64,000 nucleotides of DNA from Geothrix sp. (GCF_030219325.1 NZ_CP126625.1:2778857-2842856); one strand, 5' to 3'. Shown: positions 1 through 64,000, numbered from the stretch's first letter. Notes: generated by a model not told the origin, from the letters alone. Program-made: numbers and translations.

Positions 1-344
1 ACCTGGACAAGCTGCACCGCCTGTCGCGGCTCTGCCAGCGCACCAGCCTCTGCGGCCTGGGCCGCGCCGCACCGAATCCGGTGCTCTCCAGCCTCAAGCA
101 CTTCCGCGAGGAGTTCCTGGCCCACATCGTGGACAAGCACTGCCCGGCGAAGAAGTGCGTGGCCCTGATCCGCTACGAGATCAATGCGGAGAAGTGCATC
201 GGCTGCACCATCTGCGACCGCAACTGCCCGGTGGAATGCATCACCGGCAACCGCAAGGAGGCCCACGTCATCGACCAGGCCGCCTGCATCAAGTGCGGGA
301 ACTGCTTCGACGTCTGCAAGTTCGCCGCCATCGACCGGGTGTAG
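1..344 (+). CDS. hydB: NuoF-like subunit of [FeFe] hydrogenase, C-terminal part
   Basis: The gene enters from the left edge; only its last 113 residues are visible. They show the end of the NuoF iron-sulfur region (LCQRTSLCGLG, then PNPVLSSLKHFREEF) followed by a two-cluster ferredoxin domain with CIGCTICDRNCP and CIKCGNCFDVC. This extra ferredoxin tail is typical of HydB/HndC, the NADH- and flavin-binding subunit of electron-bifurcating hydrogenases, and is absent from ordinary complex I NuoF. The stop lies 9 bp before the hydrogenase catalytic gene, so the genes are one operon. It should carry electrons between NAD(H), ferredoxin and HydA in the cytoplasm. The NAD and FMN sites are outside the window, so the assignment rests on the tail and the neighbours. 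Confidence 0.85.
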   Translation, partial: LDKLHRLSRLCQRTSLCGLGRAAPNPVLSSLKHFREEFLAHIVDKHCPAKKCVALIRYEINAEKCIGCTICDRNCPVECITGNRKEAHVIDQAACIKCGNCFDVCKFAAIDRV

Positions 345-353
345 GAGTTCGCC

Positions 354-2117
354 ATGTCCCAGATGATCAGCCTCAAGATCGACGGCGAATCCATCCTCGT
401 GCCCGCGGGCACCACGGTGATGGATGCGGCCGAGAAGATCGGCGTCCACATTCCCCGCCTCTGCTACCACCCGGATCTCAGCCTCGAGGGCAACTGCCGG
501 GTCTGCGTGGTGGCGGTGGAGGGCTTCGACCACGGCCTGGCCTCCTGCGCCACCACGGCCTGGGAGGGCATGGAGGTCCAGACCAACAGCCCCATGATCC
601 GCCAGGCCCGCCGCGACATCGTGGAGCTCCTGCTGGACAACCATCCCAAGGACTGCCAGACCTGCGACCGCGACGGCAACTGCGAGCTGCAGAACCTCTC
701 GTACCGCATGGGCGTCCGCGAACGGCTCTTCGAGGGGAAGCGCAAGCAGTTCCCCATCGATGACGCCGGGGCCTCCGTCGTCCGCAATGCCGAGAAGTGC
801 ATTCTCTGCGGGCGCTGCATCCGCGTCTGCGGCGAGGTGCAGGGCGTGTTCAACCTCAGCCAGCACGGCCGTGGCTTCACCACCGTGGTGGGGCCGGCCA
901 ACCTGGCCCCCATGGACGAGAGCGCCTGCATCCAGTGCGGCCAGTGCGTGAGCGTCTGCCCCACGGCCGCCTTCCTGGAGCAGGACCACACCGAGCGGGT
1001 CTGGAAGGCCCTCAGCTACCGCCGCACGGAGAAGCACGTGGTGGTGACCACGGCCCCGGCGATCCGCGCCGCTCTGGGCGAGGCCTTCGGCCTGCCCATG
1101 GGCACGCCCGTCACGGGGAAGATGGTCACGGCCCTGCGCCGCATGGGCTTCGACGCCATTTTCGACGTCAACTTCAGCGCCGACCTCACCATCATGGAAG
1201 AGGCCCACGAGCTGCTGAAGCGGCTGGAGGGCGGCGGCCCCCTGCCCCTGCTCACCTCCTGCAGCCCCGGCTGGGTCAGCTTCCTGGAGAAGTTCTATCC
1301 GGAGATGATTCCGCACATGTCGAGCTGCAAGAGCCCGATGCAGATGCAGTCCACCCTCATCAAGACCTACTACGCCCAGCAGAAGGGGCTCGATCCCAAG
1401 GACATCTACGTGGTGTCCGTCATGCCCTGCGTGGCCAAGAAGTTCGAGGCCGCCCGGCCCGAGCACCAGCTCGACGGCAGGCCCACCACGGATGCGGTCA
1501 TCACCACCCGCGAGCTGGCGCAGATGATCAAGTCCTACGGCATCGACTTCCACCGCCTGCCGGACAGCGACTTCGACCACCCGCTGGGCACCTCCTCTGG
1601 CGCCGGCGACATCTTCGGCGCCACGGGCGGCGTCATGGAGGCGGCCCTGCGCACGGCGGCCTTCAAGCTGACCGGGAAGAACCTCGGCAACCTCGAGCTC
1701 ACCGAGGTCCGCGGCGTCACCGGCGAGATCCGCGAGACCAGCGTCACCCTGGCCGGGAAGACCCTGAACGTGGCCGTGGCCAACGGCCTCCAGAACGCCA
1801 AGCTCCTGCTGGATGCGGTGAAGCGCGGCGAGAAGGACTACCACCTGATCGAGATCATGGCCTGCCCCGGCGGCTGCATCTGCGGCGGTGGCCAGCCCTA
1901 CCCGCCCATCGGCAGCTACACCCTGAACCGCAGCCTGGCCGCGGCCCGCGCCAAGGCGCTCTACAGCATCGACTCGGCCAAGACGCTGCGCTGCAGCCAC
2001 GACAATCCCGACATCCAGAAGCTCTACGCCGACTTCCTCGGCGAGCCCCTGGGGCCCAAGTCCCACGAGCTGCTCCACACGCACTACACCGCCCGCACCC
2101 CCCGGGGGATCCGATGA
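354..2117 (+). CDS. hydA: [FeFe] hydrogenase catalytic subunit, bifurcating type
   Basis: 587-residue catalytic subunit that reversibly makes or oxidises H2. In order: an N-terminal [2Fe-2S] domain (CYHPDLSLEGNCRVC), a His/Cys cluster (HPKDCQTCDRDGNC), two [4Fe-4S] motifs (CILCGRCIRVC, CIQCGQCVSVCP), then the H-cluster domain with L1 TSCSPGW, L2 MPCVAKKFE and L3 EIMACPGGCICGGG. L1 has Ser where many family members have a second Cys. The domain layout is that of HndD and HydA of trimeric NAD-dependent enzymes. ATG 354 follows a GGAG-type site. The stop overlaps the next start by 4 bp (ATGA), implying translational coupling. Maturases HydEFG are not in the window. Confidence 0.96.
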   Translation: MSQMISLKIDGESILVPAGTTVMDAAEKIGVHIPRLCYHPDLSLEGNCRVCVVAVEGFDHGLASCATTAWEGMEVQTNSPMIRQARRDIVELLLDNHPKDCQTCDRDGNCELQNLSYRMGVRERLFEGKRKQFPIDDAGASVVRNAEKCILCGRCIRVCGEVQGVFNLSQHGRGFTTVVGPANLAPMDESACIQCGQCVSVCPTAAFLEQDHTERVWKALSYRRTEKHVVVTTAPAIRAALGEAFGLPMGTPVTGKMVTALRRMGFDAIFDVNFSADLTIMEEAHELLKRLEGGGPLPLLTSCSPGWVSFLEKFYPEMIPHMSSCKSPMQMQSTLIKTYYAQQKGLDPKDIYVVSVMPCVAKKFEAARPEHQLDGRPTTDAVITTRELAQMIKSYGIDFHRLPDSDFDHPLGTSSGAGDIFGATGGVMEAALRTAAFKLTGKNLGNLELTEVRGVTGEIRETSVTLAGKTLNVAVANGLQNAKLLLDAVKRGEKDYHLIEIMACPGGCICGGGQPYPPIGSYTLNRSLAAARAKALYSIDSAKTLRCSHDNPDIQKLYADFLGEPLGPKSHELLHTHYTARTPRGIR

Positions 2118-2686
2118 GCGCCTGCTGCCACGCCACCCACGACAACTGGCCCGAGCTGGAGCGCGGCTACCGCGCCATGCTGCCCGAGGACGTCCTCGCC
2201 TTCATCGATGCGAACCTGCAGCAGGAACGCAGCGAGAGCATGCTCATCGCCACGCTCCACATGGTGCAGGCCCACTTCGGCCACCTGGGGCCCGGCCACC
2301 TCGAGGCCGTCGCCCAGCTCATGCACATCCCCCTGGCCAAGGTCACGGGGGTGGCCACCTTCTACCACTACTTCCGGCTCCAGCCCCGGGGCAAGTACCT
2401 CATCAACGTCTGCCTGGGCACCGCCTGCTACGTGAAGGGCGCGGAGAAGCTGGCGCAGAAGCTCACCGACGAGCTGGGCATCCGCTTCGGCGAGACCAGC
2501 AAGGACGGCGTCTTCAGCCTCGAGAGCACCCGCTGCGTCGGCACCTGCGGCCTCGCCCCCGTGGTGATGATCGGCGACGAGGTGCATGGACCGCTCACCC
2601 CCGGCCAGGTGCCGGGCCTGCTGGAGAGCTACCTCGCCCGCGCCGCCGAAGAGCTGGCCGGCGCCTCGTCCGGTGAGGGGCGGTAG
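2114..2686 (+). CDS. hydC: NuoE-like [2Fe-2S] subunit of [FeFe] hydrogenase
   Basis: 190-residue thioredoxin-fold [2Fe-2S] protein of the NuoE/HndA family, the small electron-transfer subunit of the trimeric hydrogenase. The family pattern is visible: VATFYHYFRLQPRGKY in the middle, CLGTACYVKGAEKL for the first two cysteines and ESTRCVGTCGLAPVVMIG for the second pair. The ATG overlaps the hydA stop. The gene order here (NuoF-like, HydA, NuoE-like) differs from the frequent order with the NuoE-like gene first. The stop abuts the stop of the convergent MFS gene with no spacer, and no terminator hairpin is evident between them. Confidence 0.93.
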   Translation: MSACCHATHDNWPELERGYRAMLPEDVLAFIDANLQQERSESMLIATLHMVQAHFGHLGPGHLEAVAQLMHIPLAKVTGVATFYHYFRLQPRGKYLINVCLGTACYVKGAEKLAQKLTDELGIRFGETSKDGVFSLESTRCVGTCGLAPVVMIGDEVHGPLTPGQVPGLLESYLARAAEELAGASSGEGR

Positions 2687-3850
2687 TCAGGCGCGCCGCC
2701 CCGCCCGCATCTCCATGGCCCCGGTGCTCAGGGGCACCAGCAGGGCGAGGCCGGCCAGGGCCACCACGCCCTGCCAGCCTCCGGTCTGGTAGGCGTGGCC
2801 GCTGAGGGTGATGCCGGCGGCGCCGCCCAGGTAGTAGAAGAGCACGTAGAAGGCGTTGGCCCGGCCGCGTCCCGCGCTGAGCTTGCGGTTCAGGGCGCCT
2901 GCCGCCGAGGCGTGCAGGGTGAAGAAGCCCGCGCAGACCAGGCCCAGGGCCAGGGCCATCGCCCAGCCCCGGGGGATGAGCGTCACCGCCAGCCCCGTCC
3001 CGAACACCAGGGCCCCCAGCACCATGGCCGTGCCGTTGCCCACGCGGTTGCTGAGCCGGCCCGCCAGGGGCCCGACCACCACGCCCACGATGTAGGACAG
3101 GTAGAGCAGCGTCACGGCCCGGGTGGACCAGTGGAAGGGCTCGCCATGCAGGTAGAAGGGCATGTAGTTGAACACGGACGAGAACACGAAGAAGGCGCCG
3201 GCCCCCACGCAGTAGAGGCGGAACAGGTCGTGGCGGAACAGCACGTCCCGGAAGCGGGTGGTCTCGCGGGTGGCGTGGCCGCGCTCCGCCTCCCGGGGCA
3301 GACCCGCATGGGCGGCCAGGGTCGCGGCCAGCAGCAGGGCCGCCGCGGCGAAGAAGGCCCAGCGCCAGTGCGCCGCGGGCAGGATGAAGCCGCCGATGAG
3401 CCGGCCCGAGAGCCCGCCCACCACCGTGGCCGAGACATAGGAACCCATCACCACGTTCAGGCGCTCGGCGGGCATCACCCGCGCCAGGTAGGCCACCAGG
3501 CAGGTGGTGAGCGCGGGGATGAAGAGCCCCTGGACGAAGCGGGCCGCCACCAGCAGTGGCAGGGTGGGCGCCAGGGCCGAAGCCAGCCCCGCCGCCGCGA
3601 TGACCAGCCCGCCCGTGAGCAGGATGGGCCGGATGGGCAGGCGGTCCGCCAGGGCCCCGAAGGGCAGGTTCGCCAGGGCGATGCCCAGCACCACCGCCGA
3701 TACCGTCAGCGACGCCGCCCCCTCGCCCACCCCGAACTGCTGCCGCAGCACCGGCAGCACCGGCTGGGGGATGTACACCGTCGTGAACACCGCCGCGACC
3801 AGCGCGAAGACCAGCCACTGGAGCCGGGAGAGGGGATCCGACGATGCCAT
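2687..3850 (-). CDS. MFS transporter
   Basis: 387-residue major facilitator with about twelve hydrophobic segments. The first half carries the pattern LANLPFGALADRLPIRPILL, the loop 2-3 signature of the family, and helices 1 (WLVFALVAAVFTTVYIPQPVLPVL) and 4 to 6 follow at regular spacing. It resembles the YnfM/arabinose-exporter group of drug or metabolite efflux pumps, but the substrate cannot be read from sequence. It stands alone on the minus strand, convergent with the hydrogenase operon. Its upstream side faces the cassette array, so its promoter must lie in 3851-4214. Confidence 0.88.
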   Translation of the reverse strand: MASSDPLSRLQWLVFALVAAVFTTVYIPQPVLPVLRQQFGVGEGAASLTVSAVVLGIALANLPFGALADRLPIRPILLTGGLVIAAAGLASALAPTLPLLVAARFVQGLFIPALTTCLVAYLARVMPAERLNVVMGSYVSATVVGGLSGRLIGGFILPAAHWRWAFFAAAALLLAATLAAHAGLPREAERGHATRETTRFRDVLFRHDLFRLYCVGAGAFFVFSSVFNYMPFYLHGEPFHWSTRAVTLLYLSYIVGVVVGPLAGRLSNRVGNGTAMVLGALVFGTGLAVTLIPRGWAMALALGLVCAGFFTLHASAAGALNRKLSAGRGRANAFYVLFYYLGGAAGITLSGHAYQTGGWQGVVALAGLALLVPLSTGAMEMRAGRRA

Positions 3851-4214
3851 ACCTCAACTACTTTCAGGCGATCGGGGGTTGGAGATACAGCAAAATCCAC
3901 CCCAGATGGGAAGAAGACGGGTGAATGGTTACAGACGAACGCAGATCGACGCGGAACCGGACATCAGCGCGACCGGTCCTGTCAGCGTTCCCTCCGCTTC
4001 ACACCTGCGAGAAGATCCTTGTTCCTTCGTGGCGCAACGGCAGAGGGAAACCATTGAAATTCGACCAGTGAGGAGCGGCGAGAGCTGCAGGAAGGCTCGA
4101 TTTGCGTGGTCGGCGATCCTCCCGTAGATGTCAATTTGTATTGATGATGCCCCTATCCCATGCGAGGATGCGCGTGAAATTCCGGCATGAAGTCCTTCCA
4201 AATCTCCTTGGTTC
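3851..4214. other. Intergenic region left of the cassette array
   Basis: About 360 bp between the divergent MFS gene and the attI-like core. I see no convincing gene: the only open frames are short and lack family features. If an integron integrase once lay next to the array, the usual position would be here; nothing resembling the tyrosine recombinase patch or box motifs is present. Base composition becomes gradually more AT-rich toward the array. The MFS promoter is presumably here, but no clear -35/-10 pair stands out. Confidence 0.5.
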
Positions 4215-4216
4215 GT

Positions 4217-4233
4217 CTAATCCAAAGTTAGGC
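4217..4233 (+). other. attI-like recombination core
   Basis: The 17 bases CTAATCCAAAGTTAGGC match the core end of the class 1 integron attI site (CTAAAACAAAGTTAGGC, from memory) at all but two positions. The crossover would fall between G4227 and T4228. The first cassette gene starts 22 bp later. The attI1 direct repeats further upstream are not obvious here, so it could equally be the right end of a lost attC site. Confidence 0.55.
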
Positions 4234-4249
4234 CTCATACGAAGCTCCG

Positions 4250-4792
4250 ATGACGACATTGAAACGATTAATCCAGGGTCAGGACATAGCCTTCGATACC
4301 CACCAAGCAGGAGATGGGCAGGGCGTGAAGTGGCGCGAACTGCATCTTGAAAAACGCATGCACGAAGGAAGTGGAAAGGCTCGCTTCCCGTTCTTCGACC
4401 ATGCAAAGGCCTCCTCTTCAAGTCGAATGAGCGCAGACGCTCTTCAGGAGGTTACAAAAGAGGTGGGTCGGGTTCTTCAGAAAAATCCCGAATTAACAAA
4501 AAAACTTGGAAAAATTGTTGTCGAATCCCTGCAGAGATTCAGTGATGGAACAGCCACCATCGAGGACGGGAAAGCTGCAGCAAAACAATTAGCTGGGTAC
4601 TTTGATCTCGATGAAAATTTTCTACGCGTAGTTGAAGATTATTCAGAAGGCAGGCTGGTATCACTTAAGACAGTGCACATCGAGCCTCATGACAGAACCC
4701 TCCATGAAATTTATCAATCCCAAACCACTCTCGAGATACGCAAAGCTCGTCGCAACTACCCATTAAACATTATCCATCCAGATAGACACTGA
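4250..4792 (+). CDS. Cassette 1 hypothetical protein
   Basis: 180-residue protein with no family that I recognise. It is hydrophilic, has no signal peptide or membrane segment, and its middle part (residues 65-140) looks helical and charged, with the stretch KNPELTKKLGKIVVESLQRF. The first start, ATG 4250, lies 22 bp behind the recombination point, as expected for a cassette gene; an internal ATG at residue 60 is an alternative if the N-terminal part is not translated. Codon use is far more AT-rich than in flanking genes, consistent with transfer. The stop is 1 bp before the attC-like remnant. Confidence 0.6.
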   Translation: MTTLKRLIQGQDIAFDTHQAGDGQGVKWRELHLEKRMHEGSGKARFPFFDHAKASSSSRMSADALQEVTKEVGRVLQKNPELTKKLGKIVVESLQRFSDGTATIEDGKAAAKQLAGYFDLDENFLRVVEDYSEGRLVSLKTVHIEPHDRTLHEIYQSQTTLEIRKARRNYPLNIIHPDRH

Positions 4793-4793
4793 G

Positions 4794-4826
4794 ACCTAAC
4801 CCTCCGCTCAACTCTGGTCGATAGGC
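4794..4826 (+). repeat. Decayed or truncated attC-like site
   Basis: ACCTAAC followed by CCGCTCAAC resembles the left half (R'' and L'') of the better sites at 5381 and 5950. The right end is GATAGGC instead of GTTAGGY, and the whole is only 33 bp, too short for a functional attC. It probably marks the former boundary of cassettes 1 and 2. Confidence 0.4.
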
Positions 4827-4832
4827 AACCCC

Positions 4833-5366
4833 TTGTTTCCCACCCTGACTCTTAGTGTCCTTCTGGCCTTAGTCCCCCTTCAATCCAAGGGAGAAGTCAG
4901 GGCAATAGTCGGCCCTTGGAAAATCTCTGTACCAGAAGGGGTCATCCTGCTCATTAAGAAGGGGGATCAGTTTGGTGCCCTGAGGTTCTCCGCTGTCAAA
5001 CCCGACCAGGAGAAGGGCTGGGGATCAGCACAATTTGAATCAGCCTTCCAAGGGGATGGCAGTGGCTCCTTCTCGAGATCCAATATCCTGGTCGGGAAGG
5101 GAAAGGTCCACGCTAAATCCTTGGTCGGAATCGGCCGGGTGTCTTTCCAGGTTGGGCACACAACACTGAAGATTGGTCCATACAAGTTCTATTACAGCTT
5201 CCCAAACTGGGTAGACATGTGGCCAGCAGGAGAGCTTGCAGATGACTATGGCTTTGAATTCAGCCTGGTACAGGCCAAAGAATTTTCAGCAATCGATGTA
5301 ACCGCTCCATCGCTTAAATGGTATCGCTTCGATCAAAACAGGCGAATTGAAATCAATGTCCCTTAG
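4833..5366 (+). CDS. Cassette 2 secreted hypothetical protein
   Basis: 177-residue product with a likely signal peptide (LTLSVLLALVPLQSKG, residues 5-20) and a soluble, beta-rich remainder with many Gly, Ser and aromatic residues. I recognise no family. The only start that includes the signal sequence is TTG 4833, 12 bp after the decayed boundary; no good ribosome site precedes it, and no in-frame ATG lies near the 5' end, so the exact start is uncertain. AT-rich codon use matches the other cassette genes. It ends 14 bp before the next attC-like site. Confidence 0.55.
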   Translation: MFPTLTLSVLLALVPLQSKGEVRAIVGPWKISVPEGVILLIKKGDQFGALRFSAVKPDQEKGWGSAQFESAFQGDGSGSFSRSNILVGKGKVHAKSLVGIGRVSFQVGHTTLKIGPYKFYYSFPNWVDMWPAGELADDYGFEFSLVQAKEFSAIDVTAPSLKWYRFDQNRRIEINVP

Positions 5367-5380
5367 TCTTGCCTGGGCCT

Positions 5381-5428
5381 GCCTAACCCGCCGCTCAAGT
5401 CGGACCCGGTTAGCCTTGTTCGTTAGGT
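5381..5428 (+). repeat. attC-like site, short type
   Basis: GCCTAAC at 5381-5387 (R'') pairs with GTTAGGT at 5422-5428 (R'), and CCGCTCAAG next to R'' can partly pair with CTTGTTCG next to R'. The crossover would be after G5422. At 48 bp it is a little shorter than usual attC sites. Confidence 0.65.
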
Positions 5429-5465
5429 CGTATCACTTTCAGATTGGCAGTCTAAGGAGCAAACT

Positions 5466-5936
5466 ATGCGAGCCATTCTCATTTGGGCAATCGCGTCCTT
5501 GTCGGCGATTGCCGGTCCGCGTGAGGAATCCCTGCGATATAACTCTCGCTGCATTCGGGCTCATGCAGATGCCTACGATTACACCCCGTCCACAGCCCAA
5601 CGTGCTGCACTTGATGCGGTCTCACAAGACCCAAAAAGGGTTCAGGAACTGCTGATCGTCTACGTCAAAGAGAGCCTAGCTGATTTCCAGAATGGGGTTC
5701 GTCTTGGAGCTGCCAATTCAAAGCTCAAAGGTCTAGACTCAGCCACGAAGCGAGAACTTGTGACTTCATTTAAAAAGGACGCAACTAAATGCTCCGTCCT
5801 TTTGAAAGAGCTGCAATCTATCGATCTGATGGGCCTCATCACACCAGGAATACATTCAATCAAGGGGAAAGAGGGTGCCTGTCCTCACGACGTAGATGGG
5901 CGACTCAATATTGCGAAATTTAGAAAGCTCAAGTGA
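5466..5936 (+). CDS. Cassette 3 secreted hypothetical protein
   Basis: 156-residue protein with a short signal peptide (MRAILIWAIASLSAIAG) and a mature part with three cysteines (RYNSRC, DATKC, GACP) that could include a disulfide after export. No family is recognised. The start is well supported: AAGGAG lies 6 bp before ATG 5466, and the cassette boundary is 43 bp upstream. The middle is helical and charged (residues 55-110). The stop is followed 13 bp later by a long attC-like site. AT-rich codon use marks it as acquired. Confidence 0.65.
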   Translation: MRAILIWAIASLSAIAGPREESLRYNSRCIRAHADAYDYTPSTAQRAALDAVSQDPKRVQELLIVYVKESLADFQNGVRLGAANSKLKGLDSATKRELVTSFKKDATKCSVLLKELQSIDLMGLITPGIHSIKGKEGACPHDVDGRLNIAKFRKLK

Positions 5937-5949
5937 ACCCTCTCATGTG

Positions 5950-6073
5950 GCCTGACCCTCGGCTCAATCTGGGCCCCGCCTGCACTGCCTTCCGCTCTCT
6001 CTTGACATTTTGCCATCCCGGTTCCTCTCGTCGCCTCGGTGCAGGCGTGACTGCTTAGCTGCTTTCGTCAGGC
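5950..6073 (+). repeat. attC-like site, long type
   Basis: GCCTGAC (5950-5956) and GTCAGGC (6067-6073) are perfect reverse complements, and an inner pair CGCCTGCAC (5977-5985) / GTGCAGGCG (6039-6047) is also perfect. The 124-bp length is inside the known attC range. Its central part resembles the site at 7090-7212. Confidence 0.75.
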
Positions 6074-6206
6074 GCCCTCCATGGAGCAACGCATGGTTCA
6101 ACCCAAGAAACAAACAATTCGCAGCAATCTTTTGTACTTATATAGACAACTCGTTCACTAGAAATACTCCCCCAAAAATTCATGCAATCAACCTAAAGGG
6201 ATAAAT

Positions 6207-6521
6207 ATGTTTTGCTCTAAATGCGGAAATAAGATCGGCGATTCTGCCTCTTGGTGTGAAAATTGTGGAAATCAAACACAGTCTTCAATTCAATCCCAAG
6301 CAGGATTTGGCTATTCATTTTCGGCCATTGGTGCCTTGATCGGATTACTGATTGGCCTCATACGTGGGTATAAGGATTTCACAACATGGTGTCCGCGAGA
6401 TTATCCTGCCACATTCACCAAATTTATAGATTTCTCCTTCCAACCAGTAATAATTTTCGTACTCGCCTGTCTTGTTATTGGATTATTTATTGATAAAGTT
6501 ATTATAAAAGCTCTCAAGTAA
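6207..6521 (+). CDS. Zinc-ribbon membrane protein, cassette 4
   Basis: 104 residues. The N-terminus is a classic double-CxxC zinc ribbon (CSKCGNKIGDSASWCENCG), followed by a polar linker and two hydrophobic segments (about 37-53, FSAIGALIGLLIGLI, and 79-98, VIIFVLACLVIGLFI). The ribbon would sit in the cytoplasm. Such small zinc-ribbon plus membrane proteins are common but functionally undefined. AAGGGAT precedes the ATG. The DNA is the most AT-rich of the window. It shares a cassette with the GIY-YIG-like gene 45 bp downstream, without an attC between them, so the two move together and may act together. Confidence 0.7.
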   Translation: MFCSKCGNKIGDSASWCENCGNQTQSSIQSQAGFGYSFSAIGALIGLLIGLIRGYKDFTTWCPRDYPATFTKFIDFSFQPVIIFVLACLVIGLFIDKVIIKALK

Positions 6522-6566
6522 CCATAACTATTTAACCCAATTTGATGAAAAATGCCATGAGGGCAC

Positions 6567-7076
6567 ATGAATGATAAAACTTTGGTACAACCTTTAACGC
6601 TGGATAAATTTCATCGTGTACCGATGTCACTTACAAACCGGAATTGGTGGGTACCCGTTCCCAACATCACTGGATGGTATGCCATAGAGACAAACACGCC
6701 AGTATCCGTTCTTGCCAAATTACCACCGCCCAAGCCCGGAAAGCGTTATAACCTGGGTAACCGCATCAGAAACGCCTCGTTTTTGATCTCCGTTGGGTTG
6801 GCGATTCAACCGCTCACCGAATCAGCCAATTACATAGTTTATATAGGCGAACATGAAAATTTAAAATCACGGGCCCGAGAACATACACATGGCCACACAG
6901 GAACGGGCTGCCTTTGTCTAAGCGATTACCCTGAATTGTGGAAATATGATTGGGAATTTCTGTATATGGCTTGTTCGGAACATGCACCGACTAGTCAAGG
7001 AGACAAAGCCCTGCGCATTTTTCTTGAACAACGCTGGCGTGGTGAAAATACGTGGCCACTACTTTGTCACCAGTGA
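6567..7076 (+). CDS. GIY-YIG nuclease-like protein, cassette 4
   Basis: 169 residues. GWYAIET (residues 33-39) matches the GIY element and YIVYIGEHENLKSRAREH (about 90-107) the YIG element with the following Arg and His of the catalytic core; a Glu late in the protein (LEQRW) is in the expected region for the metal-binding Glu. The spacing between the two elements is longer than in minimal GIY-YIG domains, because of an inserted basic stretch at residues 47-70. GIY-YIG enzymes cut DNA in repair, restriction or homing; the substrate here is unknown. GAGGG lies just upstream of ATG 6567. AT-rich, cassette-borne. Confidence 0.7.
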   Translation: MNDKTLVQPLTLDKFHRVPMSLTNRNWWVPVPNITGWYAIETNTPVSVLAKLPPPKPGKRYNLGNRIRNASFLISVGLAIQPLTESANYIVYIGEHENLKSRAREHTHGHTGTGCLCLSDYPELWKYDWEFLYMACSEHAPTSQGDKALRIFLEQRWRGENTWPLLCHQ

Positions 7077-7089
7077 TCAATTCACGGGC

Positions 7090-7212
7090 GTCTAACCTCC
7101 TGCTCATCTTGAACCCGCATCCATGCCCTTCCGCTCTCTCTCAGTATGCCGCCATCTCGGCTCCGCTCGTCGCCTTGGCGCGGACGGGGCCGCTTTGCTT
7201 CCTTCGTCAGGC
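7090..7212 (+). repeat. attC-like site, long type
   Basis: GTCTAAC at 7090-7096 and GTCAGGC at 7206-7212 form the outer pair with two mismatches. The middle (CCTTCCGCTCTCTCT and GCTCGTCGCCT) closely follows the site at 5950-6073, so both are the same attC lineage. Crossover point after G7206. Confidence 0.65.
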
Positions 7213-7246
7213 TGTCCGGAAACCTTCAAGCCCAGGAGACGCTACG

Positions 7247-7597
7247 ATGCCCGCACGTGAGATCTCTAAGCTCCTGTTCACGACGGTCTACCCCCTGTAC
7301 CTGCAGAAAGCCGCGCGCAAGAACAGGACCAAGGAGGAAGTCGACACCATCATCTGCTGGTTGACAGGCTACACGCGCGAACAGCTGGCTCGACACACGA
7401 CTGCCAACATCGACTTTCAGACCTTTTTCGACCAAGCCCCCTTGATCCACCCGAACAGCTCTCACATCACGGGCCTTGTCTGCGGCGTTCGCGTGGAAGC
7501 CATTCAAGACCCCATGACCCAGAAGATCCGATACCTCGACAAGCTCATCGACGAGCTTGCCAAGGGCAGATCGATGGACAAGATCTTGCGCCAGTGA
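7247..7597 (+). CDS. DUF2200 family protein, cassette 5
   Basis: 116-residue cytoplasmic protein with the full DUF2200 pattern: VYPLYLQKAARKNRTKEEVD, then CWLTGYT, FFDQAP, GLVCGVRVE and the C-terminal KIRYLDKLIDELAKG. The family is widespread, usually single-copy and without known function. Its length equals the family norm, so it is intact. ATG 7247 follows AGGAGAC and lies 40 bp behind the recombination point. It is less AT-rich than the other cassette genes. There is no attC downstream; 80 bp further the convergent rsmI gene ends, so this is the right limit of the array. Confidence 0.85.
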   Translation: MPAREISKLLFTTVYPLYLQKAARKNRTKEEVDTIICWLTGYTREQLARHTTANIDFQTFFDQAPLIHPNSSHITGLVCGVRVEAIQDPMTQKIRYLDKLIDELAKGRSMDKILRQ

Positions 7598-7676
7598 CGA
7601 TCGGCCCACCAGACGACGGACTTGATCGCCTGCCGCCGACCCTCCCGCTCGGCCCGGACCCGCGCGCTGAGCGCGG

Positions 7677-8525
7677 TTACAGCTCCGCCGCGATGCGGTA
7701 CAGCTCGGAGGCCTGCACGCCCAGGTGCTTGGCCAGGGGCTTGACGGCCTCGCGCAGGGTCATGCCGCCTTCGCGGGCGGCGGCGAGGTAAGTCCTGGCC
7801 CAGTCCGGCAGGGCGCCGTGGAAGGCGGCCTCCACCTCCGTCACCACGCGCTTGGCGCTGGCCCCGGCCAGCACCAGCACCATCTCGCCGCGGTCCTCGC
7901 GGCCCAGTTGGGCCTTCACCTGGCTGGGGGTGCCGCGGTACCAGGTCTCGTGCAGCTTGGTCAGCTCGCGGCCCAGGGCCATCTCCCGGCCCGGCAGCAG
8001 CTCCTCCAGGTCCGACAGCGTCTCGTGGATGCGGTGGGGCGTCTCGAAAACCACCACCGTCTCCTCCTCGGCGCCCAGCTTCTTCAGCATGGTCTTCCGC
8101 GGCTCGCTGCGGTTGGGCAGGTAGCCCCAGAAGCTGAAGGCGTGGCAGGGCAGGCCCGAGGCCACCACCGCCAGCAGCACGGCGGAGGCCCCAGGCAGCA
8201 CCGTGACCTTGGCGCCCGCGGCGCGCGCCACCCGGGCGATCTCGAAGCCCGGATCGTTGATGCCGGGCATGCCCGCGTCGCTGCAGTAGGCCACGGTGCG
8301 GCCCGAACCCAGCTCCAGGCCCAGGCGCTCGAAGGCGGCGGCGCTGGCGTGGTCGTCGAAGCGCAGCAGGGGCTTGTCGATCTCCAGGTGCTTCAGCAGG
8401 CCGCCGGTGCGCCGCGTGTCCTCGCAGGCCACCAGGTCGGCCCCGGCCAGGGCCTCCTTCGCGCGATCCGTGAGATCGCCCAAGTTGCCGATGGGGGTGG
8501 GGACGAGGATCAAGTGGCCAGTCAT
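7677..8525 (-). CDS. rsmI: 16S rRNA 2'-O-methyltransferase RsmI
   Basis: 282-residue tetrapyrrole-methylase-fold enzyme that methylates the 2'-OH of C1402 in 16S rRNA using S-adenosylmethionine. The N-terminal signature LILVPTPIGNLGDLTDRA, the ACEDTRRTGGLL element and the GMPGINDPG loop are all present, and the length is typical. The C-terminal part (WARTYLAAAREGGMTLREAV) contains the small helical tail common in this family. ATG 8525 is 21 bp behind the stop of the GAF-domain gene, so the two are probably co-transcribed. The 3' end faces the cassette array. Confidence 0.95.
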   Translation of the reverse strand: MTGHLILVPTPIGNLGDLTDRAKEALAGADLVACEDTRRTGGLLKHLEIDKPLLRFDDHASAAAFERLGLELGSGRTVAYCSDAGMPGINDPGFEIARVARAAGAKVTVLPGASAVLLAVVASGLPCHAFSFWGYLPNRSEPRKTMLKKLGAEEETVVVFETPHRIHETLSDLEELLPGREMALGRELTKLHETWYRGTPSQVKAQLGREDRGEMVLVLAGASAKRVVTEVEAAFHGALPDWARTYLAAAREGGMTLREAVKPLAKHLGVQASELYRIAAEL

Positions 8526-8546
8526 GGTTCGTCCAGTCTGGCAGGC

Positions 8547-9722
8547 TCAGTCCTCGTCGGTGGGAGGCCCGCCCGCCGTGGAGGCCCCCTGGCCCGGGAC
8601 CTGGATGGGGATCTTGGGGGCCTGCAGCTGCATGGGCTGCCAGGGCTGGGGCTCGGAGGGCTGGCGCCGCGTGGGCTTCCGGACCGGGGGCTTCTCCTCG
8701 GGCGCGCCCTCGGGCAGGTGCCACACGAGGACCGGCGGCTCCAGGGCCCGGCTCTCGGCCAGGGCGGCGTCCAGGCGGGGCTGGCAGGCGCCCAGGCCCT
8801 GACCCTCGCGGCCGGGCAGCCACAGGGTGGCGCCCATGGGCACGCCGCCCAGCTGCATGCGGAGCCGGAGCAGGAGGATGTGGGCCACGCTGCGGGGGGT
8901 GCGCTGGAAGATGACCAGGAAGCGGCCGGGCCCGGCCCGCACCACCAGGTCCCCGGCCCGCACGCCCTCGGCGGCCTTGAGCAGCCGGGCCGCATCCTTG
9001 CGGCCCCGCAGGCCCAGGTGGAACTCGGCCACCACCAGGCTCTCGGGCCGCTGGTCCGAGCCCAGCAGGGCGCGCTGCCAGACTTCCAGGTAGCGGAGGT
9101 TGGGCAGGTCGGTCTCCGAGTCGCGGATGGAGCTGTCCTCCATGACGGCCCGGGTGATGGCCAGGGACTCCTCCAGGCGGTGGAGGGAGAGCTTCAGGTC
9201 CTCGATCTCCACCACGCGGCCCATGAAGCCCGCCACCGCGTCCAGCAGGGCGAACTCGGCGCGGGGGAAGGCCCGGGGCTCGGCGAAGTAGGCGAAGAGC
9301 AGGGCCTTCACGCCCTCGCCCTGGCGCAGGGCGCAGCCCAGGGCCGCCCGGTGCGGGATGGCCCCGCGGTCCACCAGGAAGGGCACGTGGGGACCCTCAT
9401 CCATGTCCTTCACCACCAGGATCCGCTCGGGGTTCTCCAGCAGCCACTGGCAGAAGGAGGGCACCGCCGCGGGGGGCTCTTCGTCCTCCAGCTCCGGGTG
9501 CCACCAGCGGGTCTCGGGCACATCGCCGTTCAGCATGACGAGGGTGGTCTGGGCCGCCCCCAGGTGGGCCGCCAACAGCTCCAGGCACCGGGCCAGGAAG
9601 AAGGGATCGCCCGCGCCGCCGGACTGGTTGAGCACCCGCATGGCCTCTGCCAGACGGTCCAGGGAGCCGCTTCCGGGCTGGAAACGCTTCGCGTACCGGT
9701 TCTTCAAACGCTGGAGCCCCAC
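8547..9722 (-). CDS. GAF protein with degenerate GGDEF domain
   Basis: 391 residues. Residues 35-160 look like a GAF sensor module. A GGDEF-type domain starts at about 200 with DSETDLPNLRYLEV, which matches the DxLTGLPNRR entry of diguanylate cyclases, but the signature loop reads VVRAGPGRFLVIF where RYGGDEFxxLL is expected, so the metal- and substrate-binding residues are lost. The last 70 residues are a Pro/Gln-rich tail. It is therefore unlikely to make c-di-GMP and may serve as a sensor, GTP-binding or scaffold protein. It lies directly upstream of rsmI. The second copy of ATG in the region is not needed, since the GAF start is complete at 9722. Confidence 0.7.
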   Translation of the reverse strand: MGLQRLKNRYAKRFQPGSGSLDRLAEAMRVLNQSGGAGDPFFLARCLELLAAHLGAAQTTLVMLNGDVPETRWWHPELEDEEPPAAVPSFCQWLLENPERILVVKDMDEGPHVPFLVDRGAIPHRAALGCALRQGEGVKALLFAYFAEPRAFPRAEFALLDAVAGFMGRVVEIEDLKLSLHRLEESLAITRAVMEDSSIRDSETDLPNLRYLEVWQRALLGSDQRPESLVVAEFHLGLRGRKDAARLLKAAEGVRAGDLVVRAGPGRFLVIFQRTPRSVAHILLLRLRMQLGGVPMGATLWLPGREGQGLGACQPRLDAALAESRALEPPVLVWHLPEGAPEEKPPVRKPTRRQPSEPQPWQPMQLQAPKIPIQVPGQGASTAGGPPTDED

Positions 9723-9800
9723 CCTACCCCCGTGCCTTCCCCTGTGGCCTGCCCCCCTCGTTTCGGCCCCGGGCCCGCCCAGGATGAACTCCTGCCCGGA

Positions 9801-10496
9801 TCAGGTGACCCGTTCGAGCTGGCTTCGGCTCTGGATCAGGCGGCTGTAGAGCATCCCGGTGTGGTACCAGTGCAGGAGGAAGCCCTCCAGGGCCGCCCGG
9901 CGCCACCAGGCCAGCGAACCTCGGACCGGAGGGGCCTCTGGCGCCGGACAGCAGCGCACCTCCAGCTGCAGTCCGAGGGCCGTGGCCCTGGCCCGGGCGA
10001 GGTGGAGGGGATCGGAGACCACCACCAGGGTCCGCCAACCCTCCGCGCGCATGTGGGAGCGGACATTGAACAGGTTCTCCAGCGTGTGCTGGCTGCGATC
10101 TTCCAGGTGGATGGCCCCGGCGGGCAGGCCCCGGGCCACCAGCCAATCCCTTCCGGCCTCGGCCTCGCTGCGGGACGCCGTTCCCGTGGTGCCCCCGGCG
10201 ACATAGACGCGGGGGGCGAGCCCCTGGCGCCACAGGACCTCGGCCTGGGCCAGGCGGGCCTCGAAGACCGGGGTGAGGTGGTCCCCCTCCAGCCGCCGGC
10301 CCAGGACGAGGATCGCGTCGGCGGGGGCGGGCTCATCTCCATGGGCGCCCTGGAGCACCCGGCGCAGGCGGTACAGCCAGGGCAGCCCGCCGAGCCCCAG
10401 GGTGGTCAGGATCGCCAGCCCCAGCGAAGCAGCCCCGCCGGGCCCCAACTTCTGGAAGAAGCTGGCGCGGGGCGGGGCGTGGTAGGGCTGGGGCAT
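9801..10496 (-). CDS. YdcF-like (DUF218) protein
   Basis: 231-residue protein with one N-terminal membrane helix (about residues 17-37) and a DUF218/YdcF domain: DAILVLGRRL, then SEAEAGRDWLVARG, the HTLENLFN element and VVSDPLHLARA. The family includes SanA and ElyC, linked to envelope and peptidoglycan physiology in enterobacteria, but its chemistry is unsettled. I chose ATG 10496 because it gives a normal signal-anchor; the frame is open for 31 more codons, through a hairpin. The gene lies between typA and the GAF gene, on the same strand. Confidence 0.8.
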   Translation of the reverse strand: MPQPYHAPPRASFFQKLGPGGAASLGLAILTTLGLGGLPWLYRLRRVLQGAHGDEPAPADAILVLGRRLEGDHLTPVFEARLAQAEVLWRQGLAPRVYVAGGTTGTASRSEAEAGRDWLVARGLPAGAIHLEDRSQHTLENLFNVRSHMRAEGWRTLVVVSDPLHLARARATALGLQLEVRCCPAPEAPPVRGSLAWWRRAALEGFLLHWYHTGMLYSRLIQSRSQLERVT

Positions 10497-10537
10497 GGGC
10501 CTGGAGCTTACGCGTCCGCGCGCTTCTCGGACTTCGT

Positions 10538-10560
10538 CTTCGCATCCTCTGGATGCGAAG
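10538..10560 (-). terminator. Hairpin downstream of typA
   Basis: CTTCGCATCC and GGATGCGAAG form a perfect 10-bp stem with a 3-base loop, 46 bp after the typA stop in the direction of transcription. There is no U-tract, so it may be a weak terminator or an RNA-stabilising 3' end. Confidence 0.5.
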
Positions 10561-10605
10561 ACGCCGGGCTCAGCCAGACGGAGAGGCACATGCCCAGGGC
10601 CCGGC

Positions 10606-12429
<1,824 letters not shown>

Positions 12430-12572
12430 CAGGCTTCCTGGTGGGCCGGGCAAAGGCCGGGCAGAACCCTCGATTTTACCAGAGAGTTCGACCATTTCCG
12501 AGAACTAATCGGACCCTCTTCCATTGTCGCGGCAGGGGTCTAAGATAAGCGGACCCTCCCCGGGAGAACTCC

Positions 12573-13811
12573 ATGCACATCAACGAACTGCTCACCGTGG
12601 TCTGCGAGCAGGGTGCCAGCGACCTTCACTTGAAAGTCGGCAACCATCCCATCGCCCGCATCCGGGGCAAGCTGACGCCCATGACGCAGTTCAAGCGGAT
12701 GGTGCAGGAGGACACCATCGCCATGGCCTACGCGATCATGGCCAGCGACAAGCAGAAGGGGAAGTTCAAGGAGAACTTCGACATCGACATCGCCTATTCG
12801 GTGCCGAGCCTGGGCCGGTTCCGCTGCAACATCTTCAACCAGCGCGGCACGGTGGGCCTGGTGCTCCGCGTCATCCCGCGGAAGATCTACACCATCGACG
12901 ACCTGATGCTCCCCAAGGTGCTGAAGACCATCTGCCAGGAGCAGCGCGGCCTGGTGCTGGTGACCGGCACCACCGGCTCGGGCAAGTCCACCACCCTGGC
13001 GGCCATGATCGACCTCATCAACGCCACCCGGACCGAGCACATCCTCACCATCGAGGACCCCATCGAGTACCTGCACCGGGACAACCTCAGCATCGTGAAC
13101 CAGCGCGAGGTGGAGGCCGACTGCAAGACCTTCTCCTCGGCCCTGCGTGCCGCCCTCCGCCAGGATCCGGATGTCATCCTCGTGGGCGAGATGCGCGACC
13201 TGGAGACCATCGAGACGGCCCTCCACGCCGCCGAGACCGGCCACCTGGTCTTCAGCACCCTGCACACCCTGGACGCCACGGAGACCATCAACCGCATCAT
13301 CTCGGTCTTCCCGCCCCACCACCAGAAGCAGATCCGCCTCCAGCTGTCCGCGGTCCTCAAGGGCGTCATCTCCCAGCGCCTGGTGCCCCGGTCCGATGGC
13401 CAGGGCCGCGTGCCGGCCGTGGAGGTCATGGTGGCCACCGAGTCCGTCCGCACCTGCATCGAGGACAAGGACAAGACCAAGATGCTGAAGGACGTCATCT
13501 CCTCCGGCACCGCCCAGTACGGCATGCAAACCTTCGACCAGAGCCTCTACTTCCTGCTCAAGCAGGGGCTCATCACCGAGGAGGAGGCCCTCCTGCGCGC
13601 CACCAACGTGGGCGAGTTCAAGCTCCGCCTCGAGGGCGTCATGGCCACCTCCGACCTGGCCAAGGCCAACATGGAGCGGGGCATGTCCATCGCCCAGGGC
13701 AGCGGCCGGGAGTCCGGCGGCCCCCCTGCGCCACCGATCCAGTCCCAGGTCCCGGGCATGCCCATGGCCATGCCCCCGACCACGGACGTGAAAATCACCC
13801 TGGCACGCTGA
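12573..13811 (+). CDS. pilT: Type IV pilus retraction ATPase PilT
   Basis: 412-residue hexameric secretion ATPase of the PilT/PilU group that powers pilus retraction at the inner membrane. Walker A is TGTTGSGKSTT (from residue 131), the Asp box is HILTIEDPIEY, Walker B is PDVILVGEMRD and the His box is TGHLVFSTLHT; the PilT-specific AIRNLIRE-like element at the C-terminus is not clear, so PilU is possible. A Pro/Met-rich tail of about 45 residues extends beyond the usual end. GGGAGAAC precedes ATG 12573. No other pilus genes are adjacent. Confidence 0.9.
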   Translation: MHINELLTVVCEQGASDLHLKVGNHPIARIRGKLTPMTQFKRMVQEDTIAMAYAIMASDKQKGKFKENFDIDIAYSVPSLGRFRCNIFNQRGTVGLVLRVIPRKIYTIDDLMLPKVLKTICQEQRGLVLVTGTTGSGKSTTLAAMIDLINATRTEHILTIEDPIEYLHRDNLSIVNQREVEADCKTFSSALRAALRQDPDVILVGEMRDLETIETALHAAETGHLVFSTLHTLDATETINRIISVFPPHHQKQIRLQLSAVLKGVISQRLVPRSDGQGRVPAVEVMVATESVRTCIEDKDKTKMLKDVISSGTAQYGMQTFDQSLYFLLKQGLITEEEALLRATNVGEFKLRLEGVMATSDLAKANMERGMSIAQGSGRESGGPPAPPIQSQVPGMPMAMPPTTDVKITLAR

Positions 13812-13862
13812 TCGTCCTTCCCCTATTCTGGCTCTCCCACCCCACACGGCCCGAGGTCGCAG

Positions 13863-14138
13863 ATGATCAAGATCGACATCGCCAATTCGTTGATGAAGGT
13901 TCATCCCTGCTCCCGCGCCACCGCCCTCCAGGTGGTGGACCTGCTGACCGAGCGGCTGAAGGATGCCCTCCTCAACGGGCATCGCATCGAGATCCGCGGC
14001 TTCGGCGTCTTCGAACCCCGCCCCCGCAAGCGCGGCATGGGCCGGAACATCAAGACCGGGGCCAGCGTCCAGATCCCGAAGGGCAAGAGCATCCGCTTCA
14101 AGCCGGGGAAGGACCTGCGGGAGATCGAGGTCGGTTAG
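13863..14138 (+). CDS. HU/IHF-family DNA-binding protein
   Basis: 91-residue histone-like protein. The family pattern is complete: an N-terminal helical pair (ANSLMKVHPCSRATALQVVDLLTERLKDAL), then NGHRIEIRGFGVFEPRPRKR, where IRGFGVFE and the basic residues build the DNA-clamping beta arm, and RNIKTG near the arm tip. The wording is closest to IHF/HU alpha types, but subfamily assignment needs a tree. It lies 51 bp downstream of pilT and could be transcribed with it or from its own promoter. Confidence 0.92.
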   Translation: MIKIDIANSLMKVHPCSRATALQVVDLLTERLKDALLNGHRIEIRGFGVFEPRPRKRGMGRNIKTGASVQIPKGKSIRFKPGKDLREIEVG

Positions 14139-14195
14139 GGCCTGCGCTCAACGCTGCGCGTTGAGCGTTTGAGAAAAGACGGCGACAATGGCCGG

Positions 14196-14468
14196 ATGGA
14201 AGAAGCCTGCCGTCGGCCCGAGATCACCTACCCCTGCCGCGTCCCCATGAAGATCATCGGGCGGCAGGAGGAGCTGCGCCCCGACATGGTCATGGAGCTC
14301 ATCCTCGCCCATCTCGGGCCCCAGCCCGAAGGCGACGAGCGGCACTCCGCCAACTGCAAGGGCGCCTTCATCAGCTACACCTTCTGGGTCACCCTGCCCG
14401 ACGACAAGGCGGAGACGCCCCTGCGGGAGGCGATCCAGAGGCTGCCGGGCGTGGTGATGCAGCTATAG
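14196..14468 (+). CDS. DUF493 (YbeD-like) protein
   Basis: 90-residue protein of the DUF493 family, a ferredoxin-like fold related to the regulatory ACT domain. Visible family features are YPCRVPMKIIG near the start, a variable middle, KGAFISYTFWVTL and the C-terminal REAIQRLPGVVMQL. E. coli YbeD is a near relative of unknown role. The start is taken at ATG 14196 (MEEACRRPE); upstream frame residues are unlike the family. It lies 57 bp after the HU-type gene. Confidence 0.75.
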   Translation: MEEACRRPEITYPCRVPMKIIGRQEELRPDMVMELILAHLGPQPEGDERHSANCKGAFISYTFWVTLPDDKAETPLREAIQRLPGVVMQL

Positions 14469-14667
14469 AGGCTGGAGGCACGGCCTTCGGCCGCGAGACT
14501 GGAGACTGGAGGCACAGATTCTTGAGATGGCCTTCGGCCATGTCTTTGGTTTGCCTTTGGGCTCGGAGGCCCGAGTGGGTTGAGGCCACATTCAGGATCG
14601 GCGCGGCGCACAGCACCGCACCAGGAAGCAGTACCTCCAGCCTCCAGACTCCGGTCTCCAGCCTGTC
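14469..14667. repeat. Inverted repeat with CTGGAG motifs
   Basis: Copies of the motif GGCTGGAGGC and CTGGAGACTGGAGGC at 14469-14515 recur as the reverse complement at 14632-14667 (CCTCCAGCCTCCAGACT). Short perfect hairpins such as GGCCTTCGGCC lie inside. No gene is visible. This is intergenic palindromic repeat DNA; its extent elsewhere in the genome is unknown. Confidence 0.6.
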
Positions 14668-14670
14668 TAC

Positions 14671-15052
14671 GGCCTGAGCGTCCCCTTCACGCGGCCATTC
14701 CTTCGGCACGGTGGGCCTCCTGCTTCGGCCTCATGCGGTGTTAGGGTCGGAGCGTCCCCATCATGCGAGGGTACGGGATGGTCTCGCGGACATGCGGCGA
14801 GGGACGAAGCGGGTCGCAGAGCAGGCTGCGGGGCAGCCTGCGGCGCGGGGCCCCGCCGGCCCGAGTCGGAGCAGGGCGAAGCCCTGCGGAGGCTGCCACC
14901 CGCGATCGCAAGCCGCAGGCGCAGCGGGAGCGGTGTCGTGGCCGAAGGCTATGGCCTGAGCGTACCCTTCACGCGGCCCTTCCTGGGCCGCGCCCTTCGG
15001 GCCATGCCTGCGGCACGGTGGGCCTACGCTCCTGCTTCGGCCTCATGCGGTG
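14671..15052 (-). repeat. Two copies of a dispersed repeat next to asnS
   Basis: Read on the minus strand, 15049-14953 carries a unit with GCCGAAGCAGGAGCG, GTGCCGCAGGC and CGAAGGGCGCGGC; a shortened copy is at 14738-14671. The unit is clearly related, over its whole length, to the 74-bp tandem repeat at 28167-28314. Between the copies lies about 150 bp of GC-rich sequence without a gene. Confidence 0.65.
14741..14802 (-). pseudogene. 3' remnant of asnS
   Basis: The reverse strand encodes [18 protein letters not shown] followed by a stop, identical to the last residues of the intact asnS at 15053, with a few silent base changes. Nothing homologous precedes it. Together with the adjacent repeat copy it shows a partial duplication of the asnS 3' end. 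Confidence 0.75.
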
Positions 15053-16354
15053 TTAGGGGCGGAGCGTCCCCATCATGCGGGGGTACGGAATGGTCTCGCG
15101 GACATGCGGCAGCTTGCAGATCCACGCCACGGCGCGCTCCAAGCCCATGCCGAAGCCGGCGTGGGGGACGCTGCCGTACTTGCGGACGTCCAGGTACCAC
15201 TCGTAGTCGGCTCGGTTGAGCTCGTGGTGCTTGATCTGGTCCAGGAGGTACTGCAGGTCGCTGGCGCGCTCGCCGCCGCCTATGACCTCGCCGTAGCCCT
15301 CGGGGGCCAGCAGGTCCGCGCCCAGGGCCAGGCGGGCATCCAGGGGATCCGGTTCCATGTAGAAGGCCTTGAACGCCTTCGGGAAGCGGTGCACCCAGAG
15401 GGGCCGGTCCGTGGCGTTCATGAGGATGGTCTCGTCGTCGTTGCCGAAGTCCTCGCCCCACTGGATGTCGCTGCCCAGGGTCTTGAGCTTGTCCACGGCC
15501 TCGGTGTAGGTCATGCGGTCGAAGGTGGTGTTCAGTGCCGTTTCCAGGGGCGCCTGGTCGCGCTCGAGGATCTTCAGCTCCTCCTGGCGGCCTTCGAGGA
15601 CGCGCTGGATGAGGAACTTGGTCATGCGCTCGCCCAGGATCATCACATCGTCCAGGTGGGCGAAGGCCACTTCGGGCTCCACCATCCAGAACTCCGTGAG
15701 GTGGCGGCGGGTCTTGCTCTTCTCGGCGCGGAAGGTGGGGCCGAAGCAGTAGGTCTTGCCGAAGGCGGCGATGCCGGGCTCCTGGTAGAGCTGGCCCGAC
15801 TGGCTGAGGAAGGCCATGCCCTCGTGGAAGTACTCGGTGCCGAACAGCGTGCTGGTGCCCTCGCAGGCGCTGGGCGTGAGGATGGGCGCGTCCAGCAGGG
15901 TGAAGCCGTCGCTGTCGAAGAAGTCGCGGATGCCCTTCACCAGCGTGTGGCGGATGCGGAGGATGGCCCACTGGCGGCGGCTGCGCAGCCAGAGGTGGCG
16001 GTTCTCCATGAGGAACTCGGTGCCGTGCTCCTTGGGGGTGATGGGGAAGTCCTGGCTGCCGCCGATGAGTTCGAGCGACTTCACCAGCAGCTCCGGCTGG
16101 CCGGTCTTGGGGTGCTGCTGCACCAGGCCGGTCACCGTGATGGCCGCTTCCTGGGTGAGCTTCCCCGCCAGCTCGTAGCTCTCGGGATCCGCCTCGGCGG
16201 CGCCCACCACGCACTGGACGAAGCCGGAACCGTCCCGCAGCTCGATGAAGCGGGTCTTGCTGGTGCGGGCATTGCGGACCCAACCCCGCAGCCGGACGGT
16301 CTCGCCGACCTGGCCGGCGAGGAATCGGACTTCGGTGAAGGGCTGGCTGCTCAC
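15053..16354 (-). CDS. asnS: Asparaginyl-tRNA synthetase
   Basis: 433-residue class IIb synthetase that charges tRNA-Asn. The N-terminal OB fold is at residues 10-105 ([30 protein letters not shown]); class II motif 2 is [25 protein letters not shown] in two parts and motif 3 is [16 protein letters not shown]. The length and the residues of the AsnRS subgroup fit. I chose GTG 16354 (VSSQPFTEV), preceded by AGGAG; the frame is open much further upstream but through repeat DNA. The presence of AsnRS means Asn-tRNA need not be made by transamidation alone. Confidence 0.95.
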
Positions 16355-16448
16355 GGGGGCTCCTGGGCCTAATCCCCCATTGTGCCCGGGGAAGGGCTGA
16401 GGCTCCAGCGCAGGGATGAAACGGGGGTTCTGCCCGGAAAAGCCTGGA

Positions 16449-16564
16449 ACCGCGAATGGCGCGAATGGACGCGAAATGAAACAAACAGGTGCGGGGTATC
16501 CCGAAGGGCCCTCCCTCAATGCTTTCATTCGCGCACCCGAAGGGCGATTCGCGCCATTCGCGGT
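16449..16564. repeat. Palindromic element upstream of asnS
   Basis: The 18-base arm at 16449-16466 (ACCGCGAATGGCGCGAAT) recurs as its exact reverse complement at 16547-16564, and weaker inner arms (CGCGAAATGAAA against TTTCATTCGCG) extend the pairing. The 116-bp unit lies in the gap between asnS and the chemotaxis operon and holds no gene. Confidence 0.7.
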
Positions 16565-16596
16565 TCTTCTTTTCACGGGAAGTGGCCAGTCCCGCC

Positions 16597-17517
16597 CTAC
16601 TTTGTGGTTCGGAACTTCCCGGAGATGGCCACCTGCATCCCCTTGAGATGCGACATGACCCGCTCCAGCTTCTGCCGGGCGATGTCCTGGAACTGCATCT
16701 GCTGGATGAGCGCGAAGACCATGTCCTGCATCTCCTGGTTCAGCCGCTCCAGTTCCGCGATGTCCCGCTCGTGGCCCTTGAGCTTCCCCAGCCCGGCCTC
16801 CTGTTTCAGGTAGCCGAGGCCCTGGAAGACCCGGTCGGTGCTGGACAGCATCGTCTCCACCCGCTCGAGCACCTTGGCCATCTCCTGCTCGGTGTAGGAG
16901 ATGGAGGACTCGATCTGGGGCATGACCCGGTGCTCGCCCTGTTCCTTGGGGGGCGCCATCTCGATGAGGCGCCTCAGACCGTCATCGAGCCGCTCTTCCA
17001 GACTGAGGGTGGCCAGCACTTCCTTGCCCTGGGTACGGCCTACGCCATGGTTGGCGATCAGGGCCGCATCCAGCAGGGTCACCACCCGCTCCCCCTGGAC
17101 GATGAAACCCTCGACCCAGGCGCCATCCAGCCCCGCCAGCAGGGGGCTGGCCGGAACCAGGTCCGAGTCGGGAATGCTCACCACGGCATCGACTGCATCC
17201 ACCAGCAGGCCCGTGGCGGTTCCGGCCAGGTCCAGGACCAGAATGGTTCCGGTCCTCGAGGGATCCAGGGGCGGCAGGGACATGCGCAGCCGCAGGTTCA
17301 CCACCGGGACCACGCGGCCCCGGAGATCCAGGATGCCCTCCACGGAGCGGGGCATGTGCGGCAGCTTGTTCAATTCCCGGAAGGGCGTGATCTCGGCCAC
17401 GTGCTCTAGGGGCAGGCCGTAGGCCCGGTCGTTGAGGAAGAAGGTCATGAACCGGTGCTGGATGCCCTCCCGGCCCTGGGCGCGGGCCTGGGGCGCTGGA
17501 GCGGAGCCGAGGTTCAC
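16597..17517 (-). CDS. CheW-CheZ-like fusion protein
   Basis: 306 residues in two modules. Residues about 20-160 form a CheW domain ([20 protein letters not shown], then [20 protein letters not shown]), which binds chemoreceptors and CheA. The C-terminal part is a long helical region with [17 protein letters not shown] and [15 protein letters not shown], the element that carries the catalytic Gln of CheZ-type CheY-P phosphatases. The same element is in the separate gene at 21146. Such a fusion would place dephosphorylation at the signalling array. GTG 17517 overlaps the cheA stop. Last gene of the operon. Confidence 0.8.
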
Positions 17518-19622
17518 ACGGCCTCCTGGACGGCGAGCTGCAGCAGCTCGGCGGGATCCAGGATCAGCACCACCCCGCCGTCGCCCATGATGGAGGCGCC
17601 GCTGATGCCGGGCAGGCTGGCGAGGTAGGGCGCCAGGGGCTTGATGACCACTTCCTGGCGGCGGACGAAGGTATCCACGATGATGCCCATCCTCCGCCCG
17701 GCCGCGGAGACCACCACCACGGAGAGGCCATCCGACTCGTCGGCGCTGTCCGGCGAGGCGGACTTCAGCAGGTGCTTCAACCGGCACACGCCGAGCACCT
17801 CTCCACGCAGGTTGATGGCCTGCCGGCTCGTGAGGTGGGACACGCTCTCCGGCGGGACGATGAGGGTCTCCTCCACGGCGGTGCCGGGGAGCGCAAAGAC
17901 CTGGTTGCCGCTCTTCACCAGCAGGGCGTCGATGATGGCCAGGGTCAGCGGCAGCTTGATGGTGAACACCGAGCCCTTGCCCACCGTGGAGCGCACGCCG
18001 ACGCGGCCGTTGAGCTTGCGGACGTTCGAACGCACCACGTCCATGCCCACGCCGCGCCCGGATATGTCCGTCACCTTGGCCGCCGTGCTGAACCCTGGCG
18101 CGAAGATCAGTTCGATCACTTCCTCGTCGGGCATGGCATCGGCGCGGTCCTGGGTCATCAGGCCCTTTTCCACGGCCTTGGCCCGGATGACCTTTGGATC
18201 GATGCCCTTGCCGTCGTCCTCGATCTCCACGACCACGCTGTCGCCCTCGTGGCGGGCCCGCAGGATCACGGTGCCCATCTCGGACTTGCCCGATTTCACC
18301 CGCGCCTCGGGCGTCTCGATGCCATGGTCGGCGCTGTTGCGGATGAGGTGGATCATCGGGTCGCCGAGCTCCTCGATGATGCTCTTGTCGATCTCGGTGT
18401 CCTCGCCGACCATCTGGAGGTCAATCTTCTTCCCGCTGGCCTTCGCCAGGTCCCGCAGCATGCGCGGGAACTTGGAGAAGATGGTCTTCACGGGGACCAT
18501 GCGGATGCCCAGCACCGAGGCCTGGATCTCCTTGCTGACGTGGTCGAGGTACACAGAGGCGTGGGCCAGTTCCTTCGCCACGGCCGAGGCGGGGTGCCCG
18601 TTGACCTGCGGCACGAGCCGTTCGACCAGGTGGCTGATCATGGTCTTGCTGATGATCAGCTCGGCCACGATGTTCATGAACTGCTCGAGCTTGGCCTGGC
18701 TCACCCGGATGGTATCGGAGGTGCCCTTGTCGTCGGAGTTGCGGCGGCCTGATTTGCGGCGGTCCTCGGCGACGGGGACGCCCTCTTCGGCGGCCGCCTC
18801 GGCTTCAGGCCCACCCCCGAGACTCAGCGGGTGGAACGTGATCGTGGCGTTCGTCACCGCCCCGAACACCTTGCGGACCTCCTCGATGGGCTCGGTGGCT
18901 TCGATGAGCAGCACCATGTCCAGGTGGAAGGCGCGGGAATCGAAGGACTCCAGGTCCACCAGGGGCTGCCGGGGCACCATCTGCCGGTGCAGCAGCCGTC
19001 CCACCAGCTCCACCATCTGGAACATGGAGAAGGGGTTGAAGGCGGTGCCGTAGATCGCGCCCGCCAGCTCGACATGGATTCCCAGAACAGTCTTTCCTTC
19101 CGCGAGGGCGGCGGCGGCCGTCTTCCTGCCCGCGGCATCCACGCCGGCAAGGCTCGGAGGAAGGTGGAGGTCGCCCTTGGGCGCCGCGGTCTTGGCGGCC
19201 GCCGCGGGGGCGCCACCCGTCTTCAGGGATTCGAGCCTGCGGATCAGGTCGGTGGGATCCGGATCTTCGGCCTCGCCCTGCTTCCTCACCTGGACGCGCA
19301 CGTCCTCGACCAGCACCTTGAGCATGTCCACGGTCTCGAAAAGCAGCTCCATGACCAGGTCGCTGAGTTCCATCCGGGACTTGCGGAGGTCGTCCAGCAC
19401 GTTCTCGCCGATGTGGGCCACGGCCTGGACCTTCTGGAGGCCCAGGAAGCCCGCGGCGCCCTTGATGGTGTGGACGCTGCGGAAGATGGCGTTCAGCAGG
19501 TCGAGATCGCCCGGCGCTTCCTCGAGGGCCAGGAAGTTGGTCTCGATCTGCTCGAAGTGCTCCTGCGCCTCAACGAGGAAGTCCTCATAGAAGCTGGGAT
19601 CGTCGAGGGCGAAATCGCTCAT
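17514..19622 (-). CDS. cheA: Chemotaxis histidine kinase CheA
   Basis: 702-residue kinase of a chemosensory array. P1 (Hpt) has the phosphorylated His at residue 51 (FRSVHTIKGAAGF); a linker of low complexity and a P2-like region follow; P3 begins near LEQFMNIVAELIISKTMI; P4 carries the N box HLIRNSADHGIETPE, DDGKGIDP and GRGVGMDVV; the C-terminal CheW-like P5 domain follows. All kinase motifs look intact. The start overlaps the upstream triple-CheW gene by 4 bp. Output partner is presumably the CheY at 21756. Confidence 0.95.
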   Translation of the reverse strand: MSDFALDDPSFYEDFLVEAQEHFEQIETNFLALEEAPGDLDLLNAIFRSVHTIKGAAGFLGLQKVQAVAHIGENVLDDLRKSRMELSDLVMELLFETVDMLKVLVEDVRVQVRKQGEAEDPDPTDLIRRLESLKTGGAPAAAAKTAAPKGDLHLPPSLAGVDAAGRKTAAAALAEGKTVLGIHVELAGAIYGTAFNPFSMFQMVELVGRLLHRQMVPRQPLVDLESFDSRAFHLDMVLLIEATEPIEEVRKVFGAVTNATITFHPLSLGGGPEAEAAAEEGVPVAEDRRKSGRRNSDDKGTSDTIRVSQAKLEQFMNIVAELIISKTMISHLVERLVPQVNGHPASAVAKELAHASVYLDHVSKEIQASVLGIRMVPVKTIFSKFPRMLRDLAKASGKKIDLQMVGEDTEIDKSIIEELGDPMIHLIRNSADHGIETPEARVKSGKSEMGTVILRARHEGDSVVVEIEDDGKGIDPKVIRAKAVEKGLMTQDRADAMPDEEVIELIFAPGFSTAAKVTDISGRGVGMDVVRSNVRKLNGRVGVRSTVGKGSVFTIKLPLTLAIIDALLVKSGNQVFALPGTAVEETLIVPPESVSHLTSRQAINLRGEVLGVCRLKHLLKSASPDSADESDGLSVVVVSAAGRRMGIIVDTFVRRQEVVIKPLAPYLASLPGISGASIMGDGGVVLILDPAELLQLAVQEAV

Positions 19623-21142
19623 GGCTCACCCGTCCTGTTGCGGCGCCCCTGGAGGCCCTGAAGCTGCTCGGTCTCCGCATCGGTCAATAGCTGCTGAAGC
19701 TCGAGCAGGAAGATCATGCTGTTGTCCAGACGCGCCACCTTCTCGATGTAGCGGTTGGCACCCACGGCCGTGACGGCGGGCGGAGGTCCGAAGCGGTGCA
19801 GATCCACGGGCCGGACTTCGTCCACCGCGTCCACCACCAGCCCCGTGAACACGCCCCCGATGCTGGTGATGAGGATGCGGGAGATGGTCGTCGCCTCGAT
19901 GCGGTCCAGGCCGAACCGGGTGCGCAGGTCCACCACGGGCATCACCTCTCCGCGGAGGTTCAGCACGCCATCCACGAAATGGGGGGCGCGCGGCACGGGG
20001 GTGATCTGGCCGACCATGATGATCTCGCGGACCTCGTGGAGACGGAGACCGTAGCTTTCGGGGCCGAGGCGGAAGACCACCAGCTCCAGGTTGGGCACCG
20101 TCTCCTGCACGCGCGTGTCGGAGAGCCCGAGCCCCTGGCCCATGGCCGCGATCTTCTCCTGGTCGTCGCCCGTGATGATCTTCAGCACGTTGATGAGGCT
20201 CACCATCCGGCCCGGCAGCAGGAGGATGCCTTCCAGATGCTCGCGCTCGGCCTCGGACAGGGTCTGGGGCGGGGGCAGGACCTGCTCATCCTGCACGCGG
20301 AGGATCTCCTGGATCTCATCGACCACGACGCCGATCTTCGCGGCCCCGAAGGAGAGCAGCACCACCATGTCCCGCTTGCGCTCCATGGCGCCCTGCTGGA
20401 TGGAGAGGATCTCGGACAGGTCCACGAGGGGCATGACCTGGTCCCGGAGGCAGATCACCCCCAGCACGTAGTCCGGCGCATCGGGCACCTTGGTGACGGG
20501 TGGCAATTCGACGATCTCCTCGACGTCGTGGAGGGCGATGCCGAAGGATTCGGACCCCAGGCGGAAGGTGACGAAGGGACGGCCATCCTCTTCGATGGTC
20601 TCCCCGGCTTCGTCCCCGGCCCCCGTGAAGGTACCGGCCATGCCGAGGTCATCGAAGTCCGCCCGCCGGGTGAGCTCCGAGCTCTCCAGGAGCTTCTCGA
20701 GGTGGATCAGGGTGATCAGGCGGCTGCCCACCGTGACCATGCCGGCCAGGTACTCCGCGCGGATGCCCGCCACCAGGGGGGGCGTTTCGCGGATGGCGTG
20801 ATCCTCCAGGCGCACCACCTCCGCCACGGAATCGACCTGCAGCCCGGTGGGGCCGCTGGCCAGGCGCAGCACGATGATGCGGGTCTTCGAGGTGGGCTCC
20901 TGGGGGGCCAGGTGGAAGCGGTTGCGGCTGTCGATGACGGGGATGATGAGGCCGCGCAGGTTGATGACGCCGAGGATGAAGCTGGGGCTGCCCGGCACCG
21001 GCGTGACGTCGGTGCGGTGGGTGATCTCCTGCACCCGGTCGATGTCCAGCCCGAACTCCACCCCATCCAGGGTGAAGGTCACCAGCTGGCCCGATGGCAC
21101 CAGCTCCGTGGCGAGGAGGGCCTGGGTGGACTGGGCGGCCAT
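19619..21142 (-). CDS. Triple CheW-domain coupling protein
   Basis: 507-residue protein of three consecutive CheW domains: first at about 15-160 (VTFTLDGVEFGLDIDRVQEI, GVINLRGLIIPVID), second at 185-330 (FRLGSESFGIALHDVEEIVEL, GVICLRDQVMPLVD), third at 350-490 (FRLGPESYGLRLHEVREI, GVLNLRGEVMPVVD). Each keeps the hydrophobic core and NLRG-like turn of the family. A three-domain coupler could bridge several receptor/kinase units. It starts 3 bp after the stop of the CheZ-like gene and overlaps cheA. Confidence 0.9.
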   Translation of the reverse strand: MAAQSTQALLATELVPSGQLVTFTLDGVEFGLDIDRVQEITHRTDVTPVPGSPSFILGVINLRGLIIPVIDSRNRFHLAPQEPTSKTRIIVLRLASGPTGLQVDSVAEVVRLEDHAIRETPPLVAGIRAEYLAGMVTVGSRLITLIHLEKLLESSELTRRADFDDLGMAGTFTGAGDEAGETIEEDGRPFVTFRLGSESFGIALHDVEEIVELPPVTKVPDAPDYVLGVICLRDQVMPLVDLSEILSIQQGAMERKRDMVVLLSFGAAKIGVVVDEIQEILRVQDEQVLPPPQTLSEAEREHLEGILLLPGRMVSLINVLKIITGDDQEKIAAMGQGLGLSDTRVQETVPNLELVVFRLGPESYGLRLHEVREIIMVGQITPVPRAPHFVDGVLNLRGEVMPVVDLRTRFGLDRIEATTISRILITSIGGVFTGLVVDAVDEVRPVDLHRFGPPPAVTAVGANRYIEKVARLDNSMIFLLELQQLLTDAETEQLQGLQGRRNRTGEP

Positions 21143-21145
21143 GGC

Positions 21146-21745
21146 TTACCCCTTTTTCTGAGACTTGAAGGCCTCGATCACCGCATCCGCGTGGGCCTTG
21201 TTTTCGTCGGGCGTGGTGCCGGTCTGGGCGATGGTGTGGCTGATCGAAGGCCGTTCCACGTCACTCTTCAGGCCCGTGCCGAGCAGGTCGATGATGTAGT
21301 CATGGATCTGGCGCAGGTGGTGGACGATGCGCTCCAGCTTCTGCCGGGTGATGTCCTGGAACTGCATCAGGTCCATGGCCTCGAAGACCTTGTCCTGAAT
21401 CTCCTTGCTGGCGCTCATGACCTCGTGGATGGCCTTCTGGACGCCCTGCGACTGGGCCCCCTCATGGCGCATCATGTCGGTGACGAGCTGCTGCTGGCGG
21501 GCGACGAGCTGGCTGATCTGGTCCAGCTGATCCATGACCTTGTTGGATTCGCGCTCGGTGACCGAGGTGACCGTATCCAGCTCGGAGATCACGTGGCCGC
21601 TGCCGTCCTTGTGGGGCTCGGCGTGCACAGAGGCGGCGGGCGGCGCCGGGACAGGCTCCGCGACGGGGGCCTTGGCGGCCGCCTTGGGCTTCTTGGGGGG
21701 TTTTCCGCCTCCGGCGAGGAGGGCGTCGATTTCGGACTGGTCCAT
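21146..21745 (-). CDS. CheZ-like phosphatase
   Basis: 199 residues, mostly helical. The core element LMQFQDITRQKLERIVHHL (about 135-153) corresponds to the CheZ region with the catalytic Gln in the DFQDxTxQ motif, and the Asp just before is kept. The N-terminus has a short motif DQSEIDALLAGGG that resembles the FliN/FliM-type N-terminal peptide that binds CheY or P-rings; the stretch 15-50 is Ala/Pro-rich. It probably removes the phosphate from CheY. It lies between cheY and the triple CheW gene. Confidence 0.75.
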   Translation of the reverse strand: MDQSEIDALLAGGGKPPKKPKAAAKAPVAEPVPAPPAASVHAEPHKDGSGHVISELDTVTSVTERESNKVMDQLDQISQLVARQQQLVTDMMRHEGAQSQGVQKAIHEVMSASKEIQDKVFEAMDLMQFQDITRQKLERIVHHLRQIHDYIIDLLGTGLKSDVERPSISHTIAQTGTTPDENKAHADAVIEAFKSQKKG

Positions 21746-21755
21746 GGCCTGCTCC

Positions 21756-22112
21756 CTACCCGAGGAGGGACTCGATCTTTTCCTTGAGGGTCTCCGGGGT
21801 GAACGGCTTCACCACGTAGTTGTTCACGCCGGCCTGCAGGGCCTCGACGATGTCCTCCTTGGCGGCGTTGGTCGTCACCATGAGGATCGGGATGGCCGCG
21901 TTCTGGCCACGGACGGTCTTCACGAATTCGAGGCCATCCATCTCCGGCATGTTCCAGTCGGTGATGATCATTTCCACCCCGCCCTGGCCGAGCTTCTCGA
22001 GCCCGCTCTTGCCGTTCTCACCCTCGACCACGTCGGTGTAGCCGATGCGGGACAGGGTGTTGATGATGATGCGCCGCATCGTCGAGGAATCGTCCACGAT
22101 GAGGATCTTCAC
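21756..22112 (-). CDS. cheY: Single-domain response regulator CheY
   Basis: 118-residue receiver domain. The acidic pocket is IVDDSS (Asp7, Asp8), the phosphorylation site Asp52 sits in IITDWNMPEMDG, the conserved Thr is in MVTTNA and the Lys in NYVVKPF. The sequence is near to the chemotaxis CheY type with the WNMP signature. It is the second gene of the operon, ahead of the CheZ-like gene. The target (flagellar motor or pilus) is not visible here. Confidence 0.95.
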   Translation of the reverse strand: MKILIVDDSSTMRRIIINTLSRIGYTDVVEGENGKSGLEKLGQGGVEMIITDWNMPEMDGLEFVKTVRGQNAAIPILMVTTNAAKEDIVEALQAGVNNYVVKPFTPETLKEKIESLLG

Positions 22113-22145
22113 GGGGGCCTCCTGGAATGAGTGGTGTGACTGGGG

Positions 22146-22541
22146 TCAGAGGGAGGGGGGAGGCGCGGAGGCCTCCAGGAACTTCACGAGGGCTTCAAGG
22201 TCATCGGGGTAGACGTTCTGGAACTTGACGCCCAGCTCATAGCCTCCGGGGTCCATCTGTTCGACGCGGACGACCATGCCGAGGGCGACCAGAGGCCGGA
22301 CCTCAGCGTCCTGGACGGGGCCGAAGTGGTTCTGGTAGCGGCCCCAGCCCGGAACGCGGAGTTCCAGCTTGAGCAGAGTGCCCAGGGGGTAGGCCCGGGG
22401 GGAATCCACCAGGAGCCCGCCACCCGACACATCCTTGTAGCTGCTCGTGGCCGGCACGTCCCCCTTGTGGAAGCTCAACTCCTGGAAACTCAGGGTGGCT
22501 TCCAGGGGAATCCGTTGGTACTGTCGGCGTTCCTTGCTCAT
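22146..22541 (-). CDS. PilZ-domain protein
   Basis: 131-residue PilZ domain, a c-di-GMP receptor. The RxxxR signature is in RRQYQRIPL near the start and the DxSxxG signature in DVSGGGLLVDSP, both intact, followed by the beta-barrel core. I start it at ATG 22541 (MSKERRQY), preceded by GAGGAC; an upstream ATG at 22595 would add 18 residues of Pro-rich sequence. It is the first gene of the chemotaxis operon and suggests that c-di-GMP feeds into this pathway. Confidence 0.85.
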   Translation of the reverse strand: MSKERRQYQRIPLEATLSFQELSFHKGDVPATSSYKDVSGGGLLVDSPRAYPLGTLLKLELRVPGWGRYQNHFGPVQDAEVRPLVALGMVVRVEQMDPGGYELGVKFQNVYPDDLEALVKFLEASAPPPSL

Positions 22542-22684
22542 GGGCGTCCTCACATGGGGCATCGGAGGGGGGGGATTCAGACTTGAATCCTGCAAAAGCT
22601 GCCCCGAACGGCCCGGAGGCGGACCGGGCTGGGATAGACTTGAAACCGTGCGCGCGCCCCGAGGGGGCGCACCCCGGAGGTTCC

Positions 22685-23227
22685 ATGCCCGCTGCCCCAG
22701 GCCCCTGCCCCATGGACCCCGGCCAGATGGAAGCCGCGCTCCGGCGTCTGGCGGCGGACCTGATGGCCCGGGTGGGCCCGGACGAGGAGGTCGTCCTCCT
22801 GGGCATCCGTTCCCGGGGGCTCCCCCTCGCCGAGCGGCTGGCCAGCCTCCTGCGGGCCACCACCGGAGCCCAGGTGCCGGTGGGCTCCCTGGACATCACC
22901 CTCTACCGGGACGACCTGACCGAGATGGTGGGCAGCCCCATCGTCCGCCCGACGGAGATCCCTTTCACCCTCAAGGAGCGCACCGTCGTCCTGGTGGACG
23001 ACGTCCTCTACACGGGCCGGACCGTCCGGGCCGCCCTGGACGCCCTGCTGGACCACGGGCGCCCCCGCCGGGTCATGCTCCTGGTCATGGCCGACCGCAG
23101 CGGCCGCGAGCTGCCCATCCAGGCCGACCTGGCCTGCCTGCGGGTCGAGGTCCCCCCGGGCCACCGGGTGGCGGTCCGGGTGAAGGAGATCGACGGCGAA
23201 GACGGCGTGACCGTGGAGGCCTGCTGA
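22685..23227 (+). CDS. pyrR: Pyrimidine regulator/uracil phosphoribosyltransferase PyrR
   Basis: 180-residue bifunctional protein. It has the PRPP-binding signature VVLVDDVLYTGRTVRAA and the family segments GIRSRGLPLAERL, TLYRDDLTE and DRSGRELPIQAD. In many bacteria it binds pyr mRNA to attenuate transcription and also makes UMP from uracil. GGAGG lies 4 bp before ATG 22685. Its stop and the pyrB start share an A (TGATG). Just upstream, 22648-22672, is a GC-rich hairpin, but I do not see the PyrR-binding consensus, so regulation is unproven. Confidence 0.92.
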   Translation: MPAAPGPCPMDPGQMEAALRRLAADLMARVGPDEEVVLLGIRSRGLPLAERLASLLRATTGAQVPVGSLDITLYRDDLTEMVGSPIVRPTEIPFTLKERTVVLVDDVLYTGRTVRAALDALLDHGRPRRVMLLVMADRSGRELPIQADLACLRVEVPPGHRVAVRVKEIDGEDGVTVEAC

Positions 23228-24186
23228 TGACCTCCGAGCGCTATGTCTTCCCCCACAAGCACCTGCTGGGCATCGAGCCCCTCAGTCCCCGGGACATCAC
23301 CGCCCTGCTCGACCAGGCCCAAGCCTTCGAGGAGGTCTGTGAGCGCCCCGCCATCAAGATCGTCCCCGCCCTGCGCAAGAAGCTGGTGGTGAACCTGTTC
23401 TTCGAGAACAGCACCCGCACCCGCAACAGCTTCGAGATCGCCGAGAAGCGCCTCTCCGCCGAGATCATCAACTTCGACGCCGACACCAGCAGCCTGAACA
23501 AGGGCGAGACCCTGGTCGACACGGCCATGAACCTGGAGGCCATGCACCCGGACCTCATCGTCATGCGGCACAGCGCCCCCGGGGCCCACGCCCTGCTGTC
23601 CCGGCACATGAAGGCCAGCATCGTGAACGCCGGCGATGGCGCCCACGAGCACCCCACCCAGGCCCTGCTGGACGCCTATACCCTGCGCAAGCACTTCGGG
23701 AAGCTGGAAGGCCTGCGGGTCGCCATCGTGGGCGACATCCGCAACAGCCGAGTGGTGCGCTCCAACCTCTGGCTGCTGACCCGCATGGGCGCCAAGGTCA
23801 CCCTGGTGGGGCCCCCGACGCTGGTCCCCCAGGAGATGAAGGCCACCTGGCCTTCCATCGAGATCTGCCATGACTTCGACGCGGTGATCCCGGATCAGGA
23901 CGCCATCATGATGTTGCGGGCCCAGTTCGAGCGGGGCACCGGCGCCTACATCCCCGGCCAGGGCGAGTACAGCCGGTTCTACCAGCTCAATCCCGCCCGC
24001 ATGAAGCGCGCGAAGAAGGACGTGGTGGTGCTGCACCCAGGCCCCATCAACCGCGGCCTGGAGATCACCAGCGACGTGGCCGACGGCCCCAACAACCTCA
24101 TCCTCGATCAGGTCACCAACGGCGTGCCGGTCCGCATGGCCGTGCTCTACCTGTTGTCCCATCCGCATGGGGAACAGGTGCCGTAA
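23227..24186 (+). CDS. pyrB: Aspartate carbamoyltransferase catalytic subunit
   Basis: 319-residue enzyme that condenses carbamoyl phosphate with aspartate in the second step of pyrimidine synthesis. The carbamoyl-phosphate site [13 protein letters not shown] and the HPTQALLD and HPGPINRG elements are present, with the 80s-loop region SLNKGETL. Length is normal for the catalytic chain; no regulatory pyrI gene follows. The start overlaps pyrR by one base and the stop overlaps the next gene (TAATG), which gives strong coupling. Confidence 0.96.
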
Positions 24187-24767
24187 TGGCTGTCCCGGCG
24201 GAGCGGATCCTCCATTCCATCCATGTCCTGCGGGGCGAACGGGTTCTTTTCGATGCCGATCTGGCGGCCCTGTATGAGGTCGAGAGCCGGGCCCTCGTCC
24301 AGGCCGTGAAGCGGAACCTTGAGCGGTTTCCTGACGATTTCATGTTCCAGCTCACGGACCGAGAATGGAGCGACTTGAAATCACAATCTGTGATCTCAAG
24401 TTCATGGGGTGGCCGCCGCTCGGTCCCGTACGCCTTCACAGAACTGGGAGTGGCCATGCTTTCCAGCGTTCTCAACAGTGAGCGCGCCATTCAAGTCAAT
24501 ATCTCGGGGACTACCCCCAGATCGGACAGTGCGAATGCACTGTCCTCCCGCTCCTACCCTTCGGGTGTTCGCGGATGGGGCCCCGTCATGCGGGCCTTCA
24601 CCCAACTTCGGGGGATGCTGGCCGCCCACTCGGACCTGGCTCGCAAGATGGATGCCCTGGAACGCAAATACGACGGCCAGTTCCGGGTGGTCTTCGAAGC
24701 CATCCGCGATCTGATGACACCTCCCACCCCAGTCAAGAAGCCCATCGGCTTCCGCCCGAAGAGGTAG
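24186..24767 (+). CDS. ORF6N-domain protein with inserted segment
   Basis: 193 residues. Residues 5-70 are an ORF6N domain ([25 protein letters not shown], then [18 protein letters not shown]), a DNA-binding module common in phage antirepressors and host genes. The usual next part ([25 protein letters not shown], then [11 protein letters not shown]) is interrupted after VNI by 29 in-frame residues (residues 103-131) rich in Ser, Arg and Gly that the family lacks. The insert DNA contains a 22-bp perfect palindrome. The ATG overlaps the pyrB stop. Its role in a pyrimidine operon is unknown. Confidence 0.75.
24524..24545. repeat. Palindrome within the ORF6N gene insert
   Basis: GGACAGTGC, four loop bases and GCACTGTCC form a perfect 9-bp inverted repeat in the middle of the in-frame insertion. 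A further weak hairpin, GGGGACTACCCC, precedes it. It looks like a small palindromic element that entered the gene without breaking the frame. Confidence 0.6.
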
Positions 24768-24769
24768 CC

Positions 24770-25258
24770 GTGAGCGCCCCCGTCGAAGTCCTGTCCCGCC
24801 TGCTCTGGCTCCGCGACACCGCCGCCCTGCCGGACCGGGCCCTGGCCGACCAGTTGGGTCTGGACGCCAAGGCCCTGGCAGGCCTCGTGCAGTCCCATCC
24901 GGAGCGGTTCCACGAGTCCCTGGTCTTCGCCCTCACGGCCGAGGAGCGGCAGAAGATCCCGGATGGCCCGGTGCTGGCCTTCACGGAGGCCGGCGCCGCC
25001 CTGCTGACCGGCCTGCTGCCCGGGAAGGAACCCACCCTACTGGCCCTGCTGCCCGCCTTCGCGGAGGCCCGGCACGTGCTCACCTCCCAGGCCGAACTGT
25101 CCGCGCGGGTCTCCGCCCTGGAGCAGAAGCTCGACCTCGTCCTCAAGTCCCTCCAGGGCGAGGGGGAGGAGACCCATGCCGAGCACCGCATCGGCTTCGT
25201 GCCGGAGGACCTGCCCAAGGGCTTGAAGGCCCGGCAGCGCACGGCGAAGAAGGGATGA
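24770..25258 (+). CDS. Diverged ORF6N-like protein
   Basis: 162-residue protein whose architecture parallels the gene just before it: RLLWLRDTAALPDRALADQLGL, then HPERFHESLVFALTAEERQ, VLAFTEAGAALLTGLL and a helical C-terminus with a coiled-coil-like stretch (SARVSALEQKLDLVLKSL). The identity is low, so it is an old paralog or a distant ORF6N relative. GTG 24770 follows the previous stop by 2 bp with a GAGG site. It overlaps gpmI by 4 bp. No function is assigned. Confidence 0.65.
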   Translation: MSAPVEVLSRLLWLRDTAALPDRALADQLGLDAKALAGLVQSHPERFHESLVFALTAEERQKIPDGPVLAFTEAGAALLTGLLPGKEPTLLALLPAFAEARHVLTSQAELSARVSALEQKLDLVLKSLQGEGEETHAEHRIGFVPEDLPKGLKARQRTAKKG

Positions 25259-26790
25259 ATGCATCCATGATCCAAGGCCCAGTCACCCTCCTCATCCTCG
25301 ACGGCTTCGGCGACGGCCCCCGCAATGCCTTCGACGCGACCTTCATGGCCGCCATGCCCCGCTTCAACGCCCTACGGAAGACCTACGCCGCCACCCAGCT
25401 GCAGACCAGTGGCGAGGCCGTGGGCCTGCCTGAGGGCCAGTTCGGCAACTCCGAGGTGGGCCACATGAACCTGGGCGCAGGCCGGGTCGTGTGGCAGGAG
25501 CTCACCCGCATCGACGCCGCCATCCGGCGGGGCGGCTTCCGCGAGAATGCCGCCATCGGCGCCCTGCTGGCCGGCCTGAAGGCCTCGGGGAAACGGCTGC
25601 ACCTGCTCGGCCTGGTGAGCGATGGTGGCGTCCACAGCCACCAGAACCACCTGGTGGCCCTGGCCCAGTGGGCCCAGGCCGAGGGCGTGCCCACCACCAT
25701 CCACGCCATCACCGATGGTCGCGATACGGGCCAGAAGAGCGCCGACGGCTTCCTCCAGTGGCTCCAGTTCCAGCTGCGGAACACGCCCCTGGTGACCATC
25801 GGCTCGGTCTGCGGCCGCTACACGGCCATGGACCGCGACAAGCGCTGGGAGCGCACCGAGCAGGCCTGGAAACTCTACGTGGACGGTGAGGCGCCCCAGC
25901 AGTCACCGGATGCCCTGGCGGCCATCACCGCCGCCTACGGCCGCGGGGAGACCGATGAGTTCATCGCCCCCACCCGCCTGGACGCCTTCCACCCCTTCGC
26001 CGATGGCGATGGGGTCCTCTTCTTCAACTTCCGGGCGGACCGGGCCCGGCAGCTGTGCCACGCCCTCGTGCATCCGGCCTTCGCCGGATTCGCGCCGAAG
26101 CGCCGCCCCGCGGTGAAGCTGGTCACCTTCACGGCCTACGACGTGGAGCTGGAGCCCTTCGTGTCCGTGGCCTACCCGCCCCAGAGCCTGGATCTCATCC
26201 TGGGCGAGCTCATCAGCACCCAGGGCTGGAAGCAGTTCCGCACCGCCGAGACGGAGAAGTACGCGCACGTCACCTACTTCTTCAACGGAGGCCGGGAAGA
26301 GCCCTTCGAGGGCGAAGAGCGGCGCCTGGTGCCATCCCCCAAGGTGGCCACCTACGACCTGCAGCCCGAGATGAGCCTGGCGGACGTGAGTCAGGGCCTG
26401 GAAACGGCCATCCGCACCGGCACCTACCGCCTGCTGGTGTGCAACCTGGCCAATCCCGACATGATCGGCCACACGGGCGACCTCGCCGCAGCCGTTGTGG
26501 CCTGCGAAGCCGTGGATGCCGCGGTGGGACGCATTGCCGACGCCACTCTGGCCATGGGCGGCGCCCTGTTCATCACGGCGGACCACGGCAACTGCGAGTG
26601 CATGCGGGCCGAAGATGGCAACCCCCACACGGCCCACACCCTGAACCCCGTTCCTGCCCTGCTGGTGGCCAAAGGCTTCGAGGCCCGGCAGCTCCGGAGT
26701 GGCGGCGCCCTCAGCGATGTGGCGCCCACCCTCCTGAAGCTCTTCGGACTGGAGCAGCCCGGCGTCATGGATGGCCGCAGCCTGCTCTGA
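25255..26790 (+). CDS. gpmI: 2,3-bisphosphoglycerate-independent phosphoglycerate mutase
   Basis: 511-residue alkaline-phosphatase-superfamily enzyme that interconverts 3- and 2-phosphoglycerate in glycolysis. The metal-binding Asp16 is in LLILDGFGD, the phosphorylated Ser66 in GNSEVGHMNLGAGR, the DGRDT and AMDRDKRWERT segments bind substrate, and the C-terminal metal site is FITADHGNCE and HTAHTLNPVP. The length is typical. ATG 25255 overlaps the stop of the preceding gene (ATGA); a second ATG 12 bp on is possible. It is the last gene of the pyrR operon-like run. Confidence 0.95.
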   Translation: MNASMIQGPVTLLILDGFGDGPRNAFDATFMAAMPRFNALRKTYAATQLQTSGEAVGLPEGQFGNSEVGHMNLGAGRVVWQELTRIDAAIRRGGFRENAAIGALLAGLKASGKRLHLLGLVSDGGVHSHQNHLVALAQWAQAEGVPTTIHAITDGRDTGQKSADGFLQWLQFQLRNTPLVTIGSVCGRYTAMDRDKRWERTEQAWKLYVDGEAPQQSPDALAAITAAYGRGETDEFIAPTRLDAFHPFADGDGVLFFNFRADRARQLCHALVHPAFAGFAPKRRPAVKLVTFTAYDVELEPFVSVAYPPQSLDLILGELISTQGWKQFRTAETEKYAHVTYFFNGGREEPFEGEERRLVPSPKVATYDLQPEMSLADVSQGLETAIRTGTYRLLVCNLANPDMIGHTGDLAAAVVACEAVDAAVGRIADATLAMGGALFITADHGNCECMRAEDGNPHTAHTLNPVPALLVAKGFEARQLRSGGALSDVAPTLLKLFGLEQPGVMDGRSLL

Positions 26791-26859
26791 CTGGGATTCA
26801 CCCAAGGCCCGGATCCGGTCGATGGTTACTCAGAACCCAAGCTGCACAAGGGAACCCGG

Positions 26860-28086
26860 ATGACCGAAACGTCACGACAGATCAAGGGAACCTCGGGGTC
26901 CCAGCTGCGCTCGCTGATCCTCGCCGTCCTCCTCTTCGACCTGCTGGTCATCGGCCTGGCGGGCTGGACCCTGGCCAACAGCCGGCGCCAGTACGTGCAC
27001 CACGCGGGACAGACCACGGACAACCTGGCCCAGGTGCTCGAGCAGTACCTGATGGCCTCCATCCGCCAGATCGACCTGGTGCTGATGTCCGTGAAGGACG
27101 AGGCCGAGCGGACCGACCACACCCCGGATCCGGCCGGCATCGAAGCCCGCCTCCAGTCCCAGTTCTCCCGGGTGGCCCTGCTGGATTCCCTGCGCACCAC
27201 GGATGCCCAGGGGCGGCTGGAGCGGCCCGACAACACCGACGGCCATCCACGCGAAGATCTCTCCCACAAACCCTTCTTCCAGCATCTCCGCCGGACCCCC
27301 CAGACGGGGTTGTTCATCTCCCACCCCTCGCGGGACGGGGCGGGCGGAGCCTGGGCCATCACCCTGGCCCGCCGCATGGAACACCCGGCCGGCGTGTTCC
27401 GGGGCGTCGTCTTCGCCACCGTCACCCTCGAGCAGCTGACCCGGGAGCTGGCCCAGGTGGACATCGGGAGGCACGGGTCCATCTCCCTCCGGGGCGGGGA
27501 ACTCGATCTGCTGGCCAGGTACCCCGCCACCCCGGATCAGGACAAGATCATCGGCGACCCGCGCATCTCCGGGGACTACCTGGCAGCCGTCCAGTCCGGA
27601 CGGCAGGTCAGCCACTTCAGCACCCACTCGGTGCTGGATGGGCAGGTGCGCACCTACACCTTCCGGAAGATGACGAACCCGGCCTTCTACATCCTGGTCG
27701 GCCTTGCGGAGTCGGAGTATCTCCAGACCTGGTACCGGGAGGCGCTGCTCTCGGGCTCGGCGGTGCTGGGGCTGGTGACCCTCTCCCTGGTCCTGGCCTG
27801 GATGGCCCGCACCACCTGGCGGAAGCAGATGGACTCCCAGGCCGAACGCGACCACCTGATCCAGGACCTGACCCACGCCCTGGCCGAGGTGAAGAACCTC
27901 AAGGGCATGCTGCCCATCTGCGGCCACTGCAAGAAGATCCGGGATGACCAGGGCTACTGGAACCAGATGGAGACCTACATTTCCGAACACACCGAGGCCA
28001 CCTTCAGCCATGGCGTCTGCCCGGACTGCGCCAAGGAGCTTCGCCAGGAGATGCAGGCCCGCCGCGCCGAGCAGAACAAGGCCTGA
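26860..28086 (+). CDS. PDC/dCache sensor with C-terminal Cys motif
   Basis: 408-residue membrane sensor. Transmembrane segments are at about 16-40 and 287-308 and enclose a periplasmic PDC-type (dCache) domain of roughly 250 residues with the repeated core SISLRGGELDLLARYP and SHFSTHSVLDGQVRTYTF. After a coiled linker the cytoplasmic end has LPICGHCKKIRDDQGYWNQ followed by SHGVCPDCAKEL, a small two-CxxC module that in other proteins follows receiver or PAS domains and may bind metal. No kinase or cyclase domain is present, so the output is unknown. It stands between gpmI and the repeat. Confidence 0.7.
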   Translation: MTETSRQIKGTSGSQLRSLILAVLLFDLLVIGLAGWTLANSRRQYVHHAGQTTDNLAQVLEQYLMASIRQIDLVLMSVKDEAERTDHTPDPAGIEARLQSQFSRVALLDSLRTTDAQGRLERPDNTDGHPREDLSHKPFFQHLRRTPQTGLFISHPSRDGAGGAWAITLARRMEHPAGVFRGVVFATVTLEQLTRELAQVDIGRHGSISLRGGELDLLARYPATPDQDKIIGDPRISGDYLAAVQSGRQVSHFSTHSVLDGQVRTYTFRKMTNPAFYILVGLAESEYLQTWYREALLSGSAVLGLVTLSLVLAWMARTTWRKQMDSQAERDHLIQDLTHALAEVKNLKGMLPICGHCKKIRDDQGYWNQMETYISEHTEATFSHGVCPDCAKELRQEMQARRAEQNKA

Positions 28087-28166
28087 CCGGCCGACAAGGG
28101 TGACCAAGGGCACACCCGCCCTCTGAGTCATCCTGGATACTGGACGCATGACGATTCGGAACCCGA

Positions 28167-28314
28167 TGAGCCCGAAGCAGGAGCGAAGGGCCACTTTGCC
28201 GCAGGCGAAGCCCGCAGGGCGAGGCACAGGAGGTGCCGTGTGAGCCCGAAGCAGGAGCGAAGGGCCACTTTGGTGAAGCCGAAGCCCGCAGGGCGAGGCA
28301 CAGGAGGTGCCGAG
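28167..28314 (+). repeat. Tandem 74-bp direct repeat
   Basis: Two adjacent copies, 28167-28240 and 28241-28314, share TGAGCCCGAAGCAGGAGCG at the start and GGCACAGGAGGTGCCG at the end, and differ at only a few positions between. Each copy ends with a strong Shine-Dalgarno sequence and a GTG. In copy 1 the GTG is followed at once by TGA; in copy 2 it is the start of the next gene. Confidence 0.85.
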
Positions 28315-28862
28315 TGAAGGTCGCATTCATCGGCACCCACGGCGTCGGGAAGACCACCCTCTGCTACGAACTGGCCGCGGCCCTGAAGCGGGAGGGCGTC
28401 CACGTGGACATCGTGAAGGAGGTGGCCCGGCTTTCGCCCCTCCCCATCAACCAGAAGACCTCCCTGGAGGCCCAGACCTGGATCTTCCTCACCCAGATGG
28501 CCGAGGAGATCCGCTCGGGCAGCCAGCACGATGTCCTCGTCTGCGACCGCAGCGTGCTGGACAACTACGCCTACATGATGCTGGCCTTCGGCCGCCAGCT
28601 GCCCATCGAGCGGTACATGCACCACTGGATGAAGAGCTACGACCTGCTCTTCAAGGTGCCCTTCAGTGGGCAGCTCGCCGCGGATGGCGTGCGGGACACG
28701 GATGCGTTCTTCGCCCAGGCCGTGGACCAGCTGGTGGACAAGCTGCTGGAGGAGCGGGGCCTGCCCCATGAACGGCTCGAACCCGGAGCCCGTCCCACCT
28801 GGATCGAGCGGGTCAGGCAGGTCGTTCTGAACCACCCCAAGGGGCAGAGGCGACTTATCTGA
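28314..28862 (+). CDS. P-loop nucleotide or nucleoside kinase-like ATPase
   Basis: 182 residues. The Walker A motif is FIGTHGVGKTTLCYELA at the N-terminus; residues VLVCDRSVLDNYAYMML resemble the lid-adjacent DR element of thymidylate and deoxynucleoside kinases and of the NadR-type AAA_28 family. A plausible role is phosphorylation of a small metabolite, but the substrate cannot be read. GTG 28314 lies 6 bp behind AGGAGG at the end of the tandem repeat. It stands alone between the sensor gene and an acyl-CoA dehydrogenase gene. Confidence 0.7.
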   Translation: MKVAFIGTHGVGKTTLCYELAAALKREGVHVDIVKEVARLSPLPINQKTSLEAQTWIFLTQMAEEIRSGSQHDVLVCDRSVLDNYAYMMLAFGRQLPIERYMHHWMKSYDLLFKVPFSGQLAADGVRDTDAFFAQAVDQLVDKLLEERGLPHERLEPGARPTWIERVRQVVLNHPKGQRRLI

Positions 28863-28953
28863 CTCGTCGGTCCTTATTTGTGATCCAGTTCTCGGGAATT
28901 GAACTGGAGAGGCCCTGACTCCGGGTAGATCATGGTTGGATTGGAGGTTCCCC

Positions 28954-30705
28954 ATGGCCCAGGACGAGACCCAGTTGGTACGCGGCGGCAGTTTCATGTT
29001 CCATCCCGCCGGCACCCTGCCCCAGGCCACTCCTGAGGAGAACAGCGAGGAGGCCCTGGCCATCGCCGAGGCGGCCCGGGACTTCGTGAACGGCGAGATC
29101 CTGCCCCGGGACGAGGCGATCGACCACCTGGACCTGGAGCTCACCCGCGACCTGCTGGCCAAGGCCGGCGACCTAGGCATCCTGGGCATGGAGATCCCCG
29201 AGGAATACGGCGGCCTGGACCTGGACAAGAAGACGGCCCTCCTGGTGCTGGAGCAGATGGCCAAGCAGGCCAGCTTCTCCACCAGCTACACGGCGCACAC
29301 CAGCATCGGCACCATGCCCATCGTCTACTTCGGGAGCCCCGAGCAGAAGGCCAAGTACCTGCCCAAGCTGGCCACGGGCGAGTGGTGCGCGGCCTACGCG
29401 CTGACCGAGGCCGGCAGCGGCTCCGACGCCCTGGGGGCCAAGGCCACCGCCGTGCTGCAGGACGGCCACTGGGTGCTGAACGGCACCAAGGCCTGGATCA
29501 CCAACGCCGGCTTCGCCGATGTCTTCGTGATCTTCGCCAAGATCAATGGCAGCCACCTCAGCGCCTTCATCGTCGAGAAGACCGACCCCGGCATCAGCAC
29601 CGGGGCCGAGGAAAAGAAGATGGGCATCAAGGGCAGCTCCACCCGCACCGTGATCCTGGAGAACTGCCGCATCCCCGAAGATCGGCTGCTGGGCGGCAAG
29701 GGCAAGGGCGCCCGCATCGCCCTGGGCATCCTCAACGTGGGCCGCTTCAAGCTGGGCGCCAGCTCCGTGGGCGCCGGCAAGCGGGTGCTGGAATACACGC
29801 TGAAATACGCTGGCGAGCGCACCCAGTTCGGCAAGCCCCTCAACGCCTTCGGCCTCATCCAGCAGAAGCTGGCCAACATGGCCGTGCGGATCTTCGTGGG
29901 CGAGAGCATGAGCTTCCGCACCATCGGCTACCTGGACGAGGCCCTGGCCTTCACCAGCTGGGAGAGCGAGACCGGCGGCGCCGACAAGATGAAGGCCATC
30001 GATGAGTACGCGATGGAGGCCTCCATGTCCAAGGTCTGGGGCAGCGAGGCCCTCTTCGCCACGGCCGACGACGCCGTGCAGTCCTTCGGCGGCGCAGGCT
30101 TCAGCGCGGAGTATCCCCCTGAGAAGATCTACCGGGACTGCCGCATCAACCGCATCTTCGAAGGCACCAACGAGATCAACCGCCTGCTCATCGCCCAGAC
30201 CTTCCTCAAGCGCTGCAGCGGCGTGGACGGCCTGCCCCTGGCCCAGGCCACCTCGGCGCCCCTCGACCTACCCCAGGATGACCTGCTCCGCACCGTGGCC
30301 CTGTCCAAGGCCCGGGCCCTCAAGGTGATCGCCCTGGCCCAGGGGCTGCACGGGCCGAAGATCCTCGACAACCAGGAGGCTGCGGCCCGCATCGCCAACA
30401 TGCTGCTGGAGATCTACGCCATGGAAGCCGCCGTGGTTCGCGCGCAGAAGATGGCCGCCGCCAGCCACCGCTGGTCCGCCCTGGCCCTGGACCTGGCCAC
30501 GGCCTACGCCCAGGAGGCCTGGAACCGCATCCAGGCCGAAGCGCGCATGCTGGCCGCAGAGCTGGCCTCGGATGCGGTCCTGGACGCCCTGGTGGCGGAC
30601 CTCCTCGCCATGCAGGCCCCGGCCCCCGTGGCCCTGTCCGCCGTGCGCCAGCGGATCGCCCAGGCCCTGGTGGATCAGGGCCGGTACCCGATCTCGGCGG
30701 TCTGA
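28954..30705 (+). CDS. Acyl-CoA dehydrogenase
   Basis: 583-residue flavoenzyme that introduces the 2,3 double bond in acyl-CoA. FAD and substrate segments AYALTEAGSGSDA, WITNAGFADVFVIFAK and RTQFGKPLNAFGLIQQKLA are present, and RIFEGTNEINRLL holds the catalytic Glu of the VLCAD/ACAD9-like group; a C-terminal extension of about 170 residues fits that group. ATG 28954 follows GGAGG. It is about as similar to the gene at 33539 as close paralogs are, sharing whole motif blocks. Possible roles are fatty acid oxidation or synthesis of branched intermediates. Confidence 0.9.
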   Translation: MAQDETQLVRGGSFMFHPAGTLPQATPEENSEEALAIAEAARDFVNGEILPRDEAIDHLDLELTRDLLAKAGDLGILGMEIPEEYGGLDLDKKTALLVLEQMAKQASFSTSYTAHTSIGTMPIVYFGSPEQKAKYLPKLATGEWCAAYALTEAGSGSDALGAKATAVLQDGHWVLNGTKAWITNAGFADVFVIFAKINGSHLSAFIVEKTDPGISTGAEEKKMGIKGSSTRTVILENCRIPEDRLLGGKGKGARIALGILNVGRFKLGASSVGAGKRVLEYTLKYAGERTQFGKPLNAFGLIQQKLANMAVRIFVGESMSFRTIGYLDEALAFTSWESETGGADKMKAIDEYAMEASMSKVWGSEALFATADDAVQSFGGAGFSAEYPPEKIYRDCRINRIFEGTNEINRLLIAQTFLKRCSGVDGLPLAQATSAPLDLPQDDLLRTVALSKARALKVIALAQGLHGPKILDNQEAAARIANMLLEIYAMEAAVVRAQKMAAASHRWSALALDLATAYAQEAWNRIQAEARMLAAELASDAVLDALVADLLAMQAPAPVALSAVRQRIAQALVDQGRYPISAV

Positions 30706-30734
30706 CCCGCTGGAAGGCCCAAAACTCAGGCCCA

Positions 30735-30774
30735 GGGGGATCTCCACCCGATATCAGTAGGGTGGAGATCCCCC
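30735..30774 (+). promoter_or_regulatory. 15-bp stem-loop covering the SD of the PAS gene
   Basis: GGGGGATCTCCACCC (30735-30749) and GGGTGGAGATCCCCC (30760-30774) are exact reverse complements with a 10-base loop. The right arm contains the Shine-Dalgarno GGTGGAG and ends one base before ATG 30776. It could block translation of the PAS gene until opened, and may also act as an end for the acyl-CoA dehydrogenase mRNA. Confidence 0.75.
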
Positions 30775-30775
30775 C

Positions 30776-31297
30776 ATGAGCGTCAGGCCCCAACCCACCC
30801 AGCATGAGAAGGTCCTGGGCGAGGACGACTTCATCGTCTCCAAGACCGATCTGAAGGGCGTCATCACCTACGGGAACCGCATCTTCATCGAGATCTCGGG
30901 CTACTCGGAGCGCGAGCTTCTCGGTGCTCCGCACAGCATCCTGCGGCATCCCGACATGCCCCGGGCCGTGTTCAAGCTCCTCTGGGACACCATCCAATCG
31001 AAACAGGAGATCTCGGCCTACGTGAAGAACTTGGCCAGGGACGGCAGCTTCTACTGGGTCTTCGCCAACGTGACGCCCTCCTTCGACGCCCACGGGAATC
31101 TCATCGGCTACTACTCGGTGCGTCGGAAGCCGAGGCCTGAGGCCATCCAGGCCGTCGAGGGCCTCTACCGCATCATGCTCGAGGCCGAGCGCAGGGCCGG
31201 GGACGGCCAGGCCGGCATGAAGGCCTCCACGGACATCCTCCACCAGCACCTCGAAAAGAAGGGCGTGAGCTATGAAGAATTTATCTTTGGGCTCTAG
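30776..31297 (+). CDS. Aer-like PAS-domain protein
   Basis: 173 residues. Residues 15-125 form a PAS domain with the Aer pattern: [32 protein letters not shown], then [21 protein letters not shown] and [12 protein letters not shown]. Aer PAS domains bind FAD and report redox or energy state; the residues around the flavin pocket (N, W) look kept. There is no output domain. The coding region overlaps the next chemoreceptor gene by 26 bp, so the two are a split Aer: sensor and signalling halves in separate proteins. Translation is likely controlled by the stem at 30735. Confidence 0.85.
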
Positions 31298-32729
31298 GCT
31301 CCACTACCTCGTCGCCATCTCGTTGGGGCTGTTCCTGCTCTTCGGCCACCTGGCCTCCGGGGCCAGCCGGCTGACGACCTGGGCCTGGGTCGACTTCGGC
31401 GCCACGGCCCTCCTGCTGGCGCTGGCGCTCTATTCCATCATCCGCATCCGGAAGGCCATCGACCATCTGACCGCCATTCTCAAGGCGGCTGCCCGGGGCA
31501 GCCTGGACCAGCGCCTCACCGGCATCAAGACCGGCGCGGCCACCGGTGAGCTGGCCTGGGCCGTGAACGACCTGCTGGACCAGCAGGAGGCCTATTTCCG
31601 CGAGGTGCTCTCCGCCTTCGAACACGCCACGCACGGACAGACCTACCGGTTGGCCATGGAACAGGGGCTGCACGGCTCGTTCAAGGACGCCATCGTCCGG
31701 GTGAACGTGTCGGTGGAAAGCCTCGGCCAGGTGCAGCAGATGGCCCTCAAGGAGAAGCTGATCGGCCGGATCACCGACCTCAACTCCGGGAACCTCATCG
31801 CGAACCTGAAGTCCATCCAGGAATACCTCATGGACATGACCCAGGAACTGAGCATCGTGGGCCAGATCTCGAAGGAGACCGCCCGGGATGCCGAGGGCAG
31901 CCGGGCCACCATCGAGAATCTGGTGGCGAACCTCAACCAGGTGGCCGAGATGATCGCCCGCACCAATGCCCAGACGACCCTGCTCCACGAAAAGGGCGAG
32001 GAGATCAACCAGATCGTCCAGGTCATCACGGATGTGGCCGACCGCACCAACCTGCTGGCCCTGAACGCGGCCATCGAGGCGGCCCATGCCGGCGAGATCG
32101 GCAAGGGCTTCGCCGTCGTCGCCGAGGAGGTGCGCACCCTCTCGGAGAACACCAAGGATGCCGCCGCCTCCATCGCGGCCACCATCGAATCCTTCGGCGA
32201 GGCCACCAGCCGGATGATCAAGGACTCCGAGCAGGTGAAGGACATCGCCGAGGGCAGCCGGAACGCCGTCACGGAATTCCGCGCCCAGGTGCTGAAGTTC
32301 GCCGATTCCGCCAACACCTCGCTCACCCAGATCAACAAGGCCCAGGACTTCAGCTTCGCCTCCCTGGTCAAGGTGGACCACTTCCTCTTCAAGCAGAACG
32401 GGTACCGGGTGATCCACCAGGGCGCCCAGTCCGCCGAGTCCCGCGCCATCCAGACCGATCACCGGGGCTGCCGCCTGGGGACCTGGTACTACGAGGGCCA
32501 GGGCGCCGAGATGTTCTCCCACGTCCCGTCCTTCAACCGCCTCGAGGCCCCCCACGCCCGGGTCCACCAGCACATCCAGGAGGCGGCCGGCCTGTTGGCT
32601 GGCGGCTGGGAGAAGGACTCCGAAGTCCAGAACCGCATCTATGGCCACTACGAAGCCGCCGAGCGGGCCAGCGAAGAGGTGGTCCAGGTGCTCGACCGAA
32701 TGGTCGAGGAGCGGCACCGCGCGGTCTGA
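31272..32729 (+). CDS. Chemoreceptor with C-terminal CZB domain
   Basis: 485-residue methyl-accepting chemotaxis protein. Two short membrane segments are at 12-29 and 38-57 without a sizeable periplasmic loop, so sensing is internal. The signalling tip [36 protein letters not shown] is present at about 255-290. The C-terminal 110 residues are a chemoreceptor zinc-binding domain: [10 protein letters not shown] with the first His, [12 protein letters not shown] and [11 protein letters not shown]. It overlaps the PAS protein gene and probably uses that protein as its sensor. Confidence 0.9.
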
Positions 32730-33422
32730 TTACTTCAGTGCTTCATGCAGGGCCACGATGCCCCCCGTGAGGTTCGTCCAGCGGACCTCGCGGAAACCCG
32801 CGCCTTCCAGTTCCGCCGCCAGGGCCTGCTGATCGGGGAAGGTCCGGATGCTCTCCGGCAGGTAGGTGTAGGCCGAGGCGTCTCCACTGATCCAGCTCCC
32901 GATGCGGGGCAGCACCCGCAGGCTGTACCAGTCGTAGAAGGCCTTGAGGCCGGGCAGGACCGGCGTGCTGAACTCCAGGATGGTGAGCTGCCCGCCGGGG
33001 CGCAGCACCCGCAGGAACTCGGCGTAGGCCCGGGGGCGGTCCTCCACGTTCCGGATGCCGTAGCAGATGGTGATCCCGTCGAAGCTGGCCTCCCGGAAGG
33101 GCAGGCGCTGGGCGTCGGCGTCGCTGGAGGCCCAGATGAGCTTTGCGAACCCCTTGCGCGCGAATTTCGCAGGCCCCAGGCGCAGCATGGCGTGGGTGAA
33201 GTCCGTGCTCACCACTTCGGCCCCGCGCCGCGCCAGCGCCAGGCTCGAATCCCCCGTGCCCGCCGCAACGTCCAGGAAACGCTTCCCGGGACCGGCTCCG
33301 CTGGCCCGGGCCATGCGCCACCACCACCAGAAATCCGCGCCGCCTGAAAGCACGTGATTCAGGAGGTCGTACTTCCCGGCGATGGCCGAAAACATCTGCT
33401 GCACTTGCCTGCCTTCCAGCAT
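32730..33422 (-). CDS. menG: Demethylmenaquinone methyltransferase UbiE/MenG
   Basis: 230-residue SAM-dependent methyltransferase that completes menaquinone. Motif I is LDVAAGTGDSSLAL, and the family signatures YDLLNHVLSGGADFWW, ICYGIRNVEDRPRAY and LEFSTPVLPG are clear. It is the class I type; whether it acts on menaquinone only or also on ubiquinone cannot be said from the sequence, but the menaquinone role suits the anaerobic respiratory genes nearby. The stop abuts the convergent chemoreceptor stop. It is divergent from the second acyl-CoA dehydrogenase. Confidence 0.92.
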   Translation of the reverse strand: MLEGRQVQQMFSAIAGKYDLLNHVLSGGADFWWWWRMARASGAGPGKRFLDVAAGTGDSSLALARRGAEVVSTDFTHAMLRLGPAKFARKGFAKLIWASSDADAQRLPFREASFDGITICYGIRNVEDRPRAYAEFLRVLRPGGQLTILEFSTPVLPGLKAFYDWYSLRVLPRIGSWISGDASAYTYLPESIRTFPDQQALAAELEGAGFREVRWTNLTGGIVALHEALK

Positions 33423-33538
33423 CCAACCTCCTGGGACCTTCTATTGAACCAGAGTAGGAGCGCGTTGACCGAAGGTAGAGGCTAGGCAAGCGGCCTCGGG
33501 CCTTCCATCTTGAACCCAACCCAATCCGGAGGACCGAG

Positions 33539-35323
33539 ATGAGCAACGCTGCTGCAGAGCAGGTCAAGGGAGGCAGTTTCCTGCTGACCCCCATCGGGGC
33601 CATGCCCCAGTTCACGCCCGAGGAATTCGGCGATGACGCCAAGGAATTCGCCCGGGCCGCCAAAGACTTCATCCAGGGCGAGGTGCTGCCCCGCGACGAG
33701 CAGATCGACAAGCTGGACCTGCCCCTCACCGTGGAGCTCATGAAGAAGGCCGGAGAACTGGGCCTGCTGGGCCTGGAGATCCCCGAGGCCTACGACGGCA
33801 TGGACGTGGACAAGCGCACGGCCATGCTCGTGCTGGAGGAGATGAGCAAGCAGGGCAGCTTCGCCGTGACCTACAGCGCCAACACCGGCATCGGCACCCT
33901 GCCCATCGTCTACTTCGGCACCGAGGCCCAGAAGCAGGCCTACCTGCCCAAGCTCGGCACGGGCGAGTGGCTGGCCGCCTACGCCCTCACCGAGGCTGGC
34001 AGCGGCTCCGACGCCCTGGCGGCCAAGACGACGGCCGTGCTCGACGGCGACAGCTGGGTGCTGAACGGCACCAAGATGTGGATCACCAACGCCGGCTTCG
34101 CCGATGTCTTCATCATCTTCGCCAAGATCGACGGCCAGCACTTCAGCGCCTTCATCGTCGAGAAGACCGATCCCGGCATCAGCACCGGCGCCGAGGAGAA
34201 GAAGCTCGGCATCAAGGGCAGCTCCACCCGCACCGTGATCCTCGAGAACTGCCGCATCCCCAAGGACCGGCTGCTGGGCGAGATCGGCAAGGGCCACAAG
34301 ATCGCCTTCGGCATCCTCAACATCGGCCGCTTCAAGCTGGGCCTGGGCAGCCAGGGCGGCATGAAGCGGATCCTCGAATACGTCATCCGCTACACCACCG
34401 AGCGCCAGCAGTTCGGCAAGTCCATCAATGCCTTCGGCATGATCCAGCAGAAGCTGGCGGACATGGCCACCAAGATCTTCGTGCTCGAGGCCCTGAACTT
34501 CCGGACCATCGGGTACATCGACGAGGCGCTGCACGCCACCAGCTGGGACAGCCCCACCGCCGGCGCCGACAAGATGGCCGCCATCGACGAGTACGCCATC
34601 GAGTGCAGCATATCCAAGGTCTGGGGCAGCGAGGCCCTCTTCTTCGTGGCCGACGAGGCCGTGCAGGCCTACGGCGGCTACGGCTTCAGCGCCGAGTACC
34701 CGCCCGAGAAGGCCCTGCGCGACTGCCGCATCAACCGCATCTTCGAAGGCACCAACGAGATCAACCGCCTGCTCATCGCGGGCACCCTCCTCAAGCGCGC
34801 CATGAAGGGCGAGCTGCCCCTCATGCAGTTCGGCCAGCAGGTGGCCAAGGAGATCGCCAACCCCATCAAGGCCGAAACCTTCACGGGCCCCCTCGCCCGC
34901 CTGAAGCACGGCGTGGAACTGAGCAAGCGCCAGTGCATGCTGGCCGCGGGCCTGGCCGTGCAGGTGCTGGGCCAGAAGCTGGTGGACAACCAGGAGGTCA
35001 TGGCCCGCATGAGCGACATGCTCATGGAGATCTACGCCATGGAAAGCGCCGTGGTGCGCGCCGAGCGCATGGTCGAGACCGGCCACCGCTGGGCCCAGAT
35101 CGCCCGCGACATGACAGAGCTCTTCGTCAACGAAAGCTGGCACAAGGTCCACGGCAATGCCCGCATGCTCTGCGCCGATGTGGTCGAGGGCGAGGCCCTG
35201 CGCCACGCCCTGGCCGGCGTGAAGGCCTTCACGGAATTCCATCCCACCAGCAGCGCCCGCCTGCGGGGACGCATCGCCAGTGAGCTCATTCAGAAGGGGA
35301 TCTACCCGATCGAGGTGGCCTGA
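33539..35323 (+). CDS. Acyl-CoA dehydrogenase, second paralog
   Basis: 594-residue flavoenzyme of the same VLCAD/ACAD9-like group as the gene at 28954. The two share whole segments such as YALTEAGSGSDAL, KTDPGISTGAEEKK, GIKGSSTRTVILENCRIP and RIFEGTNEINRLLIA, with the catalytic Glu in place, and differ mostly at the N-terminus and in the last 150 residues. AGGACC precedes ATG 33539. The pair brackets the PAS/chemoreceptor and menG genes, which points to an old duplication with insertion or rearrangement. Substrate chain length is unknown. Confidence 0.9.
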   Translation: MSNAAAEQVKGGSFLLTPIGAMPQFTPEEFGDDAKEFARAAKDFIQGEVLPRDEQIDKLDLPLTVELMKKAGELGLLGLEIPEAYDGMDVDKRTAMLVLEEMSKQGSFAVTYSANTGIGTLPIVYFGTEAQKQAYLPKLGTGEWLAAYALTEAGSGSDALAAKTTAVLDGDSWVLNGTKMWITNAGFADVFIIFAKIDGQHFSAFIVEKTDPGISTGAEEKKLGIKGSSTRTVILENCRIPKDRLLGEIGKGHKIAFGILNIGRFKLGLGSQGGMKRILEYVIRYTTERQQFGKSINAFGMIQQKLADMATKIFVLEALNFRTIGYIDEALHATSWDSPTAGADKMAAIDEYAIECSISKVWGSEALFFVADEAVQAYGGYGFSAEYPPEKALRDCRINRIFEGTNEINRLLIAGTLLKRAMKGELPLMQFGQQVAKEIANPIKAETFTGPLARLKHGVELSKRQCMLAAGLAVQVLGQKLVDNQEVMARMSDMLMEIYAMESAVVRAERMVETGHRWAQIARDMTELFVNESWHKVHGNARMLCADVVEGEALRHALAGVKAFTEFHPTSSARLRGRIASELIQKGIYPIEVA

Positions 35324-35348
35324 TCCAGGCGCTCCGCACCGACGAAAA

Positions 35349-35378
35349 GAAGAAGGGCACCGGATGGGGCCCTTCTTC
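35349..35378. terminator. Bidirectional terminator hairpin
   Basis: GAAGAAGGGC and GCCCTTCTTC form a 10-bp stem with a 10-base loop between the convergent acyl-CoA dehydrogenase and FecR genes. A run of A before the stem would give a U-rich tract for minus-strand transcripts. Confidence 0.7.
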
Positions 35379-35393
35379 ATGATCCACGTTCAT

Positions 35394-37307
35394 TCAGCGA
35401 CGGAACTCGCGCGGTCCCTCGCTCTTCTTCTCTTCGCGGGGCTTTTCCGGCTTGGGGGCGGGTCGGCTCTCGCGCTCGGCGGCCTTGGGGGGATCCGGGC
35501 GACGCTCCTCGCGGGGACGGGGTTCGGGATTGCGCTCGCGAAACGCCGGCTCGGGGCGCCGTTCCTCGCGATCGAAGCGGGGACGGGGCTCCACGGGGCG
35601 CTCCCGCGGCATGGGCTCCACCGACTTCTCCGGAAGAGGCCTGGGCTCAGGGCGGCGATCCTCGACGCGGGGCCGTGGATCGGGGCGGCGCTCCTCCGGG
35701 CGCGGCCTGGATTCGACGGGGCGCTCACGCGGCACCTCGGCCTGGGGGCGGGGTTCCATGGGCCGTTCGCGGGGCGCCTGGCCGGGGCGCTTCTCCTCGA
35801 TGCGGGGCTTCGGTTCCACCGGCCGTTCCCGGGGCAGCGTCGCGCGATCAGCAGTACCGGCGCCAGCTCGGCTGCGGTCCTCGAAGGGTATGCGGGCGGG
35901 AACGGAAGCGGGCGAGCCGGGGCGGACTTCCACCGGACCCGCCGGCCGGAAGTCGCGGCGGAGAACCTCGCGTCCCGTGGTCTCACGGGCCTGCCGTTCG
36001 TAGGCCACCATCCGTTCCCGGTGCACGTCGCGCTGGAAGGCGACCTGGATCTGGCCGGGATTCCGGAACTCGGCGTTGGAGACGATCAGGGGCGAGCGCT
36101 GCCAGGGAGCGCGGAGATCACGGCCGCCGCCGGTCCAGGCGGTCCCGCCGGGGACGTCGTTGAAGTGGTGGAGCACCGTGACGTCGTTGTACATGTGGCG
36201 GTGGACGCTGCCCAGGTTGATGTTGACCACGGCCACCACGTTCCAGGCGAAGCCACCGCGCCAGGCGCCGTAGCCCCACTGGCAGGGCGTGTTGTAGTAG
36301 CCGAGAGGCGCCCACCCGTAGTAGCCAGGGGTGTGATTCCAGGCCACCCAGGCTGGGCTGTAGTGGATGCCGGGGATCCAGAACCAGCCCACGCCCAGGC
36401 CCCAGTGCCAGCGCCCATGGTGGTAGGCCACGTAGCCCCAGGGTTCGTCGGACACCCAGGTCATGCCGCCCGCATAAGGCGCCCAGCGGCCCTGGTAGTA
36501 GGGCCGCCAGTCCTCGGCCACGCCGTTGGGCTGCCAGACCCAGCCGAATTCCTCGGACTGCACCCAGCGGCCGTTGTGGTCGAGTTCATCGGCGTAGTAG
36601 CGGATCTCAGGGGGGACGCGATCCCAGCTCTCGCCACGCTGGACGATGACCGCCCGGTCGCTCCAGCGGTCGAACTCGTCGCCGTCATAGGTGTTGAAGC
36701 CGCGGACGCGATCCAGCCCGTCCTGGGGACTGTACACGGTCAGCCGCTCCCCGGCGGTGATGCGGGCCTCGTCCCGCTCGTTGGCGAACGTCACCCGGCC
36801 ACTGTGGACCTTCAGGCGCACCACCCGGTCCCGCTCAGCCTCGAGGGTGAAGCCGCCCTTGTCGAAGCAGGTGGCCGTGCCCGAAGGCGTGTCCACGCGG
36901 AAGCGGGCATCGGACTGTCCGCCCAGCAGCACGCGGATCCGGCCGTAGTCCAGGCGGAGCAGCACCTGCTTCTCGCCCTTGCGGTCCGTGAAGAGGGCAG
37001 CCACGGTGAACCGGGTCGCACCACCGAAGGCCACGCGGGTGCCATCGCCCAGTTGCAGAACGCCACGACCGCGGCTTTCCACGACATCGCCCTCGGCAAT
37101 GGGGGTGCCACGGCTCAGGCTCTCCTCGAGGTCGCCCTTGCGGATGCGAACATCGCCTTCCAGGGCCCGCACCATGGCGTAGCGTTCGGGGGCTTCGCCT
37201 TGGTAGGTCTCATCTTCGGGGGGCGCGGGCGCCTGCGGGCCGGCCACGAGGATCGCGGCAGGCAGCAGCAGCGCGGCAAGTCGGGAGTAGGAGAAGGTCG
37301 AGTGCAT
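35394..37307 (-). CDS. FecR/DUF6600 protein with Pro-Arg-Glu repeat tail
   Basis: 637-residue exported protein. The signal peptide is at 1-25 (RLAALLLPAAILVAGPQ). A FecR domain (residues 40-190, DVRIRKGDLEESLSRGTPI) precedes a DUF6600 region of Trp/Tyr-rich segments (YYADELDHNGRWVQ, FGWVWQPNGVAEDWRPYYQGRW). The last 190 residues are a low-complexity tail of PRERPVEPRP-type repeats, strongly charged with Arg, Glu and Pro. It is probably periplasmic or surface-exposed and may bind polyanions or peptidoglycan; no function is established. I use ATG 37307, which follows GGAGGG. Confidence 0.75.
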   Translation of the reverse strand: MHSTFSYSRLAALLLPAAILVAGPQAPAPPEDETYQGEAPERYAMVRALEGDVRIRKGDLEESLSRGTPIAEGDVVESRGRGVLQLGDGTRVAFGGATRFTVAALFTDRKGEKQVLLRLDYGRIRVLLGGQSDARFRVDTPSGTATCFDKGGFTLEAERDRVVRLKVHSGRVTFANERDEARITAGERLTVYSPQDGLDRVRGFNTYDGDEFDRWSDRAVIVQRGESWDRVPPEIRYYADELDHNGRWVQSEEFGWVWQPNGVAEDWRPYYQGRWAPYAGGMTWVSDEPWGYVAYHHGRWHWGLGVGWFWIPGIHYSPAWVAWNHTPGYYGWAPLGYYNTPCQWGYGAWRGGFAWNVVAVVNINLGSVHRHMYNDVTVLHHFNDVPGGTAWTGGGRDLRAPWQRSPLIVSNAEFRNPGQIQVAFQRDVHRERMVAYERQARETTGREVLRRDFRPAGPVEVRPGSPASVPARIPFEDRSRAGAGTADRATLPRERPVEPKPRIEEKRPGQAPRERPMEPRPQAEVPRERPVESRPRPEERRPDPRPRVEDRRPEPRPLPEKSVEPMPRERPVEPRPRFDREERRPEPAFRERNPEPRPREERRPDPPKAAERESRPAPKPEKPREEKKSEGPREFRR

Positions 37308-37400
37308 GGTCCCTCCGCGGGATGGATGCCGGCTCCCGAAGGATCGGTTCCCGCCGGAGGGACTGCCAGGGTCGTGCCAACTGGCCATTTACCCCGGGGG

Positions 37401-38069
37401 TCACTCCTTCGGGAAGGGGGCCAGGGCCGAACCCGCCTTGGCGGGACCCGTCTGCGGGCCCAGCGCCGCGAGCCGGGGAAGCAGGCCCATCCAGGGGATG
37501 GCCCAGCGTCGCGGGGCCCCCCGGTCCACCTCACCCGCGCTCACCTCGAGCCGATCCGGGAGGAAACTCAGGTGGAGATCCCTTCCGGGCGGCAGGGGCA
37601 GGTGGATGACCCGGGCCGTGGCCGGGTGCGCCACGGTGAGGACGGTCTCCCCATCCTCGATGACCCACAGCAGGCCCCGCAGGAAGGGGCGGAAGTCCGC
37701 GGCCCCCCAGAGCAGCCCACCCAGCCCCTGGCTCAGGGGCGAGTCCGAGGGGAAGGACCAGGCGCCGGAAGGGGCCGGCAGGGGGAGGCCCCCGTCCCGC
37801 CAGGCCTTGAGGGGGCGCCCGGGCAGGCCGGTCTGCAACCGGATGATGCCCCGGGCATCCTTGACGCTGAGGGTCCCGTCCGCGGTGAGCCGGGCTTCCA
37901 CAGGGCCGGAGGAGGGGGTGGCCTCGTACGGTGTCCCTGCGGCGGTGTCTGGACGCGCCTGCCAGTCCAGGGGTGCCAGCCCTTCCCACGGGAGCGGCTG
38001 GCGCCCCTGGGCGGCCAGTCCGGGCGCGGCCAGGACCGCGACGGTCAGGAAGAGGGCGCCCAGCCGCAC
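37401..38069 (-). CDS. Secreted hypothetical protein
   Basis: 222 residues with a clear signal peptide (MRLGALFLTVAVLAAPGLAAQG). The mature part is Gly-, Pro- and Leu-rich with no domain that I recognise; it has no membrane helix besides the signal. The start overlaps the 3' end of the upstream tatD gene by 25 bp, so both are co-transcribed. A role in the envelope is only a guess from the signal peptide. Confidence 0.65.
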   Translation of the reverse strand: MRLGALFLTVAVLAAPGLAAQGRQPLPWEGLAPLDWQARPDTAAGTPYEATPSSGPVEARLTADGTLSVKDARGIIRLQTGLPGRPLKAWRDGGLPLPAPSGAWSFPSDSPLSQGLGGLLWGAADFRPFLRGLLWVIEDGETVLTVAHPATARVIHLPLPPGRDLHLSFLPDRLEVSAGEVDRGAPRRWAIPWMGLLPRLAALGPQTGPAKAGSALAPFPKE

Positions 38070-38824
38070 AGGGCCTCCAGGTTCCGAGTGGTCAGCTCGG
38101 CGAGTTTCACGGCGGGGATGCCCCGCAGCTCGGCCACGGCCTCGGCCGTGAACCGGACGAAGCCCGGCTCGTTGGGCTTTCCCCGGTAGGGCACCGGGGC
38201 CAGGAAGGGCGCGTCGGTCTCCACCAGGATGCGATCGGCGGGGGCCCAGGCCGCCACGTCACGCACGGCCTCGGCCTTCTTGAAGGTCGTGATGCCCGAG
38301 AAGCTCAGGTAGAAGCCCAGGTCCAGAGCCCGCACCGCGAAGGCCCGGTCCTCGCTGAAGCAGTGGATGATGCCGCGCACGGCGTCGGCGCCCTCCTCCT
38401 CCAGGATGCGCAGCGTGGCCTCGGGGGCCGAGCGGGTGTGGATCATCAGCGGCTTGCGGAAGGCCTTGGCCAGGCGGATCTGGGCGCGGAAGGCCGCTTC
38501 CTGCTCGTCCCTCGGGCTCAGGTCGTAGTGCCAGTCGAGCCCGGTCTCCCCGACGAAGCGCACGGCGGGATCGGCCAGCAGCTTGCCGAGTTCGGCCTCC
38601 ACCTCCGGCGACCAGCTCTTCGCCTCGTGCGGGTGGACGCCGAGGCTGGCCTGGACGTCCGGAATGCGGGTGGTGAGCGCCAGGACCACCCTGGAATCCT
38701 CCAGGTCCGTGCCCACGGCGATGAATCCCGTCACGCCATGGGACCTGGCCCGCGACAGCGTGGCCTCCACCTGGTCGTCGGCCAGGTGGGAACCGGTCAG
38801 ATGGCAGTGCGCGTCCACGAGCAT
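38045..38824 (-). CDS. tatD: TatD family metal-dependent hydrolase
   Basis: 259-residue TIM-barrel hydrolase of the TatD DNase family, which has 3'-5' exonuclease activity in E. coli. Visible metal and active-site elements are MLVDAHCHLTG at the start, GETGLDWHYD, MIHTRSA, GIIHCFSED and LVETDAPFLAP near the end; length is normal. ATG 38824 starts the protein directly at the HxH motif. It lies divergent from moaA, with 145 bp between the two starts. Confidence 0.92.
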   Translation of the reverse strand: MLVDAHCHLTGSHLADDQVEATLSRARSHGVTGFIAVGTDLEDSRVVLALTTRIPDVQASLGVHPHEAKSWSPEVEAELGKLLADPAVRFVGETGLDWHYDLSPRDEQEAAFRAQIRLAKAFRKPLMIHTRSAPEATLRILEEEGADAVRGIIHCFSEDRAFAVRALDLGFYLSFSGITTFKKAEAVRDVAAWAPADRILVETDAPFLAPVPYRGKPNEPGFVRFTAEAVAELRGIPAVKLAELTTRNLEALCGWAPSS

Positions 38825-38969
38825 GGCCCCATGGTCCCACGAACGCGGGTATGCGCAGAACGGCGGCCCGGGGGATCCAGGTTCCCACCCCGGTGCCGGC
38901 TGTGACCTTGGGCACGATCACGGACCGGAGCCCATCGATGCCTGCATCCTGTAGGTGCCTGGAGCCGAC

Positions 38970-40016
38970 GTGTCCCCCCTCTTTGCCACCCCGCCCGAGA
39001 ACCATCTGCCGCGCATGCTCCGCGTGAAGGATGGCCTGAAGGACGGGCTGGGCCGCGGCATCACCTACCTGCGGGTGTCCGTCACCGAGCAGTGCAACCT
39101 CGCCTGTGTCTATTGCAAGCCGCGGACCGGGGTCGCCGAGCGGAGGCAGCCTCCGGCCATGAGCCGCAACGAGGTGGTCCAGCTGGTGAAGGTGTTCACC
39201 AGCCTGGGCATCCGGAAGGTCCGCCTCACCGGCGGGGAGCCCCTCCTGCGGCGCGACCTCGAGACCATCATCGCGGGCATCAGCCCCGAGGTGGAAGGGC
39301 GCGTGCACCTGACCACCAACGGCCTCCACCTGGCCCGCAAGGCCCGGGCCCTGCGCGACGCGGGCCTCGCCGGCGTCAACGTCAGCCTTGATGCGGCGGA
39401 CGCGGCCACCTTCGCCCGCCTCACGGGGAAGAACCAGCTGGGCAAGGTCCTCGCGGGGCTGGAAGCCGCCCGGTCCGTGGGGCTGAAGACCAAGCTGAAC
39501 GCCGTGGTGCTCCGCGGGTGGAACGAGGACCAGATCCTGCCGCTTACCCGCCTCGCCCAGCAGGGCGGTTTCCAGGTGCGCTTCATCGAGTTCATGCCCT
39601 ACCAGGGCAATGGCTGGGGGCAGGATCAGTTCATGCCCGCGGCGGAGATCCTCCGCACCATCCAGGAGGGCCTCGGTTCCGAGCTGGAGGAGGAACCCGT
39701 GCTCGGCCTGGAGGAGGGCCCGGCCCGGCTGTTCCGGATCCCCGGCAGCACCGGAAAGGTCGGCGTCATCTCCACCCTCAGCGCGGATTTCTGCGACCGC
39801 TGCAACCGGGTCCGCCTGACCAGCCAGGGCGCCCTGAAGGCCTGCCTGTTCGGCAACCAGCCCGTGGACCTGCTGGAACCGCTCCGCAACCACGCCACGC
39901 ATGACGACCTCGTGCGGCTCATCCGCCAGGCCCTGACCGAAAAGCTGGACTGCCATCCCATGCGCACGGGCGGGCAGCCCACGCTCGGCCAGGGCATGTG
40001 GCAGGTCGGCGGATGA
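38970..40016 (+). CDS. moaA: GTP 3',8-cyclase MoaA
   Basis: 348-residue radical SAM enzyme that starts molybdenum cofactor synthesis from GTP. The radical SAM cluster is CNLACVYC, the second cluster is in CDRCNRVRLT with a Cys 13 residues later (ACLF), and the protein ends in GG, the known essential tail of MoaA. Residues KVRLTGGEPLLRRDLE follow family norms. I choose GTG 38970, behind TGGAG; GTG 38955 and ATG 39015 are alternatives. It overlaps mobA by 4 bp. Other moa genes are not in the window. Confidence 0.92.
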   Translation: MSPLFATPPENHLPRMLRVKDGLKDGLGRGITYLRVSVTEQCNLACVYCKPRTGVAERRQPPAMSRNEVVQLVKVFTSLGIRKVRLTGGEPLLRRDLETIIAGISPEVEGRVHLTTNGLHLARKARALRDAGLAGVNVSLDAADAATFARLTGKNQLGKVLAGLEAARSVGLKTKLNAVVLRGWNEDQILPLTRLAQQGGFQVRFIEFMPYQGNGWGQDQFMPAAEILRTIQEGLGSELEEEPVLGLEEGPARLFRIPGSTGKVGVISTLSADFCDRCNRVRLTSQGALKACLFGNQPVDLLEPLRNHATHDDLVRLIRQALTEKLDCHPMRTGGQPTLGQGMWQVGG

Positions 40017-40579
40017 AGACCGGGCTGCTGCTCCTGAGCGGCGGAAGCGGAACCCGCATGGGCGCCCCGAAGCACGCGCTGGCCCACCCCGGGGGCGGCT
40101 CCTGGGGAGGCCACCTGGTGCGGGTCTTCGCCGCCGTGTTTCCCGATGGGCCGGTGCAGGTGCTCGGCGATCCCCTGCCGGACCACCCGGACCTGCCGCG
40201 CCTCGAAGATCCCCGCGAAGGCCCCGCCGTGGCGCTGCGGGTCTGGGCCCGGGCCGATGGCCCCGATGTGGACCGCTGGTGGGTCGCCGCCTGCGACCAG
40301 GTGCGCTGGACCCCGCAGCGGCTCACGGAATGGGCGAGGATCGGCGAAGCCGCGGATCCCGAGGCCACCCACTGGGTCATGGCCCTGCACGGCGGCCACC
40401 TGCAGCCGCTGGGAGGCTGGCTGCCGGATGGTTTCCGCCCCAGCCTCATCACCTCCACCACCCGCTCGCTGATGGGCCTGGCGACCGCCCTCCCCCACCT
40501 CGCCATCCCCTGCGACGGTCCTGAATGGGTGGATGTGGACACGCCGGAGGAACGCGCCGAGTTCGAGGGCGGGGCCTAG
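40013..40579 (+). CDS. mobA: Molybdenum cofactor guanylyltransferase MobA
   Basis: 188-residue nucleotidyltransferase that adds GMP to molybdopterin to make the bis-MGD-type cofactor of DMSO-reductase family enzymes. The P-loop-like start is LLLLSGGSGTRMGAPKHAL, and DVDTPEERAEF near the C-terminus is the metal-binding DTP motif of MobA proteins. Slightly short, and the first 15 residues after the P-loop are Gly/Pro-rich. Overlaps moaA (ATGA) and, at its 3' end, the convergent ferredoxin gene by 4 bp. Confidence 0.85.
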   Translation: MKTGLLLLSGGSGTRMGAPKHALAHPGGGSWGGHLVRVFAAVFPDGPVQVLGDPLPDHPDLPRLEDPREGPAVALRVWARADGPDVDRWWVAACDQVRWTPQRLTEWARIGEAADPEATHWVMALHGGHLQPLGGWLPDGFRPSLITSTTRSLMGLATALPHLAIPCDGPEWVDVDTPEERAEFEGGA

Positions 40580-40953
40580 CCCAGCCGCTTCCGCACCAGC
40601 CGCTCGACGGGCACCCCGCCCTTCAGGTGGCTCTCGACGATCTCAGGCACGTCCGCCGGCGTGACGTGGGCGTACCAGATGCCGTCGGGGTAGACCAGCA
40701 CCGCCGGACCGATGGCGCAGAAGCCCACCGATCCGCACTGGATGCACTGGATCTCGCCTTCCCGGTTGTGCTTGTAGAAGAGCAGCTGTTCCTCGATGAG
40801 CTGGGCCTTGAAGGCCTCCAGCACGGCCTCGGAGCCGTTCGCCGTGCAGCTCTTGGACGTGCACACCAAGACTTGCCGCCGCAGCGAAGGCCCCATCACC
40901 GGCGTGACGGCCGCATCCTGCTCAGGCGTGGGGAGGGAGGCATCGGGGTCCAT
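40576..40953 (-). CDS. Thioredoxin-like [2Fe-2S] ferredoxin
   Basis: 125-residue small ferredoxin of the NuoE/HoxE-like thioredoxin fold. The cluster ligands are CTSKSCTANGSEA (first two Cys) and CIQCGSVGFCAIGPAVLVYP (the others), the common motif of (2Fe-2S) ferredoxins that stand alone. Its partner is not evident; the neighbours are moaA/mobA and the respiratory operon. I start it at ATG 40953 behind AAGGA. The N-terminus of about 20 residues is low-complexity. Confidence 0.75.
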   Translation of the reverse strand: MDPDASLPTPEQDAAVTPVMGPSLRRQVLVCTSKSCTANGSEAVLEAFKAQLIEEQLLFYKHNREGEIQCIQCGSVGFCAIGPAVLVYPDGIWYAHVTPADVPEIVESHLKGGVPVERLVRKRLG

Positions 40954-41070
40954 GGCGGCATCCTTGGAACCCCACCATAGCAGCCGCCTGTCGGCCCGGC
41001 TGGAAGGTCTCCTGATCCATGCCAACCGGGGGTCGTGGAATCAAATTACTCTGTGGTTATTTAATTAATA

Positions 41071-41084
41071 GTGATCATAGTCAC
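41071..41084. promoter_or_regulatory. CRP/FNR-type operator
   Basis: GTGATCATAGTCAC is a perfect 4-base palindrome pair (GTGA-N6-TCAC) inside an AT-rich stretch, 160 bp upstream of the cytochrome c gene. It matches the CRP half-site consensus. It is the only such site seen in this intergenic gap; the rest of 40954-41244 shows nothing else. Confidence 0.5.
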
Positions 41085-41244
41085 GAACGACTTGACCACG
41101 CTATCCACCTCTTCATCATCAATGTCGAGATCCACCCGCGCGGCTTTCTCGCAGGCCCTCCGCGGATTGAACGAACCCAGCGCCCACCCCGGCCCGGGAT
41201 GGCGTCGCCCTGCCTCCCATTCCCCCCAAGAAAGGACGTGCTCC

Positions 41245-41565
41245 ATGCGGAACACCCTCGCGCTCCTCGCCCTTGCCGCCGCGCTCGCCGCGCCCCTGGC
41301 CGCCGAAGGCGGCAGCGACACCAAGGGCAAGTTCTTCTTCAAGAAGACCTGCAAGTCCTGCCATGCCCCCGGCAGCGCCGCCAAGGAGATCACGCCGCTC
41401 TCCAAGACCCAGGCCCAGTGGAAGGCCTACTTCGCTGCCGGCAAGCACAAGAAGGGGTCCGAGAAGCTCGACACCGTCCTGAAGCCCGAGCAGGTCAAGG
41501 ACGTGCAGACCTTCCTGGTGAACCACGCCTCGGATTCCCCGCAGCCCGAAACCTGCGGCGGCTGA
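41245..41565 (+). CDS. Periplasmic c-type cytochrome
   Basis: 106-residue protein with a signal peptide (LALLALAAALAAPLAAEG) and one CKSCH heme site at about residues 36-40. A Met ligand is not obvious in the mature part, which has KPEQVKDVQTFLVNHA near the end as in small class I cytochromes. It should shuttle electrons in the periplasm. It is the first gene of the molybdoenzyme operon, 54 bp before the outer-membrane gene, and presumably gives or takes electrons for that complex. AAGGAC precedes ATG 41245. Confidence 0.85.
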   Translation: MRNTLALLALAAALAAPLAAEGGSDTKGKFFFKKTCKSCHAPGSAAKEITPLSKTQAQWKAYFAAGKHKKGSEKLDTVLKPEQVKDVQTFLVNHASDSPQPETCGG

Positions 41566-41619
41566 TCGTTCCCGCGACGTCCCTCCCCTTCCCTGAAACC
41601 CACCCCCGGAGAACACCCC

Positions 41620-43347
41620 ATGAACTCCCGAATCATGCTCGCCCTGGTCGCCATGCTGGCGCCTGCCGCCCTGAGCGCCCAGTCCAACGCGGACCTGCAG
41701 AAACAGATCGAACAGCTCAAGGTGCAGCTGAAAGCCGTCGAGGAGAAGGCCGCCGCCGCGCAGGAGATCGACACCCGCCTCGTCAAGGTCGAGACGAAGG
41801 TCGCCGGCGACAACATCCAGTGGGGCGGTGACCTCCGCACCCGCTTCGAGAGCAGCAAGTGGACCTTCAAGCCCTACCAGCAGTTCATGGGCTTCGCCCA
41901 GAGCGCCGGCGCCCCGGCGGGCTCCCTGCCCCCGGGCTACCCCTATCCCTTCATGGCCCTGACCCAGCAGGTCCCTGGCCAGGACTACACCAACGCCGTG
42001 CAGTGGTCCACCCGCCTGCGCCTCAAGATGGGCATCACCATCAATGAGCACGCCAAGATCATGGGGCGCCTGACGATGTACAAGGTCCACGGCGGCGCCG
42101 ACGTGCCCGTGTTCAACGGCTCGCCCAACACCGTGTCCAACTCCTTCAACGACGCCAAGGTCCCCGGGACCGACGTGCTCCGCGTCGAACGCGCCAGCCT
42201 GGTCTACGACTTCCCCGTGGGCATCCTCTCCATCGGCCGCCAGAACACCTCCGATGGCCCGCCGTTCGAAGTGCGTGAGGGCGGCGAGCGCCAGGCCACC
42301 CCGCAGGCCCTGGCCGTGAATGCCCTCGTGGATGGCATCGGCTTCAAGTTCCAGCTCGACAAGCTCGGCCTGCCCGAAGGCACGCTGCTGGGCATCTGCT
42401 ACGGCGTGGGCTACGAGTCCGGCTTCGGCGGCGGCGGCAACGTCAAGGCCAATGCCGCCCCCGTGGGCTTCAACTTCACCAACGTGAACTGGACCGCCCA
42501 GGGCCCCAATGCCGCCGCGGCCACCATGCAGGTGAACAACATCGGCCCCCTCAAGGACAGCACCGTGCTGGGCGTCATGTACGACATGCCCCTGCTCTTC
42601 CAGCTCGGCGAGAGCGTCCAGAGCGCGAACTTCTACCTTGGCTTCAACCGCTTCGGGAACATGACGGACATCCCGTACGGCAGCACCAACAACTTCCCCG
42701 TGCCCGCCATGCCCGGCATGGGCGGCATGCCCAGCACCCAGTACGTCACGGCCACCAACAACCTGGGCGACATGGACCAGTGGACCGCCACCTGGAAGCA
42801 CAAGATCGGCGACACTTTCACCTACTTCGCCAGCTATGGGCACATCAAGAGCAATCCCAACGGCAAGATGAGCCAGTACGGCGCCTACTGGACCTTCCCC
42901 GCCAACATGGGCGGCACCCAGCAGCTCGCCGGTTTCGGCGGCCTCCTGGGCGATGCGACGCACAGCCAGACCGCCAGCGCCTACTACGTGGGCATGCGCT
43001 GGGATCCCATCCAGACCCTCGGATTCGGGGTCGAGTTCAACCACGGCTCGCCTCGCTGGTTCACCTACAGCCCCGCCACCGGCGAGGCCACGGAAAAGCT
43101 CGGCACCCGCGGCGACGTGTGGGAGGGCTACATCCACTGGCAGTTCGCCAAGAATGCCGCCTTCCGCCTGGGCTACCTGGACTACAAGTACACCCACGCC
43201 TTCAGCGGCTGGCACATCTCCCCTGGCCCCGCCATGCCCGGCCAGAGCTGGGAGGACGCCTACGACCTGAGCAAGAACCCGATGCTGCAGTACGGCTTCC
43301 CCGCCGCGGTGAAGACCACCTACGCGTCGATCGAAGTCAAGTTCTGA
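41620..43347 (+). CDS. DUF3373-type outer-membrane beta-barrel protein
   Basis: 575 residues: signal peptide (1-20), a coiled-coil segment (24-60, ADLQKQIEQLKVQLKAVEEK), then a long beta-rich part with alternating hydrophobic and aromatic residues that ends in a terminal Phe (ASIEVKF), as in outer-membrane barrels. Similar proteins with an N-terminal coiled coil are found with respiratory gene clusters and are annotated DUF3373. It could be a porin for the substrate of the complex. No cytochrome motif is present. The coiled coil would sit in the periplasm. Confidence 0.75.
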   Translation: MNSRIMLALVAMLAPAALSAQSNADLQKQIEQLKVQLKAVEEKAAAAQEIDTRLVKVETKVAGDNIQWGGDLRTRFESSKWTFKPYQQFMGFAQSAGAPAGSLPPGYPYPFMALTQQVPGQDYTNAVQWSTRLRLKMGITINEHAKIMGRLTMYKVHGGADVPVFNGSPNTVSNSFNDAKVPGTDVLRVERASLVYDFPVGILSIGRQNTSDGPPFEVREGGERQATPQALAVNALVDGIGFKFQLDKLGLPEGTLLGICYGVGYESGFGGGGNVKANAAPVGFNFTNVNWTAQGPNAAAATMQVNNIGPLKDSTVLGVMYDMPLLFQLGESVQSANFYLGFNRFGNMTDIPYGSTNNFPVPAMPGMGGMPSTQYVTATNNLGDMDQWTATWKHKIGDTFTYFASYGHIKSNPNGKMSQYGAYWTFPANMGGTQQLAGFGGLLGDATHSQTASAYYVGMRWDPIQTLGFGVEFNHGSPRWFTYSPATGEATEKLGTRGDVWEGYIHWQFAKNAAFRLGYLDYKYTHAFSGWHISPGPAMPGQSWEDAYDLSKNPMLQYGFPAAVKTTYASIEVKF

Positions 43348-43358
43348 CCCCGCGCGGA

Positions 43359-43387
43359 AAGGGCCGGAGGGTTTCCCTCCGGCCCTT
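43359..43387 (+). promoter_or_regulatory. Intra-operon hairpin
   Basis: AAGGGCCGGAGGG and CCCTCCGGCCCTT form a perfect 13-bp stem with a TTT loop between the barrel and the molybdoenzyme genes. No U-tract follows, so it is more likely an mRNA-processing or stability element, or a partial terminator, than a full terminator. Confidence 0.55.
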
Positions 43388-43410
43388 CCCACGATAGAGA
43401 AGGAGCCAAC

Positions 43411-45597
43411 ATGGGCACCACTCGCATGGATCGCCGCCTCTTCCTGAAGGCCGCGGGCGCCACCGCCGGAGCCGCCACCACCCTCCAGGTGGGCTGCCTC
43501 AGCTACTTCAAGAAGGGCCGGAGCGCGGCGGCTGACAACCGCGAAGTCCCGACCACCTGCGAGCTCTGCCCCAACAAGTGCTCCGCCATCGCCGTGGTGG
43601 AGAAGGGGGTCGTCAAGAAGCTGAATCCGAACCCCGAGAACCCCAAGTCCCGCGACATGCTCTGCGCCCGCGGGAACGCGGCCATCAAGCAGGTCTACGA
43701 CCCCGACCGCCTCAAGCAGCCCATGATCCGCGTGGGGGCCCGGGGCGAGGGCAAGTGGAAGGCCGTGAGTTGGGACGAGGCCTTCGATTTCGCCGCCAAG
43801 AAGCTCGCCGAGGTGAAGGCCAAGCACGGCCCCGAAGGCACGCTGTGGTCGTCCACTGAGGGCTTCCAGGAGGTCTTCTTCAAGAACCTGGGCCTGGCCT
43901 TCGGGTCGCCCAACCTCGTGCGCCATCCCACGCTGTGCCTGGCCTCGGTGAACCTGGCCTACAGCGCCACGTTCGGGACGGTCCCGAGCTTCGACCTGCT
44001 CAACAGCAAGTTCGTCATCATGTCCGGCGCCAACCGCTTCGAAAGCATCATCACGCCCGACACCATGGACCTCATCGGCGGCGTGATGGAGCGCAAGGCC
44101 AAGCTGGTCTACCTCGATCCCCGCTTCACGGTCACGGCCGCTAAGGCCGACGAGTGGTACCCCATCAAGCCCGGCACCGACCTGGCGTTCATCCTCGCCA
44201 TGATCCACGTGATCATCAAGGAGAACCGCCACAGCAAAGACTTCGTCGCCGCCTACACCACAGGCTTCGACCAGCTGGCCGAGCACGTGAAGCCCTACAC
44301 GCCCGAGTGGGCCGAGAAGGAAACGGAGATCCCCGCGAAGGACATCGTCCGCATCGCCCGGGAGTTCTCGGACGCCGCGCCCCGCGCGCTCTACTACGCC
44401 GGGCGGCGCTCCTCCTGGTACCAGAACGACTTCCAGATGCGCCGGGCCCAGGCCATCCTCAACGCCATCGTGGGCAACTGGGACCAGGTGGGCGGCATGG
44501 TGCCCAACGCCAAGCTGCCCAAGGGCGAGTTCCTCTTCATGCCCTGGGACGAACCCAAGGCCCCCCGCGTGGACGAGATCGACAAGCACTTCCCCCTGGC
44601 CGCCAAGGGCGATGGCGTCTACCTGAAGCTGCGCGAGAACGTGCTCAGCGGGAAGCCCTACCCTGTGAAGGCCTGGATGGTCTACAAGCAGGACCCCATG
44701 AACGCCATGCCCGACCAGGCGAAGACCCTGAAGATGATTGAGGGCATGGACTTCATCGGCGTCATCGATGTCCAGATGAGCGACATGGCCTGGTATGCGG
44801 ACGTGGTCTTCCCCGAGAGCACCTACCTGGAACGGACTGATCCGGTCGAGGTCATGGCCGGCATCTGGCCCGCCGTGGTCTACCGGCAGCAAGTGGTGAA
44901 GCCCATCCACGATACGAAGCCGAACCTGGAGATCGTCCAGGGCCTGGCCAGGCGCCTGGGGCTCGCCGACTACTTCGACTACACCATCGAGCAGTGGGTC
45001 GAGGCCGAGTTCAAGGAGCTGCCGATTCCGCTTGCCGCCGAGCACATGAAGAAGCATGGCGTGTGGGCCGCCAGCGGCCAGCCCAGCTACGGCAAGACGC
45101 TCACCCCCGACCACCGCTTCGTCACCAAGACCGGCAAGATCGAGCTGTTCTCCGAGCGGCTCCAGGAGGCCGGGGCCGACCCGCTGCCGGTCTACAGCGC
45201 GCCCGTGCCGCCACCCAGCGATCGCTTCCGCCTCATCCTCGGCCGCGTCGGCTACTTCACCCACGCCAACCAGACGAACAATGTCTGGCTGAACGAGCAC
45301 ATGAAGGAGAACGACCTTTGGATCAACCCGAAACCCGCGGAACGCCTCGGCATCCGCAGCGGGTCCATCGTCCAGGTCACCAGCAGCGTGGGCACCGTGA
45401 AGCTCAAGGCCCGGGTCACCGAGGAGATCCGCCCCGACTGCGTGTTCATGCTCCACGGCTTCGGCAAGAAGTCGAAGATGCAGAGCCTGGTCTACAACGT
45501 GGGCGCCAGCGACGCCGTGCTTCTTGAAACAGCCTGGGACAAAGTCTCCGGCAACGCCGCCTTCCACGAAACCTTCGTCAAAGTCGCGAACGCCTGA
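43411..45597 (+). CDS. Molybdopterin oxidoreductase, PsrA/PhsA-like catalytic subunit
   Basis: 728-residue Tat-exported enzyme. The twin-arginine signal is MDRRLFLKAAGATAGAA; the [4Fe-4S] site is TCELCPNKC with a further Cys in MLCARGNAA. Cys176 in HPTLCLASVNLAYS is the expected Mo ligand position of the PsrA group, and the C-terminal molybdopterin-binding region (NQTNNVWLNEHMKEN) is complete. Operon context with a PsrB-like ferredoxin, an NrfD-like subunit and a chaperone supports a polysulfide/thiosulfate/tetrathionate or arsenate-type reductase; substrate is not decided. Confidence 0.88.
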   Translation: MGTTRMDRRLFLKAAGATAGAATTLQVGCLSYFKKGRSAAADNREVPTTCELCPNKCSAIAVVEKGVVKKLNPNPENPKSRDMLCARGNAAIKQVYDPDRLKQPMIRVGARGEGKWKAVSWDEAFDFAAKKLAEVKAKHGPEGTLWSSTEGFQEVFFKNLGLAFGSPNLVRHPTLCLASVNLAYSATFGTVPSFDLLNSKFVIMSGANRFESIITPDTMDLIGGVMERKAKLVYLDPRFTVTAAKADEWYPIKPGTDLAFILAMIHVIIKENRHSKDFVAAYTTGFDQLAEHVKPYTPEWAEKETEIPAKDIVRIAREFSDAAPRALYYAGRRSSWYQNDFQMRRAQAILNAIVGNWDQVGGMVPNAKLPKGEFLFMPWDEPKAPRVDEIDKHFPLAAKGDGVYLKLRENVLSGKPYPVKAWMVYKQDPMNAMPDQAKTLKMIEGMDFIGVIDVQMSDMAWYADVVFPESTYLERTDPVEVMAGIWPAVVYRQQVVKPIHDTKPNLEIVQGLARRLGLADYFDYTIEQWVEAEFKELPIPLAAEHMKKHGVWAASGQPSYGKTLTPDHRFVTKTGKIELFSERLQEAGADPLPVYSAPVPPPSDRFRLILGRVGYFTHANQTNNVWLNEHMKENDLWINPKPAERLGIRSGSIVQVTSSVGTVKLKARVTEEIRPDCVFMLHGFGKKSKMQSLVYNVGASDAVLLETAWDKVSGNAAFHETFVKVANA

Positions 45598-45608
45598 GGG
45601 GGTGAACC

Positions 45609-46160
45609 ATGGCCATGAAGAAACGGCGCTACGCCCTCGTCATCGACTCCAGGAAATGCATCAACTGCAAGGCCTGCGCGGTGGCCTGCAAGGCCGAGAA
45701 CGAGGTCCCAATCGGCAACTTCCGCAACTGGATCAACGAAGAGCACCAGGGCGAGTACCCCAAGCTCCGCATCGACTTCGAGCCCGAGCAGTGCCACCAC
45801 TGCGAGCACCCCTCCTGCGTGCGGGTCTGCCCCACGGGGGCCTCCTGGCAGCGCAAGGACGGCGTGGTGCTGGTGGCCGAGGATGACTGCATCGGCTGCC
45901 GCTACTGCATGATCGCCTGCCCCTACGACGCCCGCTACTTCCACGAGGAGAGCGGCACGGTCCACAAGTGCACCTTCTGCACCCATCGCATCGACGGCGG
46001 CGTCCTGCCCGCCTGCGTGGAGACCTGCCCCAGCAAGGTCCGGGTCTTCGGCGATCTGGAGGATCCCGCCAGCCGCATCCACGAGCTGCTTTCCACGCGG
46101 CGGCACCACGTCAAAGAACCCCAGACGGGCAATGGCCCCCAGCTCTACTACCTGGTTTAG
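45609..46160 (+). CDS. PsrB-like 4Fe-4S ferredoxin subunit
   Basis: 183-residue electron-transfer subunit with four [4Fe-4S] clusters: CINCKACAVAC, CHHCEHPSCVRVCP, CIGCRYCMIACP and CTFCTHRIDGGVLPACVETCP. This is the standard layout of PsrB/PhsB/DmsB subunits. It has no Tat signal, so it is exported together with the catalytic subunit or sits at the membrane side. The start follows GGGGG within 12 bp of the preceding stop. Confidence 0.93.
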   Translation: MAMKKRRYALVIDSRKCINCKACAVACKAENEVPIGNFRNWINEEHQGEYPKLRIDFEPEQCHHCEHPSCVRVCPTGASWQRKDGVVLVAEDDCIGCRYCMIACPYDARYFHEESGTVHKCTFCTHRIDGGVLPACVETCPSKVRVFGDLEDPASRIHELLSTRRHHVKEPQTGNGPQLYYLV

Positions 46161-46169
46161 GAGACTGTG

Positions 46170-47150
46170 ATGCACGAATTCAACTGGGGTCTCCTCATCG
46201 TGGTGTACCTGTTCCTTGGCGGCCTGTCCGCGGGCCTCTTCTTCGCCGCGGGCCTCGCCAACTACCTGGAAGTGGACGGCCAGCCGGCCCACCCCCGCAT
46301 CGCCCGCATGGGCGCCCTCCTGGCGCCCTGGCCCGTGGCCCTGGGCTCGGGCCTGCTCATCCTCGACCTGGGCCACTGGTACCGCTTCTACAAGCTGTTC
46401 ACCCACTTCCGGTGGGAGAGCCCCATGTCCATCGGGTCGTACCTTCTGACCCTCTTCACCCTCATCGCCTTCGCGTACGCCTACGCTTGGCTGCCCGAGG
46501 ACTGGCGGCAGCAGCTCTTCGCCAAGGTGCCCGCCGCCTGGACACAGGTCCACCGCCTAAACGTGGATATTTCGGCCCATCGCAAGACCATCGCCATGGT
46601 GGGCTTCCCCTTCTCCATCGGCGTGGGCATCTACACCGGCGTGCTGCTGGGCGCCGTCTCGGCCCGCCCCTTCTGGAACACCAACCTGGTGGCCCAGATG
46701 TTCCTGTTTTCGGCCCTCTCCAGCGGCACGGCGGCCCTGCTGCTGGCCCTGGTGCTGGACAAGCGGAACCCCGTGGAGCAGCGCGACCTGAAGTTCCTGG
46801 TCTGGCTGGACGTCATCTTCATCTCGCTGGAGCTCTTCATCATCCTGCCCTACCTGATCCACGGGCAGCTCTCCGTGCTGGCGGTTAAGCAGGCGCTCTG
46901 GCTGATCCTGGGCGGCCCCTACACCTTCGTCTTCTGGGTCTGCTTCCTGGGCTTCGGGCTGCTGGTCCCCCTGGGCATCGAGGTCTATGAGCTGGCCCCC
47001 AGCCTCCTCAAGGGGCGGCCCTTCCACGGGAACCGGAACCTCGCCCTGACGGCCGCCGGACTGGTGCTCTTCGGCGGGTTCCTCCTGCGCTACATCTTCG
47101 TCTACGCTGGTCAGCTGAGCAGCTTCCACAAGATGGGAATGCTGCGCTGA
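46170..47150 (+). CDS. NrfD/PsrC-like membrane anchor
   Basis: 326-residue membrane protein with about eight helices, the quinone-facing subunit of PsrABC-type complexes. Visible segments include GLLIVVYLFLGGLSAGLFFA at the start and VFWVCFLGFGLLVPLGIEVY near the end. It would connect the menaquinone pool to the ferredoxin subunit. I take ATG 46170 (a GTG lies 3 bp before it), with GGAG 7 bp upstream. Nine bp separate the gene from the ferredoxin gene. Confidence 0.9.
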   Translation: MHEFNWGLLIVVYLFLGGLSAGLFFAAGLANYLEVDGQPAHPRIARMGALLAPWPVALGSGLLILDLGHWYRFYKLFTHFRWESPMSIGSYLLTLFTLIAFAYAYAWLPEDWRQQLFAKVPAAWTQVHRLNVDISAHRKTIAMVGFPFSIGVGIYTGVLLGAVSARPFWNTNLVAQMFLFSALSSGTAALLLALVLDKRNPVEQRDLKFLVWLDVIFISLELFIILPYLIHGQLSVLAVKQALWLILGGPYTFVFWVCFLGFGLLVPLGIEVYELAPSLLKGRPFHGNRNLALTAAGLVLFGGFLLRYIFVYAGQLSSFHKMGMLR

Positions 47151-47160
47151 AAGGACCGAC

Positions 47161-47748
47161 ATGACGCTCGCGCTGCTGGCTGACCTCGCCCAGATCCTTG
47201 CAGAGGCCTTCCTGGAGCCCGATGCAGACCTGAAGGAAGTCCTGGAAGACCTGCTGAACGGCGGCCCCAGCCCCGCCCTGGCCGAGCCCCTGGCCCGGAT
47301 GGCGACACACACACTCGTCCTCCAGGAGCAGTCCGTGGAGTACACCCGCCTCTTCCTCCAGGCCAGGGACACAGACGTCGTCCACCTCTTCGAGTCCGTG
47401 CAGGCCCGGGGCCACCAGATGGCGCCGGAGGTGCTCGGGCCCCTCCAGGGCATCTATGACGAGGCCGACATCAGCGTCCAGGAGGACCTGGCCGTACCGC
47501 CCGATCACCTGGGACTGGAACTGGCCTGTCTCAGCCACCTGCTGGCCCAGGTCATCGAGGGCGACCTGGCCGAGCGGCAGCGCTTCGTGGAGCTGGCCCG
47601 GCGCCTGCTCCGGGACCACCTCTCGCCCCTCGTGAAGGTCGTGGCCGGGCAGCTCCCGCAGGTGTCCGCCCACGCCTACTACCAGGCGGCCGCCGACCTG
47701 GCCTCCGCCCTGTTGCCCGCAACGGAGAAGGCGCTCGCAGAAATCTAG
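47161..47748 (+). CDS. TorD/DmsD-like molybdoenzyme chaperone
   Basis: 195-residue helical protein. It has the family pattern VEYTRLFLQA (EYxxLF) in the middle and PPDHLGLELACLSHLLAQVIEGD towards the C-terminal half. Such chaperones bind the Tat signal of the molybdoenzyme and let cofactor insertion finish before export. The context (10 bp after the NrfD-like gene, last in the operon) fits exactly. GAAAGGACC precedes the ATG. Confidence 0.85.
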   Translation: MTLALLADLAQILAEAFLEPDADLKEVLEDLLNGGPSPALAEPLARMATHTLVLQEQSVEYTRLFLQARDTDVVHLFESVQARGHQMAPEVLGPLQGIYDEADISVQEDLAVPPDHLGLELACLSHLLAQVIEGDLAERQRFVELARRLLRDHLSPLVKVVAGQLPQVSAHAYYQAAADLASALLPATEKALAEI

Positions 47749-47795
47749 CCAACCCCCTGCTGGACAAAGGCTTGTCCCGCGTCCAGCATGGATCC

Positions 47796-49175
47796 ATGCG
47801 CGCCCCCACAACCATCCTCCTGGTGGATGACGAGCCGGGAATCCGGCGGTCCCTGGGCGAAGCCCTGAAGGACGAGGGCTACCACGTGGTGAAGGCCGAG
47901 CGGGGCGAGCAGGCCATCGACCTGCTCCACAACCCCGATGGCGAGAGCCTCCAGCTCATGCTGCTGGACGTCTGGCTGCCGGGCCAGGATGGCCTGGAGA
48001 CCCTGAAGCAGGCCAAACAGGTCCGGCCCGACCTGCCGGTGGTCATGATCTCGGGCCACGCCAGCATCGACACGGCCATGCAGGCCACCAAGCTAGGCGC
48101 CTTCGACTTCCTGGAGAAGCCCATCGACCTGGACCGCCTGCTCCTGGTGGTGGGCAATGCCCTGCGCCAGTCCAAGCTGGAGCAGGAAAACCAGCGTCTC
48201 CTGGCCGAGGTGGAAGGCGGCCGCTTCTTCCTGGCGGACAGCCCCGCCATGAAGCGCCTCATGGCCGATGTGGCCCTGGTGGCCCCCACCGAGGGCCGGG
48301 TGCTGCTCACGGGCGAGAACGGCAGCGGCAAGGAGGAGGTGGCCCGCCTCATCCACCTGCAGAGCCCCCGCAAGGACGCCCCCTTCGTCGAGGTGAACTG
48401 CGCGGCCATCCCCGAGGAGCTCATCGAGAGCGAGCTCTTCGGCCACCAGAAGGGCGCCTTCACGGGCGCCGTGCGCGACCAGAAGGGCAAGTTCCGCGAG
48501 GCGGACGGCGGCACGCTGTTCCTCGATGAGGTCGGCGACATGTCGCTGAAGACCCAGGCCAAGGTGCTGCGCGCCCTCCAGGAGGGCCGCGTCGAGCCCG
48601 TGGGCGGGGGCGGCGCCGTGGGCGTGGACGTGCGCGTCATCGCCGCCACCAACAAGGACCTGGCCGGGGAGATCACCCGGGGCCGCTTCCGGGAGGACCT
48701 CTACTTCCGCCTGGCCGTGGTGCCCCTGCGCATCCCCGCCCTGCGGGAGCGCCCCGAGGACATCCTGCCCCTGGCCGAGGCCTTCATCAGCCGCATCGGC
48801 CGCCAGTACGGCCGCCCGCCCCGGCACCTGGGCCCCGAGGCCAAGGACACGCTGCTGCGCCACGACTGGCCCGGCAACGTGCGCGAGCTGAAGAACCTCA
48901 TGGAGCGCGCCGTCATCCTGGGCCGCGGCAGCGAGATCGGCCCCCGCGACCTGGGCCCCCTGGCCGCCCGCCACCTCGCCGAGCAGGATCCCTTCTCCTT
49001 CCCCGAGTTCGCCAGCCTGAAAGAGGCCAAGGACTGGTTCGAGACCCAGTACCTCCAGCGCGAGCTGCGCCTCCAGAACGGCAACATGACCCGCGTCGCC
49101 GAGCGCGTGGGCATGGACCGCTCCAACCTCTACAAGCGCCTCAAGGCCCTGGGCATCGAGCCCAGGGAGAACTAG
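47796..49175 (+). CDS. Sigma-54-dependent response regulator
   Basis: 459-residue NtrC/NtrX-type activator. A receiver domain with Asp58 as phosphorylation site (LMLLDVWLPGQDG) is at 1-125; the AAA+ domain has Walker A GENGSGKE, the sigma-54 contact loop GAFTGA and Walker B GGTLFLDEVGD; the C-terminal helix-turn-helix is NMTRVAERVGMDRSNLYKRLK. The motif set is complete, so it should drive sigma-54 promoters. No sensor kinase is adjacent. ATG 47796 is chosen; a TTG 24 bp upstream is possible. It lies 47 bp after the respiratory operon and might regulate it. Confidence 0.92.
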   Translation: MRAPTTILLVDDEPGIRRSLGEALKDEGYHVVKAERGEQAIDLLHNPDGESLQLMLLDVWLPGQDGLETLKQAKQVRPDLPVVMISGHASIDTAMQATKLGAFDFLEKPIDLDRLLLVVGNALRQSKLEQENQRLLAEVEGGRFFLADSPAMKRLMADVALVAPTEGRVLLTGENGSGKEEVARLIHLQSPRKDAPFVEVNCAAIPEELIESELFGHQKGAFTGAVRDQKGKFREADGGTLFLDEVGDMSLKTQAKVLRALQEGRVEPVGGGGAVGVDVRVIAATNKDLAGEITRGRFREDLYFRLAVVPLRIPALRERPEDILPLAEAFISRIGRQYGRPPRHLGPEAKDTLLRHDWPGNVRELKNLMERAVILGRGSEIGPRDLGPLAARHLAEQDPFSFPEFASLKEAKDWFETQYLQRELRLQNGNMTRVAERVGMDRSNLYKRLKALGIEPREN

Positions 49176-49186
49176 GCAGGCCGCGG

Positions 49187-49588
49187 GTGAGCGACAAGAA
49201 GTGGTTCAAGATTGGCGAGGCCGCCCAGATGGTGGGCGTCGGCCCCAAGGACCTGCGCTACTGGGAAGACGTCATCCCCGACATCAAGCCGCGGCGCAGC
49301 AAGGGCAACCTCCGCTACTACCACGTGGACGAGCTGCCCCGCCTCAAGCGCATCAAGGCCTGGCTGGGTGAAGGCCTCACCGTGGCCGATTGCGCCGAGC
49401 TGCTGGCCCACGGCCACCTCGTCCAGCGCCTCGACCTGGGCCTGGAAGCCGACGAGCTCCCCGCGGCCCCCGTGCAGAAGCCCAAGGCCGCCTTCCCGCG
49501 GCTCCTCCGCACCAGCACCGACCTCCAGCCCGTCATCAAGTCCGTGCGGGCCCTGTTCGAAAGGCTCTCCGCGCCACCCAAACCTTGA
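49187..49588 (+). CDS. MerR-family regulator
   Basis: 133 residues. The N-terminal winged helix is [30 protein letters not shown], followed by [24 protein letters not shown], the standard MerR DNA-binding pattern. There is no metal-binding Cys set and the C-terminal part is short and polar, so the effector is unknown. GTG 49187 lies 11 bp after the preceding gene's stop and is preceded by GCAGGC, a weak site. It may be co-transcribed with the response regulator and precedes tRNA-Pro. Confidence 0.8.
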
Positions 49589-49623
49589 CCTCCGCCCCCA
49601 CCCGGTCTAGAGTCAATAGTTCA

Positions 49624-49700
<77 letters not shown>

Positions 49701-49744
49701 AAACACCAGAAGGGGCCCTCACAGAGGGCCCTTTCTGGTGTTTT
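49701..49744 (+). terminator. Terminator after tRNA-Pro
   Basis: AAACACCAGAAGGGGCCCT pairs with AGGGCCCTTTCTGGTGTTT, giving a long GC-rich stem with a short loop and a TTTT end. It directly follows the CCA of the tRNA. Confidence 0.85.
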
Positions 49745-50124
49745 GACCCGTCATACCGAGAGGATTCGAACCTCCGAATGGGATTCCGGAGACGCGACTG
49801 AATGTCGCGTCGGAGGAAGACCGGCGGCTGGCGCAGCCAGACGCGTTCGAATCCGTGCCCTGGTGTGGCGGCGCCAAATACGGAGAACGAACCACTCAAT
49901 CCAGTGAAGGGCCCCTCACAGAGGGCCCCTTCTGATGTTTTGACCCATCGTTTCGAGAGGATTCGAACCTCAGGCCGGGAGTGCCCGGTTCGGCAGGATC
50001 ATCAGTGGTGCGGGCCTTGGTGCGCGCCACCGGTGCCCCGCGTAGCCCCCTCTTCCCAAAGGCGATCCCATGGTTTTTTAAAGGACCGCCCGGTCCCCCG
50101 GGGGTATCCTTCCGGTCAACCACC
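49745..50124. repeat. Repeated terminator and inverted T-arm fragments
   Basis: A second hairpin of the same design lies at 49903-49935 (GAAGGGCCCCTC ... GAGGGCCCCTTC, one internal mismatch). After each hairpin comes TGTTTTGACCC and an inverted copy of the tRNA-Pro T-arm, AGAGGATTCGAACCTC, at about 49758-49775 and 49955-49970. Between them are tRNA-like scraps (GGCGCAGCC near 49832, GTTCGAATCC near 49846) but no complete tRNA. About 150 bp before the next gene show nothing else. Confidence 0.7.
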
Positions 50125-51234
50125 ATGATCGACGTCGTTCAAGCCACTTTCCCGGACTGGAAGCGCTTTGCCGCCTTGCCCCGGCGCCTCTACGACGGGG
50201 ATGCGGCGTTCTCCCCGGTGCCCGATCCGGAATTGCGGGCGTGGTTCGCGGGGTCGCACCCCTGCTCGCCGTTCCTGCGCTTCCAGGCCTTCCTGGCCCG
50301 CCGCGGCGGGCGGACGGTCGGACGCTGCGCCGCCTTCATCAATGCACGACTCCCCGTGGATGGCGCCCCCCTCGGCACCCTCGGCCTCTACGAGTGCGAA
50401 GCGGACGACGCCGCGGCCGCGGCCCTCCTCGCCGGGGCCCAGGACTGGCTGCGGGAGCAGGGCTGCGCAATGGCCTGGGGCCCCATGAACGGCTCCATCT
50501 GGACCGGCTACCGCTTCCTGACTTCGGGCTCCGGTCACTCCACCTTCCACGGGGAACCCGCCCACAAGCCCTGGTACCCGGGCCAGTTCAGCGCCGCCGG
50601 CTTCAAGCCCATCCGGCGGTGGCACAGCCTCTTCCTCCCCCCTGCCGAGGCGCGACTGCTCCGGGACGATCAGGTCAGGCTCGCTGCCTCGGCCCGGGCC
50701 CGGGGCTTTCGCATCCGCCACCCGGACCCGGCACGGGTCGATGCAGAGCTGGCCTCCATCCACGCCATCATCGAGGACTCGTACACAAGTTTCCTGGGCT
50801 TCAGCTCCCTGGCCCCCGGAGAGTTCAGCGATCTGTACCGGGGCCTCACGGCCGTCTGGAACCCGGAGCTCATCCAGATCGCCGTGGATCCCCAGGGCCG
50901 GGACGTGGGCTTCAACATCGTCCTCCCGGATCCCGGGCGGGGCCTCCGCGCCATGCGGGGACGTTCCTCCCTCCTGGCCAGGCTGCGGTACCTCCTGGCG
51001 CGGGAGGCGAATCCCGCCCACGTCGACCTCTACCTGGGGATCCGGCGGGAGGCGGGCCACCTGGGCGTGGGTTCCCTGCTCACCCACGCCGCCTGCCACA
51101 ACGCCATCGAAGCGGAGGTTCCCTTCATCATCGCCCTGGTCGCCGAGGAGACGTCCTTCGCCTCGGTCGAAGCCCGCTTTCCCCACGTGGAGCGCCACGA
51201 GTACCACCTCTACGCCCGGAGCCTGGTCCCATGA
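50125..51234 (+). CDS. GNAT-like protein of the lipid-type operon
   Basis: 369 residues. The C-terminal half (about 215-365) looks like a GNAT acyltransferase fold (LGIRREAGHLGVGSLLTHAACHNAIEAE resembles the acyl-CoA pyrophosphate loop), and the N-terminal half may be a second, degenerate copy. No function is known to me for this family. The start, ATG 50125, follows a GGTATCC/CCGG stretch without a clear ribosome site. It is the first gene of a tightly coupled operon and overlaps the next gene by 4 bp, so it is likely to act in the same pathway. Confidence 0.6.
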   Translation: MIDVVQATFPDWKRFAALPRRLYDGDAAFSPVPDPELRAWFAGSHPCSPFLRFQAFLARRGGRTVGRCAAFINARLPVDGAPLGTLGLYECEADDAAAAALLAGAQDWLREQGCAMAWGPMNGSIWTGYRFLTSGSGHSTFHGEPAHKPWYPGQFSAAGFKPIRRWHSLFLPPAEARLLRDDQVRLAASARARGFRIRHPDPARVDAELASIHAIIEDSYTSFLGFSSLAPGEFSDLYRGLTAVWNPELIQIAVDPQGRDVGFNIVLPDPGRGLRAMRGRSSLLARLRYLLAREANPAHVDLYLGIRREAGHLGVGSLLTHAACHNAIEAEVPFIIALVAEETSFASVEARFPHVERHEYHLYARSLVP

Positions 51235-52136
51235 GCGCGGAGACGACCCTTCCCTACTTCGACCGCCACCGGAAGGCCATGGCCGAGGAGCGGGTGTTCG
51301 AAGCGTCCGCCATGGCCTTCCTCTACGGCAGCGCGCTGGGCCGCCTCCTCACGGAGCTCATCCTCAAGCGCCGGGCCTTTTCGCGCTGGTACGCCTGGCG
51401 GTGGAACCGGCCCGCCAGCCGCCGACAGATCCGCCCCTTCATCGAGCGGTACGGGATCGATGCGGAGGAATTCGAGTCGCCGGTGGAGGCGTTCATGTCC
51501 TTCAACGACTTCTTCACCCGCCGCCTGAAGCCCGAGTGCCGCCCCATCGCCCCCGGGAAAGCCACCCTCATCGCGCCGGCGGATGCGAAGCTGCTGGCGC
51601 ACCCCTGTGCCCAGGGCCGGGCCTACCCGGTCAAGGGACGCGCCTTCAGCCTCGCCGCCCTGACGGGACATGGCCTGGACACCGCCGCCTGGGAAGGCGG
51701 GACCCTCCTCGTGTTCCGGCTCAGCCCGGCGGACGCGCATCGCTTCGTGTACTTCGATTCCGGGACGCATGGCCCCGTGCACCGCGTACCCGGCTTCTTC
51801 CACTCGGTATCCCCCATCTCGCTGGCGGCCGGCTCCGATGTCTTCGGGGGCAATGAGCGGGAGTGGACGGTGCTGGAGACCGACCATTTCGGGCAGGTCA
51901 TCCAGGTCGAGGTGGCGGCCCTCACGGTGAATGGCATCGTCCAGAACCATCCTGCGGGAACTGCCTTCCGGCGCGGGGAGGAGAAGGGCCACTTCGCGTA
52001 CGGATCGACCCTCGTGCTCGTCTTCCAGCCGGGCCGCCTCCGGCTGGACGAGGACATCCTGGCCCACTCCGCGACGGGACTCGAATCCGGTGTCCGCTGC
52101 GGCAGCGCCCTCGGCTCAGCGGGAGGCACCCCATGA
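51231..52136 (+). CDS. psd: Phosphatidylserine decarboxylase-like protein
   Basis: 301 residues. The family blocks FNDFFTRRLKPECRPI, IAPADAKLLAHP, LLVFRLSPADAHRFVYFDSG and the C-terminal YGSTLVLVFQPG are present. The last one is the GST motif where self-cleavage makes the pyruvoyl Ser. PSD removes CO2 from phosphatidylserine to give phosphatidylethanolamine; homologs in archaea act on archaetidylserine. The substrate here is uncertain, because the neighbours include a DUF46 and a UbiA protein. ATG overlaps the GNAT-like gene. Confidence 0.85.
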   Translation: MSAETTLPYFDRHRKAMAEERVFEASAMAFLYGSALGRLLTELILKRRAFSRWYAWRWNRPASRRQIRPFIERYGIDAEEFESPVEAFMSFNDFFTRRLKPECRPIAPGKATLIAPADAKLLAHPCAQGRAYPVKGRAFSLAALTGHGLDTAAWEGGTLLVFRLSPADAHRFVYFDSGTHGPVHRVPGFFHSVSPISLAAGSDVFGGNEREWTVLETDHFGQVIQVEVAALTVNGIVQNHPAGTAFRRGEEKGHFAYGSTLVLVFQPGRLRLDEDILAHSATGLESGVRCGSALGSAGGTP

Positions 52137-52726
52137 CGGCAGCCACCCTGGCGAGGCTCCTCTACCTCATGGCCCCCATCATCCTGGCGGGCATCTGCAA
52201 CATGGCCTACGTGAAGCTGCCCCTCCACGGCCGCCTCCGCGTGCCCATGGATGGCGGCCGGCGCTGGCGCGATGGGGCCCGGATCTTCGGCGACAACAAG
52301 ACCTGGAAGGGCTTCCTGGGCATGATCGCCTTCGCCTCCGTCTGGTTCTCGCTCCAGGCCGCCCTGGACGCCACCCTCCCCGGGGCGCGGGCCCTGTCCC
52401 TGGTGCCCTTCGCATCCTTCCCACCCCGGCTCGTGCCCGTGCTCGGGGCGCTCTGGGGCCTGGGCTACGTCCTGGCCGAGCTCCCGAACAGCTTCATGAA
52501 GCGCCGCCTGGGCGTCCGGCCCGGCGCCAATGTCCCGGGCTTGCGGGGAGCCCTCTTCCTGCTGATCGACCAGGGCGATTCCGTCCTCGGGTGCCTGGTG
52601 GCCCTGCGCCTCTTCTACCCGTACGGGTGGCGCACGGGGCTCCTGCTCCTGCTCATCGGCACCGGCGTGCACCTCGCCGTGAATGCGGTCCTCTACCTGG
52701 TGGGTCTCAGGAAGCAGGCGGCCTAG
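52133..52726 (+). CDS. carS: CDP-archaeol synthase-like (DUF46) membrane protein
   Basis: 197-residue membrane protein with four to five helices. FGDNKTWKGFLG matches the G-x-KTWxG signature of CDP-diglyceride synthases, and AELPNSFMKRRLGVRPG plus IDQGDSVLG match the CarS/DUF46 subgroup. In archaea CarS activates unsaturated archaetidic acid with CTP. Similar bacterial proteins exist with unproven substrates, so carS is used only for homology. It overlaps the PSD-like gene by 4 bp and abuts the next gene (TAG then ATG). Confidence 0.8.
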   Translation: MTAATLARLLYLMAPIILAGICNMAYVKLPLHGRLRVPMDGGRRWRDGARIFGDNKTWKGFLGMIAFASVWFSLQAALDATLPGARALSLVPFASFPPRLVPVLGALWGLGYVLAELPNSFMKRRLGVRPGANVPGLRGALFLLIDQGDSVLGCLVALRLFYPYGWRTGLLLLLIGTGVHLAVNAVLYLVGLRKQAA

Positions 52727-55336
52727 ATGAAGCTCATTCATGACTTCACGGAACTCCTGGCCGACCCCCTGCCACCTGCGGAGCTCGGCGGGAAGGCCAG
52801 GGGTCTGCTGGAGCTGCTGACCTGGGGCTTGCCCGTCCCCCCCGGCGCCGTCCTTCCGGCCTCCGCCTTCCGGCGGTTCCTGGCTGAGACCGGAATCGCC
52901 GCCACGACCCCGGGCGAAGGGGCGTCCCCGGCGGAGGTCTGCGATCACTGGCGGGGGCTCATCCTGGCGGCCGCGCCTCCACCCTGGCTCGACGGGGCGG
53001 TCCGGGCCTGGGTGTCGGCCCATCCTGGGCAGAGCTGGGCCGTCCGTTCCAGCGCCATCCAGGAGGACCTGCCCGGGCATTCCTTCGCCGGCCAGTACTC
53101 CAGCTTCCTGCACCAGGTCACGGTCGAGCAGATCACCCGGTCCATCCTGGCCTGCTGGGCCTCCCTGTACAACCCGGGCGCCGTGAGCTACTGCCAGGAA
53201 CGGGGACTCCCGCTGGAATCCTCGGCCATGGCCGTCATCCTCCAGCGCATGGTGCGGGCGGACCACAGCGGCGTGCTGTTCACGGTCGATCCCATCGGCG
53301 GCAGAGACACGGTGATGCTCGTGGAAGCCGTCCACGGCCTCGGCGAGAGCCTCGTCCAGGGCCGGGTGACCCCGGATTGCTACCGCTTCGACTGGTTCGC
53401 GGGCCGGGAGGTCGAGCGGAGCGTGGCCCGCAAGGAATGGAAGGTGGCCTGCGCAGACGGTGGGGGCGTCATGGAAGGGCGCCTCGATCCGAAGCTGGCG
53501 GAGGCTCCCGTGCTGTCCCCAGAGGCGCTGGGCCAGCTCTGCGGCGCGGCCCTCGACATCCAGCGCCGCAGCGGCTACCCGGTGGACATCGAGTGGGCCT
53601 TCGCCGAGGGGACCCTCCACATCCTGCAGAGCCGGCCCGAGACGCGCATCCACGTCCGCGACCTGGAAGGCGAGTGGACCACGGCGGACTTCAAGGACGG
53701 GGGCGTGTCCTCCACGGTCTGCACGCCCTTCATGTGGGCCCTCTACGACCTGGTCTGGGAACGGGCCATGCCCGAATACCTGCGCTCCGTGCGAATGATC
53801 GATGCCGTGGAAGGGATCGTCTGGGGGGACATGTTCTTCGGGCGGCCCTACTGGAACGTCGGCATCATCAAGACCTGCCTCGAGCGCCTGCCCGGCTTCA
53901 CGGAGCGCCACTTCGATGCGGACCTGGGCATCGAGCCGGCCTACGCGGGAGAGGGACGCACCTCCCGGCTGGGCCTTGGCAGCCTGTGGCGGGCCCTCCG
54001 GGTCGTCCTGGCGCTGAAGCGCTCATTCCAGGCCGAACTGGAAGCCTGTGAGGCCTTCCGAGCCCGGCAGCTGGCGAGGCTGCGGGAGCTGGACGGCCTG
54101 GACCTGCACAGCCTGGACGAGCAGGCCTTCTTCGCCTTCTACTGGACCTTCATCGAGCAGGACTTCTTCCGCAGCGAGTACGCCTACTTCCACCTCATCT
54201 TCAACAACAGCAACTTCCAGAGCCTGTACAAGGGCGAGCTGCAGAAGCAGGGCGCCGACATCCTCCTGCTCCTGTCGGGCCTGCAGGAACTCTCCCACCT
54301 CCAGCCGAACTACCGGCTGTGGGAGCTCTCGCGACAGCTGCGGACCTCCCCCGGCGCCTGCGCCTATTGGCGGGACACCCCCCTCCTCCGCATTTCCGAA
54401 GCCCTGCGCTCCGGTGAGCCGGGCCCGGGCTTCGAGGAACTGCGCGCCCACATCGAAGCCTTCAAGTTCCATTCGACCCGGGAGCTGGACATCCGGGTGC
54501 CCCGGCTGGACGAGGACCCCTCCCAGGTCCTCTCCAGCCTCCGGCAGCTCATCGACCTCGACGACGCCCACTCGCCGCAGGACCACACGGCCGCCCAGTC
54601 CCTGGCGGCGGAACAGGAGCGGCAGCGCTTCATCGAGTCCCTGCCGCCCTGGAAACGGAAGGCCTCGGCGCGGAAGATCGAGCGCATGCGCCGCTTCCTC
54701 TGGTGGCGGGAGGAATACCGCGACCTGTCCACCCGGCACTACCACCTCGTCCGGAAGGTCACGCTGCACCTGGCCGGACGGCTCCTGGAAGGGGGCTGGC
54801 TGGCCACCGCCGAGGATGTCTTCTTCCTCGACCTGGCGGACCTGTTCGGCCTCCTGGACGGGCGCGCGACCCGAACGGACGTCAAGGAACGCATCCGCCT
54901 CCACCGCGCCTACTACGACTCCTTCCGGAACTTCCAGAACCCGGATGAGCTGGGCCGGGGTCGGGACTTTCAGCCCGGCGGGATGAGCCGGCAGGCCGGT
55001 GAGGGCGCCCTCACCGGCCTGCCCTGCAGCCCCGGCCAGGCCGAAGGCCCCGCCCGCCTCATCGCCGACATCTTCGAGGCGGACCGCCTCGCCCAGGGCG
55101 ACATCCTCCTCACCCGGTACACCGACCCGGGCTGGACCCCCTGCTTCGGCCTCATCGCCGGGGTGGCGACGGAGACCGGCGGCCTGCTCTCCCACGCGGC
55201 CGTGATCTCCCGGGAGTACGGCATCCCGGCGGTGCTGGCGGTGAAGGGCCTGCTGTCTGCGGCGGCCGGCGCCCAGCGCGCCAGCCTCGATGGGCACGCG
55301 GGGCAGGTCCGCTTCGATGAGGGGGGACCGCGATGA
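52727..55336 (+). CDS. PEP synthase/rifampin-phosphotransferase-like protein A
   Basis: 869 residues in three parts: an N-terminal PPDK-type ATP-binding domain (WAVRSSAIQEDLPGHSFAGQ, ILQRMVRADHSGVLFTVDP, VDIEWAFAEGTLHILQSRP), a long middle domain without recognisable family, and a C-terminal swivelling phosphohistidine domain with His823 in GGLLSHAAVISRE. The layout is that of rifampin phosphotransferase and of short PEP synthases: a two-step transfer of a phosphate through the His. There is no PEP-binding TIM barrel. The acceptor is unknown. Starts directly after the DUF46 gene. Confidence 0.8.
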   Translation: MKLIHDFTELLADPLPPAELGGKARGLLELLTWGLPVPPGAVLPASAFRRFLAETGIAATTPGEGASPAEVCDHWRGLILAAAPPPWLDGAVRAWVSAHPGQSWAVRSSAIQEDLPGHSFAGQYSSFLHQVTVEQITRSILACWASLYNPGAVSYCQERGLPLESSAMAVILQRMVRADHSGVLFTVDPIGGRDTVMLVEAVHGLGESLVQGRVTPDCYRFDWFAGREVERSVARKEWKVACADGGGVMEGRLDPKLAEAPVLSPEALGQLCGAALDIQRRSGYPVDIEWAFAEGTLHILQSRPETRIHVRDLEGEWTTADFKDGGVSSTVCTPFMWALYDLVWERAMPEYLRSVRMIDAVEGIVWGDMFFGRPYWNVGIIKTCLERLPGFTERHFDADLGIEPAYAGEGRTSRLGLGSLWRALRVVLALKRSFQAELEACEAFRARQLARLRELDGLDLHSLDEQAFFAFYWTFIEQDFFRSEYAYFHLIFNNSNFQSLYKGELQKQGADILLLLSGLQELSHLQPNYRLWELSRQLRTSPGACAYWRDTPLLRISEALRSGEPGPGFEELRAHIEAFKFHSTRELDIRVPRLDEDPSQVLSSLRQLIDLDDAHSPQDHTAAQSLAAEQERQRFIESLPPWKRKASARKIERMRRFLWWREEYRDLSTRHYHLVRKVTLHLAGRLLEGGWLATAEDVFFLDLADLFGLLDGRATRTDVKERIRLHRAYYDSFRNFQNPDELGRGRDFQPGGMSRQAGEGALTGLPCSPGQAEGPARLIADIFEADRLAQGDILLTRYTDPGWTPCFGLIAGVATETGGLLSHAAVISREYGIPAVLAVKGLLSAAAGAQRASLDGHAGQVRFDEGGPR

Positions 55337-56265
55337 CCCCTTCCCCGAGGCGCCTGTGGCTCTACCTGTCCACCACCTACCCGCCCCTGCTCACGGCGCC
55401 CTTCGCGGCCATCAGCTACCTCGCCCTGGCCTGGTCCCTGCTCGCCGCCCGGGGCCTCCCGCCCCGCCTGGGACGAGCCACCCTGGCGGGCATTCTCGGG
55501 ACCTTCCTCTTCCTGCTCTTCCTGCGCGTCTCGGACGAGCTCAAGGATTCCGAATCCGACAAGATCCACTTCCCGGAACGCCTCCTGCCTTCGGGGCGGA
55601 TCACTCCGGGCGACCTGTGGCTCCTGTGGTGGGTGGCGCTCGCGGGGCTGATCGGCGTCCAGCTGCTCGTCCCCCGGCTCAACGGGTACTACCTCGCCCT
55701 GCTCATCTACGGCCTGCTGATGTTCAGGTACTTCTTCCTGCCCCGGCTCATCACCAGCCATCTGTTCCTGGCCCTCCTGAGCCACAATCCGTCGGCCTTC
55801 CTGCTGCAGCTCTGCGCGCTGGGATGGCTGGGCGCGGACCCGGGGTTGCCATCCCCCTTCGTGGCCCGGCGCGGGGACCTCCTGATCTGCCTGCTCTTCT
55901 ACCTGCCGGCGCTCCTGTGGGAGCTTTCGCGGAAGCTCCGCCGGCCCTCCGAGGAAACGCAGTACCAGACCTATTCGTCGCTGCTCGGTCCCCGCCGCGC
56001 AGCGCTCCTGACCCTGACCGTGGCCCTGGGCATGCTGGGTCTGGTGGTGGCCTTGGGCCCGCGCCTCGGCACCTCGATCCTGGCCCTGGCGGCGCAGATG
56101 GCGGCCTTCCTCCTGTTCGCCGGCGCCCTCCTGCGCTTCATCATCCAGCCGGAAGCCGATGGCCCGAAGCTCGGCATGGTCGGGCAGGCCTACGCCATCG
56201 CCTTCTACGCCATCGCCTTCTGCGACCTGGCCCTGCGCGGACCCCGCGCCGGCGGGATGGGGTAG
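55333..56265 (+). CDS. UbiA-family prenyltransferase
   Basis: 310-residue integral membrane enzyme with about eight helices. The first Asp-rich region LRVSDELKDSESDKIHFPERLLPSGRIT corresponds to the NDxxDxxxD motif with changes, and the second Asp motif is around YQTYSSLLG, less clear. UbiA enzymes attach prenyl chains to aromatic or lipid acceptors; archaeal members make digeranylgeranylglyceryl phosphate. The acceptor here is not known. Overlaps the preceding gene by 4 bp (ATGA) and is followed 3 bp later by another PEP-synthase-like gene. Confidence 0.85.
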   Translation: MTPSPRRLWLYLSTTYPPLLTAPFAAISYLALAWSLLAARGLPPRLGRATLAGILGTFLFLLFLRVSDELKDSESDKIHFPERLLPSGRITPGDLWLLWWVALAGLIGVQLLVPRLNGYYLALLIYGLLMFRYFFLPRLITSHLFLALLSHNPSAFLLQLCALGWLGADPGLPSPFVARRGDLLICLLFYLPALLWELSRKLRRPSEETQYQTYSSLLGPRRAALLTLTVALGMLGLVVALGPRLGTSILALAAQMAAFLLFAGALLRFIIQPEADGPKLGMVGQAYAIAFYAIAFCDLALRGPRAGGMG

Positions 56266-56268
56266 GCC

Positions 56269-58956
56269 GTGGACTGGCGCCTGCTCGACCCCCGCGACGA
56301 GCTTCGCGTGGAGGCCTGCGGGGGCAAGGCCCTGGGGCTGGCGAGGCTCGGAGCCGCGGGCCTGCCCGTACCCGACTGGTTCTGCCTTTCCGCCGACACC
56401 TTCCGGCGCGCCCTGGGGCCCGCCCTCGGGGACTTCCATGCCGGACTGGCCGCCGCGTCGCCGGAGGACCGATCGGGCCTGGAGGCCCTCTGCGCGCGCG
56501 GGCGAGCCGCGGTGGATGCGCTGGTCCTGCCGCCGGACGCCCTCCGCGGCGCGGCCCTGGAGCACCTGCCGGGAGCGGACCTGTTCGCGGTACGCTCCTC
56601 GGCCTGCGTGGAGGATTCTCCCGAAGCCAGCTTTGCCGGCCAGCTGCAGTCCTTCCTCTGCGTCCCGGCCGAGGGCCTGGAGCAGGCCGTCCTGGCCTGC
56701 TGGCGGAGCTACTTCAGCGCCGGCGCCGCGAGGTACCGGCTCCATCACGGCCTCGGGGCTGCGGCCCCCGGCATGGCGGTCATCCTCCAGCGCATGGTGG
56801 AAGCGCAGGTCTCGGGCATCGCCTTCTCCGTCAGCCCCGACGGCAACCTGGGGGAGCTGCTCCTGAGCGCCACCTACGGCCTCGGTCCCGGGGTCGTCTC
56901 GGGGGAGTTCGAGACGGACCTCATCCGGATCGACCGGCGGAGCGGCGCGATCCGGTCCACCCAAGCCGTGAAGGCCGAGCGCCTCGTGAAGGACGCCGCC
57001 GCGGGCCGGGGCCTGCGCCGGGAGCCGGTGCCGGAGGCACTGCGCCGGGCGCCCTGCCTGGGCCCGGAGCAGGTGGCTGAGCTGGCCGGTCTCTGCCTGC
57101 GGGCCGAGCGGGCCCTGGGGGACTGGGTGGACCTGGAGTGGGCCTTCGACACCCGGTTCCACCTGCTGCAGGCCCGGCCCATCACCGCCCTGCCCGCGGG
57201 GGAGATCCACCTCCTGGACAACAGCAACATCGTCGAGAGCTATCCCGGGATCTCCGCGCCGCTCACCTTCGCCTTCGTCCAGCAGGCCTACGCGCGCATC
57301 TTCCGCAACTTCGCCCTCCGACTGGGCCTCCGGGCGGCGGAGCTGGACCGCAGCGCCGCCCACCTGGACCAGATGGTCGTCCACTTCCAGGGGCGCATCT
57401 ATTACAGCCTGGAGAACTGGTACGCCCTCTTCTCGCTCCTGCCCTTCGCGTCGCGCTTCATCCCCATCTGGGAGGGCATGCTGGGCATCCGCGCCGCGGA
57501 AGGGGCTCCGGGCGGCCCCGGCCTCGCCACCCGCCTCCTCGCAGGTCCGCGGGCGCTGCGCATCGGGCTTCGCCTGCTGGGCGAGTTCCTGCGCCTGCGC
57601 CGCTCGATGGCTGCGCTGCTGGCGCGCTTCGAAGCGCTCAAATCGAATTTCGACGCGCGCCTCCAGACCGCTTCCCGGGGGGGCCTCGATGCGCTGCGGT
57701 CCCTCTACGACGACCTGGGCGCCCGCATGGTGGACGGCTGGGAGCTCACGCTCATCAACGACGGCTTCGCCTTCCTGTTCACGGCTCTGGCCCAGTGGTC
57801 CCTGCGCCGCCTCCTCCCGCCGGAGGCGGCCCTCGAGGCGTTCAACGGCCTGCTCTGCGGTCTGGCGGGCATGGCGAGCCTCCAGCCCGCCCGGGAAGCC
57901 ATCCGCCTCGGGGAGCGGCTCCAGGATCATCCGGGCCTGCTCGCCGCGGCCCTGGCCGCCGCCGAGGCCCGGCTGGACCGGCTGCCGGCTGATGCCGCCA
58001 CTTCACCGGAAGAGGCCTCGGCCATCGCAGACTTCAACACGGCGTTGGCTGACTACCTCCAGCGCTGCGGCTCCCGGACCTTCGAGGAACTCAAGCTGGA
58101 ACGGCCCAGCCATGCCGAGGCCCCCTGGCTGCTGCTCCGCCAGGTCGCGGCCTGCGCCAGCCAGGGCCTGCGCGCCGCGGACATGGAGGCCCGCGAGGCC
58201 GCCATCCGCGCCCGGGCGGAGGGCCTGCTCGCCAGCGCCGGGCCCCGTCCAGTGACACGAGTCGTCTTCTCGTTCTGCCTGGCGCGGGCCAAGGCCTCGA
58301 TCCTCCACCGGGAAGCCAGCCGCCTGAAGCGCGGCGAGTTCTACCGCATGGTCCGGCGGATCTTCCTGGCCGCCGGGGAGCGCCTGGCCCAGGAGGGTCT
58401 CCTCCACCAGGTCGACGACATCTTCTACCTGACGGTGGACGAGGCCTTCGGCGCGGCCACCCTCGGCGCAACCGCGCTCGAAGCGAAGGTCGCCACCAGG
58501 CGGGCCGAGCAGTCAGCCCAGGCGGCCCTGTCCCCGCCGGAGCGGATCGTCTGGAAGGGCAGCCTGGCCGAAGCCGAGCGGGTCCTGGCCACGACTCTGG
58601 GCGAGCCGGGATCCGGGGCCGGGGACGCGGCTGGATTCACCCTCTCCGGCCTGGGTTGCGCACCGGGCCAGGTCAGCGGCGGGGCCCTGGTGGTGGCGGA
58701 TCCCGGCACGGTCACGGACGCCAGGGGAAAGGTCCTGGTGGCGCGGATGACGGACCCCGGCTGGGTGTTCCTCATGCTCCAGGCCCGGGGGCTCATCGTG
58801 GAGAAGGGCAGCCTGCTCTCGCACACCGCCATCATCGGCCGGGAGCTGGGCCTGCCGACCCTCGTGGGTGTCACGGACGCCGCCCGGCGGATCCGGAGCG
58901 GCGATCAGCTCAGCCTGGACTCGGGCCGCGGCACCGTCACGGTGCGACGGGGCTGA
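56269..58956 (+). CDS. PEP synthase/rifampin-phosphotransferase-like protein B
   Basis: 895 residues with the same three-part layout as the protein at 52727: N-terminal ATP-grasp-like domain (FAVRSSACVEDSPEASFAGQ, VILQRMVEAQVSGIAFSVSP, DLEWAFDTRFHLLQARPIT), a helical middle (IVESYPGISAPLTFAFVQQAY) and a C-terminal domain with His852 in GSLLSHTAIIGREL. The two are diverged paralogs. GTG 56269 starts 3 bp after the UbiA stop. The 3' end overlaps the convergent ABC gene by 20 bp. Two different dikinase-like steps in one operon are unusual. Confidence 0.8.
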   Translation: MDWRLLDPRDELRVEACGGKALGLARLGAAGLPVPDWFCLSADTFRRALGPALGDFHAGLAAASPEDRSGLEALCARGRAAVDALVLPPDALRGAALEHLPGADLFAVRSSACVEDSPEASFAGQLQSFLCVPAEGLEQAVLACWRSYFSAGAARYRLHHGLGAAAPGMAVILQRMVEAQVSGIAFSVSPDGNLGELLLSATYGLGPGVVSGEFETDLIRIDRRSGAIRSTQAVKAERLVKDAAAGRGLRREPVPEALRRAPCLGPEQVAELAGLCLRAERALGDWVDLEWAFDTRFHLLQARPITALPAGEIHLLDNSNIVESYPGISAPLTFAFVQQAYARIFRNFALRLGLRAAELDRSAAHLDQMVVHFQGRIYYSLENWYALFSLLPFASRFIPIWEGMLGIRAAEGAPGGPGLATRLLAGPRALRIGLRLLGEFLRLRRSMAALLARFEALKSNFDARLQTASRGGLDALRSLYDDLGARMVDGWELTLINDGFAFLFTALAQWSLRRLLPPEAALEAFNGLLCGLAGMASLQPAREAIRLGERLQDHPGLLAAALAAAEARLDRLPADAATSPEEASAIADFNTALADYLQRCGSRTFEELKLERPSHAEAPWLLLRQVAACASQGLRAADMEAREAAIRARAEGLLASAGPRPVTRVVFSFCLARAKASILHREASRLKRGEFYRMVRRIFLAAGERLAQEGLLHQVDDIFYLTVDEAFGAATLGATALEAKVATRRAEQSAQAALSPPERIVWKGSLAEAERVLATTLGEPGSGAGDAAGFTLSGLGCAPGQVSGGALVVADPGTVTDARGKVLVARMTDPGWVFLMLQARGLIVEKGSLLSHTAIIGRELGLPTLVGVTDAARRIRSGDQLSLDSGRGTVTVRRG

Positions 58957-59617
58957 GCCGACCTTCCTGCAACGACAGCACGCGGTCGGCGAGCTCCGCC
59001 AGCCGCGTGTCATGGCTGGTGACGATGGCGGTGCGGCCCCCTTCGCGGATGTACTCGTGGAGCATGCGGATCACCTCCTGGCCCTGGTGGAACTCCAGGC
59101 TGGCCGTGGGCTCGTCCGCCAGGATCAGGCCTGGCGAGGGCCCGAAGGCGCGGGCCGCGGCCACGCGCTGCTTCTCGCCATGACTCATGGTCGCGGCGCG
59201 GCACTCGCCGAGGTGGGGGATGCCCAGGCTCAGGAAGACCTCCCGGCTCCGCTGGGCGGCGGGCCCGGCCTTCCAGCCCGCGAAGCGCAGGGCCAGCTCG
59301 GCGTTCTCGCGGCCCGTCAGGGATTCGATGAGCAGGAAATTCTGGAAGATGAAGCCGATGTTCCGGGCCCGCAGGGTCTGCAGCTCATCCGGGTGCAGGC
59401 CGCCGAGGTCCCGCCCGAAGAGGCGCACCTGCCCGCTGGAGGGCGGGGTCAACCCCGCAAGGGTGGTGAGCAGGGTCGTCTTCCCGCTCCCGCTGGGCCC
59501 CAGGACGAGGACGATCTCGCCGGCCTCCGCCTGGAAGTCCACGCGGTCCAGGACCAGCCGCCGGCCCTCGCCCTCGCCGAACTGCCTGGAGACGCCTGCG
59601 AGTTCCACCACGGCCAT
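58937..59617 (-). CDS. ABC transporter ATP-binding protein, LolD/MacB-like
   Basis: 226-residue ATPase. Walker A is LGPSGSGKTTLL, the signature is MSHGEKQRVAAARAF, Walker B is LILADEPTASLE. MSHGEK rather than LSGGE is the unusual variant. It groups with the LolD/MacB/FtsE type that acts with FtsX-like permeases and does not translocate across the bilayer. I start at ATG 59617, which leaves the permease stop 1 bp away. The 3' end overlaps the plus-strand gene by 20 bp; this is unusual but both reading frames are well supported. Confidence 0.9.
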   Translation of the reverse strand: MAVVELAGVSRQFGEGEGRRLVLDRVDFQAEAGEIVLVLGPSGSGKTTLLTTLAGLTPPSSGQVRLFGRDLGGLHPDELQTLRARNIGFIFQNFLLIESLTGRENAELALRFAGWKAGPAAQRSREVFLSLGIPHLGECRAATMSHGEKQRVAAARAFGPSPGLILADEPTASLEFHQGQEVIRMLHEYIREGGRTAIVTSHDTRLAELADRVLSLQEGRLSPVAP

Positions 59618-59618
59618 G

Positions 59619-60731
59619 TCAGTCCCCCCTGGCCCGGAAGGCTTCAAGGGCGTAGAAGCCCGCGATGCGGCGCGTGGCGACCAGGGCGCTGGCCAGGCAG
59701 ATCACCAGGACGCCGGCCAGCACGAGGGCCATCTGCGCCGGATAGACCTGGGTCTCCAGCTCCGGCGCCAGAACGCGCACCAGGGCCCGCAGCGGCAGGA
59801 AGAGGGCCAGCCCCAGGCCGCCGCCGCAACCCCCGAGCAGCAGGGCCTTCGCCGCCACCAGGCCCCGCAGGTAGCTGCGCGGCGCGCCCAGGGCCTTCAT
59901 GATCACGAAGTCCCGGCGGCGCTCCAGGATGTCCAGCGACAGCAGCAGCGCCAGGATGACGGCGAGCACCAGAGCGCCCATGAGCGTGATGATGAAGAGG
60001 AAGGCCAGGAAGCCCGTCTGCATCTCCAGCACGTTGTTCTCGATGAACTGGGCGTCCGAGAAGAAGTTCATCTCGGGTTGGGCCGCACGCAGGGCCTGCA
60101 GGACCGCCGGTACCGTCTCGCCCGGCCCGATCCGGATCGCCACGAAGGAGATGAGTCCCGGCAGCTGGATGAAGCCCTGGGCCCGCTCCAGGCTCACGAA
60201 GGCGTACTGGATGACCATGGCGTTGGTGCCGCGGCTCAGGCCCACCACCTGCAGCGGCACGCCCTGGATCTCCAGGGTCTGGCCCAGGACCAGATGGTGT
60301 TTCCGGGCGAACACCTCGTCCAGCACGATTTCGTCATCGCCCGCGAGGGCCCTTCCCGCCGCGATGATGGGCGGCCCTCCCGTCGGCGCCTCGCGCCGGT
60401 AGCCCGTGAGGAAGAGGGTGTAGAAGCGCCCCTGCAGCTTCACGGACGAGAGCAGCAGCAGCACGGGCGAGGCCGAGGCCACGGCTTTCGTCTCCAGGAC
60501 CGCCTGGCCCTCCTCCAGGGTCATGATCGAGGAGCCGCGGATGATGTTGGTGGCGTTGGCCTGCAGCATCCAGATGTCGGCGCGGGTGCGGCGGATGTAA
60601 TCCACGGCCCCCGCGTTGACGCTCTGGTAGGTGGCCCACAGGAACACCATCATCAGCGTGCAGGCGCCGATGGCCGCCACGGTCATGGCGAACCGTCCGA
60701 CCTCGCCCAGCAGGGGGTTCCGGATCCGCAT
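59619..60731 (-). CDS. FtsX-like ABC transporter permease
   Basis: 370-residue membrane protein with the FtsX/MacB layout: an N-terminal helix (about 14-35), a periplasmic domain of 200 residues and three C-terminal helices (residues 245-370, including FLFIITLMGALVLAVILALLLSL). The periplasmic part has no domain that I can name. It probably moves or extracts a lipid or lipoprotein and is encoded first in a two-gene operon with the ATPase. ATG 60731 is selected since the hydrophobic helix follows closely. A link to the convergent lipid-type operon is only suggested by position. Confidence 0.8.
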   Translation of the reverse strand: MRIRNPLLGEVGRFAMTVAAIGACTLMMVFLWATYQSVNAGAVDYIRRTRADIWMLQANATNIIRGSSIMTLEEGQAVLETKAVASASPVLLLLSSVKLQGRFYTLFLTGYRREAPTGGPPIIAAGRALAGDDEIVLDEVFARKHHLVLGQTLEIQGVPLQVVGLSRGTNAMVIQYAFVSLERAQGFIQLPGLISFVAIRIGPGETVPAVLQALRAAQPEMNFFSDAQFIENNVLEMQTGFLAFLFIITLMGALVLAVILALLLSLDILERRRDFVIMKALGAPRSYLRGLVAAKALLLGGCGGGLGLALFLPLRALVRVLAPELETQVYPAQMALVLAGVLVICLASALVATRRIAGFYALEAFRARGD

Positions 60732-61010
60732 GGCCCAGTGTAGCCACTGGCAGGCGCAACCCCCTGCCCATTGAACCTTCCGCGATGGCCGTGGGCGCAT
60801 CCAGTCGGCGGATTCGAGGGACGGGGTCCTTGCCCTGAGGCCAGCGTGCGTCAATCTGGGCCGGCATTCTCGGGGTCCCAGGAATCAGGCAGAACCCCTT
60901 GAAGGGCCGGTTACCATCGGGGTCTCCTCCCTTCATGAACGGAATGTCCTGCCTCTGGATCACGCATGCATCCGGCTCCCCCTCTTTCCCCTCGAGGTGT
61001 CCGCCCTGAG
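60732..61010. other. Intergenic region between divergent genes
   Basis: About 280 bp between the ABC permease and the sensor kinase, divergently transcribed, so both promoters lie here. I see no clear -35/-10 pairs, repeats or hairpins. Confidence 0.5.
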
Positions 61011-64000
61011 ATGAGGATCCTCCGATCGGTCGTGGCAGCCCTCACCCTGATGGTGTCTTCCGCCCTGAGCGGACAACGGCTCCCCATCAAGAGCTTCTCG
61101 GCCTCCGATGGATTGCCCGGGGGAGGGATCAATCGCATTGTCCGGGACTCGCACGGGTTTCTCTGGTTCTGCAGCACCGAAGGCATCGCCCGATTCGATG
61201 GCCATGACTTCGTCCGCTTCGGGGCAGACGCTGGCTGGCCCGCCCATGCGGTGAACGACTTCCTCCAGGCCCGGGACGGCAGCTGCTGGATCGCCACCAG
61301 CCAGGGCCTGTTCCGGCTGGACATGGCCGTGCCAGGGGGACCGCCGACCGGCGGTGGGCGGCGGGTCGTGCCCGTCTCCTCCAGAAACCTGTCGGTCACC
61401 TGCCTCTTCGAGGACCGGACCGGTGTGCTGTGGTGCGGCACCCACGCCGGCCTCTTCCGGGTGGATCGTTCGCCCGGCCCGGGCTCCCTGAGGTCCATCA
61501 ACCTGGGCTTCCCGGAGAAAACCACGGACGATCCCATCGTCACCGCCCTGGCCGGCAAGGATGGCGGTGGCCTCTGGATCGGGGCCGGCAGCGGGCTCTA
61601 CAGTCTGGAACCGGACGGCCGCGTGGGTCGCTATACCAAGGCCGATGGCCTGCCGGACACCTGGGTCCGCAGCTTGGCGGTCGCCGGTGACGGCAGCTTC
61701 TGGGTGGCCACCCGCAAGGGCGTCGGCCGGCTGAGGCTGTCCGCCGGGGCTTCCAGGCTTGAGGTCCTCGAAACATACACCCGCGGGAACGGCTTCCCGG
61801 ACCTCGTGAGCGACGTTCTCCTCCGCACGGGGGAAGGCAAGATCATCGTGGGCACAGGCGTGGGCCTGAGCCTCATCGAGCGCGCCAAGGTGGACAGCTA
61901 TGGCCTGGACGAGGGGCTGGAGGTCCCAGTGCTTGCCTTGGCCGAGGGCGCCCGCGGGGAGCTCTGGGTCGGGACCGATCACGGCGCCCAGCGCTGGATT
62001 CTGGATGGGCTGACCACCTACGTGCCCAGTGACCGGCCGTTTCAGCGGATCAATTCCCTCCTGGAGGACCGGACGGGTGCCTTGGTGGCGGTCACGGCCA
62101 ATGACACCCTTTTCAAGATCCGCCGGATGGTGGGCAACCGGCTGCTTTCCAGTACCCTGCGCATGCCTCCGGGCAGCCACCGACCGGGCTGGGGCTGGCA
62201 CCAGCCTCTGCTCCAGGACCACCTGGGAGCCTGGTGGTGTGCCACGGACCAGGGACTCTGCCGGTTCGAGGTCACCCCCAGCGCGGCGGCCCTCCCGGGG
62301 GCCAGGCATGCCAGGACCTACAAGGTCCAGCAGATCTCCGGCTCGGGCTCCGACGAAGTCTTCGCGGTATTCGAGGACAGCCGCGGCGACATCTGGTTCT
62401 CCACCGTCGCCAACCCCCTCAACGGCCTGGGCCGCTGGGTGCGGGCCGGCGACAGGATCGAGGGTTTCAACGGCAAGGCGGGCATTCCCGAACGGCCTTC
62501 CCTGGCCACGGCCTTCGCGGAGGACCAGGCGGGGAACGTCTGGGTCGCCTTCAACGGAGCAGGACTGGGCCGCTTCAGGAATGGTCGGTTCGACCTCTTC
62601 ACCGAGGCGGATGGGATCCCGGCCTGCTGGATCCGCTCGATGATGCTGGATGGCAGCGGGCGGCTCTGGGTGGCCTGCTCCAGGGGCGGCGTCCGCATCA
62701 TCGAGGATCCCACCGCGGCCGTGCCGCACGTCCGCGCCTTCACCACCGACCAGGGACTGGCGGGCAATTCCATCTGGAGTTGCGTGGAGGATCGCTGGGG
62801 CCGGGTTTACGTGGGCACCGGGGCCGGGATCGACCGGGTTGATCTGGAGCACGGGCGGGTCCTGCACCTGTCCGAGGCCCAGGGGCTGGCCTCTGGCGTC
62901 CCGCGGGCGGCCATCCGGGACCGGGAAGGCACCTTGTGGTTCGGCCTCAGCGGCGGATTGTCCCGCTACGTCCCGCCCGCGCCGAAGCCCGAGCAGCCAC
63001 CCCCGATCTTCCTGATTTCGCTCCGGGTGGCAGGAACGGCCAGAGCGCTTCCTGAATCAGGTGCCCCGGAGTGGGACCTGCCGGACCTTCCCGCCGGCCA
63101 GAACCGCATCGAGGTGGATTTCACCAGCCCTGGAGGCCTGGGTGGGAACACCCTCCGCTACCAGTATCGGCTGCGAGGGGTATCGGACGACTGGAGCAGG
63201 GCCAGCCTGGACCGCAGGGTGGATCTGGCCAACCTCGCCCCCGGCCACTACCACTTCCAGGTCCGGGCCATGGGTGAGGAAGGCAGGACCAGCGACCCTC
63301 CCGCCGAATTCCGCTTCACGATCCTTCCCCCCCTCTGGATACGCTGGTGGTTCCTCACGGTCGCCGCAGGCTCCCTTCTCGGGGTTGCCTGGCTTGGCTA
63401 CAACTACCGGCTCAGGCACCTGCTGGAGGTGGAGCGCATCCGCACCCGGATCGCCGCCGATCTCCACGACGACATCGGCGCCAGCCTCTCCCGCATCGCC
63501 ATTCTCAGCGAGGTGGTGAAACGGCGCACGCCGGAGGACCAGCCGGAGACGGCTCGTTTCCTCTCGGAGATCGCCGAGTCGTCGCGCGACCTGGTGGATT
63601 CCATGGCCGAGATCGTGTGGTCGATCAACCCCAAGCGGGACGACCTCCAGCACCTGCTGGCCCGCATCGGGCAGTTCGCCTCCGCCTCGCTCCAGGCGAA
63701 GGACATCCGCTGGACGATGACCCTGCCGCCGGATCCCGCCAAGGTGAAGCTCACGCCCGAGCAACGCCGGGGCATGTACCTCATCCTGAAGGAGGCCATC
63801 AACAACGCGCTCAAGCACTCCGGATGCCGCTCCATGAACCTGCAGGTGGCCCTGGGGCAGGGTCGGCTCACCGCCCAGATCCGGGACGACGGCTCCGGCC
63901 TGCCCCCCGAACCGCCGGGATCGGAGTCCACGGGATCCCAGCGGGGGCGGGGGCTCATCAACATGCAGGTCCGCGCCCATGACATCGGAGGCCACCTGGA
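61011..64000 (+). CDS. Beta-propeller sensor histidine kinase, NarL-family type
   Basis: The frame is open from ATG 61011 to the right edge, 996 codons, so the end is missing. The signal peptide is MRILRSVVAALTLMVSSALS. Residues 25-650 consist of repeated propeller blades with SDGLPGGGINRIVRDSHGFLW-type Reg_prop units; a Y_Y_Y domain follows (residues 690-770, FTSPGGLGGNTLRYQYRLRG), then one membrane helix. The cytoplasmic part has a HisKA_3 domain with His819 in DLHDDIGASLSRI and an ATPase domain with EAINNALKHSG. It is a large periplasmic sensor of unknown ligand; its response regulator would lie beyond the window. Confidence 0.85.
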   Translation, partial: MRILRSVVAALTLMVSSALSGQRLPIKSFSASDGLPGGGINRIVRDSHGFLWFCSTEGIARFDGHDFVRFGADAGWPAHAVNDFLQARDGSCWIATSQGLFRLDMAVPGGPPTGGGRRVVPVSSRNLSVTCLFEDRTGVLWCGTHAGLFRVDRSPGPGSLRSINLGFPEKTTDDPIVTALAGKDGGGLWIGAGSGLYSLEPDGRVGRYTKADGLPDTWVRSLAVAGDGSFWVATRKGVGRLRLSAGASRLEVLETYTRGNGFPDLVSDVLLRTGEGKIIVGTGVGLSLIERAKVDSYGLDEGLEVPVLALAEGARGELWVGTDHGAQRWILDGLTTYVPSDRPFQRINSLLEDRTGALVAVTANDTLFKIRRMVGNRLLSSTLRMPPGSHRPGWGWHQPLLQDHLGAWWCATDQGLCRFEVTPSAAALPGARHARTYKVQQISGSGSDEVFAVFEDSRGDIWFSTVANPLNGLGRWVRAGDRIEGFNGKAGIPERPSLATAFAEDQAGNVWVAFNGAGLGRFRNGRFDLFTEADGIPACWIRSMMLDGSGRLWVACSRGGVRIIEDPTAAVPHVRAFTTDQGLAGNSIWSCVEDRWGRVYVGTGAGIDRVDLEHGRVLHLSEAQGLASGVPRAAIRDREGTLWFGLSGGLSRYVPPAPKPEQPPPIFLISLRVAGTARALPESGAPEWDLPDLPAGQNRIEVDFTSPGGLGGNTLRYQYRLRGVSDDWSRASLDRRVDLANLAPGHYHFQVRAMGEEGRTSDPPAEFRFTILPPLWIRWWFLTVAAGSLLGVAWLGYNYRLRHLLEVERIRTRIAADLHDDIGASLSRIAILSEVVKRRTPEDQPETARFLSEIAESSRDLVDSMAEIVWSINPKRDDLQHLLARIGQFASASLQAKDIRWTMTLPPDPAKVKLTPEQRRGMYLILKEAINNALKHSGCRSMNLQVALGQGRLTAQIRDDGSGLPPEPPGSESTGSQRGRGLINMQVRAHDIGGHL

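Follow-up and report, generated by a model that had tools for sequence, protein, structure and literature searches.

A lipid-type operon of Geothrix that combines a UbiA-family protein with two RPH-type dikinases

The archaeal glycerophospholipid pathway (GGGPS, DGGGPS, CarS, ASS, ASD and GGR) follows a head-group logic that leads from a CDP-lipid through serine to decarboxylation. In a window of 64,000 nucleotides from a Geothrix sp. of the Holophagaceae (GCF_030219325.1 NZ_CP126625.1:2778857-2842856), the whole stretch of DNA that we analysed, one operon brings together the UbiA, CarS and PSD families and the same logic. In contrast to the archaeal pathway, the Geothrix set has a UbiA protein of another subfamily with an altered second motif, and it includes two dikinases and a GNAT-like protein in addition.

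The dikinases resemble RPH (5fbs, 5fbt and 5fbu; we take 5fbs, whose entry is named 'phosphoenolpyruvate synthase', to be the Listeria rifampicin phosphotransferase, RPH) and the PigC and RedH ligases: they have an ATP-binding domain at the N-terminal end and a phosphohistidine domain at the C-terminal end, span about 870 aa, and lack a PEP/pyruvate barrel. With PEP synthase (PpsA) they share the annotated family name and the ATP and His domains. Unlike RPH, RedH and PigC, however, they score far below the cut-offs of those models and lie in a lipid operon rather than serving resistance or prodigiosin synthesis, and their middle, presumably substrate, region fails to align with 5fbs.

Related gene sets occur in Streptomyces and Roseinatronobacter. 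The Streptomyces AfsA-dikinase clusters, which may resemble the salinipostin type, encode a dikinase about 33% identical to that of Geothrix over nearly its full length, and in S. clavuligerus a UbiA-like gene lies next to it; Geothrix has CarS, PSD and GNAT, whereas these clusters have butenolide-type AfsA. The Roseinatronobacter cluster likewise contains relatives of UbiA, the dikinase and GNAT as well as a head-group enzyme, but in place of PSD it has a BtaA-type homoserine-ether head group, and in place of CarS a larger membrane protein. We found no description of the dikinase-UbiA pair in the open-access literature. Here we describe a real, uncommon lipid-type operon that is not the archaeal pathway.

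Layout and conservation of the operon

The preliminary description had reported six genes with 4-bp overlaps or gaps of at most 3 bp, and all the junctions are as claimed. As read in the sequence, the GNAT/PSD and PSD/CarS junctions are 4-bp ATGA overlaps (at 51231 and 52133); CarS and dikinase 1 abut with a 0-bp gap (52726/52727), dikinase 1 and UbiA overlap by 4 bp at 55333, and 3 bp (56266-56268) separate UbiA from dikinase 2.

Table 1. Features of the operon and its flanks, with positions in the window
Feature	Position	Strand	Description
tRNA-Pro(GGG)	49624-49700	+	upstream of operon
tRNA-Pro 3'-end fragment	49757-49777		inverted; after tRNA
tRNA-Pro 3'-end fragment	49954-49976		inverted; after tRNA
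GNAT-like P0001	50125-51234	+	369 aa; YghO/GNAT-type N-acyltransferase-like
PSD homologue P0002	51231-52136	+	301 aa; second, divergent copy in genome
CarS-like P0003	52133-52726	+	197 aa; CTP:lipid-phosphate cytidylyltransferase homologue
RPH-type dikinase 1, P0004	52727-55336	+	869 aa
UbiA-superfamily membrane protein P0005	55333-56265	+	310 aa; PRK13592-like
RPH-type dikinase 2, P0006	56269-58956	+	895 aa
ABC exporter pair, DevA/FtsX-like	58937-60854	-	convergent to operon

All six genes are found in identical order on a contig of a Geothrix metagenome-assembled genome (L013, JANYAZ010000259.1), with 69-80% identity to the window and dN/dS of 0.24-0.35 across the six genes. The cluster, whose conservation the preliminary description had treated as critical, is thus complete in a second Geothrix, and it is under purifying selection. 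Because the six-gene order, the downstream exporter and the sequence that follows the upstream tRNA all recur on this contig, we dismiss a chance arrangement.

Of 47 Geothrix genomes, just 2 carry the UbiA gene of the operon; the second of them (G404, 73% identical) and L013 may be one and the same genome. The distribution is therefore sporadic, and the operon was probably acquired horizontally. Its position just after tRNA-Pro and two inverted tRNA-Pro fragments would fit such an acquisition, and the fragments are possibly an integration scar; the operon on the L013 contig is preceded by similar post-tRNA sequence. The exporter pair lies beside the operon in both Geothrix and was seen in none of the other dikinase-UbiA clusters, and it is probably outside the operon core.

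Proteins of the operon and their genomic background

The PSD and CarS homologues belong to the families proposed for them, with Pfam scores over the cut-offs and motifs kept. P0002 matches PS_Dcarbxylase (PF02666) with an E-value of 1.4e-44 (152.6 bits, cut-off 22) and keeps the GST self-cleavage motif of the proenzyme (YGST); P0003 matches the CarS-like family (PF01864) with an E-value of 3.6e-15 (56.8 bits, cut-off 22) and aligns with the CDP-archaeol synthase 5guf (E 1.5e-7), both having KRRLG and DQ.D motifs. Both homologues are divergent, because they fall below NCBIfam equivalog cut-offs: 276 bits against 371 for P0002 (PRK00723) and 76.3 against 148 for P0003 (PRK04032). Most of the weak CarS matches in the phylum are open frames of about 300 aa that, judging from their length and the matched region, look CdsA-like. 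Around the short CarS homologues of five genomes (G254, G241, G217, G147 and G088), no homologue of a dikinase, PSD or UbiA is encoded, and a search of plasmids with the CarS and UbiA proteins of the window found nothing.

P0005 is a UbiA-superfamily member, as had been stated, but its assignment to the DGGGP synthase family fails: it is PRK13592-like and matches no DGGGPS model of NCBIfam at E<=1e-3. Its sole NCBIfam match is NF010118 (E 1.4e-43), the quinone prenyltransferase models (MenA/UbiA/MqnP) give no NCBIfam match, and the Pfam UbiA score (E 3e-8, 33.6 bits) is just under the curated cut-off of 34.2. The best PDB match of the family profile is the DGGGP synthase 6m31 (E 1e-5), and the UbiA relatives in Roseinatronobacter and S. 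clavuligerus match DGGGPS models weakly. The first Asp motif is kept (DELKDSESD, of the form DExxDxxxD), and the usual second one is replaced by ELSRK..P..E (ExxRK..P..E). With the second motif gone, P0005 may not use a prenyl diphosphate; an AlphaFold model from a two-sequence alignment was too poor to judge the Asp motifs (pLDDT 46). A menaquinone or heme role was rejected, as dedicated genes lie elsewhere in the genome.

The first gene, P0001, gives no Pfam match itself. The label 'GNAT-like' is nevertheless fair in view of its relatives, because 13 of the 16 that were aligned match Acetyltransf_1 (PF00583); the family profile gives a weak match to GNAT structures (E 0.002), YghO is the annotation of one relative on a plasmid, and an AlphaFold model from a two-sequence alignment has a pLDDT of 42, too low for use. 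The family occurs in 109 of 396 acidobacterial genomes and is therefore not specific to the operon. Relatives lie within UbiA/dikinase clusters in Roseinatronobacter (E 6.5e-18) and in one acidobacterial genome, G286.

The 'PEP-dikinase-like' genes of the preliminary description do encode ATP-binding and phosphohistidine domains, but the PEP/pyruvate-binding TIM barrel is absent from both proteins in Pfam searches. P0004 matches PPDK_N (E 2e-67) and PEP-utilizers (E 2e-19), and P0006 the same families (E 3e-54 and 2e-20). Their best structural relative is 5fbs (E 1.7e-69 for P0004, over both end domains, and 3.6e-50 for P0006), with alignment at the two ends only. P0004 keeps the phosphohistidine motif LLSHAA, and in P0006 His852 and the ATP-site residues are invariant across nine relatives. 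By these features of sequence, both classify as RPH-type dikinases, with PPDK_N and a phosphohistidine domain that carries the catalytic His. The identification as a true PEP synthase was rejected for want of the barrel and on scores of 254.8 and 200.9 bits against a TIGR01418 cut-off of 739.75. Since the two are only 30% identical, they don't reflect a recent duplication; P0006 is the copy nearest to the UbiA-adjacent dikinases elsewhere (31-36% identical).

Elsewhere in the genome we find PssA, a phosphatidylserine synthase (126 bits, cut-off 107), a housekeeping PSD about 30% identical to P0002, a UbiA/MqnP-type quinone prenyltransferase (L107 fits a quinone role) and a heme O synthase homologue. 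Because PssA, a second PSD and the MqnP/UbiA-type prenyltransferase lie outside it, the operon is a non-housekeeping set, and PssA completes the encoded steps that lead from a CDP-lipid through PS to PE. The genome search that had been suggested thus yielded phosphatidylserine synthase but neither GGGP synthase (PcrB/GGGPS, PF01884; no match in the window genome, archaeal controls positive) nor geranylgeranyl reductase (TIGR02032; best match in the window genome 36.6 bits against a cut-off of 158.8).

The dikinase-UbiA pair in other genomes

UbiA relatives at E<1e-30 occur in 4 of 396 acidobacterial genomes (that of the window, G050, G025 and G286), and in all four a dikinase is directly beside UbiA. 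The same adjacency is found on a plasmid of Roseinatronobacter (Rhodobacterales) and in Streptomyces clavuligerus; wherever a strong UbiA relative occurs, a dikinase adjoins it. Sequences from the window, G050 and G025 helped to build the UbiA query profile, so G286 is the independent case among the four.

The neighbours differ from genome to genome. G025 has the order FA desaturase, CarS, dikinase, UbiA (short, with a degenerate motif 2), methyltransferase, PlsC-like acyltransferase, fatty-acyl AMP ligase, carrier protein/thioester reductase with a kinase-like domain, and CDP-alcohol phosphatidyltransferase. In G286, GNAT, AMP ligase, UbiA and dikinase face HMG-CoA reductase, DUF3419 and a membrane protein. 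The plasmid of Roseinatronobacter sp. S2 (NZ_CP121116) carries UbiA, dikinase, DUF3419, a membrane protein annotated as hypothetical, GNAT and AMP ligase; upstream of these, beyond the start of the record, come glycosyltransferase genes. These last two sets have six gene types in common across two phyla. Their membrane proteins are 33% identical over 243 aa and gave no significant match in a Pfam search; read by eye, an RKLVH motif suggests that they could be dolichol/phytol-kinase-like.

A second kind of neighbourhood is seen in S. clavuligerus (NZ_CP065235: AfsA, ICMT, dikinase, UbiA, oxidoreductase), in G050 (TetR, KASIII/AfsA, ICMT, epimerase, dikinase, UbiA) and in S. durmitorensis (NZ_CP097290: AfsA, ICMT, nitroreductase, dikinase, with no annotated UbiA adjoining). 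The recurrent partners of the pair are thus CarS and PSD; CarS and a CDP-alcohol transferase; BtaA/DUF3419, GNAT and AMP ligase; or AfsA butenolide-type genes. This neighbourhood survey, which the preliminary description had proposed, shows that the pair recurs with lipid head-group genes in other phyla. Because the Streptomyces and G050 pairs adjoin AfsA/KASIII butenolide-type genes, however, the pair is not exclusive to membrane lipids. These AfsA contexts mark the chemistry of dikinase and UbiA as a tailoring module of wider use, and its step may therefore be common to butenolide-type and lipid products.

Possible products of the operon

Relatives of the gene combination sit in lipid-type clusters of other bacteria, and the product is therefore probably an undescribed polar lipid. 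We tentatively favour, at somewhat less than even confidence, a polar amino-lipid not yet described as the product of a sporadic operon that was probably acquired horizontally; it would be made as follows, in an order that is itself provisional. The UbiA-fold protein would link a small acceptor to an alkyl chain, which is probably prenyl. One or both dikinases, whose catalytic residues are present, would then use ATP to phosphorylate the intermediate or the acceptor by way of a phosphohistidine that sits on a swinging domain, in place of a lipid kinase. CarS, given its family and motif, could use CTP to turn the lipid phosphate into a CDP-lipid, to which the housekeeping PssA, encoded in the genome, may add serine. 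The PSD of the operon, again by family and motif, would decarboxylate this to an ethanolamine head, and the GNAT-like protein might N-acylate the new amine; we infer this last step because GNAT co-occurs with amine-bearing head groups in PSD-type and BtaA-type clusters. A prenyl chain is plausible: the HMG-CoA reductase of the G286 cluster is the best hint of an isoprenoid, while the fatty-acyl reductase system in G025 hints at alkyl chains instead. In favour of the amino-lipid we count the operon conserved under purifying selection, the recurrence of the dikinase-UbiA pair beside lipid genes, the RPH-like domain order with its catalytic His, and the PssA gene. We count against it the missing second Asp motif of UbiA, the AfsA/KASIII partners in Streptomyces and G050, the S. 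durmitorensis dikinase without an annotated UbiA, the equivalog scores of PSD and CarS, and the absence of GGGPS and GGR.

It is possible, though on the unlikely side, that the operon makes an amphiphilic natural product or signal for secretion, of a butenolide or phospho-lipid type, rather than a membrane lipid. An acyl or prenyl intermediate would be tailored by the pair and given its polar part by CarS, PSD and GNAT, and the ABC exporter would export the product. The dikinase loci of S. clavuligerus, S. durmitorensis and G050, with their neighbouring genes for AfsA, an ICMT-like methyltransferase and KASIII, point this way, as do the TetR gene of G050, the sporadic distribution within Geothrix (2 of 47) and the retention of the exporter next to the operon in the two Geothrix; but the Geothrix operon contains no AfsA, KASIII, PKS or regulator, CarS and PSD act on the head groups of membrane lipids, and the exporter is a convergent, separate unit not seen in other clusters.

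Ordinary phospholipid remodelling is improbable. The second PSD and CarS would boost PE or N-acyl-PE, and UbiA and the dikinases would contribute to a quinone or some different prenyl product. In most bacteria the substrate of PSD is ordinary diacyl phospholipid, and the CarS homologue may use it too; GNAT could make N-acyl-PE, and PSD and CarS have diverged from the archaeal enzymes. Set against this, the genes are interleaved in a single translationally coupled operon, homologues of quinone-type UbiA and heme O synthase already exist elsewhere, and unrelated genomes repeatedly combine the dikinase-UbiA pair with head-group genes of other kinds.

Synthesis of archaeal-type isoprenoid ether phospholipids, with UbiA as DGGGP synthase, CarS as CDP-archaeol synthase and PSD as archaetidylserine decarboxylase, is very improbable: the 5guf alignment, the 6m31 match and the weak DGGGPS matches of two relatives favour it, but the window UbiA lacks motif 2 and any DGGGPS model match, CarS and PSD miss their equivalog cut-offs, the dikinases and GNAT are left unexplained, and since GGGPS and GGR are missing while the controls work, we reject the strict pathway and conclude that the lipid of the operon is not made by the standard archaeal route.

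The original idea of a new isoprenoid phospholipid made by phosphotransfer holds in so far as this is a lipid-type operon with integral phosphotransfer enzymes whose parts recur in other phyla; use of the archaeal ether-lipid pathway is not supported. In a bolder form of the amino-lipid reading, which we consider unlikely, the product would be a new isoprenoid-containing amino-phospholipid, phosphorylated by RPH-type dikinases rather than by kinase or G1P chemistry and spread across phyla with exchangeable PSD, BtaA or CDP-alcohol head-group modules. If true, this would be a separate route across the lipid divide. If the amino-lipid reading is right, the enzyme class of PEP synthesis, antibiotic inactivation and prodigiosin ligation would be linked to polar-lipid synthesis, and UbiA, a dikinase, a CTP-transferase and a head-group enzyme would make a small testable set for finding unknown lipids, with Acidobacteriota, Rhodobacterales and Streptomyces as the targets of the search.

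Repeats and a low-GC stretch in the window

Directly before the operon lies a tRNA-Pro whose 3' end recurs twice after it, each time inverted; the same region carries a 75-nt hairpin block twice, in copies that are 85% identical and 197 nt apart. Elsewhere, an MFS gene and an RsmI-like gene flank a stretch with small ORFs in which GC drops to 52% versus about 67%; one of these ORFs, judged by eye, reads like a GIY-YIG nuclease. Comparison of this low-GC stretch with Rfam gave 0 matches. It is likely a small island gained by acquisition.

Positions of features in the window and in compared loci (L numbers)
Feature	Source	Positions
tRNA-Pro and repeats	window	49624-49980
Low-GC stretch	window	4001-8000
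GIY-YIG-like ORF (by eye)	window	6567-7076
Short CarS-like protein, about 165 aa	L060	9628-10134
Short CarS-like protein, about 165 aa	L061	9542-10027
Short CarS-like protein, about 165 aa	L062	9676-10161
Short CarS-like protein, about 165 aa	L063	781-1266
HMG-CoA reductase group	L086	3305-6805
UbiA-matching ORF	L110	397-2115
KASIII-AfsA protein	L014	4611-6473

Short CarS-like genes

In several acidobacteria the short CarS-like gene and its neighbour form a conserved pair: one gene of about 310-340 aa adjoins it in 4/4 loci, and these neighbours appear alike, with an 'LGKVHARQRLG'-type start in common.

Isoprenoid and possible signalling genes

In acidobacterium G286, HMG-CoA reductase adjoins DUF3419/BtaA and a membrane protein gene, and this group adjoins the UbiA-dikinase-GNAT cluster. 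A Geothrix ORF matches UbiA (PF01040) in its C half and resembles IspH in its N half, a possible IspH-UbiA fusion. Another acidobacterial protein fuses KASIII and AfsA beside a TetR gene, possibly a butenolide signalling system outside actinomycetes.
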